Source: Neelides folsomi (taxonomy: Eukaryota; Arthropoda; Collembola; Neelipleona; Neelidae). Taken from it: a DNA stretch of 64,000 nucleotides. This document shows positions 1 to 64,000 of this stretch, piece by piece. Position numbers and translations under genes: made by a program. The notes below the pieces were generated by a model that was given only the letters and a program-made list of their open reading frames with translations, searched no databases and was not told where the DNA came from. Where the stretch lies: positions 231,796 to 295,795 of the forward strand of contig JAQGBZ010000041.1 in the NCBI GenBank assembly GCA_034687125.1. The letters run 5' to 3'. The stretch's first letter is position 1. Each line of letters opens with the position of its first letter.

Positions 1-1715
1 ATCGAAGGGTTGTCCTTTAAATGGTGAACCATCTTTGTCCCATGCATCTTTTAAGATATTTTCCAATTTCTGAAAATATAAAGACAATAATTAAAAAGAA
101 GTTCAAACGCAACGTAGCATTTTAAATGGTTATTCAATAGTTGAATATCTCACTGTTTCGTCCGAAGTTTTGAGTCCCTGGTTTTTTCTCTCTTGGTTCC
201 ACATCATTTCTTGGATTTTCATTTGTTCAATTTCTTCTAGATCTTCAAATGGTTTTACTGCTTCGATTTTCTTCATGTCAATGGGATCCTCACCTTCGAT
301 AAGAAATGACCACCACCTAATATGCGGTAACCATTCATTATTTAATTTATGTACATACATTTTTAATAATATATTATATTATGTAAATTAGAAACATTTT
401 AAGTAGGGATGCTACGAGTAGTGAATTTCAAATTCGAGTCGAGTTCGAGTAGTTGATCCGCTATTCGAGTCGAGTTCGAGTATAGCATATTTTAATTTAA
501 TTTAGGTATATCATTTTATCACACACTATTCTCGAATATTGTTCAGTTTTGTAATTTTAATTTTAAAATTAACAGTAAAGCTCATTTTAATTATAAAAAT
601 TGGTTGATTAATAAAAATTATCATCATTAATGTAATTTTTACGGTCAAGATTCAGATATTGTGACAAAAATTAGCAAACATTTCCCGAAAACGTGCAGTT
701 ATTACAACAAAATGAGCAATGGTTGCCCGAAAATGGGGAGGAAATAGAATAAAGTGACCATTTTCGAGTACTTGCGAGTAACTCGGAAAAATTGAAATTC
801 ACTCGAGTCGAGTCGAGTACTCGAACTCGAACTCGTAGCATCCCTAATTTTAAGTATTAACCTCTCTTGTAATTTTTGAAGAGATATTTGAATTGATTCT
901 CCAGGGAAGAGATTCCAAAAAGACTCGCTTTTGTTAACTGGAAATGGAAACTTTCCTTCGAAAATAGTTTCTTGGACTGAAAGACCAACGGAGATTCTAT
1001 CTGAATTTATAATTACTTTCACGTCTTTTCCTTTCTTAACAAGAGGGCCAATTGGAACCCGAACATCCAATTCACCAATTGTTTGAGACCAACTGTATTT
1101 GTCCGTACTTCGCCCATTGTAAGTATCTGAAGAGGATGTAGTCGGAGAGTCTTTTGCCTTCTCCTTTGGTTGAATTATATTTTTCTGAGCTTCTTGAACA
1201 TGAATTTGCTTTTCTTTTTCTTCCTTTTGATTTAAAAATTTTGTATTCATAATTTCAGGATGAGGCTTGGGATGATTTTTCCATTTATTGAACGAACGGA
1301 GAAGCAATTTTTCGGCTTCTCCCTCTGTGAATCCAAAACTTCCTCCTTCTGGTGGACATTCGAGATAAAAATCAGTCCTGGAAAAAAAGAATAACATTTT
1401 AAATAATCAAATCGTCATAAAGGTAATTTTATTTATAAAAATTATACAAACATTAATTAAAGTTATAAATTAGCAAAATGAGACATTTGGTCCTATAATG
1501 AAAATAGAAGCTGCGCTATCGATAAAACGAAGATTGCAGGAATGGTATTCCTTTATTTGTGATTTTATATATTTAATGCTTAATAATTCTTAATATTTTA
1601 ATTGTAATTGCTCTTACCTTCTAAATAGGAAGTTGAAGAATTCATCTAAAAATTGTGTTATATTTCCAGAGCTTCTCAGGACCGACTCAAATGCCGGATC
1701 AGATTCGTTGGACAT
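1..1715 (-). CDS. NUDCD3: NudC domain-containing protein 3, 3' end cut by the window
   Basis: Four exons are visible: 1618-1715, 862-1377, 154-316 and 1-69, in continuous phase (2, 2, 0); coding continues past the window start. The 282 visible codons hold the N-terminal helical segment (about residues 1-35, ending FLFRRTDFY), a variable charged linker, and a CS/p23-like domain starting near YSWSQTIGELDVRVP. This continues across an intron into RWWSFLIEGEDPIDMKKI and the C-terminal DAWDKDGSPFKGQPFD. That order and those motifs are those of NUDCD3 rather than NUDC or NUDCD2. Family knowledge: NUDCD3 is a cytoplasmic HSP90-type co-chaperone that stabilises dynein intermediate chain and Kelch-domain clients. 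The start ATG at 1715 opens the first exon and aligns with the family N-terminus. The intron between 316 and 862 carries a MITE. The gene is divergent from codanin-1. Confidence 0.93.
404..846. mobile_element. hAT-type MITE in a NUDCD3 intron
   Basis: The 443-bp element starts TAGGGATGCTACGAGT and ends with the inverted copy ACTCGTAGCATCCCTA. It is flanked by a perfect 8-bp direct repeat ATTTTAAG at 396-403 and 847-854, the target duplication length of hAT transposons. The subterminal regions are packed with CGAGT/ACTCG repeats on both sides. It has no coding capacity, so it is non-autonomous. The host intron (317-861) is otherwise only about 100 bp. Confidence 0.9.
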
Positions 1716-2109
1716 TTCTTCGGATTTTTATTTTGAATCTCGCTTGCGGGAATTATTTCCTCTTTGAATTCAACAATTTTGTGTAACAATTATTTACAAA
1801 ATAAACATTGTGAATGACTTTTAATAATATTTTACATTTACATTGAGAAATGATCGATTACTTAATTATTATTTTAATTAATGGTTTGTGAATTTTTTTA
1901 TTTAGATGAGATTTTTTAAATCTATCAAAGCGGGCGGTCACGGTTTCATTATCCAATTTTAATATCACTCTCTTAATTGTAAGTAATGAAAAGAAGAACA
2001 TTAACTTTTATCTTAATTTAAATTATCTTTTATTTTTATTATTGATAAAAATTAGTCGTTAATTGGACTTTAATTAACTTTTTAGATTTTTAAAATACAG
2101 ATTTCTAGA
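1716..2109. promoter_or_regulatory. Divergent intergenic region between NUDCD3 and codanin-1
   Basis: The start codons of the two genes lie 394 bp apart and point away from each other, so this short AT-rich stretch should carry both promoters and 5' UTRs. I see no clear TATA box or other named motif. Assignment as a bidirectional promoter is inference from layout. Confidence 0.5.
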
Positions 2110-5100
2110 ATGTCGAATTTAGATGCAAGGTCCATTTTAGAGAAAGTTCACGATCTTGTAGAAAAGTGAGTTGTTATTTAATTATTTAATTTGTACCTTT
2201 GTAAAATAGTTTAGTGCAATATAAAATCTATAATGCGATTTCAATTCATAATTTTATTTTGTTATTAATCTTATATTTGACATAATTTTATCTTTACGAT
2301 GTAGGGCATTTGCTGCTCCTATAATTCAAGATGCGACTACACAAAAAGAACATTCGTCAAACAGAGAATTAACTTCGTTGTCACAAAATTCTGCCAACAA
2401 ATCTTCCGATAATAAGAAAAGGATCAAATTAAAGTCAATGCCTCTCAAACCTCCAGACCTTTCCGATAATCTTTTGTTTCCATCCATTTCCGAATGTGAA
2501 AACTTTCGAGGTTCCCAATTCTCCAAAGAGGCAACTAACGACCCTTTCTCGAATTCTATCCAAATTACAGAAATCTTTCAATCGAAAAATGCGTCCAATT
2601 TGATGAACCGAAAACTTGAAGAAATTATGTGCACTCCACAAAAATCCGAAACTGAGCCTTCACTCCAAAATGGAACGAAATCTTCTTCCAAAAAGCCTCA
2701 GCTAATTTCATTACCTATCAAGCCAATCACTACTGAAAAACGTAAATCGAGAGTTCTTGAGCTCACGTCCGAATTAACATCAGAGCAAACAGAAGTTTTA
2801 AATGATTATGCTAAAGAATACTCAGTTTGCTTAGACTCCAATCTCGTTTTGAATATCTTGGCCGAAATTATATTTTTATTTCACATGCTCTCTGCTAATT
2901 CCAATTATGAGATCAAAGATAATCATTTTTCCTCCATTGCGGCCAGAGTTCATTTTGTAAATAAAGTGCTAGCTTTGCAATTTGAAAATATCTTCCAATA
3001 TCTAGACTCCGAAGTTTGCCTAATGTTAGTCGAAATGTGGTCACATCGAATTCCCAAACTTGCTCGGAAACAATTAAAACTTTTAATTCAACAACGGGTG
3101 GATAAAACCATTGTATCCGACTCTTCAACTTATGGAAGCTCCTGTGTCAATTTTGATTATGAGAAAGATGGAAAGGAAAATTATTTGGATCAAAGAGATT
3201 TTCACGCTTTTTGCAAACAACGGGATATTTTCTACTCTGCAAAGGAATTGTGGTCTTCCAATTCGAGAGAAAATGCAAGAACTTCGGGGAATTTATATTT
3301 AAATAACACTCCGACCAGAAATTCAACTCCGTATGATCCGTCCTTATCTAAAGTTAGACAAATTTTCCTCATTAATTCCAATCCAACAAATGTTTATAAT
3401 TTAGCTTCCCTATTTACTTCACAATATCTCCTCGATTCTTATATTCTTGAAAAGGAAAATGAAAATTGTCCCATTGAAGATGTCCGGGATCAGAATTTCA
3501 TGGCCATTTTTCAAAGGAATCCGTCGAAATTCAAACAACTCTCAAATAGATTTTCCGATGGGAAAAATGTATTGAAGGATAAAAGTCTCCTTGCTTTTCC
3601 CAAATACTTCATTGAAAATGCTCCTGGGACATTTGGACAACATTTAATTGACCATCTGGTTAATGAACTTAATTTGGTAATTCTACCATTATTATTTTAA
3701 TTTTTAACAACCCTTTAAACACTTAATTTCCTAATTGTTACCCAATTAAATAATTTTTATATAAAAGATTTTAATAAAAAATATAATTTTTTTAAACAGA
3801 TTGAAAGTAATGAGGTCAATTCCTTAGAAGAGACTTTCACTCTTATGAAAAAATCTCGACTCCTTGCCCAACTCCTTGGCCATATCTACTTCTTACCTTA
3901 CCAAAGTTCTCGAGATTTTCATAAAAACAAGAAAAGTTCATTTTTGACCGATTCGTACGCATCGAATCAAGTGTCTCTCCGATTGTTTCGCCGACTCCCA
4001 ATTGACCTCTGCACAAAAATCATGTTTTCCTTCGCTCTTGGAAAAATGACCTTTTCTCTTCCATGGATCATCGAATTTTTACTCCGTGCTGATTCCTTTG
4101 CCCAACATCTCCCAGAGATTAAAAATGTTCTCAATTTAATTGCTCGAATTTATCGTTTTAAACTCAGCCCCTCAAATCGCCCAAATGGAATTTGTATAGA
4201 AAATTTAAACTTCCTAAGATTTTATTGTGGGGCATTATTGTCTCATGAGAATTTCCAAGATATTGAATTTGATTATTCTGAACCACTGAATTTTGATTTA
4301 CCTCCATTGAAAACAACAAGAGGATCCATAGAGGAATTCATTGTTGACCTTCAGCCAGGTTTAGGGAACTCATTCATTTCAAAATGTTTTTCTAATCAGT
4401 TTAACGAAATGAAAAGGATTCTGAAGGAGTCAAAATTTTCAAATGGTGGGAATATTTGTAATGTCAAACACATTCGTCCAATTCTTATTTCTGAAGATTC
4501 GAAAAAGGAAACGTCAAAAGTGGATAAAAAGACGGAGCTTGAATTGCAGCTTGAAGCCAATTTCTTTCAACTTCATTCTCCGTCCATTAAGAAAACCGTC
4601 GATTTTGTTGCTGAAAGAATTGCATCTAATTTTATCAAATTTTTGAGAAATGAGGTTTATCCTGAATTAAGAGACGCACTGATGCTTAAAGGAATCCATG
4701 GGGATGAAGCTGCCAAGATTTGTAAAGAAGAATTCTTCAACAATCGTAACAAATCTTATTGTGAAACCAGATGCAAGGATGCACTTGATCTCCTCATAGG
4801 GAATAAAAATTTCTGCCAAGGTGCAATGGATATTTGTGAAAAGATTGCCATTAGAATCTGCCGAGAAAAAGTCAATGATTGGGTTACCAAATATATTAAT
4901 AAAGGTAAAGTCATTGAACAATAAATTACAATTAATTTAACTTTATTCATATCAATTAATTCAACTTTATTAATATCAATTAATTTATTAACTTGACATT
5001 TAATCCAATTAAAAAATGTAAATTAATATAATTTATAGATTTATTTCCTGATGAATTGAAGGATTCAAAGTTAAAATCCGTCGACTCAAAGCCCAAACCT

Positions 5101-5628
5101 TCGTTTCAAGTCCTCGCTGCTCTCAAAAGACTTCAGAAGAAAGTTCACGAAGGGGGAAACGTTGACAAATCCGAATTGCTATACGTTCTGAATTCACTTA
5201 TTGTAAATATTCCTTCATCCATCGACCCAACTGTGACTTTGGCCGTTTCTTGGGCCGCTTTCAACCCTTCAGAATTCAAAGGCTACATTGACCACTTCAT
5301 TGCATTTTGGAATCGATTGGAACATTTGGATTTAAAACTATTGTGCCCGAGGAACATGATGATTCTTCATCAATCTAATGACCTGGATGTTACTTGGAGC
5401 GTGTTTCAATACTTTGTCAAACGCGTGATGTTAGAAAGTTCTGTGATGGAGTCGAAGGTTCTTGAGGAACAATGTTTGCGTCTGTTGAGAGAAGACTTCC
5501 CAAGTGAGACTTATAGCAGAATATCCAATCTCCTCAATTCCCTTCGACCGAATTTACAATCTAGTGAAGAGACGGAAGTAATTGATTGGGTTTCTTGGGT
5601 TTGTTCTTTTAATGAGAATACTGATTGA
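2110..5628 (+). CDS. CDAN1: Codanin-1 (Discs lost homologue), Asf1-binding protein
   Basis: Four exons: 2110-2165, 2305-3676, 3800-4904 and 5039-5628, phases 2/0/1, giving 1040 residues (human protein about 1227). The most telling block is IKKTVDFVAERIASNFIKFL in exon 3, which matches the codanin-1 signature around RTVEFVAERI; the C-terminus (NKDLFPDELKD then a helical domain) also fits. The middle contains a long helical segment starting near LTSEQTEVLNDYAKEYS. Family knowledge: codanin-1 holds the histone H3-H4 chaperone Asf1 in the cytoplasm and partners CDIN1 through its C-terminus; loss of the human protein causes congenital dyserythropoietic anaemia type I. Residues 56-67 (KKRIKLKSMPLK) resemble a B-domain-type Asf1-binding motif. 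A polyadenylation signal AATAAA lies about 50 nt after the stop. The start ATG opens a short exon with a consensus donor GTGAGT. Confidence 0.88.
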
Positions 5629-6381
5629 TTCAGTCGAGCATTCGTTCAGTTTTAAATTATATTTATTTTATATCATAAAATAAATGTAATTTTAAAATTC
5701 AATTATCAAAATATTTATGACGGACACAAAATATAATATTTATATTTTGTTATTGATTATTTTAATTATTTAACACTATATTTATTGAATTTTTGATTGC
5801 TTGTTTACTCGTACTGTTAATTCTTTATGTCTTTAACCCTTTAATATGAATTTTAATGCATTATTCTTTCTAAATCTTCAAAATCTGTTTTAAAAGTTAA
5901 TATTAATTTATTTTGAATTAAAAATAATAGAAATTAGCTTCTGTAGATGATTTTAATAAATATTATTTTTGTGATATGGTTAGTTTAAATGTAGTTAATA
6001 AAATATTAGATACATATTTCACAATGGTTAATGGAATGAAGTAATGAGTCTAATAATGAACTATTACTATTATAATGAGTGACTGATATTGATATTATTT
6101 TATTAAAACTACTATTTGAGAATAAAAATATTTGATGATCATGATTACAATGATTAGTTTAGATAAGACGAACCCATCTTCATCTTCTAAAATATTGACC
6201 TTAATTATCATTTTATCATGGGCTTAATTCTAATGTAAACATCTCATATGCAGAAAAAACACAGTCATTGTTGTCTTAAACTTCATTTATCTTTATTTGA
6301 CTTCATTTATTATTCTCATTTGATCTCACAAGATATCCTGATTTTATCCTTGTTTCAATAAGATAAGTTACTTTATTTAAA
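5629..6381. other. Intergenic, AT-rich
   Basis: Convergent gap between the codanin-1 stop and the 3' end of the small secreted-peptide gene. It contains an AATAAA at 5679-5684 that probably ends the codanin-1 transcript. No further gene or repeat is visible. Confidence 0.6.
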
Positions 6382-7206
6382 TTACTTTCCATATCCGCCA
6401 CCTCCATGAGGACCCGAATTGGCTCTATAATGTTAAATTTTAACAATCAATTGCTTATGTAAAATCATTTGAATATTCGTATTAAATTAGCACACCCAAA
6501 ATACCATAATAGAACTCGAAAATCTAGCATTGTATTACATTTATCATTTTAACTTAAAGAATATATAAAATAAATTAAATGGTAACAAGTAGGTAATAAA
6601 GACAGTGACATACCCTCCACTGACAAATCTTCCATAAGCGCCAATTGCACCAGCAGTTGTTCTATTAAAATATTTTTTCATTATAATGTAGCATTTACAC
6701 ACGTAAAGATACATACATATTTTGAAATAATATTTAGAAATTCTATATTTTTATTCCATATATCAAATGGCGCTGTTTATTAATTTGGTTAATTACCCAG
6801 TTCCGAATGTGTTATAACTTCCAGAAAATCCTACAATCGGAAAACATTTTATTTATTTAATAAGTTTTAATTATTTAAGTGATTGAAGAGGACAAACACA
6901 ATGAATTAATTTAGACCACAAATGGAAAATATTATATAGGTATAAATGTTAATCACTATGTATTAACCTGTAGCAAAAATTGATTGAAAAGGAGTTGGTC
7001 CTGATTCGAGCCTAAAATCACATAAAAAATTTTCTTGTTATTGATTTTAAACAATTTCGAGGTATAAAGATTTTAAAAATCTTTAGATAATAACTCGGGA
7101 TAAAATTTACTGACCCTGGAATTGGAACACCGGCTTTCACTGCAGGAAAAAAGAAAATGCAAGCCATTGCCACGACTAAACAGGAAATGTAAATATGACC
7201 CTTCAT
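6382..7206 (-). CDS. Small secreted glycine-rich peptide (86 aa), unknown function
   Basis: Five exons: 7115-7206, 6968-7011, 6797-6830, 6614-6661 and 6382-6424. All have consensus acceptors, phase is continuous, and the total is 86 codons plus stop. The N-terminus is a strong signal peptide (basic MKGH, then a hydrophobic stretch ending near AVKA) with likely cleavage around residue 25. The mature part is rich in Gly, Ser and Thr and ends GPHGGGGYGK. There are no cysteines in the mature part, so it is not a disulfide-type toxin or defensin. It could be a cuticle or mucus component or a Gly-rich antimicrobial peptide; I do not recognise a family. The internal exons are only 34-48 nt, so automated gene finders may miss it. 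A TATA-like sequence lies about 85 nt upstream of the start codon. Confidence 0.75.
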
Positions 7207-7290
7207 TATAATTTTTATTTAAGAGCTGATGAACAAATTAAAAGAATTAAAGAATTAGAAACTGAGAGTGAAATTGTAATTTACATTTGA

Positions 7291-7300
7291 TTATATATAG
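7291..7300 (-). promoter_or_regulatory. Putative TATA box of the Gly-rich peptide gene
   Basis: On the minus strand the sequence reads CTATATATAA, about 85 nt upstream of the ATG at 7206. This is consistent with a TATA-driven, short 5' UTR gene. The whole region is AT-rich, so a chance match is possible. Confidence 0.35.
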
Positions 7301-8706
7301 ACTTTTCCCCACCTCCTTTGACATCTTGGATTAAATTAGGTTAGACACTATAGTAAATGATATTGATGTTCAGTGTACCGCAATGTACCAACAAACGTTC
7401 CAACCGCTTTGATTTTAAACTCCTTGAGAATTTCAACTATCTAAATTCCCAAGCTTTAACGAATTAGATAATCTGTATGAGTAGGTGTAGATAAGTTTTA
7501 TAACCACACAGGCAGTATTAGATTAGATTTAAAGTATCTTTTAATTTGAGAGATAAGACAAGAAAGAAATGATATAGACATAGACATGATATAGACATGG
7601 TAGTCATTAGGTTAGTTTTAATTCATTTGATTTCTTTTACCACACTACATGAATCAATTGTGATTTAAATAATACTTTTGGTCTTAGGTAGTGAAGGATC
7701 AAAGAGTGGAGAAGGAGGGAGCAATCTCAATAAACAAAAGGGGAATGTGAAAGTTGGATTATTCTCAAACCCTCTTTTTCCACGAAGAGACAAAGAGATG
7801 TGTAATTGGAGTTTTACAAATGGCCATTATTTAATTTACGCGAGGAAAGAGGAAACTGCTCTATTGAAAAGGATAACATTCATCAAAGCATCCATTTACA
7901 AATTAGGCTACGTATGGGCCAAAGGGAAAAAACCTATGCCAATATTACTGATTTCAACAAGAATCAGTTCTCCTAATGTCTTAATCGTTATACAACATAC
8001 TATCTCCTATCATCTTATCCATGTATGATATCCCATGTATCTTTATATCATATGTGGATTTGTGCAGTTCGAGTTTTGAACCAGGTACAGCTTTATTGGA
8101 ACATATTAATGGTTTAAATATTATTCGTCATTGCATGTAAAGTTATGTATTTACATTTTAATCTTAAATCTCAAAGTATCGTGTTTATGTGCATACATAG
8201 TGTACCTAAGAATAAGAATGATCTTTATTTTATAATTCAAACATGTATTAAAAATATTATTCATGTACAAAAAGTAATGAGTTCAACTACTCAATTTGTG
8301 ATATACTCAACTTACAAGTACAATGTACTCTATAATATTGTTAAAATATTTGCCAGCTAAAATTAATTTTTTAACTTCTTTACAATGTAACTTTGTAAAA
8401 CTTTGACATGATATATGAATATGTATACAGATATACAATACAATTGTAATGCACAGTGTATCAATTTTCAAGTATACCTAGATTATAAAATACATTATGA
8501 TGCAAACGGCTAATTTTTGTTAATTGTACCTATTAAATTTCACTTTAATTATAATTGTTTCGAACTTAACCTTCAGTTCTCCATTATCAAATCACTTTTC
8601 ACTTTGTTCCCCCAAGACAAAAGTTTTAAGATAAATAAAATATAGAGTATAATAAAAGTATTGAAACTTCATTGCATAAGATATTTACACAAACTTGCAT
8701 TTTACA
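7301..8706. other. Intergenic, no gene recognised
   Basis: AT-rich spacer between divergent genes. An open frame at 7678-8028 has no ATG-initiated, family-like or splice-supported content and looks fortuitous. Short TACATA/TGTA-rich stretches occur around 8030-8500. Confidence 0.5.
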
Positions 8707-9611
8707 ATGGGAAGATACAGTGAATTCGCTCTTCAAAAAGCTGTGACAATTATTGCAATTATTGATCTGGTAAATGCAGAAATTCTTTGGCTTCTTAATA
8801 TTACTAAAATAATATCATTAATTAATTATTTTTAATTATTTGCAGATAATTGCATGTGTCAAATTTTTATGGTCCTTTCTTTATTTGTCAATGTGCTTCG
8901 GCTTCGGAATCTCATTAGACAAGGACATTTTGGAAAGTTTTGTTAATAACAATAAAACATTTAATAATGAAGGAAATGTGACAATTATAAAACATAACAT
9001 TTTTCCTATTCCAAAATCACTCGTTGCTGTTAAAATGACTTGTTCTTTGAAAGATCAAACTGAAGGTAAGTACTAAAAATTATTGAACAAAATTCCAATT
9101 CTTTTAAAATTTGTATTTTTGCAAATAACACAAAATTGAATTAATAGAATGAATTTTTTTCCAGATATCAAAATGTCCTTTGGCTTGTTGGCTTCTTACG
9201 TTATTGTCTTATCCGCCCTTGTGAACATTGTGATTTCTGTTGTTTTGCTCAAAGGATCCAAAAATGTATGCTCTTGTATTAAATCCTATAACTTTAAGAA
9301 TCATTTAAATTTTTATGTTTATAAAAGAATAATTAAACTACATATCATAATTATTTATTTTGCAGCATAAAGTTGGACATTGTCAAGCCTGGATATATGT
9401 AAGAGTTGTAACAGTGATTTTATATATGATAAGCACAGTCACAGTCTTTTTCTTTGCCGAAGTGCATTTAAATCTGACTGAAATATTTAACATTTTAATA
9501 TTGATATTTCATATTGTGGCTATTTGCATTGTTAAAAAGTTTATTAACAAAATTGTATCTTTGAGATTTCATTATTTCGGATATAGAGACTTCACCAATA
9601 TGCATTTTTAA
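8707..9611 (+). CDS. Four-TM protein A of a tandem family (209 aa)
   Basis: Four exons: 8707-8769, 8846-9065, 9165-9265 and 9366-9611, junction phases 0/1/0. Predicted hydrophobic segments: about residues 12-40 (end of exon 1 into exon 2), one in exon 3 (MSFGLLASYVIVLSALVN), and two in exon 4. Between TM1 and TM2 is a loop of about 50 residues with N-glycosylation sequons (NKT, NVT), presumably extracellular or lumenal. Exon 4 opens with the family signature C-x2-W-[IF]-Y-[VI]-R (here CQAWIYVR). Two paralogues with the same architecture follow downstream. The family is not one I can name; it resembles short four-TM arthropod proteins of the DUF4728 type only in general shape. Confidence 0.8.
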
Positions 9612-9613
9612 CA

Positions 9614-9679
9614 ATGAATAAACAATTTGAAAATAATATTCAAACATTTTTTTTACAAAAGGCTACAAAAATTGTGAAG
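9614..9679 (+). other. Candidate orphan or alternative first exon of the four-TM family
   Basis: Immediately after gene A, a 66-nt stretch runs from an ATG to a consensus donor (GTAAGT). It encodes a peptide ending FFLQKATKIVK, which resembles the ends of exon 1 in gene A (ALQKAVTIIA) and gene B (SLQKSVKIVA). It is exactly as long as exon 1 of gene B (66 nt) and ends in the same phase (0), so it could splice to gene B exon 2 at 10675. The AATAAA in its second and third codons could instead be the poly(A) signal of gene A, so it may be a relic. Confidence 0.35.
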
Positions 9680-10476
9680 GTAAGTTAAGCATTGTAAATT
9701 ATTTATTTAACTTAATTCCCTCGAGCAGCAATTAGGACTTAAGTGTGAGACACCGCATTGTATAGAAATTAGTAAAATAAGTAGCAATCTTCTAAAATTG
9801 AAATTTTACTAATTGTTTCGCGATTTCATACTTTGGATATATACCATATAGGCATTTAAATAATATAGTGCATTGTTGTGTTGTGGTTCACTTAAGAGTC
9901 AAATGGATCTTTTCATGATCATAATAACCATAGTCTTGTGATACGTTAATGAGTTATGCAGTGCATGTTGCTTCATTTCTAATTGTGAACAAGTGAGCAT
10001 TAATAGCTGTTGAAAGAAACAAACTTAAGCAATACGTTATAAATAAAGCATTGAGGGTTTGCTTATCATTCAAGTGCGGGATGTTAAATAAAATTAACGT
10101 CCGCCTTTCTTAACAAATGAAGATTATTCATAAACATGGGTCTTTCTATTCTCGCATACCAATGGGCCAAACAAATATTAGCGAACCGACCAAGCTATAA
10201 AAGTGTAAATAAGTTCATGAATATTGTAATCCCAGTTAGAAAGAAAATCAACCTTCCAAAAGTAACACCTTGAGTGAATTTCAATGTTATTTTTATTTAA
10301 ATCACGGAAGAATAGCCTACAATTCAATTCATTTCATTTTGGGAAACTTTATCCTTTGAAGATTTTAACTCTACTTTACCATTTATAACCTCAGTAATTG
10401 AAGCCTACTTCAGTGAGTCTCTTTTGACATTTAATTAACTTTTTATATTAAAATAATCAACAGGTTCAGTTTTAAA
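9680..10476. other. Spacer between four-TM genes A and B
   Basis: Nothing gene-like is visible apart from the orphan exon at its left edge. An acceptor-like AG (…CAACAG) lies shortly before the ATG of gene B at about 10463, so a 5' UTR intron is possible. Confidence 0.4.
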
Positions 10477-11492
10477 ATGGTTAATCCGTGTTGCATAAGT
10501 TCTCTCCAAAAATCTGTGAAAATAGTTGCGGTTGTGAGTTTGGTAAGTGATAATATTTTTAAAATCACTATCTTACATGTACATTTTTTACAATGAATAC
10601 AAAAAATGTCACTTATTTATTCTAAAAGGAAAGGTTTTGGTTTTTTGTTAATAAAGGAATATTAATTTTTTAAGATGTTCACAATTTTCCTGATAACTCT
10701 CGAAATTTTTATGATTTCAAAATATGGTTTTACAATTGAAGCTGACTTTGATGCTGACCAAGAATTTCCTTTCTCCGAGTTCAGCGATGATATAAAAAAT
10801 ACGACAAAAGTTACAAAAGTAACAAACAGCAGCCGGAATCAATCTATTACTCCTGAAAACGTTATAAAATGTCGGTTTTAATTTTTTTAAATGATTTTAA
10901 AATGAAATTATTCATTAGTGAAATATTATAGAATGAATTTTAGGACGAAATGATTTTAATTAAATTTTTATATGAGATTAATTTATTTTCAGTATTTACA
11001 ATCGGCACGGGTCAATTTAAATGGATAACTGGCTTCTGGTTTGCATCTTGGGTCTTGGACATTTTCCTGTCAATCATTTTGTACATTGGAGCTCAAAAGG
11101 TTTGGAAATGAGTTCATCTTATGTTTCAATTACGCTAAATAAGATGTACTCAAGTTTGTGTGATGTTGCAGAGGGACGAGACCAAGTGCTTGATTTGGTT
11201 CTACATCCGCTGTACTCTTCTCTTCTTCCGAGTCATGTTTCTCATTATGTACATCTTAGCTGGGATCACTCTCATTAGGAAAATCCCTGTCATTATTTCC
11301 TTCCTCTTCAGAGGATATTGCCTTTGGGTCGTCAGCAGCTTCATACACGAATTGAGAGAGGACAGAAAACGGGAAACGGACGCTTCATATGACAATGATC
11401 CAAATGTGTCGAGACTCAGCTTACAAAAATCATCATTAGAGCTCGTCAACGAAAGGGGGAAGAAAAAAGGAATCAATAAGTTTTTTTCATGA
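10477..11492 (+). CDS. Four-TM protein B of the tandem family (229 aa)
   Basis: Four exons: 10477-10542, 10675-10870, 10993-11099 and 11172-11492, phases 0/1/0 as in genes A and C. Exon 1 ends SSLQKSVKIVAVVSL, the start of TM1. Exon 2 completes TM1 and carries the acidic loop with NTT and NSS-type sequons; exon 3 holds TM2 (FWFASWVLDIFLSIILY). Exon 4 opens CLIWFYIR (family signature) and holds two more hydrophobic segments. It has the longest C-terminal tail of the three, charged and Ser-rich, ending in a basic GKKKGINKFFS. The exon 2 donor reads GTCGGT, weaker than consensus. Function unknown; the tail suggests a cytoplasmic partner or phosphorylation, which is inference. Confidence 0.78.
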
Positions 11493-12713
11493 ATCATTTC
11501 TCCGTTAAACCGTTGAATAAATTGGTGTGCTTAAAAAGTGGAATTTTTAAAACTTGACTCATTTAATCTTGTCATAATATGGAAATTAAAAAATACTGTA
11601 AACCGATTATTTACAAATAGTAGCAATAAAAGCAAAATTTTTGAAATTAATGTAATGAAGGCCAAAAATATTAACATTACAACGTTACAATTAATAAGTT
11701 ACCACCATATATGGTATTTTAGTTATACCATGTACGTATGTAACAATATGGTCATATGGTATTATTGTACTCTACATTATTTGGCAGTATCAGTGTGAGT
11801 TGTTACTCATTATATTACTTTTCTCACTCTCGTTAAATTATGAACTTCTATCTAAACATTACCATTTGAATGATCATTTTATTATGCAAATTCATACATC
11901 ATTCTAATCATTCATAATACTTATTGTTAGATATATTAAAGTACAAAATTCCAAACTGCTAATAATACCTTCATAGATGTAATTACACGTCTAAAGATAA
12001 AAGGTAATAAGGAAAATCACGTGAAAATAGCACGTGCAAAGATACATTTTCATTGTTTATTCATCTTTTGGTTCGTAGGCTCATTTCACTGTATAATTTC
12101 TCATCCTTCATCTACTCATTCCATAATGAGCTTCTTTATTATAAATAGTTCAACCTTTAAAGAATATCCGAGAATCATAATTCATAACAACTTCCTTACA
12201 CTAATAGAAAAGATTAAATACTTAACTTACAATATTTAAGATGTAGAGTTATTTAGAATGTATTTGTAGTTGGTGTATTTAATTTATTTAGCTTGCACTA
12301 ACTTCAGATAACAGTCTACGGTACACATTTATAAATTACTGATACCTACATACTATTTATTATGTGTAAATATTTAGAATCACCCATATGATTAGTTAGA
12401 TCTCTACTATATTTTGTAAATGAACATTTTTACTGTGAGTTAAGTTTTTATTTAACATAAATCAAATTACGTTGCTTTTTTACGAGAAAGAGCATTATCA
12501 TTAAATATGTCTAATATTTTCAATTCTTCAAAAGGCCAAACTATAGAACTATTACATAACTAATATAATTAATTTTTATTGAGTTATAAATTATAATGTT
12601 CCACCATTTACTTCAAAATATTATACACCAAGTTTAAGCAGATGAGTGAGTTCTTAAAATAAGCTTCGATCAAGAGATCAGAATTTTTAATAAGAATTTT
12701 TTGTGGATTCAAT
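11493..12713. other. Spacer between four-TM genes B and C
   Basis: AT-rich, with TACATA/TATGGT-rich stretches and a likely poly(A) signal for gene B (GAATAAATTGG) just after its stop. An open frame at 12021-12239 shows no family features. I see no further copy of the four-TM family here. Confidence 0.45.
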
Positions 12714-13679
12714 ATGAAGAATTGGTTCGATTATTTTAACAAGGGATTCGAGAAGAAAAATGGAACCTTTGTCATTTCAATAATAGACATCGTATGTGAA
12801 ACAAGTTTAATATAAACACGTTAAAGTTGTTAACTCCCTATTAACGCTAATTCACAATAACTACTAACAATGAGTTCCTTTACAATGTACCATGTACATA
12901 ATATGTAGTATGTAACAAGTAATAATAATGTGGACATTTTAAGTTCATCAATTACATACCTGATGTAATTTGTCATAAAACTTTACATTACTAAATTACA
13001 TTCTTTGTTTCTATTCAGATTTTGGGATTACTAGAGGCGGTGTCTTATACAAAGAAAACATTTAATGGAGAAATCAAATATCTTCACATTGTCTCTTTTT
13101 CAAATGACACAAAGACAACACCAATAGATTCAGAATCAAGTCCAGAAGACAACAATGGTGATTTAAAGAAAAGTTATTCCAATACATTATAAACGATAAT
13201 AAATATTTTCTCATATTTTATAGAATATATCATTTTTGCAATTTCTTCGGTATGGGCCTTGAGCTCGATCATTGACATTGGATCTTCAACGCTTTTAATA
13301 CATGGAACATGGCGTGTATAACAAAATTATAAAACAACATTATTTATTCAATGGGTTTTATTATTTTTATAAAATTGTCTGTTACACTAATATTAAAATA
13401 TTGCAGAATTCTCTAAAATGCTGTCTATGGTGGATTTATATAAGGATTTCAACTTTCGTTTTCACATTTTTACTTTTCCTGGTTTACGTAATCGTTAATG
13501 AAAGTGGATCATTGTGGTTTAAATTCTATTGTTTGATATTCATTGTTTACCGTCTATTTTCATTTTGGTGGGTCGATTCCTTCAATGACGAATTAAGGAA
13601 AATTGTCACAGCTAAAAGCAATTTAAATAACATCCCAGCAATTCAAATTACTGATGAAAGTGGCAACCAAATATTTTAA
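12714..13679 (+). CDS. Four-TM protein C of the tandem family (193 aa)
   Basis: Four exons: 12714-12791, 13019-13157, 13224-13315 and 13407-13679, with the same phase pattern 0/1/0. TM1 spans the exon 1/2 junction (GTFVISIIDI then ILGLLEAVS). The loop has an NDT sequon and is acidic; TM2 is in exon 3 (IIFAISSVWALSSIIDIG). Exon 4 begins with CLWWIYIR, the shared C-x2-W-x-Y-x-R signature, followed by two hydrophobic segments. The C-terminal tail is short. The exon 3 donor (GTATAA after TGGCGT) was chosen because it restores phase 0 as in the paralogues; a different donor would break the frame. An AATAAA follows the stop by about 80 nt. Function unknown. Confidence 0.78.
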
Positions 13680-15026
13680 ATATTAACGATTAACCTTTGA
13701 GAGGAGATATGCCATTATACCATACATACATACATAATTCTGTATACCATATTCTAAATAAAGTTAAATAATTAAGTATAAAGAGTGAAAATGGAATATT
13801 GTGCTTATACAATTATGTACATATGAGTATAATTCATATTAAATGATTTTCTATTAAACGCTTTTATTTGAGATTTGATAAAGAAGCATTATAATTTCGA
13901 TTGCTCCGTTTGATATAAATATTTACTAAGGAATAATACTAGGTATATGTATTTTATATAAATATCAGAAATAAAAATAAAAATAATGTAATATTATCAG
14001 AATCAAAATACATACTGGTAGTTATATTGGACTAACACTGCCAATAGGTCCGATGAAACGAATATTTCCTTTCTTAAGCGTTCTTGAGCGTGAGCTCTGC
14101 GCATAACTTTGTAGTCAAAAATATTTATTTTGATATTAATTTACACCTATAATCCCATACAATAACTTTCCCCGTGTCAAAAAGATTTAAATGTGGGCAT
14201 TTGGTAGTTAATAAATCAAAATTCCTATTACGAGCAGTTAATCTTGTTTATAAGATTAACTGCGGTTGGAGTTTACATTTAACCACCGCGTACATTGGAT
14301 TTAAACCATCTTTGATTTAATGTGATTCGGCGCATATTTAGATCTCGATTTTAAGGTTTGAGGGCGTTAATTTGAATAAGGCATCAATTACTGGTAGAGC
14401 CAAGAAGTCAATTTGGGCGTCTACGATATGCAAATGTGGTCTGTGGAAGGAATAGGGCCTACCTATAAATATTAAATACACGGTAGGTGTAATATCTCTC
14501 TGACAGGCAGAGGGGAAGTGGGATAAATGGATCCATTTTCCGAATGAGATACACAGAATACATAAGATCGCCGACACGTAGCCGCAATTTCCTAATTTTA
14601 TAAAAGGTAAAACATCATATAAAGGAGGGAATAACTCTCTGACCCTATTCCTCCCTATCCATGATTATGCTGAGAGGAATTGGGCGAGTCCGTTGCGCCA
14701 ACGAGGTCAAAAATCTTCCCGACCGCTTGGAATCTCCCAGTGGTGTGGTTCTGACGGAAAAGAATAGTTTTGGATGGAAAGCACGAATTGATTTCGCCCG
14801 TCTCCCACTGAACTTTCCAAAGAATCCCCTCAATTTCAATTGATAGCTTTTTACCTCTTTGAAATGATAATTCCTCTCCTTTCTTCCCATCTCCTCTCTT
14901 CGTGCTCACAGCCATTCCAATACGGCCAGAAGAATTAATCACATTAGCCACTCCTGGGATCTCCTGGGTTAATTTATGAGAAGGTGTGACTTATTGGCAG
15001 CCCCAATCCGACTCAAGAGGTTCTAA
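13680..15026. other. Intergenic; GC-richer part upstream of TMIE
   Basis: The first part is AT-rich 3' flank of four-TM gene C. From about 14300 the composition becomes GC-richer and has overlapping fortuitous frames on both strands (14338-14951) with no recognisable domain or splice support. It probably contains the TMIE promoter and 5' UTR, and possibly an upstream TMIE exon that I could not identify. Confidence 0.45.
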
Positions 15027-16693
15027 ATGGACGTGGCCAATGCCAAGGAATGTCAAAATAACACGGAAAAGGTGAGTAAGAACTGACGAGCTCATCATTT
15101 CTCTATAACTTTCACTATGTTTCACCCACTCCCACGTTTTCCCTCCTCGGAAAACTTCACGGCATTTTTGTTGAGTTCTTTCTGCCCTTTTTGATAAAAG
15201 AAACGTTCCATTTCTTTCCCCTAAAAATCCTACACGCTTTTTGTATAACTAAATATTATAAATAAAGGAATACAAATGGCAACTAAAGATCAAACTGAAA
15301 AAGTAAAGAAAATCATTATTTATTAAATTCCCATTAATGTTAAAATATCAATCAGTACGCAATACATATACAGATAATATCTGTATATTTCGTAGTGCTT
15401 GTTCATTAGTATTACATACAAGAACTCAAGTAAGTTGTTAAGATTTATTCCAGTTTTTGATTTTTGTATTTACAGGGTTGTGCAAACGCTCTCGGGGATG
15501 GTTATGTTAAAATCGAAAAGGAAGATTGGGTCGAAGAAGAATTCATGTATGGATTTCGTACATGGCATGTCATGTTCTTATCTGTTGCTGGATTCTTAAC
15601 TTTGGGTAATTAACTTGCTTTATCAATAATTTAGAAATCAATTGAAAGAATCATTAGTTTAAAAATCTATTACAATTTTACAATGCAATTTGTATTCTGC
15701 AAGTCATTCTACTCTGCTGCTGCGTTAAATTCCGAATACCGAGAACTAAGCAAGAGATTGAGGGCGATTATGTCCGGAGGAAAATATTGAGAAAGTTCAG
15801 AAAGAGATTGAAAGCCATTCATAACCAAGAGTTGGACGATATGGATCTAAAAAGAGGTAAATTGTGAATAAATCTCAATTAAAAATCATCGACCCTTCGC
15901 ACATTATGAGCCAGATGGGCTTTGATTGAATCAAACCCATTTTGTATATAATTAACGTGTGTAAATTAATGATGATAGCCTTGGACAAAATCCGGGCGGA
16001 ATTTAAATCCGATACGGAGAGCATTGCCCAGTCGGAAGCAGGTTTTTCAGTAGCAACCATCAGTTCCATTGCACCTGGCGGCCCAGGCGGCGGGCCCAAC
16101 TCTTACAGACGAGCATCCCAGATTCAAATCGGTAATTTTGGAGTCATAAACCCTCTTGTATATTTATTTATGCATTTAATGTGGGGCCCAAATTGCCCAC
16201 CATAGACATCTCCTTGGAAGAACTCCGAGCCCAATCTCAAGGGATTGGAGCGAGGTTGGCTCTCGCCATTTCCCGAGTCTTCGTCCGGCCCAAAGTAGGA
16301 CAAGGAAAGACGGCCGACGGAATCCCCACACCATCTGGGATCGAAGGCGGTCAGTGCACCATCAATCCCAATCCGAAGATTTCTCTCAAGACCGGCGGAG
16401 AACCGGAAGTCGTGGCGGGGACGAGCACAAAAGGGGGAGAAAAAAAGAAACCGGAAGGGAAGAAGGACGAGAACAAGGAACAGAAACTTCCGCCCAAGGC
16501 AAATGAGGATATTAAAAAGGGAAAGAAAAGTGAAGAAAAGGATGTCAAGAAGGAAAATAAAGGGAAGGAAAAAGGAGAAGGGAAAGAAAAGGATGGTGGG
16601 AAATTAAAGAGTCAACCAACGACGACCAAACCACTTCCGCCACCCAAACCTGCTAATTTGAAAAAAGGGAAAAAAGATGAACCTGTGAAATAA
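15027..16693 (+). CDS. TMIE: Transmembrane inner ear protein homologue (mechanotransduction channel subunit)
   Basis: Five exons: 15027-15071, 15476-15605, 15704-15856, 15979-16131 and 16206-16693, junction phases 0/1/1/1, 322 residues. A single membrane segment spans about residues 45-66 (WHVMFLSVAGFLTLV then ILLCCCV), followed directly by the TMIE hallmark RIPRTKQEIEGDYVRRK (69-85), matching vertebrate CRVPRTRKEIEARYLQRK. The long C-terminal tail is Lys/Glu-rich, like the poly-Lys tail of the vertebrate protein but about twice as long. Family knowledge: TMIE is an accessory subunit of TMC mechanotransduction channels in hair cells and worm neurons. The ATG at 15027 is preceded in frame by a stop; no signal peptide is visible, so an upstream exon may be missing. 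The phase-1 intron series suggests insertable exons. Confidence 0.9.
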
Positions 16694-19600
16694 CAACAAT
16701 GAGCAAATAATTAGATTACATATTGTATTCAATATTTGTAAAGGTGTATTTATACAGTAAATTTTACAGAGTTTGAATGTGAAATAAGAGTTGATAAATA
16801 AGAGAAAGATTGATCGATTAATAATAATTATTGATTTATTTAATTCGCTTTTTCGATGGTGAGGATGTATGAGGTGTACTTTGTGCTTCGACGTTATTAT
16901 TGTTATGTTATTTTCAATTATTTTGTAGCATTTCTTCTTAATACAATTTAGTTCAAAGGTACAATCAAATAAACAGTATACAATTACAATGAACCAATGC
17001 GGGTGTGAACTTGTCCATTGGCTCAATGAATTTTACACTTTGTCAAACTTACAACAACATCGAATCTAACCTTTTGTTTCATTACAATTTAATGCCAACG
17101 TGTACATGTCATTTCTACATATAATACGTATTTTAACTGTCGTGGTGAAACTTATGGTAATTTCCAGAAGCGACATTACAAAGATCCATTTTTATTATAT
17201 TCAGTTAAGTATATAATATTGCATTCAACTAGGTCGACTCACTTCTAAGGTACATTTATAGGATTTTTCTTATCGGGGAAAATTTCTTTTGTATTTAAAT
17301 AAACCTTTTAACCGTAAGAATCTTATATAAATTTATAATAGCTTTAAATTGTAGTTACACATGTAATAATGGCTAACTTACAACTATGATGTATTTATTA
17401 GTATTTAGTAACAATCATATGTAAATAATGTGTATACATACTTAAACTCCCATATTAAATATGTATGCACACACAAGGAATGAATGGAACAAGAATAAAA
17501 ATGATAAAATTGAAAGATACACAATTATTTCATTAATAGACACTTTTAAATGACGACGTCAACAATTTCCTTTGAACTTTTAAACACTTCACCTTCTCCG
17601 TCCATTTAAAATTGAAATTTTAAAAGTTTCTCTCGATGGCGGAAAATTTGTTTTTCGCCACATTGTTTTTTTCTTTAGTTATTTTGTATCATCCTCAAAT
17701 CCTCACTATTGTAGCTATTATTTTTTATCACGAATTAATCATGGGAATTCCTCCTAGCATTTTATATGTGAAAATGTTATGTTTAAGACGATTTAATAAA
17801 ACGAGACATTTCCATTTCTAAAGAATGGAAATTTGGTCATTTTAATCATCTCCTCCATCAGAGACAATTTCGATACTTCGTCGTTTTGAGAGAACAAATT
17901 GTTTTTTTGCCTCTGTCAGAGTGAGTCTTACTAAATAGTTACGTAATAATAGTAGCCCTAGAGTTAGCACCAGGCCAGGCCACGTAAATGTCAAAACTTT
18001 ACAATCATGCGAACTTGAACCTTAATGGATAAAATGTTTAAACACACATTCTGTGTCCCTACAAACACTCACAAAGATGAATGAATTATTTACACATCCT
18101 ATAAGTAAGTACAGATTACATACGTATAGAATAGCATCATTAGTTCGATAACAATTCAATGTCAATAAAAAATGCATAAGACATGAATCTTCACACTCTT
18201 ACTCTCAAATAGTTTTGCGAAAGAAAGTCTCTTTTAACGAACAATAATTATCATTATTATAGAGGTGACTGACGGTGCGTGAACGCACCTGAGCCACATC
18301 TCAACACATATACTTTAAACGTACATTTACACACCTTCCTCATCCACCTCATTCAATTAGTCAAGACATAGCGAGGAGAAATGAAAATCGTATCATAAGT
18401 ATAAGTGTCATTTTTAAGGAAGGGTTATACTTGGCTGGCAGTGAATATTATAATAATTACAATATCATGTAATCTTATTATTTCTCTTAACACCGATCTT
18501 AACCTCAAACTCAAAAGTCCTCAATTATACCTCGTAGTATTACATAGATTTAACTTTTTAGAATGTATTATATCTTAAGAATGGCGAGCCGGGTCGCAGA
18601 ATGTAAAGTATGGATAATTAAGAATCTTATCCCGTATCATGGCCCATGGGGGTAGTATCTTATAATATTACGTGTATAGCTTTTAGTAGAACAATTGTTC
18701 GTTTATTGTAACTCCTTTAATAACATTAAGTTTAGCCTTAACAACTCTTCTCGACTGGATAAAATTTGAATGCTTTGGAATGGAATGGAGGATCTGGATG
18801 GAGATTTGGAAAAATGGATTCGAGAATGGACATTTGCAACGGAGGCAGGGGCCAAGGCGTGTGAAAAATAAAAAGGAGAATTTGTTCGAGCCCTCTCGGG
18901 GAATGATTATTATTCGACTCCCTCATTGAGGCAGGAGAGAGGAAGATGAATGGTGAAATTGGCTGTTCGGAACTTGGAAAGTGATAACTCAAGAGAGGAA
19001 ATTAGAAGATTTGGATCTTAATGTACTTGAGGTGTAGGCATATCACTAGCAAGGAACTATTTTAGCCTTTCTACCACACATTATGTAACGAGCATAAATG
19101 TTGCGCAATCGATTGCAGGTAAGTAATGGAAGTTTTCGGTTCATTTTACTCTTTGTTCAACGAGAGGGAATACGAGGCTGGCATTTTTCTAATATGTACA
19201 AGAGATACATTTAATATGTCTCTTCTTCTTCCTTATATGCCTATTTGTCCAAATGTGGAGCAACGAGCGATTTGTCTAACCATGGACCGACTACTTCATT
19301 ACTCCTCCCTATTCATATCCTCAGCTCTACTGATTTTTTGGCAGAATGTGGAAGTACTGAAGGGAATGAGAAAATAAAATCCGCATTAAAAAAGCTCCGT
19401 ATCAATTATTTATCCTATATTGGAAAGTGTTGAGCTAGGGAGGGCGGGAGCACTTCAATCCTGACAACTCATGAAAGGGAAATTAAAGTCAAAGTCAATA
19501 AGTATTAAGTATACACACACATGTATGTATTTATATGTATCTTTTAATTAAGGAACGCAAACAAAGGTGTACGAGTCCTCGCACATTCTTAAAACTTACT

Positions 19601-20280
19601 TTTAAAGCTTTCATGATACATGTAGCCTTCATGATTGAACGTTAGGAAAATTTAGTTTAACTTTTCCTAACCCTACTATATTTACCTTCATTTAAATATT
19701 GTAATACTCATGATCAAAATGAGCTTGTATTAAATAATTAAATAGGCATATTTGGTTTAGTAGCTAATTAAAACGTTTTAAGCACCTTCTCGTGATTAAA
19801 TATAAATTGGACAAAACCCAACATTGTAGAATTTTTTTAGTAAGGTCAAGAAATATTGATCCTTCAAATATAAATTCATCCTTATAATTCCTTTTTAAAA
19901 ATGAAAGATTTAATAAAGGAAATGATTAGTTTTTGGACTCAGTCAAATAAAAGGCTGGAACCCTTTTGATATTTCTCTCACATTTCTGGGGGTCAAACAA
20001 GATGAATTTCCTAACGGACCGTCATTAAAATTTGAGGAATCTGGAATAGGAAATGAAGAAGGGGTTTTGAGAAACATGGGAATTCAGAATAGTTTGAATT
20101 CTTTGAGGACTTTTTCCGAAAGGGGACCATTTGGCTCAATCTTCCATTAACTGTCGTCTGGCATTAAAGAGGGGCAAAAGAAAGGAGGGAGAACATTTTC
20201 TCGAAGGCATAATTTACGAGGTTTGTTGAAGGGCCTGAATAAATATGTGTATTAAACGTGTTGGGCAAGGAGGTGCGTGA
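16694..20280. other. Long convergent intergenic region
   Basis: Separates the TMIE stop from the 3' end of the YjbQ-like gene. It is mostly AT-rich, and GC-richer after about 18700. A 61-codon frame at 17636-17821 begins MAENLFFATLFF and is hydrophobic, but nothing else supports it. Frames at 18738-18992 and 19126-19433 have no recognisable content. No TIRs or long repeats are evident. Confidence 0.4.
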
Positions 20281-21997
20281 TTAGCTGTGGGTGTGATGGC
20301 TGTGGCCGTGGCTGTGGGAGCTATGGTGTGGGTGATTTTGTGAGGAGGAAGCTGTGGAGAGCGGAGTGCCCGGCGCCAGGCACCCGTTCAAAGTCACTAC
20401 CAGTTTTCTGGAACCTGCATGGTTCCGGTGTTCGCATAACCAGATCCCTTGCCACGTCCCTAAACTGAGCTTCCCCTCGCTAATTGGAATTGACAATGAT
20501 GAGCCTAGTAGACACGCCTTGACATGAGCTGGCTGTAATTCAAATCAAAGTCCCCAATTAAAACCTTTTGATCCAACATGGAAGGAGAAAGGAAAAATTG
20601 TAATTGGGGGAATTAAAAGCTTCGCATGAAAGAGGCTCATTTTCGGTAATCAGGAGAGAACAAAGGGGCTCATATTATTTTAATCATGGAAATGAAAATG
20701 ATTTAATCTTCCCACTTACCATATCGTCGGGGCCCTCACAAGAATGTTTGAAAGGCATTCCCTGCAAAGACACGAGCCGTTAAATGGGGTTACATCGGAA
20801 TTAGAATTTAATTAGGAATTTAAGTAAATCATCAGGTTAAAATTGAACTTAATTGTAATATACTCTACATAGGTTGTGTGATATAATGTCCTTACCTCAG
20901 GCACTAATTTATTAAGCATCATCTCCATATCGTCTCTCACGTCTGGGTCCCAACTCTCATTCAACGCGAGACTAGCCGATGTATGCAGAACTGAAATTAA
21001 TTGAAGGAAACGTTAATTGAATTTCATTCCGCTCCTTAACGAGCTATCACTTAATATCACACGGTCATATCGTTGGATCGAGAGATACCATCAGTCATGC
21101 TATCAGAAGATTATCACCCTCACATTCCAATACAACTTCCAGGCGACACCTCAATTCATCAAAAATTCGATTTGCTAAATTGAACCACGTGCCTCCATTT
21201 TCCCCATTCGTACTCAAGAGAAAGAATGCATTCTTTCATCCCTCACTTATAAAATTCATTTCTCCCACCAAGTCCTTTCATATTTAAATTTCCAAGAACC
21301 CATTGATCGCCAAATATAATAATCCCCGGGATTATTGGGAGAAATAAATAAATGGTTTCAACTCCTCAAGAAGACATCGTCTTCGAGAGTGGATGAATCT
21401 TCTCTTGAGGGTCGGATGATGAGGCGTGACAAGAGGTCGCATTCCTTCTTTATGCTCATAAGTCTCATAACCCTCCTTTTTTGCAGATTGATTTCATTGA
21501 ATTCATTCCGCCGCCTGTTTTCACTTTCCCTTTATTATTATGAGGGAACCTTTTGGCCGCTTTTACCAACACGCTCGGTACACATCATTTGGAAGGACAT
21601 GAAAATGTCGAAATAGAGAACACGACACTTCCATCGCTCAATGGCACTTTTATGCAATAAATCTTAATTTGAAAATCTTGTCCCGGCCTTCCATCTCCAT
21701 TGTGGACTTCCGAGAAAGGTTAAAGGTCCATTGAATCAATAGACGTGAATTTTTAAACTCAAGAGCCCTAAATGGTCCGGAGGAATGGGATGTTGGAGTA
21801 ACATGGTATCAAATTGTGAACCAATTAGGGGCCTTACTTTGTATATGGAAGAGGCCAACGTTGAAGTTGTGGATCTCGGGGACCTGACGAAGGATCTCTT
21901 CGGTCACGAGGTGAACACCTCTGTGTTGTGGTCGGAGATTGATCTTCCTCTGGAACCAGGCCGACCCGACTTGAATCCCTCGACTCGAAGAAGCCAT
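20281..21997 (-). CDS. YjbQ/UPF0047 family protein with C-terminal His-rich tail
   Basis: Four exons: 21838-21997, 20896-20990, 20720-20761 and 20281-20532, phases 1/0/0, 182 residues. The compact single domain is covered end to end: AWFQRKINLRPQHRGVHLVT (strand 1), then HTSASLALNESWDPDVRDDM at 56-74, PFKHSCEGPDDM, PAHVKACLLGSSLSIPI (100-116) and GTWQGIWLCEHR (124-135). These are the conserved His/Cys/Glu-bearing motifs of the family. Bacterial and archaeal members (about 130-140 residues) have been linked to thiamine-phosphate synthase-like activity; the animal role is unsettled. Residues 166-182 add nine histidines, unlike typical members. The frame is open upstream of the chosen ATG to 22081, so an N-terminal extension of about 28 residues is possible. 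Confidence 0.9.
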
Positions 21998-24900
21998 ATC
22001 ACAATTGTATCTCCCTTTCGTGACGTCCGACCGACTGCTCTTCCTGTCCCGGTACGAATCCACGATGGAGAAGGATCCCAATTTCCAAATCTGCCCAAGA
22101 ACTAATGGTTGAGGAGGGTGTCTCGTGCAATGCTGCAGAAGCTGCAGGAAAGAGACCCCGACACGCGGAAGGAATCACTTGCACCCCAACGGGTTCCCCA
22201 CTGTCTCAGGTCCTCTCAAACTGCGGTTTGAGTGGTGCAGAAGGGCCCTCATCCACGGGGTCCTTCTGGCCTAATTAACCCGACCTCACTCAGCACTTGG
22301 GGGGCCTGGCCACGCGGAGGTCATTTCCGTCTCTGAGGGTCGGTGGTGGGGACGGGTGAGTGGGCCGAGTCTCGGGACGAGATAGGAGGAGTAATTCTCG
22401 AGAGTCCGGGTCACTCCACGACGACCACCACTCATGCCGAAGGACTTGGAGGGATCGACGAGGGCCACTTATTCTTCAACAATAACAACACTCGGGAATA
22501 GACACTAGCTCCAGCGGCGACGATCCCACGAGGGACCATCTTCAGCTTATTGCATGGCCGATGGCTCCCTCCACCTCCTCGGCCCGACTCCAGGGCCGGG
22601 ACGAATCCCAATTAAAAGGGCTCGAACCACCCAGCCCTCGATGGCTGGAAACCACTTATTAAATAATGGCCGTATAATTCACTTTTTTGAGCAGTTAAGT
22701 TCGGGGCGGGCGGGGGGACGAGGACGAGGCTCAGGGCCTCGCACTGGGCCACAGTCTCCTCCACAAGGGACTCACCGGGAGCGGTTCCTCGGACAGGATT
22801 CGGAATTAAGAAGAATGAGGAGAGCCATTGTATTATTTTTCCTTTTCCGTGTGAGGAGCGAGAGCAATATTCGGATTCCCATTCGATTTTCGGATTCCTT
22901 CCCGAATTTAGGAGAGGTCGGCAGGTGGCGCGTAGCTATTTCCTCCTATTCCCCCAACTACTCCGGGCACATCGGACCCACATTGATTCCGAATTTCCCG
23001 AATGAAGGTCTCACGGACCTCGTCGCCCACTCAAAGGACAGCTGAGCCAAATACTCGGCTCAAGGAGCCATGAATGAAATACGAAACTCTATTGATGTCG
23101 TCCAGGGAGACCGGCACCACAATGGAATACCCAACAGACTCTCCCCAATCCCCCAATTTGGGCCACACACGCTCTTCTGCTCATCTTGATAAACTCCTGA
23201 GGTCAACCAATGTTGACATTCACCCTACCTAATTGACTCCCAATTACCCGGAGTTCCAGAAGACCTGGGAGCGCCCAATTCCCTCACCTCATAACCCCCA
23301 CTGTCAGGAAGTTGGGAGCAATTAGCTTGGAGTGAACCCTCGCAGACAATAATTGCCGCTTTTACCGCATTGGAAATTCTCGTCTTTGGGAGGTCCTTAT
23401 CGAGGACGGAGCCCATCTGGTAAAAGATGCAGAGAAACTCCCGCGGTGGAAAAATGTTCAGGGAACGTCTTGCCTATTAACTTCAACTCCATTACGCCCT
23501 TTCTTAGGCGAGAAAGGCACAGCATCATTTTAATTAGTTTAAAAACTTCATAATAAAACCCAAGTCCTACGCTTTCAACTACAGGGAACTTAATTAAGCT
23601 GCGAATCATTGATTTTATTTTATATCCAGCTCGCCAATCAAACTTAAGGTATATTTTATTCATTTTTGATATATTATAACATTATAGTAAATCTCTCAAT
23701 CACAACTAATTCCTTAAATTCAATGAAAAATTATAATAATTTTGGCATAATTCCGATCAATTGATTATTTTATTATTTAATTTCTGAGATTTTATAAATA
23801 ACTCTAATTAGTTAATATCTTTTAACAATTATTTTACAACTTAAAGGAATTACATCGATTTCTTATGACTTAAACGATCTTTTATCCCTAATCATTTGAC
23901 TTAAATGATTAGGAATAAAAGCAGGATGTAATAACATTCATCATTCTCAATCAATTCTAAAATATATAGGCAGTAGCTGTATCATTAGATCAATCGATAA
24001 AAACGGCATGTCTTTTAATTGGTTAATTATAAACCTATTATCAATTTATTAATTATCTTGCTTTTAAAAAGGAATTAAGCCTAAAGCGGGAGAGAAATGG
24101 GCTGTATGGAGATATCAAATGGTGTCGTTGAAAGACTGAGTCTTGCTCTAGTTCGAGAGTTCCTTTACAGAAAGGTTTGTAATAAAATGAGTATTCCGCA
24201 TCAAGCGTGAGGGATCCGAGTTTTTTATGATTGTTTTTTATATTTTGAAGGGCCTTGTGAAGAGTCTGAGAATATTGAGCGAAGAGGCGGAAGAGGAGTC
24301 TGGTGGAATTCATAGCCGCCTTCTCCTCGCAAAAGAGTTGCGGATGGGAAATTTAATGAAGATCAATAAAAGATCTACTGAGCCTCTGAGATCAATGCTC
24401 GAAGTACTTGTTAAACACTTTGCGGAAGATTTCCATTCTCCTCGCATAAGATTGGGGAAAGGAGAGAAAGTCCCAGAATGTCTCTCACCCCAAACGGAAC
24501 CCACCGTCGAGTTTTCTCGGGTTTCCCCCGATTTCCATCCCAACGATTCCGCAACTGCCCTTCTCGGTACGTTCACATTGCATAAAACCATGTTGATATA
24601 GGGCTTCTTTTGGTTCCAATTAGACTTCCTTTGTTCCAAAGGAACTACAAAGGCCGTATTTGACTACATGTGTAGCAGATGACTTCGAAGCTGTGTCACC
24701 TCCGGTTTCACCTTCGGTTCACCATGTCAACATTTCCAATGTTGACACGGTCCTTTGGGAAGAAAGGGAGAGTGTGAATGAAAAGTGCGACGTCATCTCT
24801 CGTTTTTCAACTTTAATTCTTCCAGAGTCGAGTTGGAGAAAGTGAGCATCGGAGTCGAGAGAGAAATCGCATGCAGTCTTTCTCCTTCTCGAGATCGATA

Positions 24901-25604
24901 CCCGTTCTCGTTCGTACAGCTACTCAGGGCGGATCTCCTCGCCCAAGACCCCTATGAGTGGTCATGAGCAGATCTCCGTTCCCTCCGCTCCTTTCCTTTA
25001 TTGTCCGACAACTCGCGAGAGTTTCTATACAACCCCAGCAATAACATTTTCCTTATTTTAATTAACCATTCCACTTGTCAATATTCCCCCATTGAGACAA
25101 TCCCTAATTATTCACATAGCTTTATTGCATCTTGGGAATTGTTGTTGAAATATACTTAGAGCGAAATTGTTGTCGAAAACTGATTTGGGGCTAAAATAAC
25201 ATTACAAAAGTCAAATACGCACATAGAGTATAAACACTCAGAAAGTCATAAACAAACGAAAATTCAATATTTATTATTGGATCAAAGAACTATTTATCTG
25301 TGGGAGTTTTCCAATTTTTAATTCCACATGAACCCAGTTTATCAAAGGAGAAATCGTACCTATGCTCAACGACCCAATTGCATACCAACAAGTAACTTTC
25401 TCAAGGACCTTGCACATTAATTACAATTTTCCAATTATAGTTAATTACTTTTAAATAATACTCTTTGAAATAGCTAGAATTAAATTGATTTTACATTTAA
25501 TCATCTAACAATTTTACTATTAAGAATTTAGAATCGTTACATAATAATATTACAAAAATGTTTAAGCGGGCTTTCTAAACGTTATAATTTATAATACAGA
25601 TACA
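21998..25604. other. GC-richer intergenic island between the YjbQ-like gene and MINDY4
   Basis: About 3.6 kb between divergent genes. From about 22000 to 23500 the sequence is clearly richer in G+C and CpG than the window average, and it has long overlapping open frames on both strands (for example 22554-23045) with low-complexity, family-free translations. These look like composition effects rather than genes. It should contain both promoters. A LisH-type exon expected upstream of MINDY4 was not found. Confidence 0.5.
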
Positions 25605-27805
25605 ATGCTGTTTTATAAATATTTAATTACGAATTTTTTGTCAGATTCGAGTAAAGTTGGATCCCAAAAGAATGGAAATCCTTCAAATGTTTCTTCAGGG
25701 GAAAGGGAAAATCATAAATTGAGCGAAGAAGTGAGAAACATATCATCTTTAGCACAGCAATCTTCTTCAACTTCATCCACAGTGAGAACAATGCTCACGA
25801 ACGGGAGTGACAAAGGGAAATCGAGTTTGCTCGAAGATAAGAAAAATGTCCTTGCTTCGGCTTCCTTAACAGAGAGAGAAAATGTTGAGAGAAAGGAATT
25901 GAATCGAAATTCAGAGCAGCCAACAAGAGAAGCTAACGAACCCAACGACTTCATCGAAGTCTTGGACGATTTAGAAGACAATTTAGAATTGGATTTCGAC
26001 ATTAACGATTTTGAAAATGAGTTTGAAAAAATTTCAAATGAATACGGAAAGCCAAATGCTGAGCAAAATTTACCCAATTTAGAATTCAAACCCAATGTCT
26101 TTGATGCTCCCAAAGTACAGATAGACAAAAAAGACAAAGTCAAGTTCCTTGACATGAAAAGTTTCCGAGAATTGAAATTGTGCATATTTGGAAAAGGGAA
26201 TTCGATACCTGATGGATGGACAGATCAAGGATTCACCTTTGATTACAAAATACCCTTCGGATTGGTTCAAAAGAAAGTAAGTTTTTAGGTCATTCCTTAT
26301 AAATATCTTATCGATGGCATAAAATAACCTTTTATTATACTTTTACCTTCATGGTTCTGTCTTCTATGTATAGCTGCCTCTATTGATAGATTTATTGATT
26401 AGAATTGAATAATTGAGCAATGAATGGCAATGGAAGCAAAGTTTTTATTAATTATAGGGAGGTCCATGTGGAGTACTCGCTGCTGTGCAAGCCCTCACTC
26501 TCAGAAATTTAATGTTCGGCTCTGAATTTTGTGATAAAAGTTTACCAATGACGGGGAATATTGTCAATTACCAAGAACAAAAAATATCGATGGAAATTGC
26601 CAACAAAAAGTCTTTAGCTCTGGAAGGTGCCATTACAGAAATTCTATGGAGGTGTGGGAAGAAAAATACTGCAGAGAATGTTGAAACTTTCGAAACGTCC
26701 ATTTGTCTCGGAAAAATCACAGTTGGATCTGAATATCTCGCTATCAGAAATTTGGATTCACTCAAGTCTTTCGTTAAAGCCAATTTACACCGAATTGATT
26801 GTTTGAGTCTGGTTTACTCTGCAGTTCTTTCAAGAGATATTCAAATGTAATATGTAAATATATTTTATATTTATCCCATAAGCTTACATAAAATTATATG
26901 CTATATTACTGTTTAGTAAATATAAAAGTACAAAAAAAATTATAAGTAATTGATATCATGAGTATTATGTATTTATTATGAGAGCCGTATAAGATTAATT
27001 TAATCGGATTTTCATTTTTAGAGTTCAAGATGATATGGATTTTTCAAATTCGTCCTTTTTGGGACAACACGGGTATTGTTCTCAAGAATTGGTTAACTTG
27101 CTCACAATTGGAACAGCGACTTCAAATGCCTTTGATGGCCAAGTCCTCCTCGGAGATAAAATTCTTAAAGGAATTGAAGCACCTTGTGATATTGGCTTTC
27201 TGTCTCTCTTTGAACATTACAATTCGTGCCAAGTAAGATTTATCTTGAAACTTAAATACCCAAAACAAATAAGGAAAGGAATTCAAATTTTGTTTTCATT
27301 TTTTTCATATAGGTTGGAAATTTTCTCAAAAATCCAAGATTTCCTTTGTGGATCGTTTGCAGCGAGAGTCATTTCTCCATTTTGTTTTCCAATTCAATTG
27401 ATCTCGTCCTTGATGATTGGCAGGAAGAATTAAAAATGTTTGAACTTTTTTATTATGACGGCCTTGGACGGCAGCAATCTCTGATCAAGATGACAATCAG
27501 TAAGCGAAATATTTAAATTATGCAATACCAAACCCATCAATACATAAACCACACCTAGCCTACCTGCATGTTATTACTCACCTATATTTGATATTTAAAT
27601 ATTTTTGAGAAGGGGAAATTAATTATGTGATTATATTTTTTTAGCTCTTCCAGGTGAAAACGAAGATGAGTCGAGACGCAAGAAAGGCAATAACAACCAA
27701 GAAGAACCACAAAACGATGATCTCATTCCACCACTCGAAAAGTGTATTCGAACTAAATGGAAGAAAGCAGGTGTAAATTGGAACGATACCGAGCCGATTT
27801 TATAA
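25605..27805 (+). CDS. MINDY4: MINDY4-type Lys48 deubiquitinase (FAM188 family)
   Basis: Five exons: 25605-26276, 26458-26846, 27022-27232, 27313-27499 and 27645-27805, phases 0/2/0/1, 539 residues as modelled. Residues 1-190 are a Ser/Glu-rich disordered region. The catalytic domain starts with [34 protein letters not shown], where Cys228 is the catalytic cysteine. Family motifs [31 protein letters not shown] and [13 protein letters not shown] follow, with His444 the catalytic histidine. The EHYN-CQ and ESHFS blocks match MINDY4 better than MINDY3. Family knowledge: MINDY enzymes trim long K48-linked ubiquitin chains. Vertebrate MINDY4 is about 757 residues with an N-terminal LisH region; here the start is uncertain. 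The ATG at 25605 is in frame, but an acceptor-like CAG at 25642-25644 allows a spliced upstream exon instead. Confidence 0.87.
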
Positions 27806-29721
27806 AATAAGATGTTTTCATTTCATTCCAATATATTTTCTTACTTTATAACAATCTACACGAAACAATATTTGAATGTAAATAATATTGCCAAAATTGG
27901 TGTTATTCTAATTAGGTAATAGGATTAGAACAATTGTCTGTATCAAATACGATTGAATTGTACCAAAGATTCCAAACCTTAGTTCGTAATTTACTTACAA
28001 AGATCTTTGAGAGTATAACATTAATAATGAAAATAAATATTTATAATATATTTATTCATTGTTAATATTAAATATTTATACAAATGATTGAAAGTATAAA
28101 ATCTTTATATAGCTACCTAATACTCGTGCAATCAGATAACAGATGAAATCAGTATTAATTAATCGTAAATATAAATACTGATATAATATGGTGTTACATG
28201 TTATGTTTATCATGTTCAATGATTTAATTAATATATTAAAGTATTTTATCTATTCTTGACTAATTCTCCCCTTTTATATCCTTTTATAAGTGATTTATCA
28301 AGATACTCTAAATAAAACATAAGACCTTACCTATGTATTATACTTGTTAAATTTATATTACATATTTTAATACTAATTTATGAACAATGACTTATGGTTA
28401 ATTACATGTTATATTATTTATAATGCGTATTCTTCAATTACCTTTTGATTTTAAGTAATGTCATTGCTTCATCCATATCAGCTATTCATGTAACTGCATT
28501 TAACTTGTTAATTTTAGATATTTCCCATATCCGTGGTTAAATGTGATTTATTGTAACGTACAACTTACAAGTTGGAGAATCATAGATATTGATATTGTAC
28601 ATAATAAATAATGTGTAAAATCTAAAAGCTATGTGTATATTAATATATTTATTATGTTATATTTATGCATTCTGCATACCTATTCCAAGAAATGCTAAAA
28701 AAATTATCTGAGAAAAAATGAATGTCAAAGTCAAGAGAGTCGACGAACTTTGGAGTAGAGAAAATAACCATTGAGATGCGGAGGCAGATGAGTTATTTTA
28801 AAAATGTTTATTTAAGGCCCAAAAATAAAGAAGTAAGAAATAGAAAGAATGCCAAATATCTTATAACTGCGTATAAGATGTCATTTGCATCTATTGCATA
28901 TAAAAAATAGACACAAGCTCATTGCCACCAATTCATTGCAGTCATTGCACTGATAATAAATAATTCCACGTAATAAATTAAACTTTATCTTATATGCTTT
29001 TTAAAACCATTATACGAATAGGTCTTAAATATACGACAGAAATTTATTCATAGGAAGGAACTTCATCTTGCCTTTAGTATTTCATTAAGACCATTTAGAC
29101 AACATTTGTATTTAATTATTCATAACTAGTTAGATTTAAATACAATTTATTAAGGTAATATTTACTTTTGTGAGTGTAATACCAATTCATACATAGAGAC
29201 TCTGTAGTTTGATTAAGAGGTTTTATGAAGTTATAATATTTAAGTGGGATAAATGCGAGGACCAAATTCGTCCACTTTTCCTGACAGATGATGGATGATG
29301 AGGGCGAAGTGTCTCGGGAGATAAAGTTTACACGGATTTCCGGAGCTCAGCATGAAACAAATTGAGATGGCCGTTATCGAATGTAAGTAAGAGACGGGGA
29401 GAATAAATCGAATTAGAGAGGAAGAGGAGATAAACAAAGGAGTGGACGCTGCCTTGAAGTCTCAAGTCAAGTAGTTCGGTCAAAATCCTCCATCTGCGAC
29501 TCATCTTCCTTCATTCCACTTACCCTCTCACTTTTGACATTTTGCCCAGACAGGATCCAAATTAAGTTTTGCGAATTGACTTAAGAACCGAAAGGAGTCA
29601 TTCACTCTCCTTTCAACTCACTCATTTGAGAGAACCACAACCACTCAGGACCTGTCAGTCCCACGAACCCAGCCGTTCCGTGTCAATACCCAAAATAAGG
29701 AATTACTATTCAACAAAAATC
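27806..29721. other. Intergenic; upstream region of the coiled-coil gene
   Basis: AT-rich to about 29200, then a moderately GC-richer stretch (29240-29720) leading into the next gene, which probably holds its promoter and 5' UTR. No coding or repeat structure is recognised; frames at 28722-28910 and 29240-29437 look fortuitous. Confidence 0.45.
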
Positions 29722-32342
29722 ATGGACTTTTCAAATTTACGCTTCATTTTATGTCTTTTTATCATCAACTTTTTGAAATTCACCTCTTCGGCTCCGCAAC
29801 CTCAACATGGCCAGAGGCCTGTGCCTGGAGATTATTCCGTCACGTAAGTGAAAGCAAAGATTCATATATAAAATATTCAGCTTTAACTTTCCAAATAAAT
29901 CTTGAAAATTATGAGAGTAGAATTCTTATGTAATTTGTCTCAACGTACTTGTATGTTTTAAACAACATCAGTATTTGATTAATGAAATTTAAATTACTAA
30001 TATTATACTGACATTGAGATATGTAGGGAAATATGAATAATTCATTTTCATAAATAATTTTCCAGTCATTTCTGATTTTAATGAAAGTGGTCATATTTTA
30101 ATTGAATAAAGTTTCATAATAGTCATTTGGATATTCGAGACGCGATCCTGTCGCTTGTTAGTGTCTTACGTGACCAAATGGACAAACTTGAACGTCACGA
30201 GACGAGAGAAAGACAACTTGGAGAACAACTCACCAAGTCAATAGGATCTCTGGAGAAGCGTGGAAGGGGCGAGGAGAGGAACTTTGAGAACATTGCCAAT
30301 TACATATCAAGAATTGATGAAAAGACAAAATTCATTCAAGCTACTTTGGAGAAGGTGAGAGATGAAAGACATGAAAGGAAAAGAACCGACTGAATTTTTT
30401 TAAATTGCTGTTTATCAAAATTGCAAAACTTTTAGTAACTTGATTCCAACTAAGTTTAAAGTTAAGTTGATTTTGATAAAAACTGGGCCAATTTTGAATA
30501 GAAATGATTGAGATTACAATTATAGCAATCGGAGGACCGACGACTGGAGCACGAAGTTCGCGGAGGTGATTTGGCATCAATAAAAAAGCTAATTTCCGAA
30601 ACTGGAAGAGGAGGGATCCCCGAGGCATTTGAAAGGAAATTTGATGTTCTGAGTGAAAGGGTAATTGAATTTGACATTCCATTCAACCTTCTTTTGCAAT
30701 TCAGTGAACTTAAAAAGTTATCAAATATTTTTAAAATCTTATATCTTTTATCCATCTGCGTATACTTACCAATTATTTTTAATTTATCTAAATATACACA
30801 TACATGTATACAGAATGCAATTGTAAAACATTTGTAATGAATACAAAGCATCAAAGGCACATATGATACCAAAAGGAATTAAAATTAAAAAGTATTAGGT
30901 AAAATAAAATTTTAAATTACTCAAGCTTTAGAAAAGTTTTAATTTTAGGTTAATTCTCTGAAAGAAGCCGGAGAATTGAATTCGAAAAAGTTTGACAGCT
31001 TGATGGAACTTTGGAAAAGTTCGACTTCCTCTGGCGGCGGAGACCTCAGTGACACCATTGTCCAAGAGCTGACGGAAATTAAGGAGGCTTTGGCACGAAC
31101 TGCTGAGATGGAAACTCGACTCCTCTCCAGAGGCTCATCAGGAGCCGGGGAGTCCGAATGGCAGTCAGAATTAATGGAGTCAATGGACTCCCAGAGAAAG
31201 CAGTTGGCTTTTCTCGAAGAAGAGATTGGCAAGGCCCTCGGTCTACTTGGAGACATGACAAAATCCGCCTCTGGTCTCCAAGGCGTCCTCACCGAGTTGG
31301 AGGGCGATACAAAAAAAGGGTTCGAGGTCCTTGGGTCCCACGTGGGGGCCATGAGGGACGAAGCCTCTGGAGAAATGGGGGATAAATTATCCCATGTCCA
31401 GGAAATGCTCAAGTCCGGCCAGAAACACTTGGAGGGGAAAGTGAGAGAGGCAGAAACGGCCGTTGAGAATCTTCACACAAGATTAGAATCCGGATTTGGT
31501 CATTTGGCAACGGAATTGAAAGGGCTCTCGAATGTAGAAGCCGTTCTTCTCGACACCGGCGACAGCGTCCTTGACACCAAGAGGCGGCTCGAATATGGCG
31601 TCCAACAAATCATGGGAGAATTGAATGCTCAACTCTCCCACCATACTTCAAAACTCAATGACTCTCTCCAACAAAGGTTCAACAACGATTCATTTCCTTA
31701 TTATAACTTCCTTATCCCATTTGTCTTCCTAAAAACTTGAAAAATGAATTTATTATAAAAATTTATATGACTCGTAACTTGTAACGGAAAGGTAGAGTCA
31801 GGAAAGTTCGAACTTTGTTTCCTTCAATTTCTCCCGTGTTTGCTCTTCAAACTTTTTCTAGCCCATTCATGAAAAATGAACATGTGGTTTATATATACTT
31901 CTATAGGTTTGATAACTTGGCAAACTCTGTCCTCGTGCAGCAGAGCATCGCACTCTCAAACTTGACCTCCAAGATGGATGAGGAGATTGGTCAAGTATGG
32001 CGACAAATTGGGATTCTTTATCATCAAATGTCACGGTCGGTGAACCTCTTGGATGAGATTCATTCCCAGACCTCCAAATATGTCAACAACAGTCTGGACA
32101 CGATGAGCTCCATGGACGGGAAGGTTGGGCAAATCACGAACCGGATGGGCGAAGTGGACGAAAATCTCAATTACCTCTTGGGCCGAATGAGTCTTGTCGT
32201 GGGAGAATTCAACGAAATTAAAGGAGGGCTTGGAAATGCCCTCAACTCACTCAAAGAGTCTATTTCGGAAATTGAATTGAAGCCGAGTATTGATCCAGAG
32301 AATGAGGGTGAGGTGGAAACAAAGGGAAACGAGCTTGAATGA
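29722..32342 (+). CDS. Secreted coiled-coil protein (550 aa), unknown function
   Basis: Five exons: 29722-29843, 30123-30354, 30526-30660, 30949-31676 and 31907-32342, phases 2/0/0/2, 550 residues. Residues 1-24 are a clear signal peptide (LRFILCLFIINFLKFTSS, cleavage near SSA-PQPQ). The rest is almost entirely charged heptad-type helix: an N-terminal helical segment (LDIRDAILSLVSVLRDQMDK), a long central coiled coil in exon 4 and a distinct C-terminal block (NSVLVQQSIALSNLTSKMDEE, VWRQIGILYHQM). Sequons NLT and NNS occur in the C-terminal block. There is no transmembrane segment and no globular C-terminal domain such as fibrinogen. It could be an extracellular-matrix or hemolymph oligomer. 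I do not recognise a named family, though the C-terminal block looks conserved rather than random. The exon 4 donor is GTTCAA, non-standard but frame-restoring. Confidence 0.85.
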
Positions 32343-34644
32343 TCAACTCGGTTTATAAATCACTCATGTAATCAAGTGGCACCAAATCCTACACTCAGGA
32401 TCCTTTGAAGTCCATTTTAGCAAACATTGTGCGCATTTTTTTGTATCTCACTTTCAATGTCAGATTTTTCAATGCTCTTTGTGTTCCTTTTTTGCACTCA
32501 CATTTATTTGAATTTGATAGACAATTATTTAAATTTTATTTCTTTTCAATTTTGTTATTTTATTCATAATTTTATGCCTGATATGCCATAATTTTATGCC
32601 ATAATTTGATGCCTGTAATAAATAACGTTGTGTCTTTTGATGCAATATTTACCTTTGCCTCGACTTTTGCTTAAACTAATTAATTATACAAACTGAATTA
32701 CTAAATATGGTTGTACTTTTCAACTTTTGTTTTTATTAACAAGTCGTGGTGAACAGAATATTTGACTGAATAATGCATTTTAGAGTAATTAATATTACAT
32801 ATACAATTGTGTCCTTTTCTTTAGCAAGTTTAGGCTTAAAATTGGTAAGAACCTTCAGGTAAATGTGTTTTAATAAAGATGGTTTACAAAGAATATCAGA
32901 TTTAATACTTAATTCTTATTTATATTTAATCAACTTGTATTTTTCTAGATTAATACAACTATAATATCAATAAAACAAACTTGGATTTCAAGCTTAATAC
33001 ATTTCTAGTTTTTTGTTTGCAAAATGCATACCAGCACGACAACACCATGTTACTTAATTATTTATTCTCTTGTAATTATAAAACATCTTAATAAATATAT
33101 TCGATAAATAACAATTGGCAGTTATTTTAACTGTGTTATGAACTTATTATTTTTTGTTACTAAAAGTAAGAGTAAAAAACAATGTTTTGGAGTTGTGATA
33201 AACTAATGATGATATTCATTAAGGATTCGTTTCAAAGACATAAAATGATTGATTTTGTAAGGTGGAGTTAACTACAATAAGATACATTTCATAACTGAAA
33301 CTAAGTACTCGCATTATTGTAATTACCATATTTTTATCTTGCATATGAACCCTCATAGATTGTCAATTGTGTCACAAAATTCTAATACATAGAGCTGAAA
33401 GCTGAACCATTGCCATTATATTTTACAACTAAAGCATCTACAATAATGAAATATTTCATGAAGAACTTCCTTAATTATTATAATTAAGGTATGTACCATA
33501 TTTTTGTACATTATAAATAAATCTTAAATATATGTATAGAGAGCATTTAAGAAAATAAATCAACCATCAACCCCACCATTAAAGATCTATCTTTTTAAAA
33601 ATTATAACTTGATTTCAAAGGAATGTTTAATTCGAGTTAATTATCATCTACTTAAGAGTACATTCATCTTTTTTACTAAATTTTTATACTAGAGATCACT
33701 AAAATTCAAAAATAGATATAAAACACATAATTGATATAACATAGCATAAATATTTATAACATAATATCAGTAACCATTTTTAAACTTAATGAACTAAAAA
33801 TTAATGCTAGACATTCCGCAGTTATTACAAATCTCAACCGCTTTGAACAAGCATTTTGTATATATTTTACTTAATATAAAATATGTACATATAATAAGTA
33901 TGGTACAGGTATACCCAATCTATTTACATAGGTATGTACCATAGAGTACCTACTAGGGATGTCAGTTTCGATAAAAATATAAATACTGATAAACGATAAA
34001 TCGAAATTCCATTTACCGATTAATCGATAAAATATGAAAAAATTGAAAAAAGTTATTAATTATGATTTTAAATTTAAAATATGGCATTATCTTTTAATGA
34101 GGTGTCAAAAAATCATATTTTAATTAAAAAAATTATGCTTGATTAAATTTAAATATTTTGACAATCTTATTTCAAATATATTTTTCATTTATATTATAAC
34201 TAAAAATTGATAAATACATTGGTTATTTGGACTTATAGAATAATCTAAATTAAAGATTTTTTATTAAATCATGTTTTTAATCAAAAAATTCCCCAAAATC
34301 TCGATAAATCCCAGTAAATCTTATTGAATTTTGCATTTGATAATTTATCGAATTTCTCGATTTATCGACTCAATTTTTATCGGTAAACGATAAACCAAAA
34401 TAAGACAATTTACCGATTAATCGATAAACGATTAATCGGTAATTGACATCCCTAGTACCTACCATATAAACCATTACATAAGGTTGTATTTATTGTATTA
34501 AAAATGAAAAGTTAGTCGTAAGACATACAAAAGCTTCTAGGTAGTAATACAATAGACATTAGACATTCAAAATATTCTAAGGAAGAGTCAAGGGATTTGT
34601 AAAGATTTGATTTAAAAATGATAAAAAGATTTCTCATTATTTTT
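32343..34644. other. Convergent intergenic region with a MITE
   Basis: AT-rich spacer between the coiled-coil gene and the 3' end of the M13 gene. A poly(A) signal-like AATAAA lies near 32620. The only recognisable element is the hAT MITE at 33954-34454. Confidence 0.5.
33954..34454. mobile_element. hAT-type MITE with perfect 8-bp target duplication
   Basis: The 501-bp element begins TAGGGATGTCA and ends TGACATCCCTA, perfect 11-bp terminal inverted repeats. It is flanked by GTACCTAC at 33946-33953 and 34455-34462, an exact 8-bp duplication. Subterminal regions carry many CGATAAA/TTTATCG repeats in both orientations. No coding capacity. It shares the terminal TAGGGATG with the MITE at 404-846 but has different internal repeats. 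Confidence 0.92.
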
Positions 34645-37600
34645 TCATAAGACAATTCCGCAAGTAAAATCAGCATACATGTAAGAATTCTTGGAACATT
34701 GGAATGCTCTTGAAAATCCAACCATCTGTCTTAAAAGTCCTTTTGTTCTGAAAATGAAACGTAAAGTTGGTTAAATTGAGAAAACATAAAGAAAGGAAGA
34801 CACTTTTTTGCCATTTGGAGTGAGTCCAATAAAAAGGTTTGAGTTTGAAAGATATTAATCTTCAAAACGATCATTTAGAAAATTCTACCAATATAGACAT
34901 ACCCATTTTAAAAAATAGAAATGGGATGAGCGAAGATATAAAGGAGGAGACATAAAGAACTAAACGGTTTATAGGCCAAACCATTTACTATGAAGGTTAT
35001 TGTTATCAAATAAATTAATTTGGAAGCCTTTACCTGTGGTCGTGACTCAACGAAGTAAACACGGCATGTTCCATATCATGGTAAAGCATTGTTGAAGAAG
35101 AACACTGGGACTGAAATATTAAACAAAATAAATGTAAACGTTTGAAGTATAAAACACTAATTAATAAAGTTTTTAGCCATTATATACAAATAAAAAGCTT
35201 TAAGATTCAAACTTTACTATTATTTAAATTTAATCCTTGTGAGAAAAACTTTTTAATCAAATTCTCACAAATATAAAGTATGCCTCGATACATAAACTAT
35301 TATCTAACATGTTTTAAACAAGAAGATTAAAAAGAGATTTAGCAAGTGAAACGAAAAATGAGGATTTTACATAGAAGTCATATACCATAGATCTACCATA
35401 GATATATGTACATGTTTATTTATACATGGAAATCTTGTGCTTGTTGAGATGTATCGCTTTCAAGAATTTTAACTCCTATCTTTCAAATGTATAAATTAAA
35501 AGTAATTCAAGCGTGAAAGTTGAATCTATTTATCTCACTTGTCCATATGATATGAAGAAGAGAGCCTTTGTGGAAAAGCTTTCTAATCCTGGAAGGATTT
35601 GAAAATTCCCTTCATCCTCCAAAGTTTTAAGAGTGTCAAACGCAATTTGGATTCCAGCTAAATGCATAGTTGTATCCAAAGATGTTCTTTTGGTGTAGTC
35701 TTCATCATCCAGTCTTATTTTCGAGAAAAATGAATCTATACAAGAACGCTTTGTTTCAATCTGAAAAAAAGTTTAAATACAAATTAAAATATATTACCTA
35801 TGTATATAATGTACATATAAGTATCTGTAGTTAAATAATTTTAAACCCAAACAAATAAAACAAACGTTCCCATAAATCGTTACACTTGTTAGATTTAATG
35901 CGCAAAAACAATGTTTATAGGAAATTGAATTGATCAAAATCAATTTAAAAATGATGAAATATGGGGAGGAAATAGCTACTAATAAAATAACATTTTACTG
36001 TTTACCATTCCTCGACTGGTCTGGGTTTTATGATCCAAGATAGACATTTGGGCTCCATCGGATAAATAAAGTCCGTCTTCTATTCCAAACGCTCGTCCCA
36101 TAGCTTCTCCGATTTGAACTCCCACAGAGCCATATATCAACGGCCTGGAATGATCAATAAAGCATTAAAAAATTGAATAACAAACTTACTTCCAAACAGA
36201 CAGATTCGTTTTGGCTCAAAAAAGATATAAAAACCCAAGATATGAAATCCAATTTAAGGGGAATAATAGTATTTAGGAAAGTTGAGAAGAAATTTAATTA
36301 TATACTTACAAGTGAGAATTATCCAGACTTAGAATGTCATTATGTAAGGCGGCTTCTGGGAAAAATATTTTATTGGATGTGGGGACGAAGTGTGGACGGA
36401 AGAGAGATTCACTCAAAGAGCTCAACGTTCCCGATTCTTTGCTGGGATTAGCCAAATTAGTTTGTTCCACTTTTATTCCAAAGGTCGTTGCGATGATCAC
36501 GTTCACAAAAAAGTCATTATTTTGGACGTCCAATGGAAAATAAAAATCTTCAAGGACGGTTCGATTCCGAAGCGGAGTCCCGATTTGAATACTCATGAGA
36601 CGGAGCTGTGAAAGTCAATATTAAAATTACTATGTATATCAGGCTTAAAGAATAGGTAGATATGTTATTAAAAAAGAATTTGGGTTTTTGTCATTTACGG
36701 AGCCATAATTCATCTCCACAATCTTTCATGTGAGATTAAAATCCACAGATGACTATAAGGTCTCGATCTTTAATGGGATGGGTTTTTAGGAAATTCCAGA
36801 AAAAGAATGTTTTTACCTTGTCAATGGCAAAGTTTTTCATTGACTCATCAAATCTTGATAATGAATCAAGCCTCTCGCTGAATGCGCTTCTCATAGAATC
36901 AAACATTTTTTCAACCTATAAAATATATCCCAATTAGGATTCATTTGAGAAAGCTAAAACGAAATTTAATAACCAGAGAGTTTTTTTTAGGAATGTAAAA
37001 GGAGTTACAATCAGATTATTTGTAACGTAATGTAATCAGACCCAACTTTGGATATATGCATTTAGGTATAGCCTATATGCAATTATACTTTTAAGAAATA
37101 AATAATATATAAAGGAATTTAAACTTTCAATATATAATTGAAAGTTTAAAGTAAAAGCTTTTCGAATTGAAATAGCATGCTTACCTTTTCTCTTCGTTCC
37201 ATCCAATTATCAGAACTTTCAGCCAAGAGAGCATTTATTGCATGAGGGAAGAAACGAACTGTCTCGTCTATGCAAAACTCCCATCTCGGAAGTTCTTTAA
37301 AACTTCCTAAAATGGAGAAAGTTAGTTTAAGTGGGGAATATTTGAGTGATTTTAAGTGTTAATTTATTTCCTTTGTATTTTTAACTTTGTGGTAAAATGT
37401 TAAATGTACAAAATTTTTCGAACCAATCGTATCCTTTCTGAACTGCTCCAAAGACTCTGTATATTGCTTCGATAAGTAAGGCAAATACTTCAAAGTAAGG
37501 TGCCAAATTAAGTAGTTGTTCAAGTTCCTGGAAATTGAATAAATAATTAGGAATTGACCCATTTTATAGAAAAAAGATGCAAGAAAAGATCTTTACCCTC

Positions 37601-40600
37601 TGTCTGTCGTAGAAATAATTGATGAGATATCCTGCAAGTAATCACCTTTTGGCACTAAAACTTCAGTTTTGTCATTAATTGTTCCCTGAGGGAATATTGC
37701 TTTAAGGAAATCACTCCAAAAGATCTAAAAAATTACAAAGAATTAAGCTTTACATGCTAAATTTATTACGACTCGCTTGAGAATATTTACTACAAAAGTT
37801 TAAAACTATTTCGCCTTTGACATTTTTATTATTAAAAAAATGTTGGGAATATATCCAAAATATTAAATCGAATGTTGAGATTTAGAATTTACCCCCAAAT
37901 ATTAAATTAAATTGAATGTCAATTTTATGATTCATTGAAAATTTTACGATTGTTAAATTAAATACATTACAACTTATACAACAAGAGCAATAAGAGCACA
38001 AAAGTAAAAAACGTTACCTGTAAATGAAATTTTTTAAAATATGTATGTTTTATGTATTTAATAATTATTCGATAATTTTCTTATATTTTTGAATAAATAA
38101 AATTGATAATAAAGTTTGGTATAGAGTAATTGTGAAAATTTAATAGTACAAATACAAATATACTTAGAATAAGTTTTGAAGAACTTACTGTATTTGACAT
38201 CGATTTCAGTTTCTCGACAGTAACCTTTTCATATGATTCAATGGGATCTCTTAAATCAAGTTTTTCTGGAGTTATTTCAGCAACTCTCTTTTCAAAATTG
38301 AAGATTTCATCTGCAAACTGGGAAGCCATTGTGCTGGTTGCTCCAAACTCTTGTACAACATCTTTTGCAAAGAGACGAAAAGCAGCTGCCACCTTTTTAT
38401 GAAAATCAAATTCTTCATCGTATTCAAAAAAGCTTTTATCAGACCATGCACGTTTTTTGCATCTAGATACTTGAAATTCATTTATGTGCATTGAATCACA
38501 AATGCAAGTAGTAAGCAGTGTGCTCAAAAATCCATCACTCCACAATAAATACTAATTGTCTATACCAACATATTTTATATTCATACATAGGTAAATAACG
38601 TACCATTGTTTATATGCATTGAATGTCTATCTGTATCTAAAAATTAATCTAATATTTTGCTAGAATCCCCAAAAAACCTCCACCAACACATGTACGTGTA
38701 CTGGAGTATGTAATGGGTTTTTAATGAAAAGCCTAGGGAAAAGACCTTGTTTAGCTATGAAAGAAAGAGAAGAAGAATTGTAAAGTAATTTTTAATTCTT
38801 TTTTCCCAAATTTTCTTCCAGTCTAATGGAACATGTTGAATTAAAGTTAGGAGAAAAGTTGAGAAGCAAATAAAAATGAAAAAAGCACAGTGAGAAATTA
38901 TAAAGGCATTTACTGTACACTTTTACGTTGATCGAAATAACTTTTTTGAATCAAATCGTTGCACCTTCTAGAGCATTCGGATTTCACCAACAAGGGCTAC
39001 AATAATAATAAAAATAAGCCAAAAAAGTTTACGCGTTGTCAGATAAGGAGTCAAAGGCATAACTGTCATACAGATGACATTTTAAAAAATACAACCATTT
39101 CTTGATGATAATTCTTAGAACTAATATTGTAAAACGATGCTAATTATACATACTTAATGTATGGATTATGGAGCATTAACCTTCTAAGAATATATGTTAA
39201 CACTATATAATTAATTTAATTGTGCAAATTATGTTACACGTGTAAGGTATGCTATTTATGGTACATACTATAATATTAGTAAAATATAATATGCATAATA
39301 TGTATGTACATAGTATTAGATAAATAGTGGTAGAGTTTAAGATACTGTGCCGAATTTGCAAACTAATAATAATAACAAATGTGAATCATCAATTTCATTA
39401 TTTAAAAATCAATATTGAAACGAACTTGACTCACCGGGTCTTCGTGTTTGAAATAATAGTATTTGTCAACGAGGCTGAGTCCAGCTGGAAGTATCTAAAA
39501 TTATTGAGTATCTTTAAATGAAAATCTCATTTATACTCCGTTCTCGTTTTATTACTTTACAAAATTACACTTGTCAGATGTGCTGCACTGAAAATCTTTA
39601 TCTTAATCTTTACCTTGATGATATTCCTTGCTGGAGTCTTTGGATCAGGAACGACCTTAACTTGAAAAAATGGACTAGTCCTATATTCACTATGCAGCTT
39701 TTTGAAAAGTCGAGGAAAGTCAAAATCAGCAGCTCTAAAAGACCGAAGAACGTTCCACCCTCCTGCCATTTAAAAAAAAATCTTTGTAAAAGTCCATTCT
39801 TGTACGTATATTATATCAATTAATTATATAGGTAAGTAGAGTAAGCACATATAAGTTAAGTACATTTAATACAAATACAATACAATATAATATAATATAA
39901 TACAAACACTATACTAATATACCTATATAACGAAACTTTAAATGTTTAATAATAATGATACTACATGAAAACCTACAAAGAATTTGTAAAACTTTATTCG
40001 ACTAATTGAGTAATTCCCCAACCATAATTTCCATTTATTCAAATCTATTCAAGTGTATTTATTTCTATACAAAGGCACATCATTCGTTTGACTTAATTCA
40101 ATGATTTTACAAGCTCATATTAGGCCATATAGATATTTCAACTCGCAAAACGTTCTCCCAATGGCATATACAGGTATGCACCTTATTAATTACTTTGTGA
40201 CCTAAATGATTATTTATTGTAATAATTGATTACAAATACTTTTAAATCAATTCAATCATAATTTTCTTAGATTTAAATTTTTTTCCATAAACATTTAAAT
40301 ACATCTACTTATTGTTAATTTCAACTTGAAATCAATATAAGAGTATTTATATTTATATCATTGATTTACAACATAAAACAAAAAATTTTCATAAAATGAG
40401 CATGAGCGTTTAAGTAGAGCTACTAATTTAAAGTAAAGAAAGATTAAAAATTCATTAAATAACAATGTAAAAACGCAATGATCAATGAAGATATAATTTT
40501 TTCCACCAACATCTGTCTGTAAACATGTTCAAATAAGCATTAAAGCAGGATATACAGAATGGGAAGTTGGGCCATTCTTACAAATGGTGTTAATTACGAG

Positions 40601-43600
40601 GACAATAAATTATTCCAGTCTGGCAAAAACACGAAATTAGAATATCTCTTCCCCCACACTCCTAAGCTCCCCCATGATAATCTTCTTTTTTCAAACGAAA
40701 GGAAGTTGTTTCCCAATTCCATTTCTTACCAACGGATAGATGCGAAAAATTAAGCGGGTTGACATAATAGCTTCATCCACATTCATCCCATTTGGTTAAA
40801 GTAGACTTGCTAAATTTAGGTGACTCCCAACTTACCCAAAGACGTAATGATCTTTTTCAAAGGTTTGTCCCCATCAGACTCAATGTACTGGATATTTGTG
40901 CAGGATTGGTAAAATCGATTGATCTTAACATCTACTGAATTTTCATATGCTCCCGTTGGAAGTGTATTAAGTAGGTTTCTTATTTTAGTTTTAACTGAAA
41001 AACAAAAATTGGATTTTTGAGTTAGAAAAACTATTGCATGCTACATCCTGACGTGAGAGAACCACTCCTCATTATAAAGAGAATTAATAAATAATGAAAT
41101 TTCATTCAGAAAATTCATTATATAAAGAGCAAATGAAATATAAGTTAAATTGACGAGTGAGAAATGAATGAAATGATTCTGGTTTATAATGTCAAATGTA
41201 GGCCGGAATGGACGTAATACGTAACTAATAAAGTCAGGTTAATAAATAGAATAGGATTTGGGTTCTCACTTTGGAAATGTTCTAAATCTTCGGAGCTCCA
41301 GTACGCTTTGGATTTTGGAATGGGATTTGCCTTCAACCACCCACCGCACGAAAACTCCCAAATATCTTCACATGGTTCAACGCTTTGATTCACTGCCCCC
41401 AGGACCTGAATAATGAAAATAAAAATGTTCACTTTTTATTCTTAAAACCTCCCTTAAATGCGTCAGAATCTTAATTTAAAAGTCAAATGGCAGCAATTGC
41501 AATCTCAATAGATAATCAATAAGAAACCTCTTTCGATAAAACTAGAATGGAAAATGTTTTCACGGACTCAGATTTGAATTTACACATATTATATCAAGGA
41601 AAGTAAAGTCGTTTGTATAACTCATGTAAATTCCTTAAACATGCATGTGTTGTAATAATAATAAATACTAAATACATCGTATGTATCTACATACTTAAGC
41701 TTGTATACATAAGTATTTAAATATGTAGATACATCGTATGTATTTACATACTTAAGCTTGTATACATAAGTATTTAAATATGTAGATACAGACAGAGATC
41801 AATAATAACAATTAAATGTAGTTTGCTGAATGCGCGTAAAGTACAAAGTATTTCGCCAAGTAAATTGTAATTGTATACTGGATAATGTTTTTTACAAATT
41901 CCATACCCTTTAACCGGTTGCAATAAATGTACATGAGGCAAAAATGCAATAGAAGTTTAAAGAAACAACTCTCATGATCTTGATAGCAATTGAATGTAAG
42001 AAGGTGTGAATGTTTCAATTTACCTTTAGAAATACCAATTTATTGCAAGTAATTTGTACTTACATAATATACAATACAATATACAATATATGTATTGTAG
42101 ATATTTAGCACAATGGATAGAAAATTAAATATCTATTAATACCTGAATTACTTAATGTTTGTAGTTAAATTGCAACTTGAGACATAAATTATGTAATAAA
42201 TTATTCATTGTTACATAATTAATTTTATTTCAAGATGCTTAACAAAACAAATAAATAAATGAATTCCATTCAATTGTGAAAGTTTAATGAATTTCTAAAC
42301 CATTTTAAGCTCCAAATAATGTGCATCATTTTAGTTGCATTCAAAAATATAATGGAAAGTAAACAATGTTCACACACACAAAGTAATTGAAATTGGTCAA
42401 AAGCAACAAAACGACTAATTATAACTTTGAACTTTATGTAATTATAACATATATGTATGTATGTATAGCAAAACCTATTGTAGGATCATCAAATTTCGCT
42501 TACACTGGTATAATCAAGTAAATATTTGTGTTTGTATTCTTTGTTGTACTCAAATTTGATCTTTTCTAGCAAATATACGAAAATGCTAATTTGATTTTGT
42601 AATCTATCCTATGCTATGTATTTAATGTGCAATCAAATTCAAATTATGTGAGGATGAAAGTATTATCAATTTGCTCTCATCATTGTTTGTCAGTGAATTT
42701 AAATGTATGTTTAATACCTTTTTGTTTTGATTTTGAAAATCATTTACCAAATTACATTTACGATAAAGCGAAATTGACCTAATAATCTAATGTAATATCT
42801 AATTGATAAAGGCGTGGTTTATCAATTATAAATTGAATGCAGTTCATCTTGATATAAATTAATTTTAGACCCAAATAAATCTTTTAATTTCCAATCTTGT
42901 TTTAATAAAGTATGAATCATTATCAAACCCACTTTCAATTTCATCCTCATATATCACAGTTCAATAAACATATGGAGATTTGCAAAAACTCATTTGTCAT
43001 ATCAGTTCATATATTATAATTACAGGGAGGGCCATAAGTATCTTTCTTTTTTTAATCAGTTCGTATCTCTTTTAATCTTTAACCAATTTTTCAAACATTT
43101 GGCAATGGTAATGCTTATATATTATATAATATATTCAGTAATATTATTTTGTCACTTGAGTTCCATCAACTTCGAGGCAGCGTTGCAAACGCAAACAAAC
43201 GACAACTTCACATCCACGTTTGCACATAGCAACCTGAACTTCTGCAAACGCTTCGACTATTCCAGCCTGATTTCATCAAGTGTTGATGGAATCTTGGCGT
43301 AAACCTTGGTTTTGACAAAACCCCATAAAAAGAAGTCCAAGAGAGTGAGATCTGGAGAGCGCGGAGGACATGGAAAAGCGCCTCGTCGGGCCCCGTCCTA
43401 TCCATCGCGTTCCAAAGTTCGCGCTTTCTCAAAGAAAAGTAGCTGTCGTTTATTTATGCTTTGACCAAATCAGTTTTTAGTTTGCTTCATTGTAGATGGA
43501 TATATTTAACATAAATCGCCGATGTTTAAAGATTTTTATCTTTAATCACATTAAAATGGTAGCCCATTAAAAAAAGAAAGATACTTATGGCCCTCACTGT

Positions 43601-44277
43601 ACATAAGTAATTAATGAGATTATGTTCTATCCCTGTGAGTAATATGAATGTAATCTTCCATAATATTGTATAAGCTTCTTAAAATTAGGATTCGATACAC
43701 TTATCAAAACATTTATATCGAGAATCATGACCCATTTATTTGCCTTGACTTATTTATTTATTCAAACCAATGATGAAATTGGATTAAAACATCAAAAGCA
43801 AAAGGATCATCTCAACTCATCCTTTCAACCCTTCAAAATATTATAGAAATTAATCTTTTTCAATAAAATGTGTAAATAAACTTATTAATATGAGATCTAA
43901 TAATAAAAGGATTTCAGTCAACAGTAATGAACCTTCGAAGCGAATTCGTGGCATTGAGCTGTTTGGCAAACTGGAGCACTGGGACTCCTCGGCCACGAGA
44001 CAGCTAAAAGGATGAGGATGAGAAGGAGTAAAAAAATGATCGAAGAAGTGACGATAAGGTACATGAGGCCTTTCTTCGGAGTTATTCGGCATTTATACGC
44101 CATTCGGTCCAAACAGTCGGCTTCGTTAAGATCGTCCATATTCGCCAGGTCGCTTCGTTCATTATGGGGATACCGGTAGCCTTTGCTAGTCATTTTCAGT
44201 GGTTCCATTTCTGGGTCTATTTCCTGTGGCTCTGCTAGCCCATTCCCAGGAGCATTTTTATTCTCAACAACCTCCAT
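34645..44277 (-). CDS. M13 (neprilysin/ECE) family membrane protein lacking the zinc site: predicted pseudo-peptidase
   Basis: Fifteen exons: 43933-44277, 41270-41405, 40836-40994, 39614-39762, 39435-39494, 38189-38551 (left boundary sure, right uncertain), 37597-37724, 37424-37527, 37185-37306, 36817-36915, 36310-36605, 36006-36144, 35539-35760, 35034-35110 and 34645-34747. Phase is continuous, 833 residues. It is a type II membrane protein: cytoplasmic tail 1-70, TM 71-93, then cysteines 104, 109, 127 and 135 as in neprilysin (PCEDIWEFSCGGW), the all-helical M13_N domain and the M13 domain to the C-terminal AFQCSKNSYMYADFTC. The HExxH position reads EAMGR (667-671) and the ENxxD position reads TTMHL, so all zinc ligands and the catalytic Glu are replaced. 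The fold is otherwise intact with no frameshift or stop, so it is not a decayed gene. Inactive M13 homologues such as Drosophila gone early are known. Confidence 0.88.
41674..41787. repeat. 57-bp tandem duplication
   Basis: Two head-to-tail copies of a unit starting ACATCGTATGTAT and ending near ATGTAGAT, period 57 bp, differing at about one position. The unit contains short palindromes around TTAAGCTT. Confidence 0.85.
43023..43599 (-). mobile_element. Tc1/mariner-type element, internally deleted
   Basis: A 577-bp element with terminal inverted repeats CAGGGAGGGCCATAAG (left) and CAGTGAGGGCCATAAG (inverted right end), extending over about 34 bp each, flanked by TA dinucleotides at 43021-43022 and 43600-43601. 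On the minus strand it retains the 3' end of a mariner-like transposase: the block PRSPDLTLLDFFLWGFVK, the motif around the last catalytic acidic residue. An in-frame stop follows about 25 codons later. The element is well short of a full-length mariner (about 1.3 kb), so it is a dead deletion derivative. Confidence 0.88.
43275..43415 (-). pseudogene. Mariner-like transposase 3' fragment
   Basis: The translation resembles the C-terminal third of insect mariner-like transposases (PRSPDLT-LDFFLWG-VK, then TLDEIRLE). It has no start, its 5' part is missing and a TAG interrupts the frame after RLE, so it cannot make an active transposase. Confidence 0.8.
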
Positions 44278-47200
44278 TTTATTAACTCAACCGCTAAATC
44301 CTCAATTAATGTTTCCTAAGACCACAATAACAATTCGCACTTTAGGTGTGAAAATATTTGATAGATTTTAAAAGATATCATATTCACTTTAATGGAACAT
44401 GTTGTAAATGATGGCCAGTCTCATTCAATTGGGCTCACTGGTATTAAATGGCACTTGGGTTTTTCTTTAGTCAGCTCATTTAAGGTTAAGCTTGTAAAGG
44501 GGAGTTCATGTTCAAAAGGAATTAAGGAAACACTTGGGGAGATACGATGCTCTTTGTTCAATTACTTTTATCACTCACTTTTCTTCTCTTTTTCTCCTTG
44601 CTTAGGCCGTCAGATAATAAAGTTTATGATTCTTCCCCTTCTTTTCCTTCATAGTCTTTCCTTCATACAAGTCCAAATATGTGTCTAGGTAGTAATATTC
44701 GGGAGGAAGTTTATTGTCACTGAAGGGGTTTAATATGAAAACAATCAGCAGAGAACAGGCGGAGCACACAGTGACACTTTTATCCACTCGTGAACACTTG
44801 GGAGTTCTAAATGAAGGAGCTTGTATTAACAAGGGACAGGATTTCGCGAAATGAGAAAGACAATTTATTACTAAGCGATTCTGTGGGAGTTGGAGGTTTC
44901 TCCGTCGTGTCGATCGGGGTTGAGGATTAATAATAAATTCAAAGTTTGAGTGCCGATTTGTCAAGTGATTTTGGGATTTATGGTCCACGTCCCAGGTTTA
45001 TTTTGTCCCCCCCTCTCCGAGGAGGAATTAAAGGACAGATTGGTGAGTTGCGGGAAGGGAAGTGAGATCGAAGTATATATGGCACTTCTTCATCTCCTCC
45101 GAGAATTCTCACGGGTGGGTTGATGAGGTGATATTTGTAGCCGGGTAAGTTTAGAACACGAGGAAAATTCTCCACCACGAGTGATGAGCCGAGCGAGGGA
45201 AATGATCACTACCTAATAATGAATGACACTTGGGGAGACAATGGGGCGAAAGTTCCCAAAATTAGGAATTTGGGCAATTGGATTGACTTCACCCCGGCGG
45301 AGATCCGAAACGTGGAATTGGCCCCAACACGAGAGTTCCCTCAGCGTCGGCCGATAAGAGAAGATGATAAGTCGAGAGTCTTGGAGCAGAATGAATGCGA
45401 GATTGCCTCACTCAAGACTCTTCCATGGGTGCATTGTCTGGGAAGATAAGTAGGTATTTGCCACCCAAAGGCTCTCAGGGAAAGAAGAAGGGGAAATGTT
45501 GGAGAGGAGACCTAATGGGATCCATCCGGCGATAAAAACCTTCTCTCTAACTTGTGGGAATATCTACAATGTGGCAACGAAGGTTTGAAGGTATCAAACT
45601 CTCCAGGTTTCATCCACCTGGCGACCTTCAGGTACTCCGCATACCTTCATTGTCCAGAGGATGTAGAGGAGCCGTTGATCTCCTTCGCGAGGGAAAACTC
45701 ACTTGTTCCATACGCTCCCTTTTGCTTAAATACTCTCACTCGTACAACTCTCTACTATACACACAATGCACTTGAGGGTCTTGTACTACAAAAACACATC
45801 CACTTTATCACAGAGTTTTCACTTATATCATGCTCCTACCGAAAGATTAATTCTTCACCGGGACAGACTTCTTAACTCACATCGTGGTATATGGCTCCTT
45901 ATCTCTTGCAATATTATTTGAGGAACACTTTATTCAAGAACACTTCTTTCCGGCTCAAGAGCTTGTTAAGCCCCAAAAGCCTGTTACACTTGGTAAGTTC
46001 CCAAGACAGACCAAGCTGTGTCTTTTAAGTACGACCCTATGTGTTGGTGTAAGGTATTTATTTACGTATATCGTATGCCTTCGTATGCGTTCAAGAATGG
46101 CCGGATATACCGTGTGGAGTTTGAATGAATAAATGACTTTTGGTACACATGATTGGGATGGAAGAGATTCGAAAAATAGCAAGGATTTTATCACCACCCT
46201 GCTCGCCTCGGCTTTATTGGTTTATTAAATCCGCTCCATCTCAATCTACCATGTCAGTCGTTGGAGATGGCTCGCTGCTAGAACTTATTTATCTGCCCTT
46301 TGCCTCCTTGGGATTAAAAGTGTCATGCGGGTGATAGGAGTGAGGATATATTTACTATATATTCTTGGGAATCTCAATGGACCAGAATGGATTCAACTTA
46401 GAGACCAAAATAATATTTGAAACTATCTCTGTTTGACAATGTGAAAGATGAGACGAAGTCAAATAGGTCGGAGATACACTGAACTAGATATTGATGGTTG
46501 AGTAAAAAAATTGTGTAAATTAATACGAATCTCCTCTTATCTTTTTGGAAAGCAAATAAGTATTATCCACTTGTCTTTTTTGAAAGAGACAAAGATAGGG
46601 GCTTGAAATTCACACCATATTTATATTTTATATTCTTACTAACAAGTTCTAAAATAAACAAGAATTAAAGTCTTGCTCTTTTCATCACAAAGTAATTTGA
46701 GAACTAAGGGTAAACAGGATAAACATTTTGCTAATTGTTGAAATTTTACCACAATGCCGAACTACATAAATACAAAGTTGCATTATAATTACCAAATACT
46801 GTATTGAGTATAGATAACTATTCTTTTAGCAATGTTATTTATGTACATGCTTTTTTGTTTACAATTTGTTGATGGGAAAAATTAAAAGATGAAAATAAGT
46901 GAATCATTGAATAAAATGCTTATGTAATATTTGTATAATATTTGGTATATTTAAAATAAGAGACATACAGATTGATAAAAATGAGAGATTTGATTTTGTC
47001 TATATACATTGTGTGTGTTGTGTTTATATACTTAGGTACTTTAACATTGATTAGAAAATATATATCCGATTTCTAGAATCCATAATGTAATACGTGTCAT
47101 AAAGTATATTGATTTCTTATTGTTAGTATACGAGTATCTGTATACAGGTGTATTAATCTATTATACATAACATACATGAATATTTAATCATGATAATGCA

Positions 47201-48560
47201 TATTCAATTATTAAATTGAAGTTCAATATTTCGACCTTCGAGTTCATCATAAATATTAAATTTAATATTTGATCTCTTTTCCATTAAAAAACGTCAATAG
47301 CTTTAAATAATTTCAAAAATCTATTAAATGTTCCATTGAACCAAGAAAGATTTTTTAGAAAGCCCTGATTAGTGGTTATAAATAATGCTACACATTAATC
47401 AATAATTGGTAGGGAAGTTAGGCATTATTCCAAATTATAAATTAATTTCATATGATACGTTTGTGAATAGCAGTTTTAGGCATCCTAAAAGAAATTTTTT
47501 ACTATCTCTTTTGTGTTTGTTTTGAAACCCATCCAATTAGGCATTCTAGAAAATAAATAATTACCAACTTTTCTAAGAATTTAACATTTGCGTCGTCTGG
47601 ATGTCGAGTCAATAGCGAACTCAACTCGTTTAAAAAGGAATTTGTCACTCTCCACTTAAAACTCATTTCCTCCATCTCATAAATATTCACATTGATTGAC
47701 TTCTTTCAACACTTTAATGAAATTCGAAAGGTTCCATTGTTCCATATTGACTTTATTTCCAATTGAAGCTTTCGAACGAATTCAATCTGCATTTTAAATT
47801 TACTTTTGTGCCAATAAGTATATCCACTACAACAAAGTAATACCATATAGCATCTAAAGTTAGAACTCTCATATTATGATCAAAAGTTCATTATTACCTA
47901 GTTTTTTATTAATCATACTATAAATAAAACAATTCAATTACGATATTCTATTAATACTGATACTGATCCTTGTCAAGAACAATGATCAGTGATTGTTAAA
48001 TTTTTCCCCAAGGCAGATAAATTATTTTGTTATAAAAGAGGAAATGAAAAGGTATGTGGGGCTAAAGAAAGATGAAAAGGGTTAAAACGTAATTAATTCT
48101 TAGGGCAGAGGAGCTAAGGAGTATTATCAATTATCAATCTTGGCCGAGTTCCATTAAGCGAAGACTCAGAATGGTTCCGCGAGACTTCCTTTATTCTTAT
48201 TATTCGTTTCCTCTTCCTATTCTTCTCCCTCTCTTCCAAACTCTCATATCGTCAGTTTCATTTTCTTCACTCACAGGGTTTCCTCCTTCTCCCGTTTCAT
48301 TCTTTTTCTCGGGTTCCAACAGCGCACTGGGTTCATCTCCATTCCAATCTCGTTCTCGGGATTCCGCACATTTTCACTTCTCTGCTAACAAAATCCAATG
48401 GAGTCATTGAATGGGAAAGACCATGGAAAAGACACACGGAGTCTCATTGTGTTCAAAACTTTTCCTTTCCAAAATCAGATAAACAGCTAAAGACCACAAA
48501 ATAGCCGAGATCCGTTTGCCTAACAAAATTTCCTACCTCCAAAATTACATTATCTACCAC
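44278..48560. other. Long upstream region of the M13 gene, gene content unresolved
   Basis: A GC-richer island (about 44400-46400) followed by AT-rich sequence. Two weak coding-exon candidates lie on the minus strand: 44602-44806 (acceptor-preceded, ends in a stop, reads LPPEYYYLDTYLDLYEGK) and 47565-47675 (ATG to a GTAATT donor, reads SFLNELSSLLTRHPDDANVK). They are not in matching phase and I cannot link them. The stretch 45550-46140 has a promoter/LTR-like look but no confirmed repeat pair. Confidence 0.4.
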
Positions 48561-49369
48561 ATGGCGGAACAAATTAAGAGTACACGAAATCTTGTGGATT
48601 TTATTGCTATTTTACATTATTTTAATTTGAGCTTGGTTGGATTTACTATACCTATTTTATATTTCTTTAAAAAGCCTACTTGGCTAAACGGTAATTTCAA
48701 AAGCACTGAAGTGCAAATGAAAATTTCATATTGTAATTTGCAATATTAGATTGCAGATGCTTTTTGCCAGAATTTTCAATTAAAACCATGATTTTCAAAT
48801 ACTTAAATTGTTTGTTTGGGATAGAACCCCACATCATGTGCATTGTACATTAATTGTAAAGCATCAAGTTATTTAGATTTCTATTCCTTAACGTATTTTA
48901 ATATTTATTACATTTGCAATACATCTCAATACCCAATATAAATAAATGCATTACGATGTAATATATCTTCTATTATGTATTATTATATGTTAAATGCAGT
49001 ACATACAATATGCTACACATACTGTAAAATGTATGCTATCTTGTAATATCATATATCATACAGGATCCTGTTTTTAATATAAATTGCAAGCAATACAATA
49101 CTGAAGCCTTTGTTGTTTCGTGGAATTTCTTTGTTTTTAGAATATCTTGATGGAGAAACACATTAGTTCCGCTTTCAGATTTTCAACGAAGCGTAATAAG
49201 AGGGAATTTACAGGCTCGAAATCTGTTATATTATTTAAGGAGTTTTGATGCAAAAAAATATATTATTTCATAAAATTTTATTTTCTCCGCAGTGTTTCAA
49301 TATGAAGATGAAACAATGACTGTCAATGATAATGGTGAATTAAATCCAGAGATTACAAATATTATATGA
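48561..49369 (+). CDS. Probable small single-pass membrane protein (68 aa)
   Basis: Two exons, 48561-48690 and 49293-49369, joined in phase 1 by a good donor (G/GTAATT) and a strong pyrimidine-rich acceptor (TTTTCTCCGCAG). The start sits in CACATGG. The product has a short N-terminal region (MAEQIKSTRNLVDF), one membrane segment (about residues 14-36, ending IPILYFF), a KKPTW boundary and an acidic C-terminal tail (FQYEDETMTVNDNGELNPE). Helix polarity with basic residues after the TM suggests the C-terminus may face the cytosol. No family recognised. Both splice sites and frame closure support it, but with only 68 codons chance cannot be ruled out. Confidence 0.45.
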
Positions 49370-52154
49370 TCTACTATATATATGATACTTCATAGAAAAA
49401 GACATCGTCCAATTAACTTCAAATAATAATTCATTTGTTTCATCGAATTACTTAGTTCATACGCATCGTCAAGTCTAGACGAATATGACAGGCTGTGAAT
49501 ACAAGGGATGATAATGTGAAGGAATATTGTTGTGAGTGATGGAAGAAATGAGGAAGTGATGGATGCTTGTTTACGTAGCGTAAATTTAGGAGCTATCAGT
49601 GAGGATGATGATAATTTCATGGCGAAGACAGGTGGCTTCAACGCCTTCTCCGTCAATAATAATACAACCGATACTATTTTAGACTTTCTTAACCAACGAG
49701 GGATCTTAAGTTTCCTTCAACTTGAGCAAAAAACCTGAGCCAATGCACATTCGATGATCATCTTCAAAGCCTCGAGAGATTTGCTATGAAATTTGTTACG
49801 TTTTCGCCTTACTCCGCTGTTTCCTGTAGGATTCATCCAAAGGAGATTTACTCTCAAGACAATGCAATTCGCTTATAACAAGACAATGTAAGTTCCACAT
49901 ACGAAATGCTCAGGAACACAGGAACAAATGAGATATTTTGAAAATTGCTAATGTTCTTGCATTGAAATTGTATTTAACTTATTGGAATTGAAGCAGCTGT
50001 TCATATTTACTTAAAAATTAGAAAAAGAAGAGTAAAAAACGTCCCAAATTCTTGAGCCGATAATGAGTGATTGACGAGGAGGGCGAGAGAAGAATCTTAA
50101 TTCAAGACACTTCCGTTTTGTTTTATTGCTCAAGTGGATGTCAAAGGGTCTAATTGCCTTTTAAAATCGATAAGCTTCGCCAAGAACCCTCTTTTACGGT
50201 TGATTTAATCTCCTGGTGAGAATCTAACTTGATTTTAAACCTCAGAATGTTAAGTAATTAAAGTACATAATGGCCTTCCATTATATTCAACTGCTGGCAT
50301 ACTTCTTGTTTGCGCAATTACCATTTTGCATAGTGAGAGCAAGCGCTTGCACGTGGAGACAAATATTTACGACAATTCTTTTCTCTATTAAAAGAGATAG
50401 GTGAAGGAATTTTAAAGACCGCATACCGCATCAACAAAGAAATTGAGGAAGGAGAATTGCCAAGTCGTCGGAATATTTTCTTATTTTATTAATGCCTTTT
50501 AATTGCTTTCTTCTCAACTCTGGAAAAAACCCACGCTGTGAGGGAAGATGCGATTTTTTCCTTCTTTCTATTTAATGTGAATTAATTAAATATTTTCAGG
50601 GAATGTTCACACAATATTTTTATATTGTAGGTAGTGGAAAAAATAGAAACCAATTCAATTGTAACTCATTGATTATAATTACCAATATAATTGTAAATTG
50701 TAAAAAAAGTTGTATTTTTTCAGACAAGAGACAAATTAATTACACAAGAGTATGTTTTATAGAGTATAGTATTGGAGTATATCAGAGATCTCATTAATTA
50801 GCTTACCACAACTTACAACTCACAATAACATCGAATCAATGTGAAAAACAAATACAAATAGTGTAGGCAGGTTGGCACATTCTTTCATTATTTTGTCTTT
50901 GATTGTGTGTGCGTCTTATTATGTTTATTTTTTAGTATTCGTAAATAAATTTATTCCACTCAATAAATGCTACAATGTATTTACATAATGAAATAGTTTA
51001 GAATTACATGGAATTTGTCTATTTTATTTTGAACACCATTAAAAAGGGACATTAATACTTAAGAGAGAAGTTCGTAGTTATTCAATTTCAGTTCATTAAA
51101 TTCCTTTGATGAAAATTTTCCTATGTTCACACATAAGATCAAAGTATTATATTTATTATTGAGCTATTTAATTGAAAATAAATGGTAATGCAATATGTTA
51201 TGTATAAAACATTATTTACAATTAACTTGTTTAGTTCAATACAATCTGATACTCTTATATTAATATAAATTATGCAAAATAGTAAATTGTGCAATAACAT
51301 CGGAAACATTGGTCATTTATTATATAAATTCTTGAACCATGACTGGATGAATTGCCATGTTGGAGGAAGTGGGAATAAACGGAGAAAGTTATAAGGTGAA
51401 GCCACGGCAGCTTTCTCCCAGTCTTCTTCTGCATTTCACCAAGAGACTTTCTCCCCGTTCTTTTTGCACAGCCAAAGTCCCATTCAGAACATCCTTGGAA
51501 TATATCATAAAGTTTGTAATTAATTTTTAGAACTTCCCAAACCAGTGAGATGAAATATAGTTTAATTAAATTTTCCATTAAATTATTTTAAAACCAACCC
51601 TAAGGTAAAAAAATTAAATTCATATTAAAGTGTGGTAAAAAATTGTGTAAAATGATCACTCGCATTTTTGTAAATTGAATTAATTATCAAAGTATTATAA
51701 AGTGAAATTTAAAGTGCACCACAAGAGAATTTTTAAGAGGTTTATTTTGTAAAAAGAACTAAAAGCTTTATAATTTTCAATTCTGATTAAAATAAAAAAT
51801 TCTTTAAAATGTGTCTAACCGGCTTAGGCGTGATGTGAACGTTTTTGATTGGATTTTCCCAAAAATGCAAAAAAGTGAAAGTTAAGCCAATTATTTATGA
51901 CTTGAATTTTATTAAACCGTCATAGTTTGAAATTCTGTCACTCGAATTACAGTTACCCTCAAACCATTTATGACACATTTGCCAAAAAAGATTCCATTCT
52001 TACTTAATGTGAATTAAGAAGTTAAAAACGTGATAAATAATAAATTATTTATGAACTTCGAGTTACTTTTAATTAAGTTGGAAATTTTCATGATGAAATT
52101 TTGGGAATGTTGAATTTATTGAGTTTTAATTGATTCACGTTGAAAACCACTACA
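49370..52154. other. Intergenic, with a possible minus-strand exon
   Basis: Mostly AT-rich. A frame at 49532-49738 and its antisense have no recognised content. On the minus strand 51270-51493 is open after an acceptor-like TTCCAAG and encodes a Cys- and basic-rich peptide (CSEWDFGCAKR), weakly suggestive of a secreted peptide. The last few hundred bases should contain the GPCR promoter. Confidence 0.35.
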
Positions 52155-55100
52155 ATGAGTGATTCCTTCTCCTTTCCCCCAACCGAGCCATCTGACCTCT
52201 ACTATTCTCTAGAATTAAATTCATTTAATAATTTTACTAGAAACGAAAATAGTTCCATCAATGGAAATGAAACTTCGTCAGATTTCGAATCCGAACCTCC
52301 AAAAGAATTTAGTGAAATCAGTTCAAACGCCAGAAATTGCGTCATCGTATACTTTTTTCTATTCATCATTTCTGCAACAGGGAATTTGACCGTGTTTACT
52401 TCAGTGTTCCAGCAAATGAGAAAATCCAAATCTCGAATTCTTCCCCTCATCTTACATCTCTCCATTGCTGATCTTTTGGTGACTTTCTGTGTCATCCCTC
52501 TCGAAATCATTTGGAGACTGACTGTGCAGTGGTACGGCGGGAATCTTCTTTGCAAGATTTGTCAATTCTTTAGGGCTTTTGGGCTTTATTTAAGCAGCAA
52601 CGTTCTGATGTGCATCTCTCTTGATCGCTTCATGGCGATTGTATATCCCCTGAGAACTTCCCAAGGGGCAAACCGGGGACGAATCATGCTCATTGGAGCA
52701 TGGATATTTTCCGCGGTCTGCTCAGTCCCGCAAGTAATTCTTTGTTTTTTCTAAATTGGACCTTTCTTAAGGGCTTAAAGGGACACTGCCATAGATTACT
52801 ACTGACTGTTGTACATGCACATATCGGTAAATCGGTATACAGTATCGGTATGTTTGTAAATAAGGTTTAAGAGTAAGTATGAAGTCATAATCCAATAAGT
52901 ATAGTGCCTGAGTATAGTAAATAAATAAAATATAAAAATTTTCAAGAAATTGAAAATTTCGGGGTAAAAACGGATTTATTTTTCAAAAGAAATGTATGAT
53001 AGCTATTCGTGCCTTCTATACAAAGATCTATTTATAATGTAAATACTAATCTTTTTAACAATGCATCTACCATTACTATACAACCAATGTTAAAAATTGA
53101 ATTGGGAAATGTATAGAAAGATGCAATTTTACAATTTTCTTTATTTGCAGTGCTTCGTCTTTCATGTGATGACCCATCCAAAGTATAAATCTTTCAAACA
53201 GTGCGTGGCAATTGGATTTTTCCGATCTGAAGAAGAAGAACGGTGGTATAGCATTTTCTCCGTTTTTGCTCTTTATTTCTTGCCACTAGTCGTAATCGTT
53301 TTCACCTATGGGATGATACTCTGGAAAATCAGTCGAAAGGCAAGACAGCACAAAGAATCAAGTAAGTTTTATGTGTTTGTTCATTTGTAGTAATCTAATC
53401 ATAAGTAGAGAAAGTAAAATACAAATACTTACTTTGCTATATAATACAAGCAATACATACCATATTTATGTGTATACCTACTCTTTGTAGATGAAATGTT
53501 TTGATTTCATATGAAAAACACTAATTTTCTGCGTTTAACCGAAGTTGAAAAGAGCGTTGTGAATTATATTATTTAAAAAGATTATATTTAAGTAGGGAGT
53601 TACGAAACTATTTTTAGAAAACAACGAGACGAAAGATTTTATCTTTAAAATAGTACAATAAGAGTAAAAAATGGTTGCGAACAAAAAAAAAAGGTTTTGA
53701 ATAATATTTATAGCAAAGAGTGTTGGAGAAACGAGTGGAAAAATTCTTCTAAGGAGGAATGAAGCCCACACCCAAGTAATGGAAAGAGCCAAAAGCAAAA
53801 CTTTGAAATTATCAATCGTAATTTTCATTGTTTTTGTTCTTTGTTGGTCGCCATATGTCACAATGACCTTATGGTAAGTATACTCTAGATCGTTTGATTA
53901 ATTATTGATTTATATACATAATATAAATACTAAAGCTAGGTGAAATCTTAATATAAATATTTATTCTCCAGTGTAAGTTGCGTACGAACTTTTACCGGTA
54001 ACGGGGCGAGAAATATAATGTTATAATCGACCATTGTTTCATAATGCCCAATAGAAAAAGAACAATAAACGTTTATTTTTGAGCGGGATTTAGAATGCTT
54101 GAAGATTTGAACTTACTTTTTAAAGTATCCTTAGTAAAATACGATAATACCTTAAAAAGTTTTCATCCAAAGTTTTGGATTTAACCATAGATCCGTTATG
54201 CTTTACATGTTTATTTATCCTTCAACGTCCTGCTATGAATTTAATAACACCACAGACTTCACAGACTTCCCGCATTGTCATTTTAACCACTCTTTCTGAA
54301 AGCAATAATTTAAACTTGAATTTAATTTGAAAAATTTGTATGCAGGTATATGTTTGACAGAGAAAGTGCAAAGCAAGTTAATTCAAGTCTTCAGGATGGA
54401 TTGTTTCTCATGGCAGTTGCAAATAGCTGTTTAAATCCTCTAGTTTATGGGAGTTATACAAGAGAATGTCGAGAATCATTTCCAAGATGTTTATACGGAA
54501 GAGCTCGTCGAAATGACTTTGTCGAACAAAGGAGACAATTATCAAGAAATGCTACAGGTATCTTATTAAACCTTAAATAAACTTTCTCTGTCGTAAGGTA
54601 AAAGTAGCGTAGTAACGATATTTCCTAGTTCCGGTGTTGATAGTAATTCTTTAAACTTACTATGCATTTAGTATAAATATTATATACCTACAATTTCTCA
54701 GAATTTGTTATTTGAATGCTCTATATAAACGTTGCAACAAAATGCGCAATAGATCAATAAATCACATCAATATTCGCTATTTAAAGCTACAAAAAGTATT
54801 ATAGATTATTTTTTGTATTTGAGATCTTGGAAAATCTAACGGTGCTTACTTGCGTGCAGGTATTTTTATAGTTCCAGTTTGGATTTATATTATAATCATT
54901 TCATAATCTTTGAACTTAACTTTCCTCCATTCCTTTGAGTATAAAATTTAATTTCCGTCACTTTTTCACAGTGACTTGCGGTCTGGACTCAACCTATCAA
55001 ACTATTAATGTGAAGCTAGGCTCATCTGCATTTAATGCTCCTCGTATTGAACGAGTCATTCCTTTCATCCTTGAACGAGCCGACGTTAATATGGGTCATA

Positions 55101-55252
55101 ATTGCGGTGATAGCCAAGCAAACAATATTGAATTAAATGAAATGAAAATTGTGAAGAAGAACGGAGCAATTGAAACCCTCCAGGAGATTGAAGTTAACAA
55201 CCTTAATAAAAACTCTATCGTAGAAGTTGAAATAAACGAGTCTCTAAATTAA
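52155..55252 (+). CDS. Class A neuropeptide GPCR of the AKH/ACP/corazonin (GnRH-receptor) family
   Basis: Five exons: 52155-52733, 53151-53361, 53714-53873, 54346-54557 and 54972-55252, phases 0/1/2/1, 480 residues. Extracellular N-terminus with sequons N26FT, N32SS and N38ET. Class A landmarks: N77 in TM1 (GNL), D106 in TM2 (SIADLLVTF), C133 for the ECL disulfide, D157-R158-F159 at the end of TM3, W308-S-P-Y in TM6 and N347-P-L-V-Y in TM7. The TM6 approach ([19 protein letters not shown]) and the TM7 block [26 protein letters not shown] match insect AKH, ACP and corazonin receptors, related to GnRH receptors. These couple mainly to Gq to mobilise calcium. Which of the three ligands applies cannot be decided here. 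The C-tail is long and its last exon contains no membrane segment. The ATG at 52155 follows a stop-rich region. Confidence 0.9.
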
Positions 55253-56054
55253 ACGTACCTTGGAATTGGAATCTGTTATAATTAATTTCCTTTGATCGTC
55301 TATAATGAATTATAATTAAGTCTTTGACGTAACAACCATCTATGTACCTACTTTGAGCAACTTGAACAAAGAAGAAATTAATAGTATGAACATTTGTATG
55401 AACCAGTGTACACAAACTATAGAACCATAATTCACTACCTTTAGAAAGGAGATAATATATCTACGGGCAGAAGTCTTTTCGTTAATTAGCACAAAAGTAG
55501 GGAATCCTCCCACTTGAAAGGAGAGTCATTTGATTCAAATTGTTTTGATTTCTTGTTTAATTTTTTTATTTTTTTATTCAACTTATTTCTGAATGGTAAT
55601 TGGGCTATTGAACTAAATTATTTAAAATAAAAGTAAGCCAATGATGATAATGATGATGAGTAAATGAGTACCTACATATTAATTTAATATATTATTATGT
55701 AAAAAGTTTTGTATAAATTGCCTACATATTTATAAAGTATTTATAAATTGCTTATCAAAAATGTTAATATGTTAATTTAAATATGATGTAATATGCAAAA
55801 GGTTCTAAAGAATTTAAAGAAATTTTTTTTATTAAAACAATAAATATATCAAAACATCAATCAAAATTTAATTAAAGAACATGTTAATTGTTTGCACTCA
55901 TTTTGAATTAAGCATTCTGTCAATTGCACCTGATATAAATTATTCTAACCCAAAAAGGTTCATAAATATGTATAGTAGATTGGACTGAATTTATTAGATA
56001 TCGTTTATTCTTTACATGTCCCAAGTTTGCCAAGATGGTTGACAAATGAAGTTC
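55253..56054. other. Convergent intergenic region between the GPCR and PDIA4
   Basis: AT-rich 3' flanks of the two genes; nothing else recognised. Confidence 0.6.
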
Positions 56055-59000
56055 TCAAAGTTCGACTTTATTCCGCCCTTCTCGCTCCTCGTCCGATAAG
56101 AAGATGGTTGAATGGGTGTTAATAAATTTCTAAAAATAGAAATATAATATATTGATATGTTCCATCTGTCAAATGTATTTTTTTAAATCCTTAAAATTGA
56201 TTTACAGACTTTTCCTATATTTAGTCCTTAAATGTTCAATCGGTTGGATGAAGGGGAAAAACTACAAATTATAGTGAGGATGAAGGGAATCAACGAAGTG
56301 AAATGAAATTTGAAATGGTCAAAGGGGAATGACCAAAAAGAAACATAAATTATCTTTTTGATGTCCTTACCTTCAAGTGTGAATATGATCTATCTCCATC
56401 ATAAAGGACGGGCTCGTGCTTCTTGTAAGCTCGTATGAAGAAGATCGTGGGATATCCCTTGATCTCGAATCCCGGAGGAAGATCATTCCCACTCCCGTCC
56501 ATTTTCACAAAAAGAATTTTCTCTCTTTCCATCTTTTTAGCCATTCTATGGAGCAATGAAGGTAAGCGTTAATTCGAAAAATTCGTAGAGTGCAAAGAAT
56601 TTCAAAGAGCCATTTTAAACATATAAAGGGAAATTCGGTAAAATTGTTGCTGTTACTTTTTGTAAGTTGGCTCAAACTGCTTACAATGTCCGCACCTATG
56701 TAGTTGGAATAAAAATAGAAAAATTTATTTTATTTACAACCTCATTTTTGTATATAAATGTAAGTATTATCAAAAACCATTCACAAGCTACCATAAAATG
56801 TGACCAAATATAAGATCATGAGTATAAAAGTTGAATTAAACCTTGAATTCACACTGTGAACCATATTTGCGTACATAAATGCAATACCCATAAGTACAAT
56901 AAGTAAAAGATGTACCATACATAGGCACGTCATACCATGCATACTAAAATCTCGTAAAGGAAAGTTTTTGGGTTTTTACGTAAACATTAAAATATTTAAG
57001 AGATATATAAGAGATAATAAAGAGATATGCATCTAACTACATATTTAGGTATATTATATTAAATATCGTAAGATTTATATTACACTAATATGCGAACATT
57101 GAGAATATTTCTCATGTGTTTGGAAGTTATATAAATTTATATCGTTATGTGTTATTTGAACATACCATGGGGCATAAACATAAAAAATAATATCTTGGTC
57201 TTTTGACTTGAGCACTTTTTCTTCAAAATTGTCGGCGACGACGGTTTGAACGGGTCCTTCTTGGTTCTTTGGTACGGGAAGCGATTTCCACACAGGTTTC
57301 AATTTATCTAATGCCCCGAATAGAAATAAAGTTATAAGAAAAGCGTTAAAATAAGATCAGAAGAGTCAGCGAATAACGCTATAAATAAAACACACGACAT
57401 ATTTTGGGTTTGACAATGACATTTATATAATCCAACGCACCGTCATTGGCAAGATGAACAAAGGTCCTTAGATCGCTCCCATCAAAATCATCAGACGGAT
57501 CCATACGATATTTCAGTCTGTTATTGTCATACCAGACGACGTTGACGTCAACGCCCGAATCACTCAATTTCACCGCTTCAAGCTCGCTCTCAAACTCGTC
57601 CTCGTTCGCCACCGCGAAACTTTGAAGTTTACAAGACAATGAATTCATAAGAAACCCTTAAGTGCCTCTATTCTAACTAAGTATAAGTAAGGATCTTAAA
57701 ATAGGAAAGTTGGAGCTTAAATTGCAATCTTACGTTATATACGGAAACTCTTTTGCCACTTCCACAACTTTTGATCGAACTATTTCGCTGCTTTTTTGAT
57801 ATTGATGATCAAAATTCGCATCGTAGTACACAACAACCAAGGGGCGGACGGAATAGAAAAACGCTTGATTCAACTTTGTTCGCTGTCCGACTAACGGCCG
57901 GTAATTTGCTCGAATGAAATCCGCTATATCATCCCCAGACTTGGAGCTCTAAAAACAAAAGGTGATAAATATGTTAGATAGTAGATGCTATAAAAATTTT
58001 CTTCATTTTAGCCACATAGATAAAAGAGAATCTAAAAGTAAATTTTCCTCATTATGGGAGGGGAATGAACGAATGAACGATCTACCTTAAATTTTTTATA
58101 AAATACACGCAACAATGAAAGCTCCAACTTCAACAACAAAGTGAAAAGAGTACTTATAAATAAAATGTAAGGTACGTATCTTCTATGCATTACCCAATTT
58201 AAGCGCGCAGTTTTGCAACTTTACTATTGTTACACGTGTGTTACGAATATTTTTGTATAAAAATGGGATTTAGCTCACATACATACATGATACTACTCAC
58301 ATGCTATTACGCACTCGAGTAAAATTAAATACCTTTGTCGAGTGGCTTCATACCGAAATCTATCTTATTAGCTTTATTTTTTGAAAAAGCAATTTAACTT
58401 ACAAATATTAATTTTACATTAAATATTACAACTATGTATTACATAGGTACTCTTAGAAAATTTTGAAAGATAGATGTTTTGATATTAAACGGCTGAACAT
58501 GAGGAGATGAAAAGATCAACAAAATGAAAAAAAAGAAATTGTAAGGTTTACATCTTTTAAGGCGACTTCTTTCTTCTCGTAATTGGAGAGAAAGACGGAA
58601 GGTTTCTTTACAATGACAGCTTCTTCATTTTCTTGTACTCCGAGGCCCTTAGCCACAGATTTATGAAAAGAGTGGACGAACTTAAGGGGTTCGTTGCGCA
58701 AGAAGTTTGCCACCGCAAAGAACTCCTCATAGAATTTGGATTTCTCTGAAGAGAATATTCCTATGATTGTCGGAAGCAATCTCTCGACCCGGTTTTCAAC
58801 TTCTAGTAAAGTTTTGCATTCAGTTGAAGGACTTTTCAGTTGTTCTTTCATGTATCCAATAATTCCTTTCTCGTCTCGTGTCCCTTTGTACTCAAAAGCT
58901 CGACCGTTCCTGAAGATATTCAACGTGGGCCATCCAGTTATTTTATATTCGTCAGCCACATCTTTGTATTTTGTCCCTTCGATTTGTACAAGCGGAACTC

Positions 59001-60586
59001 CATATTCCTTGAGAACTTTTGCAGCATTAGCGAACTCCGGCTTGATCTGAAAGTTAATTTGATTAGTTTAGTTATCATATTAACATAAATTTAAATTTTA
59101 AACCATTAAAATGCAAATAGTTCAAGTTTTTTCAAGTTTTTGAAACTGAATAAATCCCATATCACATAAAACCAATAATCATGGGTCGTTTAATGAAATG
59201 TTCTATAATAAAAACATCCTCACCTGCTGACAGTGTTTGCAATATTCTGCATAAAATAGCACCAATACTAATGGCCTTGACTCTAAAAACTGTGAAAAGT
59301 TTTCTCCAGTAAGTTCAATCACGCTTGTAGGTGGAGGCTTCCAATTTTTATCAGTTCTCGCAACCATATAATTAATGATTCCTGAATACGAAATAAAATC
59401 ACAATTAATCCAATAAGTCAATTTTAATTTAATATTTAAAATTACAAAATTATACGTATATTTCAGTTGAAATTAAGCAGAAGCACTAAAGACTACTTTC
59501 ACAAATACCTATAGGTGTTGTATGTATCTGTATTTGTAATATAAAGATATTTTGCCAAAAGTCAATAAATATTCAATCATACATATATGTAAATACATAA
59601 ATACATAGCATGTATTACATAGGACGTGTAAATATTACATATACAGGTATGTACCAGCAAAGGAAATATCACGTACCATCAGCCGTTCTATCTCCATTGA
59701 ACTCCTCTTGCTTCACTCCATTCTTGAATAGAATTATAGTTGGGAAGCCAGTGATCATATAATCCTTTGCGAGATCTGTCTCCTTTGTCGCATCCACTTT
59801 GCCAAGTGTCAAATTCATCACTTTTAGGGCAAGGGCTGCGCGAGAATATTCTGGTTCTAAAGATTTGCAATGTCCGCACCTACAGATGTATAATATTTAC
59901 GATTTATAATAATAAATCTTATAAAAGATTTTAGATATTCACAAAAAATGTTTGTAAAAAGTTAACTTTTTTGTATTATACGATCACAACAAATATCAGC
60001 CGACATACTGATTCCAATGCAAATTATAAAATGAATATACAGTATTACTCTCTGATATATGAGTACATATGATACATAATTATATTGATCATTAAAGTGA
60101 ATAATCCATTTAAATTATTGCCATTAAAGATAAAGTTTTAATGAATAAACTTCAAGCACGTACGGTGATATTCTTATAATTTAGGTTCCAATAATGTTAA
60201 TATTGATCTTTACATTGATACTTACCAGGGAGCATAAAACTCGACCAATACATATTCCCGGTTGTGAATTACATGCTTAAAATTATCTCGTGTGAGAAGC
60301 ATCACATCATTTTCTTCTGCCACTACATAGTTCCCCTCAATATCCAATACTTCTATATCTGTAAATCGGGAGAATAGATTTATAAGAATTACATGTAACG
60401 TACAAAGTACTATGTAAGGTATTTATTATAATTATGAATGCAAATATTATTGTTTTAAATGACGACTTTACCTCCATCGTTCGTTACGAGTTCTTCTCTT
60501 TTTGTCTCTTCATCTGAAGCACCATGGTGGACAAAAGAGTTTAATATTAAAAATAAAATTCCTAATGTGATGTGATTCATTTTCAT
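56055..60586 (-). CDS. PDIA4: Protein disulfide-isomerase A4 (ERp72)
   Basis: Eleven exons: 60472-60586, 60226-60358, 59677-59879, 59224-59381, 58552-59046, 57734-57948, 57441-57619, 57166-57307, 56657-56695, 56371-56545 and 56055-56129. Phase is continuous, 642 residues (human ERp72 is 645). Signal peptide [17 protein letters not shown]. Three thioredoxin a-type domains: active sites CGHC at 84-87, CKHC at 198-201 and CGHC at 548-551, with b/b' domains between the second and third. Typical blocks are [32 protein letters not shown] and [14 protein letters not shown]. The C-terminus KVEL is a KDEL-type ER-retention signal. Role: oxidation and isomerisation of disulfides in the ER lumen. The middle site has Lys for the usual Gly. 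The ATG at 60586 is followed in frame by another at 60580; either gives the signal peptide. Confidence 0.95.
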
Positions 60587-61003
60587 TTTCAAATTCTCTC
60601 AAGTCTTAGAAGTTGATTTAAATGCCGGAGTATTCTTTGGAAAAATATTTGCACTTAAACAATTCACATTACAAAACCCGCATGCCACTAAATTAAATAA
60701 ATAATTATTGAGTGTAGTTTCTTTAAATAATGAATGACAGTTTGAAGAATCGATTAATCAGTTCTGAGTATTTACACTTTAAATAATATATTTTTCTAAC
60801 TTTTGAACTGTCAAGTTAAATTATTTAATTTTTTACCTCTTACAATATTACTCTTAAATATTAATAATATTGAAAATATCTTATAAATTTTGATAATAAA
60901 ATTGGGATATTAACAATTAAGAAGAAATTAAAAAATGATTAAACCATGGTAATATTGTAAATTCAAGGTTGTCGTGTGGTTCAAAAGCCTAAGTTCAAAG
61001 TAC

Positions 61004-61168
61004 CTGCTGGTTGTAGCAAGTTTGGTGGTACTCTTATGTATGACTCTATACCATACGGACATTTCATGTGTAAACCATTGTTGAGGATTGGCTGAGGAAG
61101 AAATTTAAGCTGAGGCCGAAGGCAATTTGAGAGTCCAAGGAACTGAATACTGAATGGACCCAAGAAAC
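61004..61168 (-). other. Possible orphan coding exon (165 nt, phase 1-1)
   Basis: Bounded by an AG acceptor (GGCTTTAG) and a GT donor (CCAGCAG/GTACTT), open throughout in one frame and exactly divisible by three. The translation (SIQFLGLSNCLRPQLKFLPQ … MKCPYGIESYIRV) is not low complexity. No neighbouring exon with matching phase was found, so the call is weak. Confidence 0.25.
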
Positions 61169-63811
61169 CTAAAGCCGAAAATCATAAAAAGGCTCTAATA
61201 TGAGTAAATATAAGTTTAATTATATGTATGGTATATGAGAATATTTTAGCTTTGTCTATTCAATTATACTATATTGACTTCAGTTGTTATAATTATTATT
61301 AATTAAATTTTATATTCGTCTTATACGCTTAATTGCATATTTAATCAATGTGTTATTCGGCAATTCTTCCCAATATTCCTTTTTAATCCATATTAATAAA
61401 TATTTCAATGATTTCTTCATGTTCGTGTCCAACTAACTTGGAGCATTCTTATTGATTATAAGATTCATTTAAGTTAGAGAAGTAATTATGAATTCTGAAT
61501 TTAACTTATCTTGTTTTTAGTCTTTTTTATATTATTTATATTAAGAATGTATGAAGTATGATACTAAAAGCAAAGCATAAATTGAATGTGTATTCAATTG
61601 CTATTTGAGGATCAAGTAACGTTTTTTATAAAAACCAACCAAGTTTATCATGTAATTTTTATAATAGTTTTTAAAGTCATTTTAAACCAACCCTTAGATA
61701 AATTAAAATTAATTATATAATTCACATTGGTATAGTATTATGTATTAATGAAATTACATTCGTACTCTCTATTATAAACATCCTTGTACTTGTAGTAGGT
61801 ATGTAGCTATCTGCGTATTAGTAGTTACTAATTTATTAATTTAATGTAAGGTAGTAACGTTAAATAATTCTCCTTAAGTTTATATAACCAGAATTAAGAA
61901 GATTGTTCTAGTTTATAAAAAAGTAATCTAAAGATAATAATTTTTATTTCATAGCTGTCAGAACTCCGTATGAAAGTTCTTGGAGATAAAAGAGCGGTCG
62001 TTCTCTCAGCTCAATCCCCTCGTTGGATCTTTGGATCTCCGTGTCCATAAATAGAGCACGAGATCTGCAGAGAACCCAAAAATTGAATTTGATCATGGAG
62101 GACCTCTCGGTTTGGCGAACTCAAGCAGGTTGAAAGGGGCAGCTGAGGGAAACACTCGCTGAACCTTTATTCATATATCTGCAACAAGAGAGGAAGAGGG
62201 AGATTTACCAAGAGTTTGAGCAGTTGGGTCTTTTAGAGCTTGGAGGCATCAGCAGGCAAGGAAGAAGTGGTTTTGTACAAAAGGGTCCTCACAAGGAGTT
62301 GAGGTGTCGAAGGAGTCGGGTCGGAGGGAATTAATTCTCTCTTGTGGACCTCAAGAGATCGACCCTTACATTTACAACTACGTTGACCCGAATCCCTCTC
62401 CCATGTTATAAACTCTTTCAACTTGTTCGTCATCTTGGTCCAGAGAACTCATATCAGCTGAGTCCTTTAAACCATCAAGAAGAAGATAAAGGTCGAGGCA
62501 CTCCTAGTCTCCTTCCTCGATCTCATTCAGCTGCTCTGTCAAATTATCCATCAAAGTCCATCGAAAACATATCAAAGATATTAATTTCGGAATTACCCGC
62601 ATCGAATTGCTGCTCGTTAATTTTTGAGCAACTCATTTAGTAAACTAAAATCCGACTACTTTTTATTATTTTATTACTGTTTTAAAGTATAATAAACTTA
62701 TTTGTATAATTTAAATGAAATTACAAGAAGGTTCGTTTATTTTATAAAAGAAAACGTTCGGATTTAGGAACGCAAAAATTAAAGTTTTAAAGAACGATTT
62801 AACCTTATTTTACAATTCGTGAACTCTTGAAGTGTTTTAAACCTTAAAGGATTTAATAAGACTTAAAAACCTTCTGTACAAAAAGTTGATTTATATGGAA
62901 AGAAGAGATTTGACAGAATTTTAATTCCTCAAATAAGAATTCTCCCATTGTTGAAGTGATATCTCTAGGCATCTTCATACTCCATTTAATACGTGTTGGA
63001 AGTGTCGGATGGAGTATTTTCTTATTTTACCTTTGACTACATAATCCTCACATTTCTCTCCAAAGGCCCGTTCCAACAACAAAAAACACAACCTCATCTC
63101 ATCATCATAAAAGAACTACGTGGGCGAAGGATCCTTCGCGTAACAACTGGTGAGAACATAAAATTTATTTTTGTCGGGATATTTCCTATCTTGCCTTGTT
63201 TATGAATGCTTAAATTTGAAATACGCGAACCTTTATTTTACTCTCGACGCGTTTCATTCATCGTTTATATGAGAAGTCTAACAGCGGAAAATGCTCATTT
63301 TACAACTTTATTTTGACAAAATAACGATGGGGAAAACATCCAAATTTAGAGACCGACAAACTGACTGGGATTAAGTTTGAGATTTTTTTAATTCTAACAA
63401 AGCGTTATTAGGACCATATTTGGCTAGCTAACCTTAAGTATTACCTACAATATAAGTAGGGATTTTAAAGGATTTTATATTTTGTAATTTCATGCTCTAC
63501 TAATATTTCAAAGATTTAAAGTGAGAAATGTTTACAAAGTTCTTTATCACTTTGATCCATCAAATCGTATAGAGAAAAGTGAGACCAGCGTCGCTTTAGT
63601 CACAAGGAAATTCCTTTAACAGAACTAATAACATTAATCAAAATATCTCTAAAACGCAACCGAGCATTCATTTATTCACGCATAAAAATCTTATTGAAGA
63701 CTCAAATTTTTAAATGCCTTATCTGATATACTCTGATATGCTCCCTTCCCGGTAGCATAAATACATAACATACTGTAAGTATATGGTATTCAGTGTACGT
63801 ACCACATCACA

Positions 63812-63888
63812 GAGCTTCACAGTGTGAAGTGTGATGTAGTGTGATTTTGTGAAGCTCAACCTTCACAGTGTGCTGTGGTGTGAAGGTT
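63812..63888. repeat. Two adjacent hairpins
   Basis: GAGCTTCACA at 63812-63821 pairs perfectly with TGTGAAGCTC at 63848-63857. Directly after, AACCTTCACA at 63858-63867 pairs with TGTGAAGGTT at 63879-63888. Both stems share the CTTCACA core, as do the GTGTGAAG spacers between them. Confidence 0.8.
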
Positions 63889-64000
63889 CACTACCCAAAA
63901 TGCTTCATCTCGCGAGAATATTGTTCCTTTAAACTCGGTTATTTTAAATTGTAATTCACTTCTTTCATTTCAGAAACAATTATTAACACCATTTCACCAA

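Follow-up and report, generated by a model that had tools for sequence, protein, structure and literature searches.

A probable springtail member of the gone early group of M13 pseudopeptidases

The locus and its gene model

The window, a 64,000-nucleotide stretch of a Neelides folsomi contig, carries on its minus strand, from 44277 to 34645, a gene for a protein of the M13 family (Table 1). The COI gene, located on a 15,157-base contig of the assembly that we take to be mitochondrial DNA of the host, points to a probable springtail host: after a best match at 93%, the next ones (P0149 to P0184, 79-82%) bear springtail names or a Collembola label, and the first beetle follows at 77%. The gene model comprises 16 exons encoding 831 amino acids, and every intron is of the GT-AG type with matching phases. 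The original prediction had described 15 exons that all keep frame; the kept frame was recovered and the count was raised by one, with a 15-exon form of 780 amino acids being also in frame. The two forms differ by an insertion of ~50 residues, encoded by exon 6 together with the 23 codons that open exon 7, which adds three cysteines (291, 295 and 312). The insertion was absent from all 12 aligned relatives spanning this place, including the Orchesella dallaii protein P0001; the thirteenth aligned relative, the metagenome protein P0002, starts downstream of it. The codon-usage score was -0.8 for exon 6 and +4.8 for the extension of exon 7, and is a weak guide, considering that exons 3, 9 and 16 of the same gene also score low. 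The inserted stretch may thus be optional or not real.

Table 1. Features of the window
Feature	Positions	Strand	Remarks
Exon 1	43933..44277	-	Cytosolic tail, hydrophobic transmembrane segment (~residues 70-93, read by eye), first luminal cysteines
Exon 2	41270..41405	-	M13 N-lobe begins
Exon 3	40836..40994	-	
Exon 4	39614..39762	-	
Exon 5	39435..39494	-	
Exon 6	38914..38996	-	Uncertain; part of the insertion without counterpart in relatives
Exon 7	38189..38462	-	First 23 codons uncertain, like exon 6
Exon 8	37597..37724	-	
Exon 9	37424..37527	-	N-lobe; NLNNYLIW
Exon 10	37185..37306	-	PRWEFC
Exon 11	36817..36915	-	
Exon 12	36310..36605	-	Catalytic lobe begins; RPHF codons 36398-36387 at the NAxY place
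Exon 13	36006..36144	-	EAMGR codons 36107-36093 at the HExxH place
Exon 14	35539..35760	-	DTTMH codons 35676-35662 at the ENxxD place
Exon 15	35034..35110	-	SQCSSS, HDMEH, SHDH
Exon 16	34645..34747	-	Finishes the Arg798 codon; C-terminal cysteines and stop
Element in intron 1	43021-43601		581 bases, inverted ends
Tandem repeat in intron 1	41672-41790		57-base unit
Element directly downstream of the gene	33941-34467		527 bases, inverted ends
Neighbouring frame (Pfam)	705-1406		CS domain (NudC-like)
Neighbouring frame (Pfam)	3719-4921		Codanin-1 C-terminus
Neighbouring frame (Pfam)	26458-26847		MINDY-3/4 deubiquitinase
Neighbouring frame (Pfam)	52134-53387		Rhodopsin-type GPCR
Neighbouring frame (Pfam)	58519-59067		Thioredoxin/calsequestrin-like protein

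Repetitive sequence was found within and beside the gene. The larger element in intron 1 has 36-base inverted ends that are 97% complementary, and we would guess it to be a mariner-type MITE. Allowing at most one mismatch, its end occurs 131 times in the genome, versus 0 occurrences of a reversed control, and at least 20 of these 131 places, among the matches listed, are no more than 400 bases away from the end of a contig. The tandem repeat in the same intron consists of 2.1 copies with 98% matches. The downstream element is bounded by inverted ends of 27 bases that are 81% complementary, and its interior holds CGATTAATCG repeats; it resembles, again as a guess, a small hAT-type element.

Replaced catalytic motifs in a retained framework

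Both M13 domains were recognized in the springtail protein, Peptidase_M13_N (PF05649) at 279.2 bits against a cut-off of 32 and Peptidase_M13 (PF01431) at 60.7 bits against 24.5, confirming the family assignment made originally. A single hydrophobic segment precedes the ectodomain, and the predicted model of the Orchesella protein, which is 53% identical to the springtail protein, has the neprilysin fold.

Alignment with active M13 proteins bore out the proposal that every zinc-site residue, in what are now exons 13 and 14, the outer borders of which coincide with the interval originally indicated (35539..36144), has been replaced: both histidine ligands, the catalytic glutamate and the third-ligand glutamate are all substituted in the sequence. 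The HExxH place is occupied by EAMGR, as had been read, at residues 665-669 rather than 667-671. The loss of ENxxD likewise holds, with a shift of one residue in the register, such that in an ungapped alignment DTTMH (727-731), and not TTMHL, takes its place; the third-ligand glutamate then corresponds to Asp727, or to a threonine in the HMMER alignment, which places a gap there. The substrate-binding NAFY had been described as replaced by HFVPTSNK. It is indeed replaced, by RPHF (623-626) at the NAxY place, and the extent was overstated, since the PTSN that follows RPHF is also found in the active protein L023. The C-terminal CxxW has lost its tryptophan and reads CGIVL. Human neprilysin and ECE-1 (PDB 1dmt and 3dwb), with which the springtail protein shares cysteine positions and, judging from the Orchesella model, would share the fold, are active zinc enzymes carrying HExxH, ENxxD, NAxY and CxxW, whereas the springtail protein has none of these motifs.

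The framework around the altered site is retained. Ten cysteines (104, 109, 127, 135, 192, 491, 705, 775, 815 and 827) are kept, in agreement with the earlier reading of the disulfide and C-terminal cysteines, and we take them to be the structural ones, judging from the disulfide map of neprilysin. In neprilysin, the residues considered in this section serve disulfides and substrate binding. Arg798 is kept as well and aligns with an arginine present in all 17 non-Goe M13 sequences reaching that place, so the pocket has not been wholly erased.

Twelve other M13 loci, obtained by a Pfam search of the same assembly, were taken as a control. HExxH was read in 10 of them, including the partial locus L032 (HEALH), and no exon was recovered at this place for L033. 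The locus L027 (G000:C5) reads HEISY there with ENIAD kept and, from its sequence, is a probable second M13 pseudopeptidase of this genome. In an assembly search with the springtail protein itself, no second Goe-like copy was seen: all strong matches fell on its own contig, and those elsewhere were weak (28-42% identity, E-value of 2e-6 or worse) and mostly located on the other M13 loci. One further weak match, to the N-lobe, was on contig C82.

Relationship to gone early

Drosophila gone early (Goe, CG9634, Nepl2) is a type II membrane M13 homologue without the HExxH and third-ligand motifs, and the springtail protein likewise lacks both. Among the matches listed, the nearest protein was P0001 of the springtail Orchesella dallaii (48% identity by BLAST over the full query, 53% in the alignment), in which the altered sites read GEAIAQ and DTTMH and the C-terminus is similar. 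It was followed by P0002 and then, at 32-35% identity, by a set including a termite 'protein gone early', Tigriopus and Lepeophtheirus. The two named copepod proteins, P0009 (Tigriopus californicus) and P0010 (Lepeophtheirus salmonis), share 32% and 35% identity, respectively, with the springtail protein, falling to 25% and 26% over exons 13-16 alone, and similarly lack HExxH.

In a tree of 37 sequences, consisting of the springtail protein, 18 of the 30 matches P0001-P0030, the host loci longer than 300 residues (10 of 12) and 8 further proteins of the M13 family, the springtail protein and 18 others formed one group with a support of 1.0, as taken from the split test. The matches P0013, P0015-P0017, P0020 and P0022-P0028 were left out, and other clades are thinly sampled. 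The group includes the termite P0008, labelled "protein gone early", Timema and copepod proteins, which makes the link to gone early closer than originally proposed, with the gene placed inside the clade. Trees built from the N-lobe only (33 sequences, four fewer than the full tree) and from the C-lobe only (34 sequences, three fewer) recovered the same split at 100 each. Because the N-lobe alone yields the split, the grouping is independent of the shared loss of the active site. The name Goe for this clade derives from the NCBI label of one termite protein (P0008) together with the EA signature given in a review, Drosophila Goe itself being absent from the trees; it was not among the best 120 of at least 185 and the best 120 of at least 140 protein matches. 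Three named clade members (P0001, P0010 and P0011) bear database labels of endothelin-converting enzyme (Endothelin-converting enzyme 1 for P0001 in UniRef), which are misleading for members of the Goe clade.

HExxH is present in 0 of the 19 clade members compared. Alanine stands at the place of the catalytic glutamate in 17 of the 19, HE is changed to EA in 10 of the 19, and glutamate at the first-ligand place is common to the springtail protein and 9 of 12 copepod-side sequences, a set of mostly metagenome proteins with P0009 and P0010 as its named copepods. The predicted loss of catalysis is therefore not peculiar to this genome. According to excerpts of the review (PMC11266112), fly Goe has the motif EAxxD with V as the third-ligand residue. 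Thus, EA replaces HE in both proteins, whereas the springtail protein has EAMGR and DTTMH, a comparison that uses the published fly motif rather than a sequence alignment.

Conservation of the pseudo-site and proposed role

Between the springtail protein and its Orchesella counterpart, 218 of 409 N-lobe positions (53%) and 110 of 179 positions encoded by exons 13-16 (61%) are identical; conservation is poor in the stretch between them (566-652), where 30 of 87 positions agree. Such identity of the N-lobe and of the former catalytic exons makes decay unlikely and upholds the constraint that had been proposed for the protein. Judged from sequence, the protein has retained its domain framework together with the cysteines, and its conservation extends to a distant springtail.

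To compare the two lobes, we divided the identity over exons 13-16 by that over the N-lobe in 27 pairs, which were chosen and are not all those possible. The ratio was 1.55-1.64 in pairs of active enzymes (n=4), values that may be inflated, the host active sequences being crude joins of profile matches that may favour conserved stretches. It was 0.62-0.66 for the springtail protein against copepod or insect Goe (n=5), 0.68-0.84 for other cross-class Goe pairs (n=3), 0.65-0.91 for copepod-side pairs (n=6), 0.75-0.93 for insect pairs (n=3), and 0.74-0.94 for the springtail protein against active sequences (n=3). Springtail-side pairs (n=3) gave 1.06-1.18. The difference between the lobes on the springtail side was not significant by itself (p = 0.07 for the springtail protein and Orchesella, 0.55 and 0.11 for the other pairs). 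By rough estimates that treat non-independent sites as if independent, the pair of the springtail protein and Orchesella differed from three copepod-side pairs with z of 4.1-4.7 and weakly from two insect pairs (z of 1.9 and 2.3). Thus, the pseudo-site lobe is the less conserved one between arthropod classes and is conserved at least at the level of the N-lobe among springtail-side sequences. That the Goe pseudo-site was freed from catalytic constraint long ago is well supported by these sequence comparisons, and that it would have been fixed anew within springtails is a lead.

In our assessment, the gene, of which one copy was seen in the genome, very probably encodes the springtail member of the Goe group: an M13 pseudopeptidase anchored in the membrane, which would act as a non-cutting surface binder. 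A decaying pseudogene, or an error of assembly or gene model, is rejected as extremely improbable: some doubt about the model comes from exon 6 and the opening codons of exon 7, but the 16 exons are in frame with GT-AG introns, the protein is 53-61% identical to that of Orchesella with matching motifs, and HExxH is read at most of the other M13 loci. It is also improbable that the gene represents a different, Nepl-type M13 pseudopeptidase, inactivated separately in springtails and resembling Goe by convergence. Catalysis has been lost often in this family, with 21 of 28 Drosophila members predicted to be inactive according to excerpts of PMC8223033, and L027 of this very genome reads HEISY; nevertheless, the Goe split is obtained at 100 from the N-lobe with the altered site left out, the assembly search returned no second Goe-like copy, and the first-ligand glutamate is shared with most copepod-side sequences.

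Compatible with membership of the Goe group, and just as improbable as separate inactivation, is a site rebuilt for a metal or another ligand. E665, D727 and H731, at the places of a zinc-ligand histidine, the third-ligand glutamate and the ENxxD aspartate, are identical in all three springtail-side sequences, and Arg798 is retained, but the second histidine place is R, Q or R across these sequences, which are three only and include the metagenome protein P0002. A somewhat wider conjecture, still unlikely, is that the dead site has become a new conserved site in springtails, perhaps a metal- or peptide-binding pocket formed from E665, D727, H731 and Arg798.

For a member of the Goe group, a role as surface binder, as proposed for the fly protein, is the most likely by analogy. 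Excerpts of the Drosophila study (PMC4242634) describe Goe on germ cell membranes, a small-wing effect that requires its extracellular region and for which that region suffices, lowered dpERK upon overexpression, and joint action with argos; its cytosolic tail has 129 residues, versus ~69 in the springtail protein. Trapping of EGF ligands has been suggested for it, as stated in excerpts of the review (PMC11266112). Springtail Goe would accordingly be displayed on the cell surface and work non-proteolytically: the ectodomain would bind a ligand outside the cell, or a regulator of such a ligand, and thereby weaken signalling in neighbouring cells; the pathway concerned in Drosophila is that of EGF, a role of Goe that comes from fly genetics only. 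In springtails, the remodelled pseudo-active-site lobe probably belongs to the working surface.

Dead M13 proteins are common and Goe has already been described; the springtail member is new, and no report of Goe in springtails or copepods appeared among the titles and abstract openings listed from the open-licence literature. Least expected is that the pseudo-site is conserved among springtails. Goe, with a function known from the fly, is here extended to springtails and copepods, and as the loss is found in springtail, copepod and insect members of the clade, catalysis would, by parsimony, have been lost before these groups split. If so, Goe would have long and stably existed as a surface protein without enzymatic activity, and its conserved N-lobe would be a good place to seek a partner.
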